Source: Methanobacteriota archaeon (GTDB lineage Archaea > Halobacteriota > Methanosarcinia > Methanosarcinales > Methanosarcinaceae). Taken from it: a stretch of 44,772 bases of DNA. The position numbers and the translations under genes were made by a program. The notes under the pieces are model-generated. The model was given only the letters and a program-made list of their open reading frames with translations. It did no database searches and had not been told where the DNA came from. Below are positions 1-44,772 of the stretch, one piece after another (within the stretch, counting starts at the first letter, position 1; every line of letters starts with the position of its first letter). The stretch is from assembly GCA_016841625.1 (NCBI GenBank), contig JAENYU010000009.1, positions 21,109 through 65,880 on the forward strand, written 5' to 3'.

Positions 1-182
1 TAATTTACTACTTACTTAATTTACTACTTACTTAATTTACTACTTACTTAATTTAATTTACTCAAAGTCCAAATTTAATGTAGTTTAGTTCTGTACTCAG
101 TTAGTTAATACTTATTTAAGTCCTTACTCAGTTAAGTTACTACTTACTCAAGTTACTACTTATTTAAGTTACATACTTACTT
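1..182. repeat. 16-bp tandem repeat and decayed copies
   Basis: Three perfect copies of TAATTTACTACTTACT stand at 1-16, 17-32 and 33-48. A decayed series of TTACTACTTACTTAAG-like motifs follows to about 182. The array begins at the window edge and may extend to the left. No open frame uses it. It is a non-coding minisatellite of unknown function. Confidence 0.85.
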
Positions 183-841
183 CGTACGTCTTCATACATT
201 TGGGACTAGCCCTATGGACCAATTGTATATATGTAAGTAGTAGTATAAAAAAACAGCGATGGAGAATTTGTTTTTTAGCAGTACTGTGGATAAAAAGCAA
301 TACAGAATATCAGTTATATGTGTATAACTGGATGATAGATTTATCGATGAGAGTAGAAGAAGTTACGCGACTGTTTTCATGAAATTTTATCGCGCCTTTT
401 GCCGCTGATAAAAAAATGGATTCCAATGCTTCATTATTCTTGTAGAGCTCGTACATCTCTTTTTTTTCGATGTCATAATTGGATATTTATATTTTATGTC
501 AAAAAGTGGGGAATAATGTGGGATATTCTACAACAGACGTTTTGCAAAAATATTCTGCAGATATTCTTCAAACATTCAGAAATAATTGGAGACATGATTC
601 CAGCCCTACTCCGGGATTCGGGGGCCTGTGGGGGCTAGATAACCGGTTTATTGAGTCTCAGATCCGGTATATCCCTAATGAGACAAGGGATATTTCGTAG
701 ATGTAAACACTGTTACATAGAAAGTTTATTATATTAATAATTTATAATCAAAATTCATATGGGGATTTTAGAAGGTCAAAAATTCAGCCTATCATGGTAA
801 GGCTGCAGCTTTTGTGAATTTGCCGCCCGGAAAGAGGCTAC
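183..841. other. Intergenic region with no supportable gene
   Basis: Only short frames occur (about 60-80 codons), without convincing ribosome sites or protein-like composition. A very A+T-rich stretch at about 720-750 could hold a promoter for the remnant gene at 842. The segment 595-700 is more G+C-rich and holds the repeated words GGGATTCGGGGGC and GGGGGC. I recognise nothing else. Confidence 0.5.
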
Positions 842-1965
842 ATGGCAAAACTTATAAAATATATAAAAAATGCAGGGAAAAATAAGTTCTGGACTAAGGA
901 TGAAATTGTAAGAAGATTGAGCAAGATTCCGCGCACTCTGGAGGAAATCTCAATAGATATCTTCAAGGGAGTTCCGTCAAAAAACGATTTCCTGCACAGG
1001 GTTAACCTTTCGAGGGAAAACTGCCCCGATGCACCGTACATTTGCAGGAAGTTATACAAAAACGTAAACATAGAAGGGGAATTAATGTACCCCTACATAG
1101 ACGGAGCCCTTTCCAGCGAATTTGCTATCCGTCCGACCTATTACCGCTTCATGCTTCCATACGAGATCCTCGGAGCGGAATCAGAAAAGAGTCAAGGATC
1201 ATCCAGCCCGAAGACCTGAAAGCAATGTTCCCCCTGGCTCACGAAAGGCTCATGGAAATCAAAAACAAGTCCCTGCCCGGTGCAGGAGGGCTTGATTCGG
1301 CTGACTGCTACCGGCTTGAGGAAGAAAAGTTCCTGGGCTACATCAACACACCTAAAATTATCATCACCGACCACTACCGCTTCCAGGCTTCATACGATGC
1401 CAGCGGCGACCACGTGTTTGCGGATGGGATAGGGGTTGTCCTCGGTGACCCGAGCATGTACAATTACGTCACAGCTGTACTGAACTGCTACCTCTCAAAA
1501 ACCTTCCCTGAAATCTGGAACCGCGAAAAATTACGGACAGACAGCAACCTTTACCCAAAAATGCTTAAGAGATTTCCCATAGCCTTCCCAAAAGACGAAA
1601 CCACAGAAACCCTGATCGGCACAATCTTCCGCTACCTTATTTACCTGAACCGGCAAAAACATATTTCAGGCCTCTGCTCCCTGGACTGCCACCAGGAACT
1701 CATCGACTTCTACAAAAGAATTGCAGATCTCCTGATTCTGGACATTTACCTTACAAACGACCTGGACCCCAGATTCCTTGAAATTCTCTCCGAAAATATC
1801 ACCCCTACGGAAGAAGAGTTCGAGTACAGCAACGATATGAGTCTCCTGATTGCTATGCAGGGCATAAAGAAAAACATCCTCGATTCTCCCGATTTCCGGA
1901 AATGCAAGTTCAACAACGAGTTCACGAATATCCTGGCCACCATAAAAAACAATGGCGTGTGGTAA
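842..1965 (+). pseudogene. Truncated, frameshifted DNA methylase / type IIG-like restriction protein (C-terminal part)
   Basis: Two overlapping frames together resemble the C-terminal target-recognition part of Eco57I/TaqI-like N6-adenine methylases. Frame one (842-1219) reads through a region ending MLPYEILG. Frame two carries on from about 1195 with RIIQPEDLKAMFPLA and later FPIAFPKDETTETLIG, and ends at 1965. The family usually has an N-terminal methylase domain with an NPPY motif. Nothing like that is present upstream, where the frame is closed by a TGA at 815. The break near 1190-1200 looks like a one- or two-base indel. GAGG at 834-837 sits just before the ATG at 842, so a short peptide may still be made. 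Most likely it is a dead relic of a restriction-modification locus. The family call is by motif resemblance only. Confidence 0.65.
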
Positions 1966-2011
1966 ACAAAGTTTGCATTCCGGAATTAGATAAGTTTCAG
2001 GGAAAAAAGAG

Positions 2012-2037
2012 AAAGGGGGAGAAAAATCTCCCCTTTT
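2012..2037. terminator. Hairpin between convergent genes
   Basis: The arms AAAGGGGGAGA and TCTCCCCTTT pair around an AAA loop with one bulged G. It lies between the remnant ending at 1965 and the cytochrome gene ending at 2091 on the other strand. The flanks are T-rich or A-rich on the respective strands, so it could end transcription from both sides. Confidence 0.6.
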
Positions 2038-2090
2038 CAAAAAGATTCTTTTTCAGGCAAACTCCTGTTTTCAAAAGCTCATTGGCTCTT

Positions 2091-4406
2091 TTATTGTATG
2101 CTAAATGTCACCCCGTCCTCCGAATTATACTGGTATCCGTCCATAAGCACATCAGTCACAAGAACAGTGTACTCCCCAGACCCCTGTTTCTTTGAAGTTT
2201 TCCACATAATAACAGCCTGCCCGCTTTCGTCAGTAAGCCCCTTGAGAGAAGTTACTTCTTTACTTCCAGGGTCAAGCACGCTGAGGAACACCATGGCGTC
2301 GGAAACTGGCGAGCCTGTAGAATCTATCTCAACTCTTATACCCACAGTATCCTTTGGAGCAAATGTGTTACTCTGCCCGGCAGGATTGCCCTTCCTGTCA
2401 ACTACCAGCGTCTCCAAACCGCTAACTGAAAGTTCAGAAGTTTGAGGTGCCGCCGGAGCGGTCCACGTTGTAGCTGCCATCATATAGGGCTCTGCCATAC
2501 CATTATTCAGCCAGGCATTCAGGAGTTTCTTTCCTTCACCACCCAGGAAATTATTTGATTCGTCATTGGCAAGATAAAGGAACTGGACATACTCCCAGCT
2601 GGTTGGCTGATAAAGGAGCTGTATATCCGCTCTTACAGCATCATCCGGCGGGGTCAAGTCTATCTCGTCCCAGTAATTGTAAACCCCTCCGGGTCCGGGG
2701 TTTCCATACTGATCTGCCGGAACAGGAAGTGCATTTCTGAGTTTTGTTTCATTGTAGCTCATCCCGTAGGGCGGGATGCGGTTATCCATCTCCATTACGT
2801 TGTTCAGGACAAAGTGGAAAGTCTTATAGGTGTCTCCGGGATCCCGGTCAGCAAGCCATCCGAGTGTCTTATACGGATCACCTGTAACACGGTCGTAGCT
2901 CAATGGCAGAGCTTCCGGATAACCAAGAGCTATGAGCTGATCAGCCCATCCCTTTGTCATGCCGGGGTGACTCTCGTATATTTTGGTGTTGGTACCTTCG
3001 AGGTCCAGGATTGTATTAACAGTGTCATTCCGGCCATCCCCATCCAGATCCATCTTGAGCTCGATTGGACCGTATTCTCCGTATTCCCCCACAATTTTAT
3101 CGTCCGCATCATACCACTTGATATTCACCCACATCCGGCGCCCTTCGGGATAACCGGTGATGAGTTTGTGCCCGGCAGTGTTTATGACTTTCAGGGTATT
3201 GCCGCTCACTTCCAGGACGGCTGCCTTTTTGAGCTGTTCCTCAGCCCTGAGCTGCCCGGCATCTATTGCTGCGTTCTGGGTAGCTGTAAGCCCCCCACCG
3301 AGCCTGAGCTGGCCCTGGCCGTCCAGATACTGGATCACATCCGGCACCCAGTAATTACCGCCGGTAAAGTCATGAAGCGGAAGGTCTGACCTGAACGGAG
3401 TTCTGGCTTTATTGGCGCCATAACCCTCTACCGGAGGCTGATGGCAGCTCTGGCAGCTGAAGTATCTTACAGTACCATCCTCATAATTTCCACCGGTACC
3501 TGCTACCTGGGCGCTGTAATAGGCATCCTTGATCGCCCCTGCCTGGAGGTCCACAGGAAGGGTGTCGTAATCTGAGACCCTGGTCTGGGAAAGAAGCCCA
3601 GATTTATACTCACTCTGGGTCCTTTCTACAATCCCGTATTCGTAAGGGAAGTTGTTGAAAGCTGCCTTGCCCTCGACAGGTGCACCAGGGATCCCATTAT
3701 AGATCACATCAGAGTTATCCTGCGCTCCGTTACCGATCGCGAGGTCCCCCACAGCCGGGTTGGAGACGTCGTGGCATGTGCCGCAGAAATCAACGTCACG
3801 GTGGAATTCGGACTGAATAAAACGATGCTTTGCCGTGGCATCGCTATAGGGTCCCAGTTTGTCAGGATTGTTCCACATAACATACATTCCGGTCCCATAA
3901 TATCCAATAATATTATTAGGATCCGAATCCAGATCTCCAAGGTCATTTGCCAGAAATGGTTCATTCTGGACACCGAGGTGCTCCGACATATCCGGATTTG
4001 TCAGCTTATGGCAAAAATCACATTCAACCCCGTCTGAATCCGCCCTTGTCAATCTGGACCCATCTGTGGGTGTGGTACGCCCGGCAAGCCATCCCCCGGG
4101 GCTGTGGCAGCGTATACAAAGCCCCCCGGCACCATCGAAGTCCTGTTCTGCAACTGCAAGGGTTGCCCAGAAAATCGGGTCACGCCCTGCGTTTGCCATC
4201 ATACTCCCGCGCCAGTTGTGTGCAGGTTCCACTTCACTGTCATATCCCCCATGGCAGTTATCACACTTGTCCGGGGACTCAAGAGCACTTACTTCTCTCG
4301 GCTGCGTCCCCGGCTGCATGATATCAGTAGGCACAACATCGGCCGCATGCGCAATGAAACAAAATAATAGTACTACCGCTAAAGGTATTATGTACGATTT
4401 TCTCAT
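2091..4406 (-). CDS. Secreted pentaheme c-type cytochrome with C-terminal Ig-like domain
   Basis: A 771-residue exported protein. Residues 1-22 form a signal peptide ending IAHA. Five CXXCH heme-binding motifs follow at 48-52, 97-101, 129-133, 208-212 and 318-322. The middle part has AGHKLITGYPEGRRMW, a stretch I associate with bacterial multiheme cytochrome-family proteins. The last about 110 residues look like a bacterial Ig-like (Big-1 type) beta-sandwich. No C-terminal membrane anchor is visible, so it is either released or held by other proteins. I start it at ATG 4406 because AAAGGGGG lies 5 bases upstream; an earlier ATG at 4436 has no such site. It stands alone and diverges from the CDGSH gene. 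The likely role is electron transfer at the cell surface; donor and acceptor cannot be read from the sequence. It is not the known MmcA, which is shorter. Confidence 0.85.
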   Translation of the reverse strand: MRKSYIIPLAVVLLFCFIAHAADVVPTDIMQPGTQPREVSALESPDKCDNCHGGYDSEVEPAHNWRGSMMANAGRDPIFWATLAVAEQDFDGAGGLCIRCHSPGGWLAGRTTPTDGSRLTRADSDGVECDFCHKLTNPDMSEHLGVQNEPFLANDLGDLDSDPNNIIGYYGTGMYVMWNNPDKLGPYSDATAKHRFIQSEFHRDVDFCGTCHDVSNPAVGDLAIGNGAQDNSDVIYNGIPGAPVEGKAAFNNFPYEYGIVERTQSEYKSGLLSQTRVSDYDTLPVDLQAGAIKDAYYSAQVAGTGGNYEDGTVRYFSCQSCHQPPVEGYGANKARTPFRSDLPLHDFTGGNYWVPDVIQYLDGQGQLRLGGGLTATQNAAIDAGQLRAEEQLKKAAVLEVSGNTLKVINTAGHKLITGYPEGRRMWVNIKWYDADDKIVGEYGEYGPIELKMDLDGDGRNDTVNTILDLEGTNTKIYESHPGMTKGWADQLIALGYPEALPLSYDRVTGDPYKTLGWLADRDPGDTYKTFHFVLNNVMEMDNRIPPYGMSYNETKLRNALPVPADQYGNPGPGGVYNYWDEIDLTPPDDAVRADIQLLYQPTSWEYVQFLYLANDESNNFLGGEGKKLLNAWLNNGMAEPYMMAATTWTAPAAPQTSELSVSGLETLVVDRKGNPAGQSNTFAPKDTVGIRVEIDSTGSPVSDAMVFLSVLDPGSKEVTSLKGLTDESGQAVIMWKTSKKQGSGEYTVLVTDVLMDGYQYNSEDGVTFSIQ

Positions 4407-4819
4407 AATTCCCCCTTTAAGGGTTTCCAGAATCACCCGGAGTTCTTTTTTTGAACATCCAGATTTGATTAATCCCCACTATCCGTTATTTTATAATTAA
4501 CGGTTTATCCATCTTCTTCTATAAAAATAATCCTTTAATATTCCTTGTAATTATATAATATCCGTTTTTTGAGTGTCTTTTTATAAAAAGGGATTTATAA
4601 AAGGCTCTGGGATAGATTTAAAGTCCCATAATGCCCTATTTCCGCAATAATGTCTCAGGGGGGATCAAATTTCACCCAGCCCCGGGAGAAAAAAATCAGA
4701 ATAAGAAAAAACCAGAATCAAAATTCCGAAAATGCCTAAAACAATTAAAAAGACCAACTTAATGCAGGCTGTAAATCCTTTTAAGGCAGACCACCAAACT
4801 CATTTTACCGGGGGATTAC
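4407..4819. other. Divergent intergenic region between cytochrome and CDGSH genes
   Basis: About 410 bases without a gene. It holds the cytochrome promoter (separate entry) and A+T-rich DNA. The CDGSH gene has GGGGG at 4809-4814 as ribosome site. I see no clear TATA box for that gene, although AAATCCTTTTAAGG near 4772 is a weak candidate. Confidence 0.6.
4483..4503 (-). promoter_or_regulatory. TATA-like box inside a palindrome, cytochrome promoter
   Basis: On the minus strand ATTATAAAA forms a TATA-like box about 80 bases before the cytochrome start. It is framed exactly by the inverted arms CCGTTA and TAACGG. A dyad centred on the TATA box is what a repressor operator would look like in an archaeon. 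No regulator is identified. Confidence 0.4.
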
Positions 4820-5479
4820 ATGGAAGCGACTGGAGAACAGGCAAAAGAAGAGAAAAAACCGAGCATAGAGGTCACGAAGAACGGACCTTACATTGTAAGT
4901 AACCTGAAGAACTTGAGGAATTCAAAGGGAGTGTTCCTTGAAACAACGCCCGTGATAGCACTCTGCAGGTGTGGAGGCTCGGGGACCAAGCCTTTCTGCA
5001 ACGGAACCCATGCAAAGATAGGGTTTTCCGGGGAAAAGAAAGAAGCCCGCATCCCGGACAAAATTGACGATTACAAAGGCGAAAAAATCACCATCCACGA
5101 CAACAGGGGAATCTGTTCTCATATCGGGCACTGCACGGACAACCTGCCCACCGTATTTAAGATGAGGCTGGAACCCTGGATCGACCCCTATGGAGATGAA
5201 CCGGAAAAGATTGGAAAAGTTATCAGGATGTGCCCCTCCGGGGCTCTTAGCTACAGCAAAGACGGGGAACTGCACAGGGACTACCCGCGGGAACCCGAGA
5301 TCTTCGTAGGGTACAACCGTCCCTACCATGTCGTGGGATACATCGAGCTAAAAGACCCTGACGGCTCAAAGCCCGAATCAAAAGAGCATTACACCCTCTG
5401 CCGCTGTGGGGGCTCCGGGAACAAACCCTTCTGCGACGGGACGCACTGGCACATCAACTTCGAAGACGAAAGGAATTGA
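4820..5479 (+). CDS. Iron-sulfur protein: CDGSH - Fer4_19 - CDGSH
   Basis: A 219-residue cytoplasmic protein. A first CDGSH-type 2Fe-2S site has C49, C51, C60 and H64 (CRCGGSGTKPFCNGTH). A central domain of the divergent 4Fe-4S type (Fer4_19-like) has C99, C105 and C138 within RMCPSGAL. A second CDGSH site has C194, C196, C205 and H209. The three-cysteine, one-histidine ligand set is intact at both ends. CDGSH proteins carry redox-active, labile 2Fe-2S clusters and serve in electron or cluster transfer. No signal peptide is present. GGGGG lies 6 bases before the ATG. It is read away from the cytochrome gene and ends 14 bases before the convergent histidine kinase gene, so it is probably transcribed alone. 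The partner is unknown. Confidence 0.88.
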   Translation: MEATGEQAKEEKKPSIEVTKNGPYIVSNLKNLRNSKGVFLETTPVIALCRCGGSGTKPFCNGTHAKIGFSGEKKEARIPDKIDDYKGEKITIHDNRGICSHIGHCTDNLPTVFKMRLEPWIDPYGDEPEKIGKVIRMCPSGALSYSKDGELHRDYPREPEIFVGYNRPYHVVGYIELKDPDGSKPESKEHYTLCRCGGSGNKPFCDGTHWHINFEDERN

Positions 5480-5492
5480 ATTGGCCTGAATT

Positions 5493-8195
5493 CTAACTGA
5501 GATTTTTAACTCCGTTTTTACTATCTTCCACAGCACCTGATGTTTCAGCACTGCGTTCAACGCATCTAATGAAGTCAATAAGGTTTTCCCTGTTCAGATC
5601 CCCTTTTTGCATGAAATATGAAACATTGCTGTTGAACATCTCCCTTTCCTCGCTTGTGAGGTCTTTTGCGGTGCAGACTATGATCGGGATGTCCACCGTA
5701 TCCGGATTCCGCTTGAGGGCCTGGATAACGTCAAAGCCGGTAACCCCTGGCATCAGCAGGTCAAGAATAAGGGCATCTGGGTGCTCTTTTGCGGTCTTTT
5801 CAATTGCTTCCCTGCCCCCGTATGCATGACTGACTTCATAACCGTTATTCTCAATCATCGAGACCATAAGCTCGACTAGTACGGCCTCGTCGTCAACGAT
5901 GAGGATTTTCGGGTTTGTTATATCGGTTCTTTCTCTCATGCGGTTCAGGGAGGAGAGCAGCACATCTTTTTCGACAGGTTTGACCAGGTGGTCGAATGCG
6001 CCCCAGAGCATACTGTATTTCCTATCGTCGTCCGTGGAAATAACCAGCACCGGGATTTCAGCAGTTGTAGCTTCCTCTTTCAGGTCCTTGAGCACCTCCC
6101 AGCCGTTCATTTCCGGCATCATGATGTCCAGGGTGATAACGAAAGGTTTCAACTCCTGGGCCAGCATAAGGGCATGCTTTCCGCTGGAAGCCTGAGCCAC
6201 CCTGTAGCCAGCCTCGGTTAATGTGATAACGAGCAGTTCCCGGGACATTTCATCGTCTTCAACAACCAGCACCAGCGGTTCGGAACCACAGGAGCCCTCA
6301 GGCTCGGTGATTTCCGGGATTTTCAGACCCATTTCAGCCCCCTCCGCAGCCTTTACCTCAACTTCACTGCCTTCCGGACCGGAGGAAAGCCCTGTTTCGG
6401 TGGCACTTTCAGGCATCTCCGGTCCACCCGCCGGGATAGACCCTGAACCTTCACTATTCCCCTCATTTATTCTCCCCTTCCCGGTGCACCTTACAGGCAA
6501 CTCGAACATGAAAGAGGAGCCCTTTCCAGGTTCGCTTTCCACATGTAGCGAGCCTCCGTGCATATCAACGAACTTCCGGACAAGGACAAGCCCGAGACCT
6601 GTGCCCTCGTAATGTCGGTTGCTTGCCGAGTCAATCTGTTTGAAAGGTCTGAACAGGTGTTCCATATTCTCTATCGCAATCCCGATCCCGCTGTCCTCAA
6701 TCTTTACCTGGACCTTATCTTCGCATCGAACAGCCGAGACTTTCACGGCTCCTTCATTCGGGGTGAACTTGATTGCATTACTGACAAGGTTGTAGAGGAT
6801 TTGTTTGAAGCGGATCCTGTCAGCACTGATTAAAAGACCCTCTTCCACATCAAAGTCCACTGAAATGTTTTTCTTCATGGAGAGAGGAGTGGTTACAGCC
6901 CTGGTGTCGGCAAACACCTCGTGGACAGAAAAGTTTTCAAGTTCAAGGTCCATTTTCCCGGATTCGATTTTCGAGAGGTCGAGGATATTATTGATCAGTG
7001 CAAGGAGGTGATTTCCACTGTTGGAAATATTCTTGAGGAAGCGCATGTTCTGCTCATCGAGTCCCCCGGTCATACCCCCGAGCATCAGGTCCGAAAACCC
7101 GATGATTGCGGCAAGGGGAGTCCTCAGTTCATGGCTCATGGTAGCAAGGAATTCACTCTTTGCGCGATTGGCCCCTTCGGCTGCAAACTTTGCCTGGAGA
7201 AGCTCTTCTTCTGCCTTTTTGCGTTCGGAAAGGTCGATGAAACTTTCTACAAAGTAAGCGGTTCCCCCGATGGACACGGGCACCACATTCTTCAGGATGG
7301 GGACGGATTCCCCTTCTGCGTTCATGAGCGAACTTTCGGCCACGTCTGAGGGATTATTCGGATCAAAGGAAAGGCATTTATCTTCTTCCTCCGGGCAAAG
7401 GAAGCGGTGGCAGATTTCCCCTAAAAGTTCCTTTTCGGGGATCCCGATAGTCGTCACTGCAACAGGGTTTGCATCCATTATTTTTTTGCTTGAGGCCTCA
7501 ATAAGCAAAATGCCGCAGAGGGTATTATCAATTATTGTTTTCAACCTCTCCCTGCTTTCCTGCTCCCACCTTTCGGCTTTTTTGCGGGAGGTTATGTTCC
7601 GGGCAACAATCTGTACCAGTTTCCCATCGTTATGTATAAGGGACGAACTGACCTCCACGTCAATGAGCTTCCCTTCCGATTTCATGTACTTCATTTCAAA
7701 GCATGAAGAACCTTTCTCGCATGTCACTTTCAGGGCCTTCCGGGCTTCGGAGAGATATTCTCCGGGGACCAGGGACATAAGGGATACTTTCCCGGTGTTG
7801 AACTGCTCAATTCCCAGGACTTCCCTGCACTTTTCATTGATATCCAGCACCCATTTGCCGTCCGAAATGATGATTGAGTCATTGGACTGTTCAAACAGGG
7901 CTCTGTACCTTTCTTCTTTTTCCATGAGCCTGGCTTCGGCTATCCTGTGAAGGGCAAGGGCGTTTTCCGCATCCATCCAGCGTCTAAGGGAAAAAGCCCC
8001 AAGCCCGAAGGAAAGATAAACCGAAAGAATTAGCAAGCCCCTCAATTCCCATCCGTTGGACTGCTCGATAAACGCCACGACAGATTCAAAAAGGTTATAA
8101 CTGGAAGCAATTAGCGTAAAGATAAAGCCTACAGTCAAAATTAACAACAATTCACTGAACGTTTTTGAAAACTGAACTCTGGAAAAACTCTGCAT
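5493..8195 (-). CDS. Membrane-bound hybrid histidine kinase with two PAS and two receiver domains
   Basis: About 900 residues. Two membrane segments (about 15-36 and 52-72) come first, with only a short loop between them, so there is no large external sensor. PAS domains lie at about 95-205 and 215-325. The HisKA dimerisation domain has SHELRTP with phospho-acceptor H356. The ATPase domain has N470/N474, DSGIGI (502-507) and GTGLGL (532-537). An acidic Ser/Gly/Pro/Glu linker (about 577-640) leads to receiver 1 (D691, K740) and receiver 2 (D769/D770, D813, K865). All catalytic residues are present. GTG 8198 and ATG 8195 are adjacent; GGTGGGGG is spaced better for ATG. It follows the single-receiver gene 8333-8707 in the same direction, separated by a 13-bp repeat array, and the two probably form one phosphorelay. 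The signal is unknown. Confidence 0.92.
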   Translation of the reverse strand: MQSFSRVQFSKTFSELLLILTVGFIFTLIASSYNLFESVVAFIEQSNGWELRGLLILSVYLSFGLGAFSLRRWMDAENALALHRIAEARLMEKEERYRALFEQSNDSIIISDGKWVLDINEKCREVLGIEQFNTGKVSLMSLVPGEYLSEARKALKVTCEKGSSCFEMKYMKSEGKLIDVEVSSSLIHNDGKLVQIVARNITSRKKAERWEQESRERLKTIIDNTLCGILLIEASSKKIMDANPVAVTTIGIPEKELLGEICHRFLCPEEEDKCLSFDPNNPSDVAESSLMNAEGESVPILKNVVPVSIGGTAYFVESFIDLSERKKAEEELLQAKFAAEGANRAKSEFLATMSHELRTPLAAIIGFSDLMLGGMTGGLDEQNMRFLKNISNSGNHLLALINNILDLSKIESGKMDLELENFSVHEVFADTRAVTTPLSMKKNISVDFDVEEGLLISADRIRFKQILYNLVSNAIKFTPNEGAVKVSAVRCEDKVQVKIEDSGIGIAIENMEHLFRPFKQIDSASNRHYEGTGLGLVLVRKFVDMHGGSLHVESEPGKGSSFMFELPVRCTGKGRINEGNSEGSGSIPAGGPEMPESATETGLSSGPEGSEVEVKAAEGAEMGLKIPEITEPEGSCGSEPLVLVVEDDEMSRELLVITLTEAGYRVAQASSGKHALMLAQELKPFVITLDIMMPEMNGWEVLKDLKEEATTAEIPVLVISTDDDRKYSMLWGAFDHLVKPVEKDVLLSSLNRMRERTDITNPKILIVDDEAVLVELMVSMIENNGYEVSHAYGGREAIEKTAKEHPDALILDLLMPGVTGFDVIQALKRNPDTVDIPIIVCTAKDLTSEEREMFNSNVSYFMQKGDLNRENLIDFIRCVERSAETSGAVEDSKNGVKNLS

Positions 8196-8278
8196 CACAC
8201 AACCCCCACCATGTGAAAATTATTCATTATGGACAACTTATATCCCGATTTCGAATAAATCAGTGTCAGACGATTTAG

Positions 8279-8350
8279 TATCAGAATTTGGTATCAGAAT
8301 TTGGTATTAGACTTTAGTATCAGACTTTAGTATTAGACTTTAGTATCAGG
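8279..8350. repeat. 13-bp tandem repeat overlapping the end of the response-regulator gene
   Basis: Five and a half copies of a 13-base unit run from 8279: TATCAGAATTTGG twice, then TATTAGACTTTAG, TATCAGACTTTAG and TATTAGACTTTAG, then TATCAGG. The last copies contain the stop codon and final codons (DTKV) of the response regulator on the minus strand. The array may have grown outward from the gene end. Confidence 0.9.
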
Positions 8351-8707
8351 CAATAACTGTTCTAGCAGCAATTTGAATCCTGGAATGTCAATAGGTTTCG
8401 AAACATAGCCGCTGCACCCTGCCTTCAGAAACTTCTGTTCGTTTCCGTACATGGCATGGGCTGTCAGGGCAACAACAGGAATATTCCCGGTGTCGGGATC
8501 TTCTTTGAGCCTCTTGAGGACTTCAAGCCCGTCAATTCCGGGAAGTTGTATATCCAGTAAGATTAGATCAAAGTCACTTTCTTTTACAACTTTCAGAGCT
8601 TCAAACCCATCTTCCGCTCCAGTATAGCCATAACCGAATGATGTCAGTAGGGTTCTGACAAGTTCCATTATCACAGTATTGTCCTCAACTAAAAGTATAT
8701 TTTTCAT
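8333..8707 (-). CDS. Single-domain response regulator (receiver only)
   Basis: A 124-residue CheY/DivK-like receiver with no output domain. The acidic pair E8/D9 (LVEDN), phospho-acceptor D52 (LLDIQLPG), T82 and K104 (YVSKPID) are all in place. ATG 8707 is chosen because GGGGGG precedes it at a suitable distance and because MKNILLVEDN is the normal start of the fold; an upstream start at 8746 would add 13 unrelated residues. It is the first gene of a pair with the hybrid kinase at 5493-8195. Its likely job is to pass phosphate to, or receive it from, that kinase, or to act by protein-protein contact. Confidence 0.92.
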   Translation of the reverse strand: MKNILLVEDNTVIMELVRTLLTSFGYGYTGAEDGFEALKVVKESDFDLILLDIQLPGIDGLEVLKRLKEDPDTGNIPVVALTAHAMYGNEQKFLKAGCSGYVSKPIDIPGFKLLLEQLLPDTKV

Positions 8708-9117
8708 CAGATACCCCCCATGCCAAACATTTTGTTCCCTGATCATAGCTGGGACTTATGAATCAGAGGCACTTTCCAGGTTCCTCGTCCATTAGCCAGC
8801 ATACCCAGAATATTGAATTATATAATTATGATTTTAATTAATTATTCACCAATAACATAATCATTAATTTAATTACTTGTTTCACTATAACATAATTTTA
8901 TTTTTATAAATCATTTCTAATATTTATACAGTTGCAACATAAAAACTTCTTTAATTTATGATTTCAATTAAAAGATAAAAATATATACTATGAAATATCC
9001 AGATTATATTCAGTCCCTAAATGTTCCCCCCAATGTAAGATAAAACTTAACAAAGTTAGTAGTTAATTCGAGCTCAAAACATATAAAAATTTTGGCTCAT
9101 GTTTGGGGGAGCAGGCT
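8708..9117. other. A+T-rich intergenic region upstream of the response regulator
   Basis: About 400 bases with no gene. The part 8815-9000 is extremely A+T-rich, with several ATAACATAAT-like words, and is probably the minus-strand promoter region of the regulator-kinase pair. A plus-strand TATA-like box at 9082-9088 is listed separately. Confidence 0.5.
9082..9088 (+). promoter_or_regulatory. TATA box for the small-peptide unit
   Basis: TATAAAA stands 36 bases before an ATG at 9118 that has GGGGG just upstream. This spacing suits an archaeal promoter with a short leader. Confidence 0.4.
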
Positions 9118-9266
9118 ATGAGGACTTTACAAATATACACATAATGAAAAAATCTCCCTCAAGATCGATGAAAAGAAGTCTCCCTCAATATCGAAGAAAA
9201 GAAGATTCGGTTGATCCGAAACCAAAACCGATAAGGTGCTCTGAAAAATATAAAAGAAGGAGATGA
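9118..9266 (+). CDS. Possible bicistronic small-peptide unit (8 and 40 residues)
   Basis: A TATA box (9082), GGGGG at 9105-9109 and ATG 9118 open an 8-codon frame whose stop overlaps the next start as TAATG (ATG 9144). The second frame runs to TGA 9266 and encodes 40 residues, very rich in Lys and Arg (about 15 of 40). Its first part is a 26-bp near-perfect direct duplication (9153-9178 and 9179-9204). A 9-bp perfect hairpin follows at 9259-9290. Promoter, coupled starts and terminator fit a small transcription unit. The peptides match no family I know, and the whole could also be a non-coding RNA. Confidence 0.3.
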
Positions 9267-9290
9267 GATGAAATTTTAAAACTCATCTCC
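9259..9290. terminator. Hairpin with 9-bp stem
   Basis: GGAGATGAG (9259-9267) pairs perfectly with CTCATCTCC (9282-9290) across an A+T-rich loop. It stands between the small-peptide unit and the convergent lipoprotein gene ending at 9334, so it may end both transcripts. Confidence 0.6.
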
Positions 9291-9333
9291 CTGTAACTCA
9301 TTTTCTTAAAAGCATTTCCTTAAACTTATTTTC

Positions 9334-10425
9334 TTAAAACTCATCCCCATAGGTGAGGAATTCGGCGTAAACGGGGTAGTGATCGGAAACGGCAGTCGTT
9401 TCATCGTAAGTAAGGTTATAAGCCAGATCATACCTGAAAACTCCGGCATCTCCGGTGAACAGGGACTCGGTGCCTTCGCTTACGATTATCCTGTCATAGG
9501 TGTAATCGGTTGCTTTGGTTGTGGTGTCCACGCTGTTGTCTATCAACCAGTGGTAATCAGCGCCACTAAGGTCGCCCTCTGCGTCCTCATCGTAATATGA
9601 CCCGTCAGCGTTGAGGTCGCCCATCAGGATGAAGTCGTCTTCCTCGGGGTAGGCCGTCCGGGCGTATTCAACAGCCTCGTCCAGGGAATTTATCTCTTCT
9701 TCAGCCTCGTCCGGATCGGTGTGAACGGTAAGCAGGACAAAACTGAAGCTTTCACCCGGCAGCTCGAACCCCGCAATATAAGGCTGCCTGTGGAAGGGGT
9801 CAGTACCTTCGGGTTCAGGGTATGTATGAGGCTCTCCTGCCAGCTTGAGCCTGCTACTGTCATACACGTAGGCATACTGTTCCTTGCTCGTGGTCCTGCC
9901 CAGCCGTTCACTCACCACATATTCGTAGTTTGCCCCTTCCCTGTTAACGGCTTCGACAAGCTGGGGGAGGGAAGTCTGGGAACTGTCCCGGATCTCCTGG
10001 ACCGCAACGACATCGTAGCTGCGTATGATCTGCGCGAGGATTTCCATGACTTCGGGTTTTGAGGCTTTGGTGACCCCGAATACCTGGATATTGAACGCCC
10101 CGACCCTTATTGTTTTATTCTGTCCCTCGGCATCCGAAAGGGACCTTGTGGTATAGGGAAGCTCCCCCGCCCCGGTCTCACCTGTTTTACTGCTATCCTC
10201 AGCTTCCCCGACCTCCTCGCCTCCGGTAATGTCGGCTCCGGCAGGCTGAGCCGGGATCACGTTTTCCTCCGGGACTTCCGGCAGGGGGTTTTCCGTGCCG
10301 GAAACATCCCCGATATCTGTAACAACTTCCTCCGCAACCTCCTCCGGAGAGCTTATGCACCCTGAAAAAACTACGATAAAGATTGCAAGAAGAATTACTA
10401 CTCTATAAAATATTTTAAAGTTCAT
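9334..10425 (-). CDS. Exported lipoprotein of the endonuclease/exonuclease/phosphatase (DNase I-like) fold
   Basis: 363 residues. The N terminus is a lipoprotein signal ending FSGC with lipidated C23. A linker to about residue 95 rich in Glu, Pro and Gly follows. The rest has the DNase I-like fold: AFNIQVFG opening strand, metal-binding Glu in VAVQEIRD, catalytic His in LTVHTDP, GDLNADG, and the terminal Asp-His pair in SDHYPVYAEF. All key residues appear to be present, so it is probably an active hydrolase on the outer face of the membrane. DNA, other phosphodiesters or phospholipid head groups are possible substrates. GAGGT lies 5 bases before the ATG. It is transcribed alone and diverges from the NTF2-like gene. 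Confidence 0.85.
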   Translation of the reverse strand: MNFKIFYRVVILLAIFIVVFSGCISSPEEVAEEVVTDIGDVSGTENPLPEVPEENVIPAQPAGADITGGEEVGEAEDSSKTGETGAGELPYTTRSLSDAEGQNKTIRVGAFNIQVFGVTKASKPEVMEILAQIIRSYDVVAVQEIRDSSQTSLPQLVEAVNREGANYEYVVSERLGRTTSKEQYAYVYDSSRLKLAGEPHTYPEPEGTDPFHRQPYIAGFELPGESFSFVLLTVHTDPDEAEEEINSLDEAVEYARTAYPEEDDFILMGDLNADGSYYDEDAEGDLSGADYHWLIDNSVDTTTKATDYTYDRIIVSEGTESLFTGDAGVFRYDLAYNLTYDETTAVSDHYPVYAEFLTYGDEF

Positions 10426-10767
10426 GATCTACCTCTATTTCAGGCCCTGCAGCCCCGGCCATAACGCCGATATCTAAAAAGCCCTGGAAATCATCATAAA
10501 AATATTTTTCAAAATTTGCCTGTTTGCTGTTAAAAAGTAATTCACTATAATATTTAAGTAAATAAAAATGTGTAGAAATAATATATTAAATTTATTGCCA
10601 TGATCTAGAAAAACATAAAAATAATATTACACATGTTAAAAACATAATATCGTTAGCTTTGCTCCCATCATCTTATCTTCATCATCTTGCCTTTCATCAA
10701 CCGGAATCATAGAAAAATTTATTAAGAAGTTGTGTGGAATAGTAATACGTAATTGGGGAGAGTATCA
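10426..10767. other. Divergent promoter region
   Basis: About 340 bases between divergent genes, with a strongly A+T-rich core at 10540-10650. ATAATATTTAAG-like and ATAATATATTAAATTTATT words there are possible TATA boxes for both sides, but no single box stands out. No small gene or repeat is seen. Confidence 0.5.
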
Positions 10768-11199
10768 ATGTTGGAAACCATGCATGAAATAACTCTGCGG
10801 ATAGACAGAGCAAGCGAAGCGAAGGACACCGTAACAATACTTTCGTGTTTTCATGAAAATTGTGAAATAGACATTCCAGGGAAGAAGATTAAGGGAAAAA
10901 ACGAGGCAAAAAAGTGGACTGAGTGGATCTACAGTTACTTTGCCGAACTCCGGATAATCCCGGAAAATGGATTCGTTGGAGGAAGCCTGTTTTTCAGGAA
11001 ATTCACCCTAAAGGCAACACTCCATGACGGCAGTGAAATTTCATCAAAGCAGGCTGGAGTACTGGAATTTGATGACCAGAAAATAAAGAGCCTCAGGCTT
11101 GACTTTGACCGAGCTGACTTTAATAGGCTCAACTTTGCAGATACGCTTGCAAAGGCCCCGGGGAACAAAACGGCGGTCAACATGGCGATTGAAAAGTGA
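10768..11199 (+). CDS. NTF2-like / SnoaL-like small protein
   Basis: 143 residues with no signal peptide. The pattern is that of the NTF2-like fold: two N-terminal helices (ITLRIDRASEAKDTVTILSCF), then HENCEIDIPG, a helix with KKWTEWI, and curved strands including KFTLKATLHDG and KQAGVLEFDDQKIKSLRLDF. Members bind small molecules or act as isomerases or hydratases; which applies here cannot be read. ATG 10768 is chosen because GGGGAG at 10755-10760 precedes it; an in-frame TTG at 10753 would lie over that site. The gene stands alone. Confidence 0.7.
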   Translation: MLETMHEITLRIDRASEAKDTVTILSCFHENCEIDIPGKKIKGKNEAKKWTEWIYSYFAELRIIPENGFVGGSLFFRKFTLKATLHDGSEISSKQAGVLEFDDQKIKSLRLDFDRADFNRLNFADTLAKAPGNKTAVNMAIEK

Positions 11200-11485
11200 T
11201 ACGAAGGTTTGTTAAATAATTTAATAAGTAGCAGACGGTTATATTTTTTTGTTTTGCTCAGCGCCCGGAAAGTTCTGCATTGTATAAATACGTTGAAAGA
11301 GTCAAAAATTAAAAATGTTGCCCATCAATAATATGACAGGAATTTAAAAATAAGAGATCTCTGCTTTTTCTTTTTACTAAATCTACTGACCCAAAAACTG
11401 CCTGAAATAGTAGAATAATTTTTTATTGGTTATTATCCTATCTGTACTCAGGAACAAAAACTCTGAAAACATTATGGGATGAAAC
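11200..11485. other. Intergenic region
   Basis: About 285 A+T-rich bases between two same-strand genes. TTGTATAAATACG at about 11279-11291 contains a good TATA-like box, but lies about 200 bases before the next gene. No hairpin or repeat of note is seen. Confidence 0.4.
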
Positions 11486-11929
11486 ATGTCAAAAAAACAA
11501 ACACTCACAACCCTGGCAATCTTACTCCTTACAGCCGCCCTGCTCACATCCGGCTGCCTCAGCGAAGGCGGAACGAAATTTTCGCTCTCTGACAACAATA
11601 CCGAAATCGAAGTGGACCTCCCCGAAACCGTAGAAGGCGAATGGTGCCCTGTTGGTTCCCACATCAAGGTCACAAACCCGATCACAAAAAAAGCCCTTGA
11701 CATGACCGTAATCGGGAAAGAAGAATTCGAAGGGGAAACCCTCTGCAAAGCCGCCCTTGAAAGCACAGGTGAAGAAGGCATCTCGACCTTCGAATACATG
11801 TGGTCCGAAGATAAGAACACTACCGTTTTCACCAAATACGACACCGCTGGAAACATTTCCCTGAAATTCATCTTCAAGGAAGGGACGACGAAGATTATTG
11901 ATGGAGATAGGAAGACTCTGGAGATTTGA
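11486..11929 (+). CDS. Small archaeal lipoprotein, function unknown
   Basis: 147 residues. A lipoprotein signal peptide ends LLTSGC with lipidated C24. The mature part is hydrophilic and beta-rich, with two more cysteines (EWCPVGSHIKV and GETLCKAA) that could form a disulfide outside the cell. It contains repeated Thr/Lys-rich turns such as NTTVFTKYDTAGNISLKF, as in LolA-like or other open-barrel lipid-handling proteins, but I cannot assign a family. GGGATG precedes the start. It ends 55 bases from the convergent CARDB gene. Confidence 0.75.
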   Translation: MSKKQTLTTLAILLLTAALLTSGCLSEGGTKFSLSDNNTEIEVDLPETVEGEWCPVGSHIKVTNPITKKALDMTVIGKEEFEGETLCKAALESTGEEGISTFEYMWSEDKNTTVFTKYDTAGNISLKFIFKEGTTKIIDGDRKTLEI

Positions 11930-11983
11930 GAATAAAAGATAAAATTTGAGAGAAAAAAAGGATAAAAGAGCTCAAACTCCTCT

Positions 11984-14900
11984 TCATTTATTTCTTATGG
12001 AAAAGATCAGCAACAGAAGCACCACAAAAATAAAAATCAGCCCCGTGAAAGCCGGAGCTTTGGAAATAAAACTTTCAACGGATTCGGGAATAAAACCTTT
12101 GACAGATCCCCGGGACCCTCCTGAAGAAAAAGGAGAGTCTGAAGCCTTTACATCAAGGCTCAGGGTGTCATGCTGGGAGTAGCTTTTGTCCTCCTCAAAA
12201 GAATAGAAAACATCCGCTTCAACATCGTGTATTCCTTCTTCATTCCCGATCATTTCAAGGGATATGATCCTGACATCACTGCCCGGTTCAAGCGTGTATT
12301 CAGCCTGATACATTCCCCCTCCGCTTGTAGCAAAATATGAGCCCGAAACCGAAACGCCGCTAGGGGGCCTGACAACGAGCTGGACGTTCATCGTTTTACC
12401 CCCGAGAGGGTTCATAACTCCCAGGTCGAAAACCGCAGTTTCCCCTACATTGATCTCCTGTTTAGTGCACTGGAAGGCTACCGAGGGACCTTTATCGGAA
12501 ACTTCCAGGGGGATTTCCTTGAGGTTTTTGTGTTCATTTTCATCGAGGTCAGAGGCTTCGATTTCGATCAGGTGTTCTCCTGCCGACAAAGGCCCCATAA
12601 CAGTTTTGTAGGTCCCTTCCTCATGGAAAGTATCTATTGAAGAGCCGTCAATTTTTACCAGGACGGTTTCAATCCCGCTTTCATCACTTACGCGGTAGTC
12701 CAGCTCAAGCTTCTCCCCGTCCTCGAGAATGGAATCACCATCCCCTATTTCGGAAAACCCGAAAACTTCTATCGTGGGAGCCCGGGGGTCTTCCTGCTTC
12801 AGGGTCAGTGTGTAAAAACCACCCATGTTTCCCACATGTATGTGCCCTTCGGTCGGGTAATATGTTTCTTTCTCAACCCTGACCACCACATCACTTTCCT
12901 GGAGCAGCTGGATTTCGAGAACTCCTTCAAAATCGGTCGAACCTGTAAAATTGTTCCCAATAAAAACTTCAGCATCGCTTACAGGAAGCCCGGAAGAATC
13001 TTCCACGCCTAAAGTCAGGGGAACTTTTGCACAGACGATTTCCATTTTAACGCCTGTTACTTCATCATAACCCATTACCAGCTCTTTCATCGATTCAAAG
13101 TAATCGGGGTGCATGACGTTTAAGATATGAGTTTCCCCCTGGGCAGCTTCGCTGCGGATAAAGCCATCCAGATCGGTGGACCCGACAAACGTATTGTCAA
13201 GATAGACTTCAACCCCTTCCACCGGTTCCCCGCTACTATCATCCGCGACCGAAATTTCCAGTTTTCCGGAACTATGGCTTCTCTCAACATCTACCGTGCC
13301 GGAAAAATCGTTGTTTGCTTCGCTTTCTTCTTCGACGTACTCCGAATACCCGTCCTTATCCTTCATATCGATATACGCCTTAACCTGGTGGCCGCCCCCC
13401 TCTACATCCCGGTCAACCTTCCAGGAACATTCGTAGACAGCTGACTCCCCCGCCTGGAGGGCAGGAACTTTTTCATAGCCGAGCCTGGACTCGTCAACAT
13501 ACAAACAGATGTAAAAATCCTTTCCCGAACTCAGGCTGCCCTCGTTCCCGTACTTTACTGAAAATGTAACCTCTTCTTCAGTTTTCGGGCTTGCAGGGTT
13601 CCAGGTAATTTCTTCGATTACTAAATCAGGTACTCCCTCACTCTCAGGTTTTTCTTTATTCCCGGGTTTCTCTTCACTTTCAGGTTTTACATCACTTTCA
13701 GGTTCTACATCACTTTCAGGTTTTACATCACTTTCAGGTTCCCCTTCACTCTCAGGTTCTACATCACTTTCAGGCTCCCCTCCACTTACCTGAAAAGTCT
13801 TTGAAAATTCATTGTTTGTCTCGAGGCTTTCTTCAACGGCTGCCGAGTAGCCGTCTTTATCCTCCATATCAACGTACGCGGTAAGCTCATGCTCCCCAAC
13901 AGGCACATTCCCGTCAACGACCCAGGAAGATTCGTAAACAGCGGATTCCCCTGCCTGGAGATCAGCAACCGGTTCAGAACCCACCCTGATGCCGTCGACA
14001 TAAAGGCAGACGTAAAAATCCCTGCCTGCGGCAAGGCTGCCCTGATTAGCGTAGCTTACTGAAAAAGTAACTTCATCCCCCGTTTCCGGGCTTTCGGGCT
14101 TCCATGCAATATCCTGAACTACGAGATCTGGCTGTTGACCCGTAACCTGAAATGTCTGTGTGAATTCGTTGTTTGTCTCATCACTTTCCTCGACATATGC
14201 TGAATACCCGTCCCTATCCTCCATGTCGATGTAAGCGGTAAGCGTATGCTTGCCATCCATCACTTCCCGGTCAACGGTCCAGGGAAGTTCGCAAACACCT
14301 GACTCCCCGGGCGGGAGGTCGCCAAGCAGTTCGGACCCGACCAGGAAATCATCGACATAGAGGCAGATGTAAAAATCCCTGCCTGCGGCAAGGCTGCCCT
14401 GATTAGCGTAGCTTACTGAAAAAGTAACTTCGTCTCCGGTTTTCGGGGAAAACGGGTCCCTGCTAATGTCCCGGATTAGCAGGTCAGGCAATTCCTTGCT
14501 TACCTGGAATGTCTTTGAGAATTCGTTGTTCGTTTCATCGCTTTCCCCGACACCCTCCGAATCCCCGTTTTCATTCTCCATGTGAATGTAAGCGACAACA
14601 GTATGCTCGCCTTCCGGGACGTCCCCATCAACAGTCCAGGAACATTCATAGCTTGAAGACTCTCCGGACTGGAGATCATCAACCCATTCAGAAGCGACCT
14701 GTGAATCGTCGACATACAGACTGATATCAAAACCCTTTCCTGCACTCCGGGTCCCCTGGTTGCCGTAAATTACTGAAAAATTCACTTCGCCCCCGGTTTT
14801 CGGGGATTCAGGCATCCATAAGATATCTCCGACAAACAGGTCAGGTTCTTCGTTTCCGCTTACAAAAAAATAATCCGTAAACTCATTATTCGATTCGTCA

Positions 14901-15349
14901 GTTTCGGGGACCTGGCCGGAGGCGTCAATCATCGCAATAACTGAGTGTTCTCCGATTTCCATATCCTCCCCGATATGAAATAAAAAATCAGCACTTGCTT
15001 CTTCCCCCACATCAAGGGGAAACACATCCATCTCCCCTTCCAGGGTTTCGTCAACAAAAAGAAAAATTACAAAACTTTCGTTACTCAGGTTCCCGAGATT
15101 TGCATATTCCACGGTAAAAACCACGTCATCTCCTGCCTGCGGCTCAGGGATATCTGAAATGATTCCCAAAATAGCCATATCAGCCTGTTCTTCAGCTGCT
15201 GTAGCCGGAATGCAAAGGGAAAGCATCAAGAAAAATACGAAAAAGAGCAATTTTGAATTAGATATCTTTAATTGAGATTTCTTTAATTGAGATTTCTTTA
15301 ATTGAGATTTCTTTAATTGAGATTTCTTTAATTGAGATTTCTTTAACAT
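11984..15349 (-). CDS. Large membrane-anchored surface protein with CARDB repeats
   Basis: About 1120 residues. The order is: KKSQL repeats (1-27), hydrophobic signal segment (about 33-52), five CARDB modules (conserved cores FSVSYANQGSLAAGRDFY and ETNNEF), an acidic PESDV/K repeat linker between modules four and five, two short beta-sandwich modules of the PEGA/carboxypeptidase-regulatory kind (VEVYLDNTFVGSTDLDG, AEVFIGNNFTGSTDFEG), an Ig-like part, a Gly/Ser-rich spacer and a C-terminal membrane helix (FTGLIFIFVVLLLLIFSI) ending in RNK. CARDB modules are extracellular adhesion-type folds. The start is uncertain: ATG 15349, TTG 15367 (6 bases after GGGGAGGGG) or GTG 15406. It precedes no operon partner, but the PGF-CTERM gene upstream lies in the same direction and may be a partner. 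Confidence 0.88.
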   Translation of the reverse strand: MLKKSQLKKSQLKKSQLKKSQLKKSQLKISNSKLLFFVFFLMLSLCIPATAAEEQADMAILGIISDIPEPQAGDDVVFTVEYANLGNLSNESFVIFLFVDETLEGEMDVFPLDVGEEASADFLFHIGEDMEIGEHSVIAMIDASGQVPETDESNNEFTDYFFVSGNEEPDLFVGDILWMPESPKTGGEVNFSVIYGNQGTRSAGKGFDISLYVDDSQVASEWVDDLQSGESSSYECSWTVDGDVPEGEHTVVAYIHMENENGDSEGVGESDETNNEFSKTFQVSKELPDLLIRDISRDPFSPKTGDEVTFSVSYANQGSLAAGRDFYICLYVDDFLVGSELLGDLPPGESGVCELPWTVDREVMDGKHTLTAYIDMEDRDGYSAYVEESDETNNEFTQTFQVTGQQPDLVVQDIAWKPESPETGDEVTFSVSYANQGSLAAGRDFYVCLYVDGIRVGSEPVADLQAGESAVYESSWVVDGNVPVGEHELTAYVDMEDKDGYSAAVEESLETNNEFSKTFQVSGGEPESDVEPESEGEPESDVKPESDVEPESDVKPESEEKPGNKEKPESEGVPDLVIEEITWNPASPKTEEEVTFSVKYGNEGSLSSGKDFYICLYVDESRLGYEKVPALQAGESAVYECSWKVDRDVEGGGHQVKAYIDMKDKDGYSEYVEEESEANNDFSGTVDVERSHSSGKLEISVADDSSGEPVEGVEVYLDNTFVGSTDLDGFIRSEAAQGETHILNVMHPDYFESMKELVMGYDEVTGVKMEIVCAKVPLTLGVEDSSGLPVSDAEVFIGNNFTGSTDFEGVLEIQLLQESDVVVRVEKETYYPTEGHIHVGNMGGFYTLTLKQEDPRAPTIEVFGFSEIGDGDSILEDGEKLELDYRVSDESGIETVLVKIDGSSIDTFHEEGTYKTVMGPLSAGEHLIEIEASDLDENEHKNLKEIPLEVSDKGPSVAFQCTKQEINVGETAVFDLGVMNPLGGKTMNVQLVVRPPSGVSVSGSYFATSGGGMYQAEYTLEPGSDVRIISLEMIGNEEGIHDVEADVFYSFEEDKSYSQHDTLSLDVKASDSPFSSGGSRGSVKGFIPESVESFISKAPAFTGLIFIFVVLLLLIFSIRNK
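13664..13775 (-). repeat. In-frame 18-bp repeat coding PESDV/K
   Basis: Near-identical 18-base units containing ACATCACTTTCAGGTT encode hexapeptides of the type PESDV(E/K) inside the CARDB gene. The unit keeps the frame. It forms an acidic, flexible linker between the fourth and fifth CARDB modules. Confidence 0.85.
15267..15341 (-). repeat. Five perfect 15-bp repeats at the gene start
   Basis: TTTAATTGAGATTTC is repeated five times without any change. On the coding strand it gives KKSQL five times, just before the signal segment of the CARDB protein. Perfect identity indicates recent expansion or contraction by slippage. Confidence 0.95.
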
Positions 15350-15478
15350 TGAAATCCTGAACGGCAAGAACAACCCCTCCCCGAAAATAAGAACGAAATA
15401 CAACACTCACTTTAAAAATGTTGAACAGGAGTTGAAAATGAAAAACAGGGTTTATTTTTCATCACCTGTTCTCCACCA

Positions 15479-16195
15479 TCAGGTTTTCCGCCTGGTTCTG
15501 AAAAAGGCTACCCCCGCAAAAGCCAGCAAACTGCATAAAACCCCGAATCCCGGTGCTGTTTCAGGTTGTGTGCCTGTTCCTTTGCCGTCTTCTTGATCCC
15601 CTTCCCCCCCGCTGGAGTCAGGCATCCCGTCTATGTTCTCGGAAACCTCATTTACGACAAAAGGATGGGTAAGCGATATGGGATAATAGCTGTCCTTGTT
15701 GTTTTCCGGGTAGTACAGCCCGGCCAGGTGAAGGGTAAAAGTGCCAACCTTATCGGCTTTGACATTCAGGTACACGGTCCTTGCCTGTCCCGGGGGCACC
15801 GTAAAGGTCCCGTAGACGGTTCCCGCAGCAGCCGCCTGTCCGAACCCTTCCCCGTTCACATGAATCCCGGCGGGAACACTGACTCTCACGTCCACGCTCA
15901 GATTAACTTCGTTCACGGATGGGTTATCCATGTACATCTCTATTAGCCCGTCATCCCCCGAATCAATCACGTCGTTGACAGGCCTTAGCTTGACAACCGG
16001 TCCGACCCTGAACTTTCCTTCACTGCTCACCTTCGCTTCCCCGGAAACGGGCTCATCATCATCTACATCCACACAGTAAGACACACTTTCCGTTTCGCAA
16101 TCCGTTTCACATCCTTCCGTGCGGGTTTCCCCGGTCCCTGCAGCGGGAACTAAAATTAGCATCAAACAAAAAAAGGCTATAATGAACCTATTCAC
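15479..16195 (-). CDS. Secreted PGF-CTERM protein with Ig-like domain
   Basis: 238 residues. It has a signal peptide (NRFIIAFFCLMLILVPAAGTG), an Ig-like domain that binds or packs as a beta-sandwich (about 75-180, with VNLSVDVRVSVPAGIHVNG), a Gly/Asp-rich spacer and a PGF-CTERM tail: the PGF triplet, a hydrophobic stretch LCSLLAFAGVAFF and the basic end RTRRKT. That tail is cut and lipid-attached by archaeosortase A in archaea that have it. I start at GTG 16195 because GGGGGG lies 5 bases before it; ATG 16222 lies on the far side of that site. The domain resembles the last Ig-like part of the CARDB protein downstream (GVSVSGSYF versus GIHVNGEGF), so the two may work together on the surface. 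Confidence 0.85.
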   Translation of the reverse strand: MNRFIIAFFCLMLILVPAAGTGETRTEGCETDCETESVSYCVDVDDDEPVSGEAKVSSEGKFRVGPVVKLRPVNDVIDSGDDGLIEMYMDNPSVNEVNLSVDVRVSVPAGIHVNGEGFGQAAAAGTVYGTFTVPPGQARTVYLNVKADKVGTFTLHLAGLYYPENNKDSYYPISLTHPFVVNEVSENIDGMPDSSGGEGDQEDGKGTGTQPETAPGFGVLCSLLAFAGVAFFRTRRKT

Positions 16196-16676
16196 ACAAT
16201 CCCCCCTATACGGAAATAGCATTTTTAATTAAAAGGCTTTCGATATCATTAATCAGAAATCGACATCGGGAGAAATTTATTTTATTAGATTTTATTAAAA
16301 TATTATATATATGAAAAGGCCACCATGACATACAAAAAATCCACTCTGATAACTATAAATGTACAGCCGGATGACTAAAAAAGTTATCCCAATGACTATG
16401 AAAGGTAACTCAATGACTATAAAGGCCATTGAGATGTACTAAAAAGGCATCCCAATAACCATACATCATTTTTTGTTTCAAACGTCCAGCGTTTCCCGGA
16501 GAATTAGTTCTCAGAACCCAGAGCTATCGTCGTTCAGTCCGCAAGATATACTTTTCCAAAAAATTTTCTAGCCCAGTTTACAACCGATTTTTATAGTAAG
16601 CGACATAAGTTTCTATTGTAATTAAATTAAAGTGAATCCCGATAAAATTTTTGATTAAAAAATCAGGTAGACACGC
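16196..16676. other. Divergent intergenic region with 21-bp repeats
   Basis: About 480 bases. It holds ATATTATATATATG at about 16299-16312, a 21-bp repeat array (separate entry), and TTTTTATAG at 16588-16596 as a plausible TATA box about 80 bases before the amidotransferase start. GAGAA-TTAG-TTCTC at 16499-16512 is a short palindrome. Confidence 0.5.
16349..16466 (+). repeat. 21-bp degenerate tandem repeat with small overlapping frames
   Basis: Four units start at 16371, 16392, 16413 and 16434, each opening ATGACTA or ATGTACTA and ending in a TCCCA/CTCA-like word. Partial units lie on either side (16349 and 16455). Since 21 is a multiple of three, the array reads as a 23-codon frame from ATG 16371 to TAA 16442. 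A 17-codon frame (16325-16378) overlaps its start. Neither has a good ribosome site. The array may be regulatory or simply slippage DNA. Confidence 0.75.
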
Positions 16677-17390
16677 ATGAAACTCCACTGCCTCCAGCAC
16701 TCGTCCATAAACACCCTCGGCACAATCGAAGAATACGCCAAAACCAGAGGCTTCCCCCTGGAATCTACCCGCTTTTATGAAACCGAAAAGCAACCCACTC
16801 TCGACTCCTTCGATCTCCTGATCATAATGGGCGGGCCCATGGGCATCTATGACTATGCCGAAAACCCCTGGCTGATAGTCGAAAAGCAGTTCATCAAACA
16901 GGTCATCGCAGCGGGCAAACCGGTGCTCGGGATCTGCCTGGGGGCGCAGTTACTTGCAGATGTGCTCGGTGCAAGGGTGTTTGAAAACGGAAACAGAGAA
17001 ATGGGCTGGTTTCCTATCAGGTCGGCCCCGGTGGAGCAGAAAGCGGAATTTCTGGAAGGGCTGCCGGAGGAGATCACAGTCTTCCACTGGCACGGACGGA
17101 CTTTTGACCTGCCGGAAGGGGCAATGCACCTTTTTGAGAGCGAGGGGTACAAAAATCAGGCATTCATCTATGAAAATGGGGTTGTTGCAATACAGTTCCA
17201 CCCTGAAGTACACGAAGAGAGAGTTGAGTCCATGGTCAGCAGGTTTGGGGTGGAGATGGGAGAAGGCCCATATATTCAGAAAAAGGAGGGGATGCTCGGG
17301 CAGGGGGAATATCTTGCCGGGTCGAAGGAATTTATGTTTTCGGTGCTGGATAAGTTTGAAAAGCTGCCCCGGCGGGAAAATATGGAATAA
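16677..17390 (+). CDS. Class I glutamine amidotransferase (GMP synthase-like)
   Basis: 237 residues, cytoplasmic. The triad of class I glutaminases is complete: nucleophile C87 in GICLGAQ, and H175 and E177 in QFHPEVH. The oxyanion region IIMGGPMGIYD is also present. No synthetase domain is fused, so it is a stand-alone amidotransferase-fold protein such as those annotated GMP synthase-like or type 1 glutamine amidotransferase. The true acceptor of ammonia, or whether it is a hydrolase on other gamma-glutamyl compounds, is unknown. AGGT lies 9 bases before the ATG. A weak hairpin follows the gene. Confidence 0.9.
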   Translation: MKLHCLQHSSINTLGTIEEYAKTRGFPLESTRFYETEKQPTLDSFDLLIIMGGPMGIYDYAENPWLIVEKQFIKQVIAAGKPVLGICLGAQLLADVLGARVFENGNREMGWFPIRSAPVEQKAEFLEGLPEEITVFHWHGRTFDLPEGAMHLFESEGYKNQAFIYENGVVAIQFHPEVHEERVESMVSRFGVEMGEGPYIQKKEGMLGQGEYLAGSKEFMFSVLDKFEKLPRRENME

Positions 17391-17419
17391 ATTTCCAGAC
17401 TTTTCTATTTTATTTTAGC

Positions 17420-17445
17420 TCCCGAAGGACCGGGATTATTTTTCA
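17420..17445 (+). terminator. Weak hairpin and T-run after the amidotransferase gene
   Basis: TCCCG (17420-17424) pairs with CGGGA (17431-17435), followed by TTATTTTTC. The stem is short but the T-run is good, and it stands 30 bases after the stop codon. Confidence 0.45.
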
Positions 17446-17595
17446 TCTTCATCTTCGTTTTCATCTTCGTTTTCATCTTCGTTTTCATCTTCGTTTTCAT
17501 TTTCGTTTTCATTTTTCGTTTTCATTTTTCGTTTTCATTTTCATCTTCATTTTCTTTTTTGTTTTCATTTTCGTTTTCGTTTTCTTTTTTATTTT
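17439..17595. repeat. Polypyrimidine microsatellite, TTTTCATCTTCG-type
   Basis: About 155 bases of 6- and 12-base units such as TTTTCATCTTCG and TTTTCATTTTCG, nearly purely pyrimidine on the plus strand. It separates the amidotransferase terminator from the beta-helix gene promoter. Mirror-like pyrimidine tracts can form triplex DNA; this is not shown here. Confidence 0.9.
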
Positions 17596-17636
17596 GACTT
17601 TTTGGGATATGCCACAGGCGGTGTAAAAAGTAAATG

Positions 17637-17644
17637 TTTTATAA
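17637..17644 (+). promoter_or_regulatory. TATA box of the beta-helix membrane gene
   Basis: TTTTATAA stands 53 bases before ATG 17690, which fits a start of transcription near 17668 and a leader of about 20 bases that includes the ribosome site GAGGT at 17682-17686. Confidence 0.5.
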
Positions 17645-17689
17645 GGTTGGGAAGAACACTTCCTGTAAAATAGAAGGCTCTGAGGTAAG

Positions 17690-19627
17690 ATGAAAGGTAA
17701 ATTGGCAGGCCAGGCTTTATCACTTGTTTTTCTCTTATTAATTGTCGCGGCAGCCCCGGCTTCGGGAAAGGTGATAACGGTTGACTGCAACGGGCACGAA
17801 GACTTTTCAACCATATCGGAAGCCGTATCTTATGCCCTTGATGGGGATAAGATTGTTGTTTACCCCGGAAGCTATGAAGATAACGTTAAGGTAGCAAAGT
17901 CCCTGAACATTGCCGCAAAGCATGAATACTCAAAATACCTTGCTCTCAAAGATACAACCATAATCCGGGAGAGCAAAAATGATTCTGTTTTTCACGTCAC
18001 TGCAGATGGAGTGCGCATCAGCGGCTTCTTGCTTATAGTCAATGTCAATCAAAATGCCGGGATATTTCTTGAAGGGGCCAGTAACTGTACCATTACCGAC
18101 AACACAATCTCCGCATACGGGTCGGATGTAAATTGCATAACTCTTGAAAATTCATCACATAATTTCATAGCATATAATAACCTGGACCCTGAAAGCATAG
18201 AGGAAAACCCCTATACATCCGAAAGCAGTACATTGCTTCTGAATTCCACTCATAACCTTCTCCATAAAAACCGGAACATAAAGAACAATGTAATATTGTA
18301 TCGCTCCTCCCACAACAAGATAACAAATAGCGAAAATTACAAAAGCTACATACATCTTGATTACTCGGACAATAACACGCTAAAAGAAAATCTTGTCCGG
18401 AGGAGCAAATGGGACGGGATATGGCTCACCCGCTCGAATAACAATACACTTACCGGCAATACTGTTAGATCCAATAACCTGGAGCCTGTAGGTCCCTTAG
18501 ATCCTGAAGAACAAACTCCGGTTAATTTAGCCGGGATACAGCTTTCACATTCAAAAATGAATATTCTCCGGAATAACAGCGCCCTTTCTAACTGGCAGGA
18601 CGGGATAGGACTTGCGCATTCGGACCGCAACGAACTCTACAATAACACGATGGAGGGTAATTCCGGGTTGGGACTGGTAATGCACAACTCCCGCGAAAAT
18701 ACCGTTGAAAGCAACAGTTTCAAAGGATCTGAAAAGAAGGCAATAGGCATCGAACTGGAGGGTATCCGGGAAAACAAAATATCCAATAACACCGTATCAA
18801 ATTTCAAGTATGGAGTTATATTTGAAGAACCTGTAAACCCATTTGATAAAAGCCTGGTGGAAAATAACTATTTTTCAGATAACGGAAAGGACTTAGAAGT
18901 TGTTCCTCTTGACCTTGCTCTGACTTTACTGCTGGCAGGACTGCTGGGAGGGGCATTTGCGTACAGGGTAAAAGGCAAAGAGTCCACCCCGAAAATTATT
19001 AAACTTTCCCTGGTCCTCATCTCCGGTTTCTTCTTTTCCTTCATTTTAGGGTTCCTTCTGGACTATAGTTATTCAGGGACCAGCCAGATGATTATGTTTA
19101 AGATGACATTAATGTTCCTGGCTTCCATGGCACTTTTCGGGACTTTGTTCTTCATGTCCGCAACGAAAGGTGTATTGGAAAAATGGTATTTTGGAATTCC
19201 TCTAAATGTAAATCTCATATTGATTATTCTATTTTTTATAATTCCTCATTTTCTGGCGGATATGGAAACTCCTGCCTCACTGAAAGCTCTTTTACCGATA
19301 ATTACAGGATCAACGGTCCCCCTATCCCTTTTGCTTCTCTTAACGTTTCCTGCCGTTCTCCGAAAGAAAACGAAAAGAACAATTTTTTCTCTAACACTCC
19401 TGTCTCTTACTCTCCTGTCTGCCCTGACATTTATCTGTATGATATATGCAGAGGTTCACTTTTTGCTTCACGCGGATTATTACACTTTATCGGTAATAAC
19501 GGCAATTATCTGGGCCGTATTAATTCCCCTTACAGGAATTTGCTACTGGGCAATTGCCCTTAATTCAGATGTCATCTCGGAATTTTCCGAACGGCTGGAA
19601 CAGCAGGAACAGAAGGAAATTGGATGA
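17690..19627 (+). CDS. NosD-like beta-helix protein fused to about seven membrane segments
   Basis: 645 residues. A signal peptide (1-26, ending APASG) is followed by a right-handed parallel beta-helix (about 28-400). The helix opens with the usual VDCNGHEDFSTISEAVSYA and VYPGSYEDNVKV, and has many turns of the kind NNTLTGNTV and NTMEGNSGLG. The C-terminal third has about seven hydrophobic helices, for example LALTLLLAGLLGGAFAY, LILIILFFIIPHFLA and ITAIIWAVLIPLTG, joined by short loops. The extracellular helix would sit on a membrane bundle. NosD/CASH-type domains bind carbohydrates or metals; the ligand is unknown here. The start is fixed by GAGGT 4 bases before ATG. The next gene has a similar beta-helix without the bundle. 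Confidence 0.85.
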   Translation: MKGKLAGQALSLVFLLLIVAAAPASGKVITVDCNGHEDFSTISEAVSYALDGDKIVVYPGSYEDNVKVAKSLNIAAKHEYSKYLALKDTTIIRESKNDSVFHVTADGVRISGFLLIVNVNQNAGIFLEGASNCTITDNTISAYGSDVNCITLENSSHNFIAYNNLDPESIEENPYTSESSTLLLNSTHNLLHKNRNIKNNVILYRSSHNKITNSENYKSYIHLDYSDNNTLKENLVRRSKWDGIWLTRSNNNTLTGNTVRSNNLEPVGPLDPEEQTPVNLAGIQLSHSKMNILRNNSALSNWQDGIGLAHSDRNELYNNTMEGNSGLGLVMHNSRENTVESNSFKGSEKKAIGIELEGIRENKISNNTVSNFKYGVIFEEPVNPFDKSLVENNYFSDNGKDLEVVPLDLALTLLLAGLLGGAFAYRVKGKESTPKIIKLSLVLISGFFFSFILGFLLDYSYSGTSQMIMFKMTLMFLASMALFGTLFFMSATKGVLEKWYFGIPLNVNLILIILFFIIPHFLADMETPASLKALLPIITGSTVPLSLLLLLTFPAVLRKKTKRTIFSLTLLSLTLLSALTFICMIYAEVHFLLHADYYTLSVITAIIWAVLIPLTGICYWAIALNSDVISEFSERLEQQEQKEIG

Positions 19628-19904
19628 AAGGATTTAGAAAACAAGCAGAATCTCATCGGTTAGCAAGCAGTACCCATCGGTAGGCCAGCTTTTTATATAC
19701 TTTACTATATTTTGAATGAAATTTCGAAAAAATTTCGATGAAATTTGAAACAGGTCTCTCAGTAAAAATTCCAGAAAAATCTCTCGCTGTTCTTCAGGAC
19801 CTCACTGTTATACTTATATAGAGACTGTCTTAAATTAAGTTATACAGTAGGATGAAGGCTGCAGTCATGTGAAGAATGATGAAACATACGCAGGTGAGGC
19901 AAAG
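19628..19904. other. Intergenic region and promoter of the second beta-helix gene
   Basis: About 275 bases. ACTTATATAGAG at 19812-19823 is a good TATA-like box. A short frame (ATG 19876 to TGA 19908) overlaps the real start and belongs to a duplicated start region described under findings. The words AAATTTCGA and AAATTTCGATGAAATTTGAAA repeat near 19718-19750. Confidence 0.5.
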
Positions 19905-22900
19905 ATGATGAAACATATGCGGGCATGGGCAGTTATCTTATTGCTCTTTTTGATGATTTCGGGGGCAGAGGCTACAGGAAATGCCAGTGGAACTGAAATA
20001 ATTGTTGATGCCAATGGGAAAGGGGACTACAGAACCATCGAAGATGCCATTTACAATGCATTTGATGGCGACACGATCCTCGTTTACCCGGGAACATACG
20101 CCGAGAATTTAATGGTAAAGAAAGACCTGACAATAAAGTCATATTCCGGGAATCCGGAGGACACTGTAATCAGGGCGGCAGACCCGCAGAAAAATGTCTT
20201 TCATGTGACTGTTGACGGTGTAAACATTAGCGGTTTCGGGATAACAGGGGCAGAGGGGAGTTCTTCAACAACAGCCAGCACAGTCGGGATCTATCTCGAA
20301 AGCGTTTACTATACTAAAATTTTTAACAACAATATTGGTTCCTGCAAAAACGGAATCGTGCTTGCGGGCTCCAGGAACAATGTTCTTGCAGGCAATGTTG
20401 TTACGTCCTGTACAGAATACGGGATAAAGCTGGCTTCGTCCCACTTCAACACGCTTAGCAACAACCTGATGTCAGGCAGCCAGTATAACTTTGCGGATTT
20501 TACGGACGAGAGATATGCCTGGGGCTACAATTATGTGGATAAAAGCAACCTTTTGGACGGAAAACCGATTTATTACTTAAACGGGGAATCAGGTACAGTT
20601 ATCGATTCGGGGTCAAACGCAGGATCAATCTATTGCATCAACTGCAAAAACATTTCAATAAAAAATTTACAGTTAGCGAATAATCTGCATGGAATTTATT
20701 TTTTCAATACGGTTGATTCACGTGTAGAAAATGTCAATGTTTCAAACACTTTTCACGGGATTTTTCTCTATGAATCCCGGGGAAATAACCTAGAAAAGAA
20801 CACTTTTTCCGGCAACAGATGGAGCGGGATCTATCTGATGGGTTCTTCTTCAAACACGATAAAAGATAACGCGGTAAACTCAAACGGTTTTCCAGGGATC
20901 GGAATTGAAAGCGATTCTAACAGTAACAAAATTGTCAGCAACAAAGTAACCGGCAATGGATACGGAATAACAATTTCGGGTTCAAGTGGCAATAAACTGG
21001 ATAACAATATTGTAGAGTCCAATAAGTGGGAGAACGTTTACACTTCGGGTTCGAGCACCGGAACTTCCAGTGAAAGTGAGGAAATAAAAAAGAATCAGGA
21101 AGAAGAGCCAAAAACCATTCGCGTTAAACCTGGAAGCTCGATCCAGGAGGCTATCGACTCGGCAAACCCCGGCGACACCATAATAGTAGCCAGCGGGACG
21201 TACAGGGAAAACATTGACGTGGACAGGGAAGTAACCATTGTTTCTGAGTCAGGTAAACCTGAAAAGACCATTATATATCCAGACCCGGGAAAAGGTCCGT
21301 TCATCCTGAAAGAGGGCCTGCTTTTCATGCCAGCTTATGGGTTCTATATAAGCGCCAATAATGTTACCGTGAGCGGGTTCACCATAGAGGACGAAATGAA
21401 AATGTCTGGCATGCAAAGCGTTCCTTATGGAATAGTCGTGGATTATGCACAAAATTGTACAATCTCCGATAATATCATCTCACATACGATATCGGGAATG
21501 ACCCTTTATGATGCGGACAATAATATCATAGAAAAAAATACTCTCTCCAACAATCTTGCCGGAATGCTCCTGAACGGATACTGCGATAGTAACATTATAA
21601 GCTATAACATGGTGGATTCAAACAATGAGTATGGAATAAGGCTAGATGAATGCAGAAATAACATCTTAACTGATAATACTATAAAATCAAACGGCTATGG
21701 TTTATCTCTGTACAGCTCCACAGGAAACACCCTCAAGGGAAATGAACTTCTCAAAAACAGGCAAAATTTCGGAGTCTATGGCTATAATGGAAAATACAGG
21801 AATGATATTGATGCCAGTAATCTCGCGAATGGACAGAAAATATACTATCTGGTGGGTGCCTCAGATGACACAGTTGACCAAAATTCAGAAGCTGGTGTTG
21901 TATACTGCATCGGTTGCAGGAATATTTCTATCAAGAACCTGGAACTGAAGGGAAACGGCGTTTTCCTGTACAATACAGTCGGATCCTTAATCGAAAACAA
22001 TGTCATAACGGACTCAGGAAAGGGAATCTGTCTGGAAGAGTCCCACAATAACAGGATCATCGGAAACAGTGCGAGCTATAACAGCGAAGGAATAACGCTA
22101 GCACTTTCACGAAATAATACGCTGGAAAAAAACACTGCCGACTCGAATGATTTATATGGGATCTCATGCGGGGGGGCAAATAATGTCCTGCTTGACAATA
22201 TCGTTTCAAACAACGGAAACGGAATCAGTGTGCAGGGTAATGAAATCGCCATAATCGGAAACATCGTAAACTCAAATCGAAGATTTGGAATTTCCCTGTA
22301 TGGGTCAGGAAATGAATTGGTGGCCAATGAGTTAGTTTCCAATGGGGAAACCGGAGTTTATTTGAGTGGTTCTGCAAATCATCTGTACCTGAACAATGCC
22401 TCAAAAAACGTAAATGGTATTTTTCTGGTAAAGGCAGAAGACAACATAATCATAGGCAATGATCTGTATTCGAATGATGGGTACGGGGCACAAATAGTAA
22501 CTTCGAGTACCAATAACACTCTGGTAGACAATAAAATAAAATTCAATGGCCTGTACGGGGTGAAGATACAGGAGTCCAAAGGAAACATTCTGTACAATAA
22601 CTTTTTTGAAAACAGTGAGAACGTTCAGCTTATAGAAAGCCCCTTGAATACCTGGAACGCAACACCCTCAATGAGTTCGAATTTGCAGAAAGAAACAAAC
22701 GTGGGAGGAAACTTCTGGGCAGATCCCGATGGAACGGGACACAGCCAAACATTCAGCGATGCAAACCAGGACAGCTATTGTGACCTGCCATATGAAATAG
22801 GTAAGGGAAACGTCGATTCTCTCCCACTTTCAGGTTACAATGAAATATATGATGTGGCTGAACTCCAGAGTACACTCTATAGAAATATACAAGATGATGA

Positions 22901-23024
22901 TTCCCGGAAAGCTACTGAATCTTCAGAAGTTCCCGGTAAGAAAGCCCCTGCTGGTTCCTTACTCCCTGGAATTTGTTTGCTGGGGACATTTATGTTAATC
23001 AAAAAAAGCAGGAAAGAAAACTAA
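19905..23024 (+). CDS. Large secreted double beta-helix (NosD-like) surface protein
   Basis: 1039 residues from ATG 19905. A signal peptide (WAVILLLFLMISGAEA) is followed by two right-handed beta-helix domains. The first opens VDANGKGDYRTIEDAIYNAF. A Ser/Glu-rich linker near 390-410 leads to a second, which opens IRVKPGSSIQEAIDSANPGDT. Both contain dozens of coils of the type N-x-I-x-x-N. A matched pair of inserts (NLLDGKPIYYLNGESG and NLANGQKIYYLVGASD) shows that the halves arose by duplication. The end has KAPAGSLLPGICLLGTFMLIKKSRKEN-like order: a short hydrophobic anchor followed by a basic tail. Ribosome site GGTGAGG lies 5 bases before ATG 19905, so I prefer it to GTG 19869. The role is probably binding of surface carbohydrate; the ligand is unknown. 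Confidence 0.87.
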   Translation: MMKHMRAWAVILLLFLMISGAEATGNASGTEIIVDANGKGDYRTIEDAIYNAFDGDTILVYPGTYAENLMVKKDLTIKSYSGNPEDTVIRAADPQKNVFHVTVDGVNISGFGITGAEGSSSTTASTVGIYLESVYYTKIFNNNIGSCKNGIVLAGSRNNVLAGNVVTSCTEYGIKLASSHFNTLSNNLMSGSQYNFADFTDERYAWGYNYVDKSNLLDGKPIYYLNGESGTVIDSGSNAGSIYCINCKNISIKNLQLANNLHGIYFFNTVDSRVENVNVSNTFHGIFLYESRGNNLEKNTFSGNRWSGIYLMGSSSNTIKDNAVNSNGFPGIGIESDSNSNKIVSNKVTGNGYGITISGSSGNKLDNNIVESNKWENVYTSGSSTGTSSESEEIKKNQEEEPKTIRVKPGSSIQEAIDSANPGDTIIVASGTYRENIDVDREVTIVSESGKPEKTIIYPDPGKGPFILKEGLLFMPAYGFYISANNVTVSGFTIEDEMKMSGMQSVPYGIVVDYAQNCTISDNIISHTISGMTLYDADNNIIEKNTLSNNLAGMLLNGYCDSNIISYNMVDSNNEYGIRLDECRNNILTDNTIKSNGYGLSLYSSTGNTLKGNELLKNRQNFGVYGYNGKYRNDIDASNLANGQKIYYLVGASDDTVDQNSEAGVVYCIGCRNISIKNLELKGNGVFLYNTVGSLIENNVITDSGKGICLEESHNNRIIGNSASYNSEGITLALSRNNTLEKNTADSNDLYGISCGGANNVLLDNIVSNNGNGISVQGNEIAIIGNIVNSNRRFGISLYGSGNELVANELVSNGETGVYLSGSANHLYLNNASKNVNGIFLVKAEDNIIIGNDLYSNDGYGAQIVTSSTNNTLVDNKIKFNGLYGVKIQESKGNILYNNFFENSENVQLIESPLNTWNATPSMSSNLQKETNVGGNFWADPDGTGHSQTFSDANQDSYCDLPYEIGKGNVDSLPLSGYNEIYDVAELQSTLYRNIQDDDSRKATESSEVPGKKAPAGSLLPGICLLGTFMLIKKSRKEN

Positions 23025-23232
23025 AAATTCTGTCGGAGATAGCTATGAAACACCGAATTAATATTTTAGGCTCTTCGCTGTTTCGAGTTTGTAAGTTATA
23101 TTCACTTCCTAAATGTGAGAGCAACATATCTAAAATTTAAAAACATTTGTTGTGCAAAAACACACTCAAGACCAATGTTTATCGCTCTAACATGGTAACT
23201 TTGTAACTAAACAATTATTTGCAACCCCTGCA
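23025..23232. other. Intergenic region bounded by an 11-bp inverted repeat
   Basis: GGCTCTTCGCT (about 23070-23080) and AGCGAAGAGCC (23237-23247) are perfect inverted copies about 160 bases apart. A weaker nested pair lies within (GAGAGCAACAT and ATGTTTATCGCTCT). No gene is seen between them. Confidence 0.55.
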
Positions 23233-23234
23233 AA

Positions 23235-23570
23235 ATAGCGAAGAGCCAGATTTTGGTTCTGCTTGCCTTTTTTGTTGTACAATGTTCAGCGATTGAAAAC
23301 AATGAAAATGACACATCAGAAATTGGCATTCCGGTATTTACGGATAAAGCGGACCAGATCAATCCGGCTATTTACGGGAATTATGTTCTGTGGATGGATT
23401 GGAGAGACGACAACTGGGACATCTACATGTTTGACATTGAATCCGGGACCGAATCGGCAGTGTGTACTGCTCCCGGTCATCAGGAATCTCCCGTTAAGGA
23501 GGGAAGCATAATTTATTGGGCAGATGGGAGGTCCGAACAAAAATACGTTTATCGGTCTTGCACAAACTAA
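23235..23570 (+). pseudogene. Broken beta-propeller (TolB-like) surface-protein gene, 5' fragment
   Basis: The fragment has a signal-like stretch (ILVLLAFFVVQCSA) and one and a half propeller repeats of the kind known from methanosarcinal surface proteins: DQINPAIYGNYVLWMDWRDD, then DIYMFDIESGTESAVCTAPG and the start of another blade ending YWADGRSEQ. The intact family has many more blades. The frame has no ATG: the position where one would be expected reads ATAGCG (23235), and TTG 23253 is the only start-like codon. After DGRSEQ the blade pattern is lost and the frame stops at 23570, against the convergent zinc-ribbon gene. Loss of both start and blades marks it as dead. Confidence 0.7.
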
Positions 23571-23581
23571 GAATCGCGCCT

Positions 23582-24277
23582 TCAATGTCGGTATATCCGG
23601 GGGTCTTCCGTTGCCCATTTCCTCACGGGCATATCGACGGCGTTTATGTGCTCTTCTTTTTCTGCCCTGAAGGACCTGTGCCCGCAGTGCCCGCACTGGT
23701 AGTAGCGGGTTATGGTGAGGTCCGATGTGGACGAGGAGGTCTTCAATTCCTTGATGTCAGGGTCTTTGAATTCGGTGTGGAGGGAGGTTTCCCGGCAGTG
23801 CTTACAGGGGGCCTTGAAGGGGTCTTTGTTTCTTTTTCCTTTCCGGGACTCGATGTTTTCCCGGCTTTCGGAACTGTCTTCACAGCCACAGTATCTACAT
23901 TTCCAGTGCCTGATTACGGAGACATAGTAGTAATCAGGAGTGCTGACTTCTTTTATGTCCGGTTGTTCCCTTTCTTCACAGGCGAACTCTTTTCCGCATT
24001 CCCTGCACCTTGCAGCTCTCACATAATCGGTGCTGAAGAGGAGCTCATGACCGCAGGCTGTGAAGGAGGAAAACAGGATTATGACTGCCAGGGACGCATA
24101 CAGCCTGCCCCCAGGGGAGGGTCCGAACAGGAAAAAGATCTTCTCAATCGAAAGGAGTGACATAATTGCAAGCATGAGACAGAGCATACCGCCAAGTTCC
24201 ACGGCACTTTCCCCGAGGAGCCTGATCAACGGGACTCTTTTTAATAAAGTCCGTTTTCGAATATCTCCTTTGTACAT
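23582..24277 (-). CDS. Membrane protein with two tandem zinc-ribbon modules, function unknown
   Basis: 231 residues from ATG 24277. Two hydrophobic segments (about 28-52 and 58-76: LGGMLCLMLAIMSLL, ASLAVIILFSSF) come before two homologous cytoplasmic or surface modules. Module one has CRECG and CRYCG on either side of PDIKEVSTPDYYYVSVIRHW. Module two has CKHC and CGHCG on either side of PDIKELKTSSSTSDLTITRYY. Each can bind one zinc with four cysteines. Their matching layout shows an internal duplication. ATG 24277 has no ribosome site. The same frame stays open for 79 codons further upstream, so this ATG may be internal; see the next entry. I cannot assign a function. Confidence 0.7.
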   Translation of the reverse strand: MYKGDIRKRTLLKRVPLIRLLGESAVELGGMLCLMLAIMSLLSIEKIFFLFGPSPGGRLYASLAVIILFSSFTACGHELLFSTDYVRAARCRECGKEFACEEREQPDIKEVSTPDYYYVSVIRHWKCRYCGCEDSSESRENIESRKGKRNKDPFKAPCKHCRETSLHTEFKDPDIKELKTSSSTSDLTITRYYQCGHCGHRSFRAEKEEHINAVDMPVRKWATEDPRIYRH

Positions 24278-24652
24278 AAGGGTGTAGCTTTCATCAGTAC
24301 ATCCTGAGGCGGATTCAACGGTGTATTCGGCAGTATTCCAGGCAGAATATTCAGCAGCATACCCGACCTTATGCTCGACAGCAGACCCTGCAACATCTTT
24401 TTCATTATTTTTAGAAACGTATTCACCAGTCTGTTCAAAAGTATATTCATCCGTCTGTTCAGAAGTATATACCTGACCTGCAGCCAGAGAGCCTTCAGCC
24501 CCCTTTTTCTGCTCTTCCTATTCCCTGGTGATTGTACTTCCTGAAAGCGTATTCAAAGCCTCCGAACCTCCATTTTTTCTGCAAAAGGGACAGGAATTCA
24601 GCTTTTTTCCGTTTTCAAAATGATAAAAAAAAGTCCCGGCTGGACAATAATA
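24278..24652 (-). pseudogene. Upstream in-frame extension of the zinc-ribbon gene across a UAG codon
   Basis: Reading upstream from ATG 24277 in the same frame gives 79 codons without a stop and without any ATG, GTG or TTG. They include an in-frame 24-bp repeat (YTSEQTDE, YTFEQTGE). Then a TAG stands at 24518-24520. Beyond it the frame again reads as protein for 44 codons and contains a classic zinc-ribbon start, YYCPAGTFFYHFENGKKLNS followed by CPFC, up to another TAG at 24653-24655 within a TATA-like stretch. So the gene once, or still, began near 24655. Either it is a pseudogene (lost start, amber mutation), or UAG is read as pyrrolysine. The TTG at 24554-24556 is the only start-like codon in this part. 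Confidence 0.6.
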
Positions 24653-25631
24653 CTATATAAAATATATTGCTCGCAAAGGATATAAACTGTACGAAATAAA
24701 TCGACTTCCGGCTTAAGGTAAAGGTAAAGGTAAAGGTAAAGAAAAAGGAAAATGCCACACAGGGGATGAACTGTACAATCAGGGAATTCCGCAGAAGAAT
24801 GAGTTCCACCAACTGCTCAGGATGCCTGCAAGAATAAGCAAAGACACCTGAACATCCCAGGTCCGGGATAAATACAAAGAATGGAAGCATACCCTGGATT
24901 GAGAACTTCGGAAAAGTCTGGAGCCTATAACTAATAACACGCAGTCATTGAGCTTCAAGTCCAAAAATTGGAATCTTGTGGAATTATTGGATTTATTAAC
25001 AATGATAAAATAAGCCAGATTTTGGGCAATTATGGACTTTTCAGACACTCCCGGATTATAGCATTGAACTAACCTTGCATAAATAATATAATCGTTACCA
25101 GTTCGTATTATTGTATCGCTCTGTCTAAATATTACACCTAAGTAAATATAAGATCTAAGAAAACAATCTAAGACTGTAGCTTGAGAGCTACAAACAAAGC
25201 AACAGGCAGAATACAGGACTAACAGGACAAGAATCAAAAAAGTGCAGAACTCAAGATGAAGAAAGTCAGCAATGACTTGGAAGTGGGGAATTACCAGGAA
25301 GCGGCACAAATCCCGCGGGTTGGGGAAAGAAAAAAGCAGTGTACTCCGGTACCTTGCTTTTGAAACCGTGGGGGTCACACCAAAAACAGGAATCTAAGCG
25401 AAAAACGGAAAATCACAGTGTCGCTCCGAGGGGATTTAGGAAAAATACCTGAATCCCTTATCCCATCTTATACAAAATGCTCTTTTTACAGGGTCTTCTT
25501 TTTAAGTAGGTCTCTTCTGTTAAGCCCAGCCTCTTTAACCTCGGTCTATTTTCCCGGCTCTGATTTGAAAGAATGAACTTATCAGGCGCAAAAAATTTCT
25601 GCGAACCCTCATGAAATCCTCCTGACGAGAA
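24653..25631. other. About 1 kb gene-poor region with coding remnants
   Basis: A GGTAAA hexamer is repeated four times at 24717-24741. From about 24746 the plus strand has a frame that reads protein-like (CHTGDELYNQGIPQKNEFHQ, later YKEWKHTLD) but is interrupted by TGA codons. Near 25300-25395 another frame reads GKEKSSVLRYLAFETVGVTP. These look like decayed genes that I cannot name. A 199-codon frame on the minus strand (24779-25378) runs opposite these and has poor composition, so it is not called. Confidence 0.4.
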
Positions 25632-25737
25632 ATGATAGCTCAGGAAATGATAGCTCATGAAATACTCGCCCTTGAAATGTTCGTTCGTGAAATTCCTGCT
25701 CTTGAAGTGCTGGCCAGTGAAATTTTAATCTTAAAAT
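25613..25737 (+). repeat. 15-bp repeat encoding pentads
   Basis: A 15-base unit is repeated about seven times from 25629: GAAATGATAGCTCAG, GAAATGATAGCTCAT, GAAATACTCGCCCTT, GAAATGTTCGTTCGT, GAAATTCCTGCTCTT, GAAGTGCTGGCCAGT and GAAATTTTAATCTTA. A further copy with one extra base stands at 25613-25628. The first two are nearly identical, the others diverged. Confidence 0.85.
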
Positions 25738-25802
25738 GGGCGCGGAAAGTTTTCAGAGCTGTAAAACCAGACTCCTTATTTTTTTTAGCCACGATAGCTT
25801 AA
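25632..25802 (+). CDS. Possible 56-residue pentad-repeat peptide
   Basis: ATG 25632 opens a frame through the 15-bp repeats to TAA 25802. The pentads follow E-(M/I/V)-(I/L/F/P)-(A/V)-x, as in EMIAQ, EMIAH, EILAL and EVLAS, then a basic tail (KWARKVFRAVKP) and a hydrophobic end. The pattern is kept at protein level although the DNA has diverged, which hints at coding. There is no clear ribosome site, and the preceding repeat copy is out of frame by one base. It could be a decayed gene. Confidence 0.25.
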   Translation: MIAQEMIAHEILALEMFVREIPALEVLASEILILKWARKVFRAVKPDSLFFLATIA

Positions 25803-25877
25803 TTTATGTTACATGCTAACATGTACCACTATAACATAATTTCCATATATAACATTACAATGGACTGGAGATAAAAA

Positions 25878-26058
25878 ATGTTAGGAATTGATGATCTCCA
25901 GATCTGGATTGCATATGTTCTCTGCTTTTTGAGCGCATTCGGATGCATCATATAATGGTGCCCTTAAGTGGAATGTGGGCGCAGAAGAAAATATTGAAAA
26001 GGAAATTGTCGAATGCCGAAAAGGGATTGAGGGTGTGGAAAAGGAGGCAGGGGTATAA
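25878..26058 (+). pseudogene. Frameshifted symporter small accessory protein
   Basis: ATG 25878, with GGAG at 25867-25870, opens MLGIDDLQIWIAYVLCFLSA, which is the pattern of the small single-membrane-helix proteins encoded just before SSS symporters in methanogens. The frame stops at TAA 25953-25955 after 25 residues. The next frame continues directly with NGALKWNVGAEENIEKEIVE and ends in TAATG, overlapping the symporter start by one base. Removing one A from ATATAATGG would restore IIYGALKWN and a protein of about 59 residues. So there is a one-base insertion, a sequencing error or programmed frameshifting. Confidence 0.65.
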
Positions 26059-27644
26059 TGGCTGTCAACACTCCCGTTTTTGGGGTAATAGTCCTCATCT
26101 ATCTGATGGTGATATTCTACCTCGGATGGCTGGGCTACAGGAAAACAAAGGATATAGACGACTATATGGTAGCAGGGCGGAAAATTCATTCTTACATCCT
26201 CGCCCTTTCATACGGTGCAACATTCATCAGTACGTCTGCAATAGTCGGGTTCGGAGGAGCTGCCGGAGCCCTGGGAATGGGACTTTTGTGGCTCACGTTC
26301 ATGAACGTATTTGTGGGCATATTTGTTGCATTCGTTTTATTCGGGTCAAGGACGAGGCGCATCGGGCGCAACCTCAACGCCGTCACCTTTCCGGAACTGC
26401 TGGGAAAACGTTTCCAGTCAAGGTTCATACAGGGTTTTTCAGGAATCCTTATCGGGCTCTTCATGCCCCTCTATGCTGGGATCGTCCTCATCGGGGCTGC
26501 CAGGTTCCTTGAAACCGCACTCGGGATAAATTATGATATTGCTGTCCTGATCTTTACGATTATAATCGCTGCCTATGTGATAACGGGCGGGCTGATAGCG
26601 GTCATGTACACCGACGCCCTCCAGGGAACCCTCATGTTTGTTGGCATGGGAATTTTAATGGTCCTGACCTACTCGAAACTTGGCGGCGTTGCGGAAGCAC
26701 ACCAGATGCTCACCGACATGGCCCCGCTGGTCCCCGAAGCCCTGGCAAAAGGAGGGCACCTTGGCTGGACTGCAATGCCGGCCTTAGGCTCCCCGATCTG
26801 GTGGACGCTTGTCTCGACCCTTGTCCTTGGGGTCGGGGTAGGCGTGCTTGCCCAGCCCCAGCTCGCAGTCCGGTTCATGACCGTAAAGGATGACAGGGCC
26901 CTGAACAGGGCAGTCCTTGTCGGCGGGCCTTTCATTTTCATGATGACCGGGGTCGCATTTACCGTGGGAGCCCTCTCGAATGCCTACTTCTACAAAACGC
27001 AGGGCTTAATCTCACTCGCTGTTGCAAAAGGAAATACGGACCTGATCATCCCGGAATACATCAACAGCTCAATGCCCGATGTTTTTGTGATGCTTTTCAT
27101 GCTGACCCTACTTGCCGCCGCGATGTCCACGTTGAGCTCCCAGTTCCACACGATGGGGACGGCAATCGGACACGACTTTTACAGGGGGTACATAAAGAAA
27201 GGAGAGTACGGAAAGACCGTGACCGTTACCAAACTGGGAATTGCAATAACCATCCTTGCAAGCGTAATCCTGGCTTACATCCTGCCCATAAGCATTATCG
27301 CAAGGGCAACCGCAATATTCTTCGGACTCTGTGCAGCCGCTTTCCTCCCCATGTATTCAGGCGCCCTTTTCTGGAAACGCATGACAAAGGAAGGAGCAAT
27401 CGCAAGCCTCATCGTCGGGACTTTCAGTAGCCTCTTCTGGCTCACTTTCGTGCACGCATCGGAAGCTGCCCCCCTCGGGATCAGCCAGGCCCTTTTCGGA
27501 AAAACGACTCTGCTTTCCGGCACCTGGACCGTTGTTGACCCGATACTCGTCGCAACTCCCCTTGCCCTGATTGTGGCAGTCGTCGTGAGCCTGGCAACAA
27601 AGCCGCCTTCGGAAGAGCACTTAAAAGCCTGCTACGGCGAGTAA
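26058..27644 (+). CDS. Sodium:solute symporter (SSS family)
   Basis: 528 residues with about 13 membrane helices. Family marks are DYMVAGRKI near residue 35, the SSS signature region GGLIAVMYTDALQGTLMFVG (177-196), and AAAMSTLSSQ, where the Ser/Thr residues serve the Na2 site in known members. The length is normal for the family. It moves an organic solute inward with sodium across the cell membrane; relatives are annotated as proline, pantothenate or acetate carriers, and the substrate cannot be read from the sequence. GGAGG at 26043-26047 precedes ATG 26058, which overlaps the stop of the small accessory frame (TAATG). The pair is probably co-transcribed and translationally coupled. A strong terminator follows. 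Confidence 0.92.
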   Translation: MAVNTPVFGVIVLIYLMVIFYLGWLGYRKTKDIDDYMVAGRKIHSYILALSYGATFISTSAIVGFGGAAGALGMGLLWLTFMNVFVGIFVAFVLFGSRTRRIGRNLNAVTFPELLGKRFQSRFIQGFSGILIGLFMPLYAGIVLIGAARFLETALGINYDIAVLIFTIIIAAYVITGGLIAVMYTDALQGTLMFVGMGILMVLTYSKLGGVAEAHQMLTDMAPLVPEALAKGGHLGWTAMPALGSPIWWTLVSTLVLGVGVGVLAQPQLAVRFMTVKDDRALNRAVLVGGPFIFMMTGVAFTVGALSNAYFYKTQGLISLAVAKGNTDLIIPEYINSSMPDVFVMLFMLTLLAAAMSTLSSQFHTMGTAIGHDFYRGYIKKGEYGKTVTVTKLGIAITILASVILAYILPISIIARATAIFFGLCAAAFLPMYSGALFWKRMTKEGAIASLIVGTFSSLFWLTFVHASEAAPLGISQALFGKTTLLSGTWTVVDPILVATPLALIVAVVVSLATKPPSEEHLKACYGE

Positions 27645-27668
27645 AAAAACCGGAAGCTTCGGAAATAC

Positions 27669-27705
27669 TTCGTGGACACCTCAGTCCACGAACTTCTTTT
27701 TTATT
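27669..27705 (+). terminator. Strong hairpin and T-run after the symporter gene
   Basis: TTCGTGGAC (27669-27677) pairs perfectly with GTCCACGAA (27684-27692) around a six-base loop, followed by CTTCTTTTTTATTTT. It lies 25 bases after the stop codon. Confidence 0.85.
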
Positions 27706-28185
27706 TTGAAAGTACGCTCCAATCCGATTTTCAACCCCGGGCGCGGACATCTGCATGTAAAATTATATCATTTGTGTTGTACCTCTCGAGGGCATTTTTG
27801 CTTCAAAAAATACAGAAGTATGAAAGGAAAATGCTTTCAGAAATCCGCCTGAAATCCGGAACCAGGCAAGAAGCTTCGCATCAAATTCAGGCCCTGGGTG
27901 AAAAACGCTAATTTTCAAAAAGAAATTCTACGGTTTGAAGAAATCCTACGGGAGTGATCTTCATTCAATGGTGCTACCAGTAGCGTAAATCAAAAACTTC
28001 CGGAACATGGCAATAAAATAGTCACCGACAAGTATATATATAAATTTATAATATAACTTTATTGTAAATGTATAATCGTTATATTTACAAAAAATTGTCC
28101 TCAGTTTGGGGTCATATAGCTGAAATCCCAAAAACGGATTGCTGGCTTTGAGTGCCAAACCGGATTTCTCCCAAATGTCGGCAAT
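27706..28185. other. Intergenic region, no gene seen
   Basis: About 480 bases with only short, unconvincing frames. The part 28020-28090 is very A+T-rich and holds ATATATATAAATTTATAATATAA-like DNA, a possible promoter. No hairpin or gene family is recognised. Confidence 0.4.
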
Positions 28186-28330
28186 AAAAACGGGACAAAA
28201 TGAAAAACGGAACAAAATGAAAAACGGGACAAAATGAAAAACGGGACAAAATGAAAAACGGAACAAAATGAAAAACGGGACAAAATGAAAAACGGAACAA
28301 AATGAAAAACGGAACAAAATGAAAAACGGA
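28186..28330. repeat. 17-bp minisatellite, eight copies
   Basis: Eight uninterrupted units of AAAAACGGRACAAAATG start at 28186, 28203, 28220, 28237, 28254, 28271, 28288 and 28305, with a ninth partial copy to 28330. Only the R position varies (G, A, G, G, A, G, A, A). There are no spacers. As 17 is not a multiple of three, long frames that appear across it on the minus strand (HFVPFFILFRFSF-like) are artefacts. Confidence 0.95.
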
Positions 28331-28563
28331 AGGTTCTCAGGACAGGCGAAGAGAGAGTTATATCCACAAGCGCAGCCGACAACCTGATGCTCGATGGATC
28401 AGTATTCTTCCGCCATGTCCGGGACCTGATGTCTAATTTTCAGCAAATCTAGGAAAAAGATTTGCCCGTAGAATTAAAGTCCTTTTTCGTTTACTTTAAC
28501 ATTTCGATTTTGTCATACTTTTTCGGGAGTGCGGTGGAAAGGGTATCTGATCGTCCTTTCTAA
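28327..28563 (+). pseudogene. Coding-like remnant with in-frame TAG
   Basis: Directly after the 17-bp array a frame reads VLRTGEERVISTSAADNLML and DGSVFFRHVRDLMSNFQQI to a TAG at 28450-28452. The same frame then continues with EKDLPVELKSFFVYFNISIL up to TAA 28561-28563. No start codon lies upstream, only repeat DNA. It looks like the end of a lost gene whose front was replaced by the repeat array. I do not recognise the family, and the part after the TAG could be chance. Confidence 0.3.
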
Positions 28564-28824
28564 TACTATCCGGGAATACTGTCTGCGGGGCTGATACTGC
28601 CTGAAGTCAAAGATTTAATTCAATTACATTGGATATATATTAATAAGATCCAATGTATAATATCTTGCTTGAGCACATGGTTCAGCAATTCAATCAGAAA
28701 CACCATTACCTTGAGAACCACCCCTTTTTGTGTTAGGAGTACCTTTACGCTTTCTTCCGGGCCTTTAGGGAATATTTATTCTATCATCCATGATTTTAAT
28801 ATCCTTATGAATCTTAAGGTGTCC

Positions 28825-29640
28825 ATGAATCTTAAGACGTTCATCATTCTCTCACTGGCCCTCACGGTTCTTGCAAGTTCAGGATGTGCAGGGTTTTATT
28901 CGGAAGGAGCCCGGAAGGAATCTACCGATTTTTTCCTCAGTTCCTCCCCTGTAAAGTATGCCTCCGTTAACGGCATAGAGCTCGGGTACAGGGAGTTTGG
29001 CTCGGGAGAGCCCCTTCTGCTGATCATGGGGTTCGGAGGGACTATGGACATGTGGAATGCGACTTTTGTCGAGCGTCTGGCACAGGACTACAGGGTTATA
29101 AGCTTCGACAACAGGGGGATAGGGTACTCTTCCGATGACAATGGACCTTTTTCCATGGATCTGCTGGCAGGGGATGCTGCAGGCCTGCTTGACGCTCTCG
29201 GGATCCCGCAAGCCCATGTTTTCGGCACGTCTATGGGCGCCTCGCTTGCCCAGGTACTGGCCTTCAAGCATCCGGAAAAAGTGGATAAACTGATCCTCTC
29301 CTCGGCAGCTTACAGCACCAACGGCCCTGAAACTGAACTCCTGAAAAACATGCTTCAGTCCTGTGCCACAAACCCCGACCTGGACCCGGCGGTCCGGAAA
29401 CAGGCGGATGCAAACCTTAAATGGAACGGCACTTACGGACACCTGCCTGAGATAAGGAGCAAAACCCTGCTTTTAGTCGGGACAGCCGACGAATTCACAC
29501 CCCCCGTAATCAGCCTTGAGATTGCAGAAAAGCTGCCAGGGGCGAAGGTTATTGTATTCCAGGGAGCAAAGCATTGCGGAGAGAGGTATTTGCCGGTTGA
29601 ATATTCAAATGCCGTCCTGGACTTCCTGAGTGAGGGCTAA
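28825..29640 (+). CDS. Alpha/beta-hydrolase lipoprotein
   Basis: 271 residues from ATG 28825. The lipoprotein signal ends LASSGC with lipidated C21. The hydrolase fold is complete: oxyanion region LIMGFGGTMDMW, nucleophile S136 in FGTSMGAS, D222 in VGTADEFTPP and H250 in GAKHCGE. It would act on the outer face of the membrane as an esterase, lactonase or peptidase-like enzyme; the substrate is unknown. Two candidate starts, ATG 28807 and ATG 28825, lie in an 18-bp tandem duplication (ATGAATCTTAAG twice). AAGGTG between them could serve the second. A frame open from 28669 adds unrelated residues and is not favoured. It stands alone. Confidence 0.85.
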   Translation: MNLKTFIILSLALTVLASSGCAGFYSEGARKESTDFFLSSSPVKYASVNGIELGYREFGSGEPLLLIMGFGGTMDMWNATFVERLAQDYRVISFDNRGIGYSSDDNGPFSMDLLAGDAAGLLDALGIPQAHVFGTSMGASLAQVLAFKHPEKVDKLILSSAAYSTNGPETELLKNMLQSCATNPDLDPAVRKQADANLKWNGTYGHLPEIRSKTLLLVGTADEFTPPVISLEIAEKLPGAKVIVFQGAKHCGERYLPVEYSNAVLDFLSEG

Positions 29641-29802
29641 TCTTCGAAACTGGCATGAAACGCCCCCCGATAATACCATCCATTTTTTATGCGAGAAGCC
29701 CCTTTACGTTTTGAACCGGTTCTGAAATGATTTGCGTAAGCCTTTTTTCTTCACATTTGCCAAAACTTTCAGCTACCCTAAAAGAACAAACGCTGATCTG
29801 AC

Positions 29803-32412
29803 ATGACTGACAAAAATTTCACCTGCACTCCTCCTGAAATCCTTGCCCCCGTCGGCGATTACGATGCCCTGCTTGCTGCAATTAAAGGCGGAGCCAATGC
29901 TGTCTACCTCGGGGTAGGCGAGTTTAATGCCCGCCAGGGAGCAAAAAACTTCACAGCCGAGGACCTGGAAGGCGCCGTGGACCTTGCCCACTCCCACAAT
30001 GTCCGGGTCTACCTTGCCCTGAATATCCCTGTCAAGCAAAAGGAAATGCAAGCAGCCCTGAAAATAATAGACAGGGCCTACGCTGCCGGGATCGATGCAG
30101 TCATCCTGCAGGACCTCGGACTCCTCCGGCTCCTTAGAGAAATCTACCCTGACCTGGACCTCCATGCCAGCACCCAGATGACGATCCACAGCAAGCCAGG
30201 GGTCGATTTTGCTTCAGGGCTCGGGGTAAAAAGGGCGATCGTCTCAAGAGAGCTTACTACCACCGAGCTAAAGGACATCGTGGACCACTCGGACGTTGGC
30301 ATCGAGGTCTTCGTGCACGGGGCGCTCTGCTATTCCTATTCCGGGAAATGTCTCTTCAGCAGTTTCCTCCATGACAGGAGCGCAAACCGGGGAGCCTGTG
30401 CCCAGCCCTGCCGCCGGAGCTACGGCTTTATGGTAAACGGCAGGGAAATTGACGAAAAACACATTGGAGGCAGCTACCCGATCAGCTGTGCCGAACTCTG
30501 CACCCTGCCCGGGCTGGACGAGGTCGTAAAAACCGGGGTTGAAAGCCTAAAGATCGAAGGCAGGATGAAAAAACCCGAGTACGTGACCGGCAGTGCAGCC
30601 GCCTACAAAGCCGCGGTCGAGCAGATCTGCAAGACCGGCGAAAACCTGAGCGAGGAAGAGCTTGCTGCAAGGGAACAGGAGCTTGCAAAACTCTTCTACA
30701 GGGGCTTTACAAAAGGTTTCATCCTCGGGGAAAAAGGCGTCTCCCACCCGAAATACAGCTCTAACTACGGGGCCTTCCTTGGCAGGGTACTGGATATTGG
30801 CCGCTCAAAAAACGCCACGAAACTCACGGTAAAACTTGAATGTGATATCCACTTTAAAGATGGGGTCAGCCTTTTTGCCAGGGACCGGATGATAGGCTCA
30901 GCCATTAACGGCATAATAACCCTCAAAGGAGAGCGCGTGGAAAGTGCAAAGAAAGGCGAGAAAGTTGGCCTGGAAATCAGCCCAAAAACAGGGAGAGCCG
31001 TGCGTATCAGGGATGAATTGTATCTCACAACCGACAACGAACTCCTGGATACCCTGCAAAAAACCGAAATGAAGCTGATCCCCGTAAGCCTGAGGGCAAG
31101 AGCCAGGAAAGGGGAAAGGTTTACAGTAGAAATTAAAACCGAAAACGGAGCCGGAAACGAAGCAGAAGCAGAAGCAGAAGCAGAAAACGCCCGAACTGCC
31201 GAATTTACCGATGATTACCTCGTCCAGGACGCCCAGAAAGCCCCCACCACGGAAGAACAGGTCAGGAAAGCAATGGAAAGTCTTGGAGACACTCCTTTTG
31301 AAGCCGTGGGCGTCGAAATCGAAGCCGACGAGAACATCTTCATCCCGGTCGGGGTGCTGAAGAATACAAGGCGCCAGGCTGCCGACCTCCTGCTTGACGA
31401 AATCCTGCAGGCACGCAAAAAAGAGCAGAAAAACCCCAATATTTCGGATTTCGCCGCCCTGTGCAGTACACAGACCAGCCCGAAAACCGGAGGGGACTCT
31501 GAAAAAGCTGCAGCTAATACTGAAGGAAAAGTAACAGGAAAAGCTGCAGCAAAAGTTGCAGAAAAAACTGCAGGAAAACCTCTCCTGAGCGTTGAAGCAG
31601 GTAAAGTTTCTTCTCTCTTTCGGGCAGCAGAAGCAGGCACAGACATCATCTATATCCCGATTTCCACTTTCGATGAGCTGAATAGCCCCGAAAACGAGGG
31701 GAAGCTCGATGACCTGAAATCCGGGAGCCTGGAACTCGTTTTCATCATCCCCACAATAAACCACGACAGGGAACTGGAAGCCCTGATTCCCCTCATAGAA
31801 AAAGTCAGGGACGCAGGCTTCAGTGTCGCATGTTCCAGCCTGGGTACAGTGCAGCTTGCAAAAACTCTGGGGATTCCTTTTGTCGCCCAGAAGGAGTTCA
31901 ACACCTTCAATGCCTTTACCGCAAGCACCTTCTACCAGGCAGGAGCGTACAGGGCAACCCTTTCGAGCGAACTGAACCTTGGCGAGGTAAAGAACATCTG
32001 CCAGGCGCTGGGGACCTGTGGGGGGGCAGGCCAGACCGAAATCGTAGTTTACGGCCGGGAACGGATGCTGATCACAGAAAATGACCTCCTGAAACCTCTC
32101 GTTGACAGGAAGATCGTAAATAAAAACAGTGATGTGCTCCTTGTCGGCCAGGACGGTTCCGAATATCCTGTCCACAGGGTGGGGACCCGGACCCTGATCT
32201 ACAACTCAAAAGTGCTTGACATGCTGAAATATGTCGATAAACTGAATAAATACGGGGCTGACGTGCTCCGCCTTGACCTGTCCCTGAACAGCGACAGGGA
32301 AGTCATGGAAATCACGGAAACGTACAAAAAAGCCCTTGCCGGAAAAGAAGCCATGTTGAAGGCAGCAAGAAATGTGGAGTATACGACAGGGCACTATTTC
32401 AAGGGGATTTGA
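29803..32412 (+). CDS. U32 peptidase-family protein (RlhA/YhbU-like, long form)
   Basis: 869 residues, cytoplasmic. The N-terminal part is the U32 TIM-barrel fold, PEILAPVGDYDALLAAIKGG onward. It has the family block VFVHGALCYSYSGKCLFSS and the cysteine cluster C176, C183, C199, C203, C229 and C233 (RGACAQPC, CAELC), followed by SLKIEGRMKKPEYV. A DUF3656-like beta-rich region and a second barrel-like part follow. Several U32 members are not proteases but hydroxylate RNA (RlhA on 23S rRNA, TrhP on tRNA) using an iron-sulfur cluster, so RNA modification is a fair guess. Two low-complexity inserts (EAEAEAEAENA near 450 and a Lys/Ala-rich run near 575) join domains. No good ribosome site precedes ATG 29803, so a leaderless transcript is possible. 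Confidence 0.88.
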   Translation: MTDKNFTCTPPEILAPVGDYDALLAAIKGGANAVYLGVGEFNARQGAKNFTAEDLEGAVDLAHSHNVRVYLALNIPVKQKEMQAALKIIDRAYAAGIDAVILQDLGLLRLLREIYPDLDLHASTQMTIHSKPGVDFASGLGVKRAIVSRELTTTELKDIVDHSDVGIEVFVHGALCYSYSGKCLFSSFLHDRSANRGACAQPCRRSYGFMVNGREIDEKHIGGSYPISCAELCTLPGLDEVVKTGVESLKIEGRMKKPEYVTGSAAAYKAAVEQICKTGENLSEEELAAREQELAKLFYRGFTKGFILGEKGVSHPKYSSNYGAFLGRVLDIGRSKNATKLTVKLECDIHFKDGVSLFARDRMIGSAINGIITLKGERVESAKKGEKVGLEISPKTGRAVRIRDELYLTTDNELLDTLQKTEMKLIPVSLRARARKGERFTVEIKTENGAGNEAEAEAEAENARTAEFTDDYLVQDAQKAPTTEEQVRKAMESLGDTPFEAVGVEIEADENIFIPVGVLKNTRRQAADLLLDEILQARKKEQKNPNISDFAALCSTQTSPKTGGDSEKAAANTEGKVTGKAAAKVAEKTAGKPLLSVEAGKVSSLFRAAEAGTDIIYIPISTFDELNSPENEGKLDDLKSGSLELVFIIPTINHDRELEALIPLIEKVRDAGFSVACSSLGTVQLAKTLGIPFVAQKEFNTFNAFTASTFYQAGAYRATLSSELNLGEVKNICQALGTCGGAGQTEIVVYGRERMLITENDLLKPLVDRKIVNKNSDVLLVGQDGSEYPVHRVGTRTLIYNSKVLDMLKYVDKLNKYGADVLRLDLSLNSDREVMEITETYKKALAGKEAMLKAARNVEYTTGHYFKGI

Positions 32413-32444
32413 GGGACTTTCAAAAGCCCTCAAAGATTGATTAT

Positions 32445-32462
32445 TGGAGTTCCAAAACTCCA
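32445..32462. terminator. Hairpin between convergent genes
   Basis: TGGAGTT (32445-32451) pairs with AACTCCA (32456-32462) around a four-base loop. A weaker GAGGG/CCCTC pair lies at 32411-32431. It stands between the U32 gene and the convergent giant ATPase gene that ends at 32528. Confidence 0.55.
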
Positions 32463-32527
32463 CAAACTTTCTTGCTTCTCGTGTTTAGGCTCAAACATTT
32501 GAATTAAGTTTTTGGGATTCTCGCTAT

Positions 32528-35500
32528 TTAGGAGTCGCTATTGAGTGCTAACAGTGCTTTCAATTGCAGGAAGTGTATTTCATTATATTTTATATGACAG
32601 TTTTTGTCTCTATAACCGTTTTCATATTCCCCATAAATGGTAATGTCGAGTTTAGTATTCACTAAGTTATCAAAATTTATGTAAACTCTCCCTTTTTTAA
32701 GGATTGATGCATGGTAGGAACACAAACACACCTTGTTGGCAGTATGAGTTACCCCCTGTTCTTTGGTTTCTAGTAGTTTAGTAACTTCGGAAAAATTTTC
32801 ATTGGCCCCTTCTTTTTTAAATGTTCTTTCGCAGATCTGGCACTTTCCTTTATACCACATTCTTACCTCTGCGTCTGCAATTTCATCGTCCACATTTGGG
32901 TCTAACCTAGAACTATAACCTCTACTTTCATTATCAGAGCTTGATCTCTCTACACTATGGAAAATTTCTTTTTTTGTCTTTTCTTTGATAGTTTCCTTTT
33001 CTTCAAGTGATATTGGAGTGTTGTCCTCAAGCACTGAAAATGGACTGACTTCAAAATCGTTTTCATATTTAAGAGAAGCTGAATCTCTTAGATGGTACTT
33101 TTCTTCCAATTTCTTCCCAAAATTGGTTCTTTTTGTTGGACTTGTAGTTCTTCCAACGGTAACTGCCTCCTCACCCTCATCATTAGTCGGAGAAACAAAA
33201 TCGTTTTCTCTATCATCATCGAATGATGTTAAACATTGAGTAACAGAATTTATATTGTTTCCATCTCTGATTTGATCACTTGTTTTCTGGATATCATTAT
33301 TATGATTTAGAACACTCATATTGATGGATTGTCCAGTTGTATCAAAAACATTTACCTTTTCAATAGCATTATCTGCTTCTATTGTCACTGTTTCTTCTGT
33401 AGTTTTCTGTCCTTTGACTATAGATGCTTCAGTTGCTTTCAAATCTACAACATCTTCTTTATTGGAAGCAGAAATATCCAATGGACCTGAATTTTCAACA
33501 AAAGTGTCTGAATAAGATAACGTTACTTCCTCTGTCGTTCCTTCTCCATAGATTAAAGAATTATTTTGAGAGTCAGTATCTTCAAAAGAACCTTCATCGA
33601 TTATTCTATTGCTTTTTACTGTTGAATCAGCGTTTTCAAGAACTGGGTAGAGTGAATCAGTTAAATTTTCATCCATTTCATCGTATGAATTGGCTCTTAG
33701 AAGCATTAAGATTATACCCATGAAATTTTGATTGATATTTGGATGCATTTCTTCAAATAATTCGTAAGCCAATGACTTCTGTATTTCGTGGTTATGTACT
33801 TTTACATAAATTATGTTTAAGACTCCATTTTCGATTTCAAGATAACAATTTACACTATCAATGTTTGAATCGTACCTTTTGTGATTCCAGTCAATATACC
33901 TAGAAACACATAGATGATCATAGGTATAAACCTCAATTTCCTGTTTTACATTAAGCCATTTATTAGTATCCAGTTCACGATTTCCAGCTTTAATTCTCGG
34001 CATTAATTTGGAAACGTTTTGCATCTTCTGAGTAAAATTGGAGTGGAGACGCATCTTTAGAGGATCTGGGTGAATTTGCATTTCTTTTTTTATTAATTGA
34101 GTTAAACCTCGAATTTCCAATCTTTCAATTAAGCCTGAATATTTTACATTCAATTTTATAAAATAGTCAGAAAGAGCATCTCCAAACTGCTGACACAATA
34201 TAGGATTATCTTCTAGAATACATGAATCTGCACTCAATAAAAGATTGTTATTATTGCAAAAGATAGGCAATTTCCTCAGTTCTGTAACAAAAATTTCTTC
34301 TGTGTAATCTAGATGCTTATCCAAATATTCCAAACAATTTATAATAATAGATCTGTCATTTTCAGAGGAAACATTCAGATTATCTGGTTCGTATTTTTTG
34401 TTGATCTTTTCAAGCAAACTTTTAACATTGTCTACATTGGGCTCTTCTAATACCCCCAATTTATTCAACAAATTTTCACATTTTGCGACATATTTAGAGT
34501 TTAAATAGCCAAAGTATTCGGTCCCAAATAAAAACTGTAGATCTCTTTTGAAGATTTCAGATGGTTTAAAGTAAAGAGGTTTTCCATTATCTGTATAAAT
34601 TATCTGAAAAGAAGGAAAAGTATTCAACCTAAAAATTTCAACATGATTGATTTTATTATTAAGTAATTCATATATATTTAAAAAATTCATCTTAGTTGTT
34701 AATAGTCTATTATTTTTGCTTGCAGCTTCAATATTATCAATAAGCATAGAAACAGGAATTTGATCAGTTTTATTCAACTTCAATATTTTCAGGAATTCAA
34801 CCTTTATTCCCCTTCTATAATCTTTTTCTTTCAAATCTGCATCATTTATATCAAGATACTTAACGTCATCAAGATGTTCTAAATAAGGCCTCGTATTCTG
34901 TCTACTATTTTGTGTATATAATTCAGAAGGCTTATACAATCTATTGCTTGAATTCGAAGCTGGCAACCATTCTAAATTTGAGAGTGGAGAAAAATCTTCA
35001 ACATTTAAAACAAAATCATCCCAATGTCTATTGATACTGATAAACACCCTTTTCATTTTGTTGATTAACTGACTATTCACTTCTACGTTTGAAATTGACT
35101 CTTTAATGAAATCAACAATTAGATGTGGCTCTACACTTTCTTTAACTCCCAATTCTTTGAATATGTGTTTGTATTTGTTCATATCAAAATAAGGATATAG
35201 ATAATCTTCCCCAAAGATCTCATCCACCAATTCAGACTTAATAAATAAATTTTTGCATCTCGGGTAATGGAAGTCTCCATCCTGGCAGTACACGATTTTT
35301 GAATTAACCAATGTATTTTTGATAGAATGAAATAAATTGTTCTCTTCAAGTTTTGCAAAACGGGTGTAAAGTTCTTTGAATAGGTTACGCTTCACTTCTT
35401 TATTTATATTGTTATTAGCAAATATAACTTTAAAATAATTGACTATAAAAGTTTCATAGTCCAGCAATTTGAGGTTAAAAATGCCTATAAGAACTTTTTC

Positions 35501-38500
35501 TTTAAAACCAGCAACTTTCGATATTACAGATTCGTCCAGTATCTCATCAATCTTTATGTCTTGAGGAAGTGGATAATCTCCGTGTAGTAATTTGTTTTCT
35601 AATGTAGTCGGATTTCCACTATTATTACTAAATATTTTCAATTTATGAATCGTACTAAGATTTTCATTATTTAATTCAGCTTTTTTTTCTAAAATTAATC
35701 TATACAAAATTTCAAGATAATGTTTATTCAATACAAAATTGCGTTTTCCTACATCATCTATTACGTACTCAAGGATATTTTTGAGGTTAACTACTTTGAC
35801 AAGATCATACTTACGAGCCACATTTTCCACTTCAGTTTGCATGATCTCTAATCCATGCATTGAAGCGAACTCTTTTTCAGCAGAAGTAGCATATAAGTAA
35901 ATGAATTCATTGTAAGGATAGTAATAATTATTATTGTTACAATATATTAATTTAGTTTTTTTGAGGACCAGATTAATCTCCTTTAGACGTGTAGATTTTC
36001 CAATTTTGGGATAGTACTCATTTAACTCTTTTATTAAATCCAGCTTTCTGCCCGTGTCTATTAAATTATTTTCGAAAATACTTATAAAATAATTTTTAAC
36101 AAACACGTCAAAAGTTAGATCCTCAACCCCGAAATGATCCTTAAGAATTTTTTCTTTAAAAGAGGGCACTGAACGGATCAACTTTACATCCAATACTTTA
36201 GCCATTCCAAATCTATCATTGTAGCTACTTTTTAGGAATACCTTTTTTTCATTATTTTCCAGACAACACAAATTTGATTCAACGTCTACAAAAATGGGTA
36301 GTTTTCTAATCCTATTTTTCAGACCATTCTCAGACAACTGTATGGAATTTTCCAATATTATTTTGTATAACAATACAAGAAACTCCACTTCGAATTTTTC
36401 TTCATTTTTAGCGGATATTTCCACGAACTCAACAATATTTTTTAACTTCAAGCGGTTATAAGAAGTATATTTTTTGATTTCATCTAGTATATCAGGATCC
36501 AGAGACTCGATTTTATACCGTGCAGCAAACTTCTTTTCTGAAGTTGAATCTAAATTTAAAACAAATACTTCATTGTTTTTCCACGGATATAGCAAATTAT
36601 TTGAACTGAGAATTATCGGTAATTTTTCAAAATCTATATAAGAAGATCCTATGGAGTTATATTGCTTATCTTTTGGACCATATATTTCATTTTTATGTTT
36701 TATGTATCCTTTATTTTTGAATTTGCCCGAATTTTTCAAATATAAATCTAAGAAATCAATCACAGAAATGAGTTTTTCTTTGGTATTCAGATAAGCTACT
36801 GAATCCTCAAGCTTTACAGGAAAATTGCTAGTCTCAAAATCTTTTAATATCTTTGCTACAAGATCAAAATCCGAAAATTTTTTAAAAATTCGTAGAGTAT
36901 TTGAGAGAAGGTACTCAAATTCATTTAAAATGTCACTATCAATTTCGGGTAGATCAAAGTCCGACTTGAAAGGTAAAATTTCATCAGGAAGTGTATAAAA
37001 TTTGCAGACCTCTGCATTAATCAATCTACCTTTATTGGTAAGGAATATATTGAGGCTGCTTATTTCGCTTTTACGTCTTTTCACGTCTTCTCTCTTGTAT
37101 TCAAGGTAGTGAAATATACTTTTAAGTTCCTCTTTACTACTAAAAAATGATTTCTCCAGTTCAACATCATCCGGAATACTTTTAAGTTCATTAAGTAGAT
37201 CACTTAGGCCAAATTCTTTCATACCCAATTCTTTAAACAAAGGTAAAAAATTAAGATCCTCTTGAGGGACTACTAAGAAATTAACTTTACGTAGAAATGG
37301 AAGTAAATATTTTTCTTCAGTGTACTTTACTTTATTAGCAGAAAGCCATTTTCCCTGTAAGAAAATAATATTGGACCTTGAGGTCTTCAATAAACTGAGA
37401 TAATTTTCAGAATATTTTTTGAAAAATGTATTATCCTTGATTAAAAACGAACTAAGTAGGTTATAGAAAGATGTCTTAGGAAGATCTTTTTTTAGGTCCT
37501 CCGTAATAGACATAAGCATATCAGAAACAAAACTAAATATTTTAAGGTTGTATTTTCCTCTTAAGTCATCCTTCTCCTTGATTATATGTTTTCTACTGGT
37601 ATCCGGCCAGAAATCACAGTTTAAATCAAACCGGCATCCTATGTAATCCGAAGTAGGAAAGGTACAAAAAATGCGCCCGTTTTTAAGAGATTCTTTATTT
37701 ACGGTAATGGAAAGTAAAAGCGGTTTTTTTCGCGCAACCTTACACTTGTATTCTTCTGTAAAATATTTATCTATATTTTGAGTATAGACCGAAAAAGGAA
37801 GAATCTTTTTAGAATTATATGAATTAGTTACGATTATTGTTCGTTCTTCTTTAATTATTTCATCTGGTGAAACACTTATATTTTCTAGTATCTTCTTTTT
37901 TATTTCGATTTTCTGTTTAAGTTTTCCGTTGTCTAGAATTTCGATTGTAGTAACATTATTTAAAAAATGTATATCCTTATAAATAGAATCTATGGTTTCC
38001 TCTTGAAAATCCAATAAGTTTTCTTCAGTAAGCGTAACAGCATCAATTTTGTTCCCAGAATCAGTCGATGTTTTCCTCCAAAAAAATTCAAACTCTGTTA
38101 TATTTATATCCATATAACGAGGGTTTTCATAAGGAATCCAATCCAATGTACTTAACTCGAACTTCTTAGATTTTCCTTTTGAATGTATTTTTAAATCATC
38201 GCATATCTTGAAAACTGAAGTAAATCCTATTCCAAATCTTCCTGTACTATTTGGATCATTCTCCTTATTCCCAGAAGCTATCTCCTCTATTTTTTCCCAA
38301 TCATTATTATTAAAGGAAGTATTATTTCTCAAAATGAGCATTTCGTCTCTAAAATCTATAATTATTTTAACGCTTTCTCCTCTTGAAGAATCATCCGAAT
38401 TTTGAATAAGTTCTTTTATAAGATATACAAAACCTGAATAAGCAACAAGATTTTGTTTGATCTGGTTATGAATATTAGTCCTGTACCTAGTAGCTTCATT

Positions 38501-38524
38501 GCGTAGAAGTTTACCTTCTGACAT
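32528..38524 (-). CDS. Giant sacsin/Hsp90-like (GHKL) ATPase protein with C-terminal zinc finger
   Basis: 1998 residues, no signal peptide or membrane helix. Residues 1-200 carry a GHKL ATPase of the sacsin type: E38 and N42 in KELIQNSDD (N box) and STGRFGIGFTSVF (93-105, lid and G2 box). The G1 box reads ILRNNTSF where sacsins usually have a HNG-type motif, so it is degenerate. The middle (about 350-1550) has at least two long related modules, seen in FGVEDLTFDVFVKNYFISIF and FNLKLLDYETFIVNYFKVIF, each followed by a KELN/KELY helix and an IYC/VYC strand. Residues 1600-1880 are acidic and Ser/Thr-rich. A zinc finger follows with C1895, C1898, C1933, C1935 and H1938 (CQIC, CLCSYH), akin to a degenerate HNH-like finger. 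ATG 38524 overlaps the helicase gene end by 14 bases; GGAGG lies 8 bases upstream. The DNA is far richer in A+T than its neighbours. Proposed role: effector or regulator of a defence system. Confidence 0.75.
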   Translation of the reverse strand: MSEGKLLRNEATRYRTNIHNQIKQNLVAYSGFVYLIKELIQNSDDSSRGESVKIIIDFRDEMLILRNNTSFNNNDWEKIEEIASGNKENDPNSTGRFGIGFTSVFKICDDLKIHSKGKSKKFELSTLDWIPYENPRYMDINITEFEFFWRKTSTDSGNKIDAVTLTEENLLDFQEETIDSIYKDIHFLNNVTTIEILDNGKLKQKIEIKKKILENISVSPDEIIKEERTIIVTNSYNSKKILPFSVYTQNIDKYFTEEYKCKVARKKPLLLSITVNKESLKNGRIFCTFPTSDYIGCRFDLNCDFWPDTSRKHIIKEKDDLRGKYNLKIFSFVSDMLMSITEDLKKDLPKTSFYNLLSSFLIKDNTFFKKYSENYLSLLKTSRSNIIFLQGKWLSANKVKYTEEKYLLPFLRKVNFLVVPQEDLNFLPLFKELGMKEFGLSDLLNELKSIPDDVELEKSFFSSKEELKSIFHYLEYKREDVKRRKSEISSLNIFLTNKGRLINAEVCKFYTLPDEILPFKSDFDLPEIDSDILNEFEYLLSNTLRIFKKFSDFDLVAKILKDFETSNFPVKLEDSVAYLNTKEKLISVIDFLDLYLKNSGKFKNKGYIKHKNEIYGPKDKQYNSIGSSYIDFEKLPIILSSNNLLYPWKNNEVFVLNLDSTSEKKFAARYKIESLDPDILDEIKKYTSYNRLKLKNIVEFVEISAKNEEKFEVEFLVLLYKIILENSIQLSENGLKNRIRKLPIFVDVESNLCCLENNEKKVFLKSSYNDRFGMAKVLDVKLIRSVPSFKEKILKDHFGVEDLTFDVFVKNYFISIFENNLIDTGRKLDLIKELNEYYPKIGKSTRLKEINLVLKKTKLIYCNNNNYYYPYNEFIYLYATSAEKEFASMHGLEIMQTEVENVARKYDLVKVVNLKNILEYVIDDVGKRNFVLNKHYLEILYRLILEKKAELNNENLSTIHKLKIFSNNSGNPTTLENKLLHGDYPLPQDIKIDEILDESVISKVAGFKEKVLIGIFNLKLLDYETFIVNYFKVIFANNNINKEVKRNLFKELYTRFAKLEENNLFHSIKNTLVNSKIVYCQDGDFHYPRCKNLFIKSELVDEIFGEDYLYPYFDMNKYKHIFKELGVKESVEPHLIVDFIKESISNVEVNSQLINKMKRVFISINRHWDDFVLNVEDFSPLSNLEWLPASNSSNRLYKPSELYTQNSRQNTRPYLEHLDDVKYLDINDADLKEKDYRRGIKVEFLKILKLNKTDQIPVSMLIDNIEAASKNNRLLTTKMNFLNIYELLNNKINHVEIFRLNTFPSFQIIYTDNGKPLYFKPSEIFKRDLQFLFGTEYFGYLNSKYVAKCENLLNKLGVLEEPNVDNVKSLLEKINKKYEPDNLNVSSENDRSIIINCLEYLDKHLDYTEEIFVTELRKLPIFCNNNNLLLSADSCILEDNPILCQQFGDALSDYFIKLNVKYSGLIERLEIRGLTQLIKKEMQIHPDPLKMRLHSNFTQKMQNVSKLMPRIKAGNRELDTNKWLNVKQEIEVYTYDHLCVSRYIDWNHKRYDSNIDSVNCYLEIENGVLNIIYVKVHNHEIQKSLAYELFEEMHPNINQNFMGIILMLLRANSYDEMDENLTDSLYPVLENADSTVKSNRIIDEGSFEDTDSQNNSLIYGEGTTEEVTLSYSDTFVENSGPLDISASNKEDVVDLKATEASIVKGQKTTEETVTIEADNAIEKVNVFDTTGQSINMSVLNHNNDIQKTSDQIRDGNNINSVTQCLTSFDDDRENDFVSPTNDEGEEAVTVGRTTSPTKRTNFGKKLEEKYHLRDSASLKYENDFEVSPFSVLEDNTPISLEEKETIKEKTKKEIFHSVERSSSDNESRGYSSRLDPNVDDEIADAEVRMWYKGKCQICERTFKKEGANENFSEVTKLLETKEQGVTHTANKVCLCSYHASILKKGRVYINFDNLVNTKLDITIYGEYENGYRDKNCHIKYNEIHFLQLKALLALNSDS

Positions 38525-41500
38525 TTAAGTAGCCTCCAGAGATTAATTCATGGCTAACTATGACCCTTTTATTGGCTTCAAGTCCAACCCGTTTATTTTC
38601 AAAGTTTCTCATTAGATTGAGCTTCTGGCTTCCCTTCATTCTCAAAATCTTTTCCGTATTTTTATCAGGATCATTATTGAGTTTTCTGATCGTCTCATTA
38701 ATAGTTTGAATTTTAATCTCAAAGGTTTGTTGTAGACTGCTTAAACGATCATTGATCAGAGATTCGTTAGCCTCTTTTAGATCAATCTCCTTCTGTTTTT
38801 TTATTGAAATCACATAGTTCTCAGAGACCTCCTCACATACTTTTATGTGCTCTGAACTGATCTCAGTATATTCCAATAGATCATCCGAATTTTTCAGGAT
38901 ATGAAAGAGTTTTTCTGAATACTCTCTATTAACTATGTGAAAATGAATATCCACAACAACTGGTACAAAAATAAGTGATTTTGTGAAAGCGGAGATTTCA
39001 AGTAAATATATAAAGAATAAGTAATTCTGTTCTGTAATTCCTTCTTCTAGTGAAACATCTTGCCAAGTAATACAGCAAGCATTTTTTAACTTATCTTCAT
39101 TTTTGTAATTCTGGATTATGCTTTTTATCAGAGGATGCCTGAAGGTAATAAATTCAATAGAAGAATTGGAATTTGCAACCCTATAATCAAAAGTAATTTG
39201 GAAAGAATCTTGAGTCACCAGATCCATAAATCTTTCCATAAACTCACTATTTTGACCCTTCTTTTGTAGATAGTCCTTAATAAAATTTTGAAATTCAGGG
39301 TCAAGTTTAAGTTTGTATATCTCTTTTTCCTTTGTGGAAGGAATAAGCTTAGATTTTGGGTACTTTTCATCAATAAAGGAAGAAACGAGATTAATAATTT
39401 CCGAAGATGTTATGAACTTTTCATTTTTCATAATGTCTGATACCTGTTCCGTAAAATAATTATCCTGGCCTATGAATTTGCTTCTTTCTTTATCAAATAG
39501 CTCAAGTTCTTGTTTTTTCTTTTCAATAACAAGAGCAATTTTATCAGCTCTCTCTTTTTGTTGCTCTGGAGTTAGTTTAGTGTTGAAGATTTCTGTTGTT
39601 AGTTGCTTGATCTCACTACCGAGAATTGGTTCCAGCTCTCCAACATATTGTTCAAAGACCCCTATCCTGTTACATAATCTCAAGAATATATCGGATTCAA
39701 TTGTGTTTTCAATAGAGAAATTATATATATGGATCTTTGAACTTGTCTGGCCATATCTATCCAATCTTCCAATTCGTTGCTCTATTTTCATAGGATTCCA
39801 GGGCAAGTCGTAGTTGAAAATGCAATTACAAAATTGCATATCTAGTCCTTCTCCACCTACGTCAGAAGAAAGGAGAATTTGATAACCGTCTGGCTTTGAA
39901 AAATTTTCGATTATATATTCTCTTTCAATGAAAGGAACATCTCCATCTATTCTTGCAATGTAAAAACCGCATTCTTTCAATAATAATTCCAAATGTTTAA
40001 GAGTTCGTTTAAAAAAAGAGAAAATTATTACTTTTTTAACCTCTCCATTATCAAGAACTTTTGTAATCGCTTTTATAAACTCACGAGTCTTGGAGTCTTG
40101 TTGGTTAAGATTATTTTCTGCAAAAAGTATTAATTCTTTAATTTTTGGAAGATCACTGTCACTTAATTTAAGTTTCTGATCTAAGAATGATTCATCATCG
40201 AAATCTTCAATATCTAGCTTAAGTTCCCTACTATAGCATATGTCTTTAAGGTAACTTATGGTAGCTGGTATGCAACTTGCAACCTGTCGGCATGGCATTT
40301 GAAGTAAGAATCCAGCAGGACAACCAGGATGCATGTTCAAAAACAGATCTGAAACTCTATTGTAGAATTCTCTCTCAATATTACTGAATTCAACTTTTAT
40401 CGTGATTGGTTCTCTTAAAGGAAATTCCATTGAGATTTCGTTTTTCTTAGTTCTAGTGTATATATGAGATAACACATTTAATTCACTAAGTTTACGCTGC
40501 AAATTTACAACGTCGTCATTTCCAAGATCATACTTCAAGTTTAGTAAGTCAACGCAGAAATTGTAATTTGGATTTGATAGAAATCTTTCTCTTTGACTTG
40601 TAGCTTCTACATTCTGTAATGATTCCAAGATTGATCTCGGAGAATACTTTTTTGAGATTTTCATGAGAGCAAGATTAATATGTTCATTTGGTTTGACCTG
40701 CTCTTCAAACGTACTAAAATTATCAAATTCTTCTGGAAGCATTATATTGAAAAGATTAAACAAATCTTTATTGCCAAGTTGGAGTGGGGTAGCTGAAAGC
40801 AACAACATTCCTTCAGAACTCAATGATAGAATTTTCCCAAGTTCATTACTTTTTGTCCCTTCATTTCTCATGTGATGTGCTTCATCAATGATTATCAGAT
40901 CCCAAGGAATCTGTAGTCTTTCAAGTTCTTTTAAAATTTCGTCACTTCTAAGTGATTGGATTGAAACTATTCCCTTTAAAGACACACCATTTGGATATTT
41001 TTCATACTTCCTGAAAAATAATTTCATTATTCGTGAATCAATTATTGCAAAATCTTCATTGAACCGTTTTTTAAACTCTCTTTGCCATTTATATCGTAAA
41101 GAAGAAGGACACACTACCAAAATATTTTTCAAATTATGCCGAGAGAGTAACTCGGTATAAACAATACCTGCTTCAATAGTCTTTCCTACACCAACTTCGT
41201 CAGCAATCAACAACCTTTGGTATGGTGAGCCGAGATATTTTAATAAAGGTTTAAACTGATGAACCTGAAACTCTGTTCTTGAAGACAAAAAAGAGTATAG
41301 GTTATTTGAAAGAGGACGTTCAACTTTAATATACGTAAGATAACTAGTGAAGTCTTTGAGATATGCAAAATTCCTTTTTTGAAGTGTTGTTATTACATCA
41401 GCTTTCTTTGCTTTTGCTGGCTCCAAGCTTTCTTCAGAGTAAGTTTTATGCGAATCGCCAATGAAAAGAACATAGTAAATATCTCCATTGATATTTTTTG

Positions 41501-41576
41501 GCTTCTCGCATATTACACCTACTCGATCAGTATTAACTAGTCTTACAACTTCTCCAAGTTTGAATTTTGGCATCAT
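38511..41576 (-). CDS. SNF2/RapA-type superfamily 2 helicase
   Basis: 1021 residues, cytoplasmic. A short N-terminal SH3-like part (LGEVVRLVNTDRVGVI) is followed by a full SNF2-type motor: ADEVGVGKTIEAG with GVGKT 129-133 (Walker A), DEAHH 231-235 (Walker B), SATPLQ 261-266, SSDVGGEGLDMQ near 570-581 and QRIGRLDRYGQ 600-610 (arginine fingers). The order and spacing resemble RapA/HepA and DrmD of DISARM. The last about 380 residues include a charged coiled-coil region (KKKQELELFDKERSKF, TIRKLNNDPDKN) and have no domain I can name. No nuclease motif is visible. It is the first gene of a two-gene unit: its stop codon lies inside the start of the giant ATPase gene. It probably moves on DNA, or on protein-DNA complexes, using ATP. 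Confidence 0.85.
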   Translation of the reverse strand: MMPKFKLGEVVRLVNTDRVGVICEKPKNINGDIYYVLFIGDSHKTYSEESLEPAKAKKADVITTLQKRNFAYLKDFTSYLTYIKVERPLSNNLYSFLSSRTEFQVHQFKPLLKYLGSPYQRLLIADEVGVGKTIEAGIVYTELLSRHNLKNILVVCPSSLRYKWQREFKKRFNEDFAIIDSRIMKLFFRKYEKYPNGVSLKGIVSIQSLRSDEILKELERLQIPWDLIIIDEAHHMRNEGTKSNELGKILSLSSEGMLLLSATPLQLGNKDLFNLFNIMLPEEFDNFSTFEEQVKPNEHINLALMKISKKYSPRSILESLQNVEATSQRERFLSNPNYNFCVDLLNLKYDLGNDDVVNLQRKLSELNVLSHIYTRTKKNEISMEFPLREPITIKVEFSNIEREFYNRVSDLFLNMHPGCPAGFLLQMPCRQVASCIPATISYLKDICYSRELKLDIEDFDDESFLDQKLKLSDSDLPKIKELILFAENNLNQQDSKTREFIKAITKVLDNGEVKKVIIFSFFKRTLKHLELLLKECGFYIARIDGDVPFIEREYIIENFSKPDGYQILLSSDVGGEGLDMQFCNCIFNYDLPWNPMKIEQRIGRLDRYGQTSSKIHIYNFSIENTIESDIFLRLCNRIGVFEQYVGELEPILGSEIKQLTTEIFNTKLTPEQQKERADKIALVIEKKKQELELFDKERSKFIGQDNYFTEQVSDIMKNEKFITSSEIINLVSSFIDEKYPKSKLIPSTKEKEIYKLKLDPEFQNFIKDYLQKKGQNSEFMERFMDLVTQDSFQITFDYRVANSNSSIEFITFRHPLIKSIIQNYKNEDKLKNACCITWQDVSLEEGITEQNYLFFIYLLEISAFTKSLIFVPVVVDIHFHIVNREYSEKLFHILKNSDDLLEYTEISSEHIKVCEEVSENYVISIKKQKEIDLKEANESLINDRLSSLQQTFEIKIQTINETIRKLNNDPDKNTEKILRMKGSQKLNLMRNFENKRVGLEANKRVIVSHELISGGYLNVRR

Positions 41577-41932
41577 GTAATTAAATCCCTAACTAATTGA
41601 TTATTTAGAAAAACTCAATAATTGTTATAAGTAATATTCATTTTTATATAGATAACTTGTGAAACATTAAGCAAAAGAACAATAGAAGATTTTGAATAAT
41701 CTCTATTTTTTAAAAGATCCTCATAAAATATTTAAAAAGATTTATTTGGCAAGCCGGCCTTACGCCAGGAGGTCGGAACAACGGGAGAGGGGGAATTCCA
41801 GTTGAACAGGTCTGAACTCAAGCTTTCAAGAAGGACGCATTTGTTAATCCCAAAATCAGAAGGCTGCATGAAAATACCTATTTATCCCCCGAACCCAATT
41901 TCTTAAAGGGAAGATCAACCGGGGTCTAATTT
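41577..41932. other. Divergent region between helicase and ABC genes
   Basis: About 355 bases. The part next to the helicase is very A+T-rich and holds its promoter. The part next to the ABC gene is G+C-richer (GCCGGCCTTACGCCAGGAGG near 41755-41774) with no clear TATA box. The composition changes between about 41700 and 41760, and this may mark one edge of the acquired segment. GGGGT at 41921-41925 serves the TTG start of the ABC gene. Confidence 0.5.
41641..41650 (-). promoter_or_regulatory. TATA box of the helicase-ATPase unit
   Basis: On the minus strand TATATAAAAA stands 65 bases before ATG 41576. Transcription would begin near 41616 and give a leader of about 40 bases. This is the only strong box before the two-gene unit. 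Confidence 0.6.
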
Positions 41933-42931
41933 TTGGCAGTAGATATTTCAGGCAACACAATCGAAGTAGAAAATCTCGAACACTCTTTTGGCGACGTAAA
42001 GGCCGTAGACGGGATCAGTTTTACTGTCCGGAAAGGCGAGATTTTCTCATTTCTGGGCCCAAACGGGGCAGGAAAAAGCACGGTAATCAATATCCTGACC
42101 ACTCTCCTGAGACTCCAGAAAGGGACTGCAAAGGTTGCCGGGCATGACGTGGAAAAGGAGCCCGAAAAGGTGCGGGAATCCATCGGAATTGTCTTTCAGG
42201 AACTGACCCTTGACCGGGACATGACCGTGCGAGAGACCCTGGAATACCACGGCAGGCTCTATTCCATGCCAAAGGAAGAACGGAGGAGGCGGACTGAAGA
42301 ACTGCTCCGGCTTGTCCAGCTTGAGGGAAAGGGGGATACCCGGACAAAGTACCTGAGTGGGGGAATGAAAAGGAGGCTCGAGATTGCCAGGGGGCTTATG
42401 ACACGCCCGAAAGTGCTTTTCATGGACGAGCCGACAATTGGCCTCGACCCCCAGACCAGGATCAGGATCTGGGAATACGTGCGGGAGATAAACCGGGAGG
42501 GGACCACCATTTTCCTTACCACCCACTACATGGACGAAGCCGACCAGCTCAGCGACAGGATCAGCATTATCGACCACGGGAAAATCATAATCACAGGCAA
42601 GTCCTGGGAACTGAAAAACAAACTTGGCCAGGACCTTATTTATCTTGAAAGCAGCGATAACCGGGCGGCTGCGGAGATGCTCAGGGAACTTGGCAGCGTA
42701 AAGGAAATCACCGAAAAACCAAAGGGCCTGGTGCTCATGCTCAGCGGGGACGGGACCCACCTGCTCCCGAAGCTCATGGAAATGCTTACCGGAAGAGGGA
42801 TTGCGATTACGACCGTAAACCTGAAAAAGCCATCTATGGATGACGTTTTTGTCCATTATACAGGCAGGGAATTAAGGGATGAGGGAGCAGAAAAGCTGTC
42901 CTCGGCGATCATAAGGGCAGGGAAGCGCTGA
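41933..42931 (+). CDS. ABC exporter ATP-binding subunit (DrrA-like)
   Basis: 332 residues. Walker A GPNGAGKST (42-50), Q-loop FQE (88-90), signature LSGGMKRRLE (141-150), Walker B VLFMDEP (161-167) and switch H198 are all intact. The C-terminal about 90 residues fit the DUF4162 tail of the daunorubicin-resistance (DrrA) group. No ATG is present at the start: TTG 41933 is preceded by GGGGT and gives the normal beginning AVDISGNTIEVENLEHSFG. With the permease at 43040-43876 it would form an ABC-2 type exporter for a drug, lipid or polymer; the substrate is unknown. Confidence 0.92.
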   Translation: MAVDISGNTIEVENLEHSFGDVKAVDGISFTVRKGEIFSFLGPNGAGKSTVINILTTLLRLQKGTAKVAGHDVEKEPEKVRESIGIVFQELTLDRDMTVRETLEYHGRLYSMPKEERRRRTEELLRLVQLEGKGDTRTKYLSGGMKRRLEIARGLMTRPKVLFMDEPTIGLDPQTRIRIWEYVREINREGTTIFLTTHYMDEADQLSDRISIIDHGKIIITGKSWELKNKLGQDLIYLESSDNRAAAEMLRELGSVKEITEKPKGLVLMLSGDGTHLLPKLMEMLTGRGIAITTVNLKKPSMDDVFVHYTGRELRDEGAEKLSSAIIRAGKR

Positions 42932-42980
42932 AAGTCAACTACCCCTGAGATAAAAACTAAGGGGTTTCCGCGGAGGGATT

Positions 42981-43043
42981 ATGAAAAGGGAAAAGGGATT
43001 GAAAGCAGGGTTTATAGTGATAGCGGGAGGCTGCAGGCTATGA
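42981..43043 (+). CDS. Possible 20-residue peptide coupled to the permease start
   Basis: ATG 42981 has a strong ribosome site, GGAGGG, four bases upstream. The frame encodes 20 residues (MKREKGLKAGFIVIAGGCRL) and its TGA overlaps the permease start as ATGA at 43040-43043. The codons contain the permease ribosome site GGGAGG. It may be a small leader peptide that couples translation of the permease to the upstream gene, or chance. Confidence 0.35.
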   Translation: MKREKGLKAGFIVIAGGCRL

Positions 43044-43876
43044 ATACGGGCTTTCTTACCATCTACTGGCGGGATATGTTAAGGTTCGTCCGGTTCAGGA
43101 CCCTCCTCTTCACCTCCCTTGTGCAGCCGGCTCTCTGGCTGGCTTTTTTCGGGGTTGCGATGTCCAATAACTTTGACAGGCTGACTGCGACTCTCCCAAC
43201 CATTCCGGGGGTCCCGACGGTCGGCTACCTGACCTTCATAGGGGCAGGGGTTATTGCCATGACCACGCTTTTTACCAGCCTCTTCGGGGGAACCGTGCTG
43301 CTCTTTGACAAGAACTGGGGGCTTATGCGAGAAACCCTCTCAAGCCCGCTTCCGAGGATCCACATCATAATAGGCATCGGGCTTTCAGGAATGACGAAGT
43401 CCTTCATCCAGGCTACGGTCATCATGCTCTTCGGACTCTTGATCGGGGTCCGGTTTTTTGACGGGTATACCTTATCCCAGACCCTTGTCTCGGTGTTCGG
43501 GATCCTGGTCTTTGTAGGGGTTTTCTCTCTCGGTTTTCTCTTTCTTTCAGGAGCGATTGCTATCAGCATGGAAAGCCCGGAAGGGATGCAGGCGGTGATA
43601 ACCCTGCTAACCATGCCCTTCTTTTTCACCAGCAACGCACTTTACCCCGTGGAATCCTTTCCCCCGCTGCTCCGGGTCCTCTCAACGGTCAACCCTTTGA
43701 CCCACCTGGTCAGTGGGATCAGGTATTTTGCCATAGGGAATAACTTCTCTGCGATCGGGATTCAATATGTGTATACCCCGAACGACATTCTTGTTTCTTT
43801 CCTGGCCCTGCTTACTTTTGCCGCAATAATGTTTCTTATTGCAAGGTGGAGATTCGGCAAGGTGACTGTGACATGA
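43040..43876 (+). CDS. ABC-2 type permease (DrrB-like)
   Basis: 278 residues with six membrane helices (for example YLTFIGAGVIAMTTLFTSLFGG, LISVFG-like helix LVSVFGILVFVGVFSLGFLF, and LLTFAAIMFLIA near the end). The ABC-2 core motif NPLTHLVSGIRYF follows the fifth helix. GGGAGG lies 10 bases before the ATG. It follows the ATP-binding subunit on the same strand, with a 108-base gap, and would form the export channel with it. Confidence 0.92.
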   Translation: MNTGFLTIYWRDMLRFVRFRTLLFTSLVQPALWLAFFGVAMSNNFDRLTATLPTIPGVPTVGYLTFIGAGVIAMTTLFTSLFGGTVLLFDKNWGLMRETLSSPLPRIHIIIGIGLSGMTKSFIQATVIMLFGLLIGVRFFDGYTLSQTLVSVFGILVFVGVFSLGFLFLSGAIAISMESPEGMQAVITLLTMPFFFTSNALYPVESFPPLLRVLSTVNPLTHLVSGIRYFAIGNNFSAIGIQYVYTPNDILVSFLALLTFAAIMFLIARWRFGKVTVT

Positions 43877-44000
43877 GGAAATAAACTGAAAAAGGAAACT
43901 GAAAAAGGAAACGGGACATCTGAAATTCAGTACGGATGACACAGGATATCCAATTTATTCCATTCTGTCCAGGAAAAAGCATAATGTGGAGGGGAAAAGT

Positions 44001-44267
44001 ATGGCTTGCAAACACAAAGAAATGATGAAAATAAAGGATGTAGAACCGGGCACAAAGGGCTGTGAAGAGTGCCTGAAAAGCGGGGACGACTGGGTACATC
44101 TGAGGATATGCCTTACCTGCGGGCATGTGGGCTGTTGTGACTCATCAAAAAACAAACACGCAACAAAACACTTTGAGGAGACCGGACACCCGATAGTTCA
44201 GTCCTTCGAACCCGGAGAAGGCTGGAAGTACTGCTACATCGACGATGAGTACGTAGACCTGGAATGA
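44001..44267 (+). CDS. UBP-type zinc-finger protein
   Basis: 88 residues. The order of Cys and His is that of the ZnF-UBP fold: CEECLKSGDDWVHLRICLTC, then GHVGCCDSS, KHATKHFEETGHPI, and the closing WKYCYID. In eukaryotes this fold binds the free C terminus of ubiquitin; the role in archaea, with only ubiquitin-like proteins, is unknown. ATG 44001 is chosen because GGAGGGG lies 6 bases upstream; the in-frame GTG 43986 lies before that site. It is preceded by 124 bases after the ABC permease and could be co-transcribed. Confidence 0.88.
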   Translation: MACKHKEMMKIKDVEPGTKGCEECLKSGDDWVHLRICLTCGHVGCCDSSKNKHATKHFEETGHPIVQSFEPGEGWKYCYIDDEYVDLE

Positions 44268-44399
44268 GAGGAAAGTTCGGGGCGGTCTGCTTTCCCCCTG
44301 AATATCGCCACTGAATGATTTTAGAAATTTCAGCCCCTTTCACTTCACAATTGAAAAAGGCAAACAAAAATTTCGTGGTAAATGAAAAGAGGTTAAAGC

Positions 44400-44772
44400 A
44401 TGTCTGAACTTAAAGAAGCTAACCTTAAAGCGGGTAACCTTAAAGGAGCTAACCTTAGAGGAGCTGACCTTATAGAGGCTAACCTTGAAGGGGCTAACCT
44501 TGAAGGGGCTAACCTTGAAGAGGCTAATCTTGAGGGGGCTAACCTTAAAGGAGCTAACCTTGAGTGGGCTAAGATTGAAAAGGCTAACCTTGAAAGGGCT
44601 AACCTTGAAAGGGCTAACCTTGTAAAGGCTCACCTTGAGTGGGCTAAACTTGAGGGAGCTAACCTTAGAGGAGCTAACCTTAGAGGAGCTGACCTTAAAG
44701 GAGCTAACCTTGAGTGGGCTAAGATTGAAAAGGCTAACCTTGAAAGGGCTAACCTTGAAAGGGCTAACCTTG
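44400..44772 (+). CDS. Pentapeptide-repeat protein, partial at the window edge
   Basis: ATG 44400, preceded by GAGGTT, opens a frame that is still open at the last base (124 codons). After MSE nearly every five residues follow A-(N/D)-L-x-x (LKEAN, LRGAD, LEGAN), which is the right-handed square helix of pentapeptide-repeat proteins. Some such proteins mimic DNA and protect gyrase; most are unassigned. Charged Glu and Lys fill the variable positions. A 150-bp second-order repeat is present. The end and any further domain lie outside the window. Confidence 0.92.
   Translation, partial: MSELKEANLKAGNLKGANLRGADLIEANLEGANLEGANLEEANLEGANLKGANLEWAKIEKANLERANLERANLVKAHLEWAKLEGANLRGANLRGADLKGANLEWAKIEKANLERANLERANL
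44542..44772 (+). repeat. 150-bp second-order repeat inside the pentapeptide gene
   Basis: Bases 44542-44622 are identical to 44692-44772, that is 81 bases at an offset of exactly 150 bases (ten pentapeptides). The second copy is cut by the window edge, so the identity may go further. Such perfect identity points to a recent duplication inside the gene. Confidence 0.9.

Follow-up and report, generated by a model that had tools for sequence, protein, structure and literature searches.

Does an in-frame UAG in a membrane zinc-ribbon gene of a Methanosarcinaceae archaeon encode pyrrolysine (Pyl), end a short upstream peptide, or betray a gene that has fallen into decay? The gene lies in what is referred to here as the window, i.e. 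the whole stretch of 44 772 nucleotides that was analysed (G000:C53:21109-65880), taken from a genome of 3.76 Mb. The explanation favoured here, with moderate confidence, is that the cell decodes the UAG as Pyl, probably only some of the time; the Pyl would be residue 13 of a 324-residue protein and would sit in a disordered tail. The TTG start, the presence of Pyl as a residue and the role of an adjacent RNA hairpin are what we infer; the observations from which this picture is drawn are set out below.

The gene, its frame and its product

Two TAGs, at 24518-24520 and 24653-24655, lie in the frame that closes at 23582 on the minus strand; both were correctly reported in a first-pass annotation of this DNA. 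The main elements of the gene, several of them shared with Methanosarcina sp. KYL-1, are as follows:

23582..24556, minus strand: proposed whole gene, with a TTG start and UAG as codon 13, 324 residues
23584-23582, minus strand: stop codon of the zinc-ribbon gene, the frame being read through the TAG
23585..24277, minus strand: conserved domain, hydrophobic helices followed by four CxxC pairs
24278..24479, minus strand: low-complexity, repeat-containing linker (24-nt units), with frame 0 translated and disorder predicted
24420-24470 in the window, 4836-4954 in L022 (KYL-1): the 24-nt linker repeats
24518..24520, minus strand: TAG in frame, codon 13, present in KYL-1 as well (L022:4710-4712)
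24554..24556, minus strand: TTG, proposed start, conserved in KYL-1 (L022:4674)

Over the 80 codons that separate the TAG at 24518-24520 from the ATG at 24277, there is no ATG, GTG or TTG in frame, and a standard gene finder would place the start wrongly, at that ATG. The TTG at 24554-24556, however, is in frame and lies 12 codons 5' of the UAG. The first-pass annotation had seen no start codon in the 79 codons upstream of the first ATG, which holds, but it did not mention this TTG. It had also suggested that the protein may be about 120 residues longer than a standard gene finder would predict. An extension over ATG 24277 is indeed likely, although with the TTG as start it would amount to 93 residues (12 + Pyl + 80).

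Judged by its sequence, the gene product is a member of an uncharacterised membrane zinc-ribbon family, which is often multi-copy within Methanosarcina genomes and in which 18 residues, six of them Cys, are invariant across 17 members. Searches of Pfam and NCBIfam with the window protein returned no family above cut-off and no match indicating homology to MtmB, MtbB or MttB, while searches of the PDB by sequence and by fold gave no confident structure match. AlphaFold predicts residues 1-87 to be disordered (pLDDT < 50), in keeping with a Pyl that is tolerated there. On the plus strand, a 105-codon ORF with a TTG start (window 23253-23570) lies next to the 3' end of the gene; it has no match in Pfam and, judged by eye, could be part of a larger secreted repeat protein.

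A conserved UAG in a gene under selection

A search of 112 family genomes and GTDB contigs revealed a sole close ortholog, in Methanosarcina sp. KYL-1 (L022:4674-5696, genome G123), with 84% identity over 231 aa, and many more distant relatives with ~25-46% identity. KYL-1, which according to database labels belongs to a different genus from the window genome, carries the identical TAG in an identical context, GGGAATAGGAAGAGCAGAAAAAG. Since two separate assemblies show the TAG, a sequencing error is unlikely, and conservation of the UAG in another species, which the first-pass annotation had proposed to look for, has been found and speaks for Pyl. These are the only two orthologs that have this leader, no further copy of the leader DNA having been found beyond KYL-1. 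In KYL-1, a CTG stands in place of ATG 24277, and ATG, GTG and TTG are absent from the UAG up to the conserved domain. The surrounding region is partly common to the two genomes and rearranged. The pS of the zinc-ribbon gene (0.31) is at the low end of that of other regional genes (0.31-0.74), so that transfer between lineages is possible but not required. Directly upstream of the point where homology to KYL-1 begins lies an array of the six-base repeat AAGGTA (6.3 copies, window 24715-24752).

Comparison of the two orthologs indicates that the zinc-ribbon gene is under purifying selection and clearly in use. The dN/dS ratio is 0.18 in the main domain (231 codons), 0.47 in the linker and 0.09 in the stretch from TTG to UAG, the last value resting on 4 changes only. 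All CxxC are retained and both copies are full length. These findings weigh heavily against a decaying gene, in which the start would have been lost, a stop gained and expression ended. Such a scenario draws on the lack of an ATG start, on 84% identity and a linker full of repeats, and on the damage to the leader in KYL-1. However, the same UAG in both species would make the supposed lesion older than a long period of purifying selection, and the missing ATG, in which the first-pass annotation had seen an argument for decay, is accounted for by a TTG start, the same as in relatives. Decay is therefore very improbable, and of the two possibilities between which that annotation had hesitated, it is the Pyl side that is favoured, the selection on the main domain being joined by the behaviour of the linker.

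The linker is built of 24-nt tandem units in both species, in which copy number differs but the frame is kept, the difference in length being a multiple of 3. In a codon-usage model trained on the window's own genome, the linker scores best in frame 0, with leads of 35 and 76 log units over the alternative frames in the window, and of 25 and 101 in KYL-1. That the linker is coding in both species, together with the CTG found in KYL-1 at the position of ATG 24277, implies that translation starts further upstream. It has to be considered whether the domain could instead be reached by a frameshift from an overlapping frame, or whether the two species might use different starts (ATG 24277 in the window), because the +1 frame is open for ~100 codons in both and the window does have this ATG. 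Nevertheless, frame 0 outscores the +1 frame by the lower of the above margins in each species, homology to relatives reaches upstream of ATG 24277, and no slippery site was seen by eye. Either possibility is accordingly quite improbable, and the overlapping +1 frame as the gene was rejected, codon usage being against it.

The start codon

Two further elements, both on the minus strand, adjoin the TTG:

24559..24563, minus strand: Shine-Dalgarno-like GGAGG, shared with KYL-1, just 2 nt away from the TTG
24553..24573, minus strand: mini-ORF encoding MEVRRL before its stop (MRVRRL in KYL-1), the TGA of which overlaps the TTG start (TTGA)

The TTG at 24554-24556 is likely, on sequence grounds, to be the start codon of the gene. 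Besides the GGAGG that is so close to it, a second GGAGG/GAGGG is found 10 nt away, and relatives L031-L035 and L085-L087 start at TTG, 30-50 codons ahead of a conserved YKGE motif. When a profile made from the N-termini of nine relatives was tried, gapless, in all frames, its maximum in the window was at TTG 24556 (rank 1 of 357 open positions), which is the sole start codon among 2117 in the window to reach that score; the equivalent TTG in KYL-1 ranks 2 of 471. Measured against linker composition, the uncorrected chance of such a match is ~0.003 in the window and ~0.005 in KYL-1. However, the homolog N-termini can be placed on the linker in two other ways with almost the same score, and MAFFT puts these short N-termini elsewhere in the linker, which makes the N-terminal homology at the TTG suggestive only. 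Between TTG and UAG, 3 of 4 substitutions are synonymous in frame 0, as against 2/4 and 0/4 in the other frames, while codon usage in this stretch of only 12 codons is ambiguous. In the gapless placement, the UAG falls on a variable position, where relatives have G, S, E or I, with the proviso that their N-termini are short and that MAFFT aligns them differently.

The overlap of the mini-ORF with the TTG would be compatible with translational coupling, which is possible. An ATG...TTGA arrangement resembling it is seen in relatives L032, L034 and L087.

The segment upstream of the start

Two features need to be distinguished upstream of the TTG:

24557..24652, minus strand: leader misread as a zinc ribbon, lacking homologs; in KYL-1, 14 nt are inserted and the Cys are lost
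24654..24661, minus strand: putative TATA element TTTATATA, also kept in KYL-1

The "clear zinc ribbon" that the first-pass annotation had seen here dissolves on inspection, as only one of the two knuckles is a complete CxxC, with CPAG in the other. In KYL-1, the leader has a 14-nt insertion that breaks the frame and the Cys of the supposed knuckles are absent, while the KYL-1 locus is the only place in the 112 family genomes where the 44-residue upstream segment has a homolog. An upstream zinc ribbon is therefore ruled out as a protein. That annotation had been right to place the second TAG in a TATA-like stretch: it adjoins TTTATATA and overlaps the end of this element, the conservation of which in KYL-1 suggests that the stretch around the TAG is a promoter. 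This overlap rules out TAG 24653-24655 as a Pyl codon. A TATA box is separated from the transcription start by a usual spacing, by which the first codons of the supposed zinc ribbon may even lie outside the transcript.

A hairpin after the UAG and a possible leader peptide

The segment that directly follows the UAG contains two elements conserved in KYL-1:

24480..24512, minus strand: RNA hairpin, beginning 5 nt after the UAG, with the same structure in KYL-1
24485..24487, minus strand: CTG, a candidate start if the UAG is a stop

The RNA after the UAG has predicted folding energies of -15.9 and -17.7 kcal/mol in the two species (z -2.7 and -2.9 for 45 nt relative to shuffles), whereas the equivalent segments of seven relatives without the UAG fold more weakly, reaching at best -8.8 kcal/mol. 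Three substitutions in the arms alter amino acids yet preserve pairing. As random placement of the same changes retains all pairs in 7-36% of trials, this covariation lends weak support to a function of the RNA and is no proof of it. A search of Rfam gave nothing relevant.

The main rival explanation is that the UAG is the true stop of a 12-codon leader peptide and that the main protein is made from a non-standard start, most likely CTG 24485-24487, the ribosome that ends at the UAG perhaps opening the hairpin in which this CTG would be hidden. The CTG is conserved in KYL-1, all 4 substitutions between the UAG and CTG 24487 are nonsynonymous, and codon usage, which favours frame 0 strongly after the CTG, shows no clear preference for it before. 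CTG starts are known elsewhere, since 5% of unannotated small ORFs in M. mazei begin with this codon (PMC11456600). Within the family, a KYL-1 paralog (L088, G123:C20) has at nt 625 a CTG in place of the TTG of L003-L005, with the N-terminus SLAE (GTTAGC-CTG-GCAGAG versus GGTAGC-TTG-GCTGAG in these relatives), so that members of this family may use CTG as a start. However, CTG 24485-24487 is inside the hairpin and is preceded by no conserved Shine-Dalgarno sequence (the window has AGGGGG there and KYL-1 AGAGAG). Moreover, a leader peptide would leave the conserved TTG, the GGAGG and the homolog-like N-terminus unexplained, and it demands that the peptide should end both in frame and at TAG, a rare stop. 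On balance, this explanation is possible although rather unlikely.

Decoding of UAG

Reading of the UAG as Pyl is supported by its conservation, by selection, by the lack of a standard start after the UAG in KYL-1 and by the presence of the Pyl machinery. Points that weigh against it are the restriction of the leader to two orthologs, the spacing of only 2 nt between the best GGAGG and the TTG, the nonsynonymous changes and ambiguous codon usage ahead of the CTG, and the shortness of the N-terminal homology. The window genome encodes tRNA-Pyl (pylT, anticodon CTA) and PylS, both of which the first-pass annotation had suggested looking for, and the ORFs that follow pylS are interpreted as pylB, pylC and pylD. 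It also has two copies of mtmB, both containing a single in-frame TAG; in KYL-1, PylS is present. In a sample of 396 kb of the window genome, TAG is a rare stop, ending 3.6% of long ORFs. The ORF interpreted as pylB (L100 3817-4869, contig C36 of the same genome) terminates in TAG, as pylB does in several Methanosarcina (PMC2933860), which means that UAG would be both stop and sense in this genome. In M. acetivorans, readthrough of a UAG placed in a reporter has an apparent efficiency of 20-30%, and Thg1 contains a non-essential Pyl (PMC2933860). A limited literature search found no recent work on ambiguous UAG decoding in that species.

In the Pyl explanation, translation would initiate at TTG 24556 and the UAG at codon 13 would be decoded by tRNA-Pyl, probably only in part, to give the 324-residue membrane zinc-ribbon protein, while the remaining translation would terminate at the UAG and yield a 12-residue peptide. 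Readthrough may be promoted by the hairpin that closely follows the UAG, and the amount of full-length protein would depend on Pyl supply. The UAG would have arisen in a variable, disordered N-terminal tail that tolerates Pyl and would then have been retained, as in M. acetivorans Thg1. A stronger version, in which UAG and hairpin form a regulatory switch that gives full-length protein only when Pyl-tRNA is plentiful, i.e. during growth on methylamines, is improbable. If true, it would mean that UAG recoding has been selected in two genera for control instead of chemistry.

Comparison with known systems and significance

The closest parallel is Thg1 of M. acetivorans, likewise from a methanogen that uses Pyl, with a role other than methylamine metabolism and a single in-frame UAG at a position that tolerates it (PMC2933860). 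In Thg1, however, the UAG is found in one species only and Pyl has been physically observed, whereas here the UAG is shared by two genera, would be the 13th codon of a gene for an uncharacterised membrane protein, and is predicted from sequence to encode Pyl. MtmB, MtbB and MttB likewise have an in-frame UAG in Methanosarcinaceae, but their Pyl is catalytic and conserved, they share no homology with the window protein, and the Pyl of the latter would sit in a disordered tail. The hairpin is reminiscent of the PYLIS stem-loop of mtmB in being directly 3' of a UAG, although it has no sequence match to PYLIS and no Rfam hit, and its fold differs from that of mtmB in its own genome; PYLIS is in any case dispensable for UAG translation (PMC2933860). 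UAG-interrupted frames like this one have been predicted before, by Have et al. (2013), whose main text describes clusters of such genes, some of them judged to be neutral UAG retentions, and does not appear to include the window gene (PMC3639795).

Apart from the methylamine methyltransferases, very few archaeal proteins have been physically shown to contain Pyl, and a 2010 review named a single one, Thg1 (PMC2933860). Retention of the UAG by a functional gene in two genera would bring another family into the Pyl proteins and would show that such codons can persist. The location of the UAG near the start would, in addition, permit testing whether expression of the gene is tied to Pyl supply.

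Follow-up and report, generated by a model that had tools for sequence, protein, structure and literature searches.

A one-base frame break in a symporter small accessory protein gene of a Methanosarcinaceae archaeon

The accessory gene and the adjoining symporter gene

In this work, a stretch of 44,772 nucleotides was analysed, here called the window, which is located on contig C53 of a draft genome of 3.76 Mb (63 contigs, 99.68% complete). A gene for a symporter small accessory protein, divided between two reading frames, lies in it directly ahead of an intact gene for a sodium:solute symporter (SSF). The features of the locus are as follows.

25867-25870, forward strand: GGAG, likely ribosome-binding site of the accessory gene, read from the sequence and aligned also in G001, KYL-1 and DH2
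25878-25955, forward strand: front half of the accessory gene, cut short to an ORF of 25 codons with TAA as its stop
25951-25957, forward strand: break point, a net one-base length difference in alignments with the nearest homologous copies (G001, KYL-1 and DH2)
25957-26058, forward strand: back half in the next frame, with the end of the membrane segment (GALKWN) and a charged tail, its stop overlapping the symporter start (TAATG)
26042-26047, forward strand: AGGAGG, likely the symporter's own ribosome-binding site, read from the sequence inside the accessory tail
26058-27644, forward strand: intact sodium:solute symporter (SSF), 528 aa (PF00474, 217.2 bits; TIGR00813, 216.7 bits, cut-off 184)

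The ORF of the front half runs from the ATG at 25878 to the TAA at 25953-25955 and encodes the peptide MLGIDDLQIWIAYVLCFLSAFGCII, while the back half (GALKWNVGAEENIEKEIV...) is read in the frame from 25957 to the TAA at 26056-26058, in a register one base further on. Against the NF045580 profile (symporter small accessory protein, symport_access), the front half alone scores 43.5 bits (cut-off 35), and joining both halves by X raises the score to 53.1 bits (profile positions 1-32 of 33). The corresponding stretch of genome G001, from the same genus, is a single open frame that aligns along both halves of the window gene. Thus, the two halves belong together and did not meet by chance. The initial annotation had described a one-base frameshift in a symporter small accessory protein, with front and back halves in two frames and a back half ending in TAATG at the symporter start, and the ORFs, the NF045580 scores and the G001 alignment bear out this description; the final TAA lies at 26056-26058 and the symporter ATG at 26058, and the front half extends slightly past the part quoted there, to ...AFGCII.

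The window copy is like the NF045580 family in its start, its GIDD motif, its membrane segment, its place directly upstream of the adjoining SSF symporter (PF00474, 26058-27644) and the stop/start overlap. It differs from the family in two respects, namely that its frame is broken by TAA after codon 25 instead of running uninterrupted along the 33-position profile, and that Leu stands at the otherwise invariant Pro7. The accessory protein may be a partner of the symporter, as the family name and the gene neighbourhood, the sole grounds found, suggest. The literature search returned no paper with the phrase 'symporter small accessory protein', and no title or shown abstract that treated the NF045580 family. 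The letters TATAATGG are common to the break site (25951-25958) and the symporter start (26054-26061), probably by chance.

Homologous loci, conserved residues and substitution rates

The closest homologous locus, L005 in G001, has the same gene order and overlap, and its symporter is identical to that of the window at 516 of 528 positions. Its accessory gene, in contrast to the window copy, is whole, with 59 codons in one open frame and a TAATG overlap with the symporter, and has Tyr at the variable position 5. Three other genomes were compared within the genus: G001 has the homologous copy, G002 has the paralogue only and G003 is without a close copy. The nearest named symporter matches belong to Methanosarcina sp. 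KYL-1 and DH2, the best segment of these matches being 88% identical. In the window genome itself, an intact accessory paralogue (L088) was found on contig C56, adjoining a paralogous symporter of 72% identity; the TAA counted within the C56 match is that gene's own end, beyond which the match extends. In the wider surroundings, for the stretches 17360-25100 and 32413-41952 of the window (about 7.7 and 9.5 kb), the corresponding 80 kb of G001 gave no match, which looks like an insertion in the window genome or a loss from G001.

By profile search, an accessory match was obtained in 56 of the 57 symporter loci of named genomes, each stop-free and covering at least 30 of 32 profile positions; the sole locus without a match (L062) is cut at a contig end. 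In L059 the match is found on the downstream side of the symporter and in L055 inside the joined match range, and the weakest one, 22.7 bits, belongs to L065. These counts rest on the profile and not on a simple text pattern, which missed the accessory gene in 13 of the 57 loci; the profile built from the pattern hits recovered 12 of the 13. Two MAGs labelled Lentisphaeria and Verrucomicrobia (L065 and L070) also carry a symporter with an accessory match upstream, at 22.7 (weak) and 44.5 bits, respectively. In the phylum, 151 of 392 genomes have a family match; among the matches listed, which do not include the window copy, none has an internal stop and all span at least 31 of 33 positions, and a further broken copy could occur among the phylum matches beyond those listed. 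A shifted accessory copy was found in none of the 56 loci with a match and not among the phylum matches listed, so that, of all copies examined, a single one has the frame shift. According to the initial annotation, recoding would be supported by the same shift in several species; none of the matched loci showed it.

Position 7 is proline in all 101 full ungapped accessory matches from two collections, which exclude the window copy and may share species, so that the matches are not independent; the window copy has leucine there. Five matches were left out of the 101 as not full, namely three near-full copies, which also carry Pro at this position, and two short secondary fragments. A pattern search of position 7, which required merely C or T as the first base of that codon, covered 111 family genomes, 89 of them with a match, and a leucine codon occurred only in the window copy among the matches listed; three matches with 3 mismatches had a serine codon and look like chance. 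The break itself falls at the Tyr26-Gly27 pair, of which Tyr26 is kept in 100 and Gly27 in 101 of the 101 full matches; Trp31 is kept in 100 of 101.

Compared with G001, the symporter has a dN of 0.013 and a dS of 0.36 and is therefore under strong selection. The accessory front half has a dN of 0.052 and a dS of 0.068. The back half has 18 differences in 99 bases (dN 0.125, dS 0.64) and no further stop; it is not visibly decayed, and a real break must therefore be recent. The accessory gene has 11 nonsynonymous and 9 synonymous codons vs. 12 and 108 in the symporter (p = 1.5e-5), a contrast that does not prove relaxed selection because the tail of the family varies among relatives. When the changes were polarised with KYL-1 as the outgroup, 7 nonsynonymous and 3 synonymous changes were assigned to the window branch and 3 and 6 to the G001 branch (p = 0.18, not significant), a count that is too small to decide and that includes a weak alignment of the KYL-1 tail. 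The 9-base gap in this tail was set 6 columns earlier in the polarised count than in the alignment of the nearest copies; judged by eye, moving it would give the window branch about one more synonymous change; this lends nothing to the pseudogene reading and leaves the conclusions unchanged.

Mutation, recoding or sequence error

The initial annotation had offered three readings of the break, a true mutation, an error and a regulated shift. A programmed frameshift, in which a ribosomal shift at the stop codon would yield the full-length protein in regulated amounts, needs a site for tRNA re-pairing, often with the help of an RNA structure, and should be conserved. The back half is indeed open through to the symporter start, and a +1 shift at the stop would put Asn at position 26, where the family has Tyr and where Asn is natural in one copy (L071; 1 of 101). 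However, no slippery site that would allow tRNA re-pairing was seen at the break, where AUA precedes UAA; judging from these codons, a tRNA on AUA in the P-site would find a poor re-pairing match in the +1 codon UAU. Three stretches of the flanking RNA fold no better than their shuffles (z of -1.00, -0.59 and -0.30, pseudoknots being outside the model), and no relative in the loci examined is shifted. A 2021 review gives one case, a -1 frameshift in Saccharolobus solfataricus, as the only programmed frameshift so far reported in archaea, and another passage of it mentions frameshift reports in archaeal viruses (PMC8211752). This case, the alpha-fucosidase gene, is like the window gene in being divided between two frames with relatives that are largely whole, and it is described there with a slippery heptamer, rare codons and a putative stem-loop (PMC8211752); in the window gene, unlike in the alpha-fucosidase case, neither a re-pairing site nor a fold beyond the shuffles was found. 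We therefore regard a programmed frameshift as highly improbable, and we give equally little credence to its more specific form, in which a recently evolved, species-specific +1 shift at the UAA would set the amount of the full-length accessory protein and, via the stop/start overlap, that of the symporter. Two further candidates were rejected. Reading of the stop codon as pyrrolysine does not apply to a TAA, which is not TAG, with the back half in another frame. Re-initiation at the ATG that overlaps the TAA (25955-25957) would follow a third frame, whose ORF (25943-26512) crosses the symporter start out of frame, so that it would leave the accessory protein unrestored and bring no ribosomes to the symporter.

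It is also very unlikely, if slightly less so, that the front half works by itself, as a shortened partner protein of 25 residues: it retains most of the membrane segment and exceeds the NF045580 cut-off alone, but it is without Gly27 (kept in all 101 matches) and Trp31 (kept in 100 of them) and carries the leucine in place of Pro7. A sequencing or assembly error, with the gene whole in the organism and one wrong base in the draft, is a more serious alternative, though still an unlikely one. It would agree with the draft state of the 63-contig assembly, with both frames being otherwise open and with a second one-base frameshift near 1171 of the window. On the other hand, neither of the two sites is a homopolymer, and the proline-7 change goes beyond what a single indel error would explain. 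Frameshift breaks also look uncommon in this draft genome: when the comparison was limited to G001 ORFs that reach 100 aa and have a hit with 70% identity or more, a test for which the accessory gene is too short, 7 of 102 were split on C53, five of them in or next to a repetitive stretch at about 65.5-67 kb, and 2 of 107 on C56. These counts are rough, since the ORFs were found mechanically and include antisense shadows. Under looser limits (at least 60 aa and at least 60% identity), 13 of 234 were split on C53 and 10 of 247 in the reverse direction; six of these 13 fall within or beside the repetitive stretch, two are the accessory break site read antisense, and in the split ORF at C53:112339 the aligned difference is apparently just ahead of the start codon. 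The gene near 1171 is a second candidate broken gene, in which the 410-codon gene of G001 is split at about 875-1962 of the window by a one-base frameshift outside a homopolymer, and Pfam gave no match for its 307-aa back part. The repetitive stretch at the right window edge and beyond (about 65500-67000 on C53 of the window genome, G000) has repeats whose alignment with G001 falls into numerous registers and differing frames.

We consider it probable that the window carries a lineage-specific broken accessory copy, an early pseudogene that arose by an ordinary one-base mutation. Of the three readings named above, the true mutation is thus the best supported, because the shift was seen once among the relatives examined and is accompanied by a second change at an invariant residue; the error is retained as the lesser possibility, and no support was found for the regulated shift. 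That the broken copy also has the proline-7 change speaks for a real loss, and the break has been there too briefly for clear decay to show. Observed directly were the break and the lack of it in the relatives examined, the change at proline 7, the conservation of the symporter and the intact paralogue; a loss of function, an independent start of the symporter and a replacement by the paralogue are inferred.

Probable translation of the symporter and a possible role of the paralogue

We hypothesize that, in the ancestral state, an NF045580 accessory protein with one membrane segment was translated just ahead of an SSF symporter whose gene it overlapped. A one-base length change at the conserved Tyr-Gly codons would have shifted the frame for the last stretch of the membrane segment and for the tail, and translation would now end after 25 residues with a product without the YG...WN end. 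The symporter would still be made, most likely from its own ribosome-binding site. The TAA of the broken accessory ORF lies 102 bases upstream of the symporter start, whereas the AGGAGG sits 10 bases ahead of the ATG, and GGAGG occurs within 25 bases upstream of the symporter in 6 of 10 relatives that we picked, so that an independent start of the symporter is plausible and its coupling to the accessory gene need not be the sole route to the symporter start. The initial annotation had held that coupling would be kept if ribosomes shifted; the TAATG overlap agrees with this, but with an AGGAGG of the symporter's own at 26042-26047 the coupling is perhaps unneeded. The symporter would then either work without a partner or use the intact accessory protein from the paralogous locus, and the accessory gene on C56 could serve both symporters. 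By itself, the finding is a minor one, one more case of a known small gene family in which a single lineage has a broken copy. Provided that the break is real, however, the strain is a natural test of whether such archaeal symporters need their small partner.
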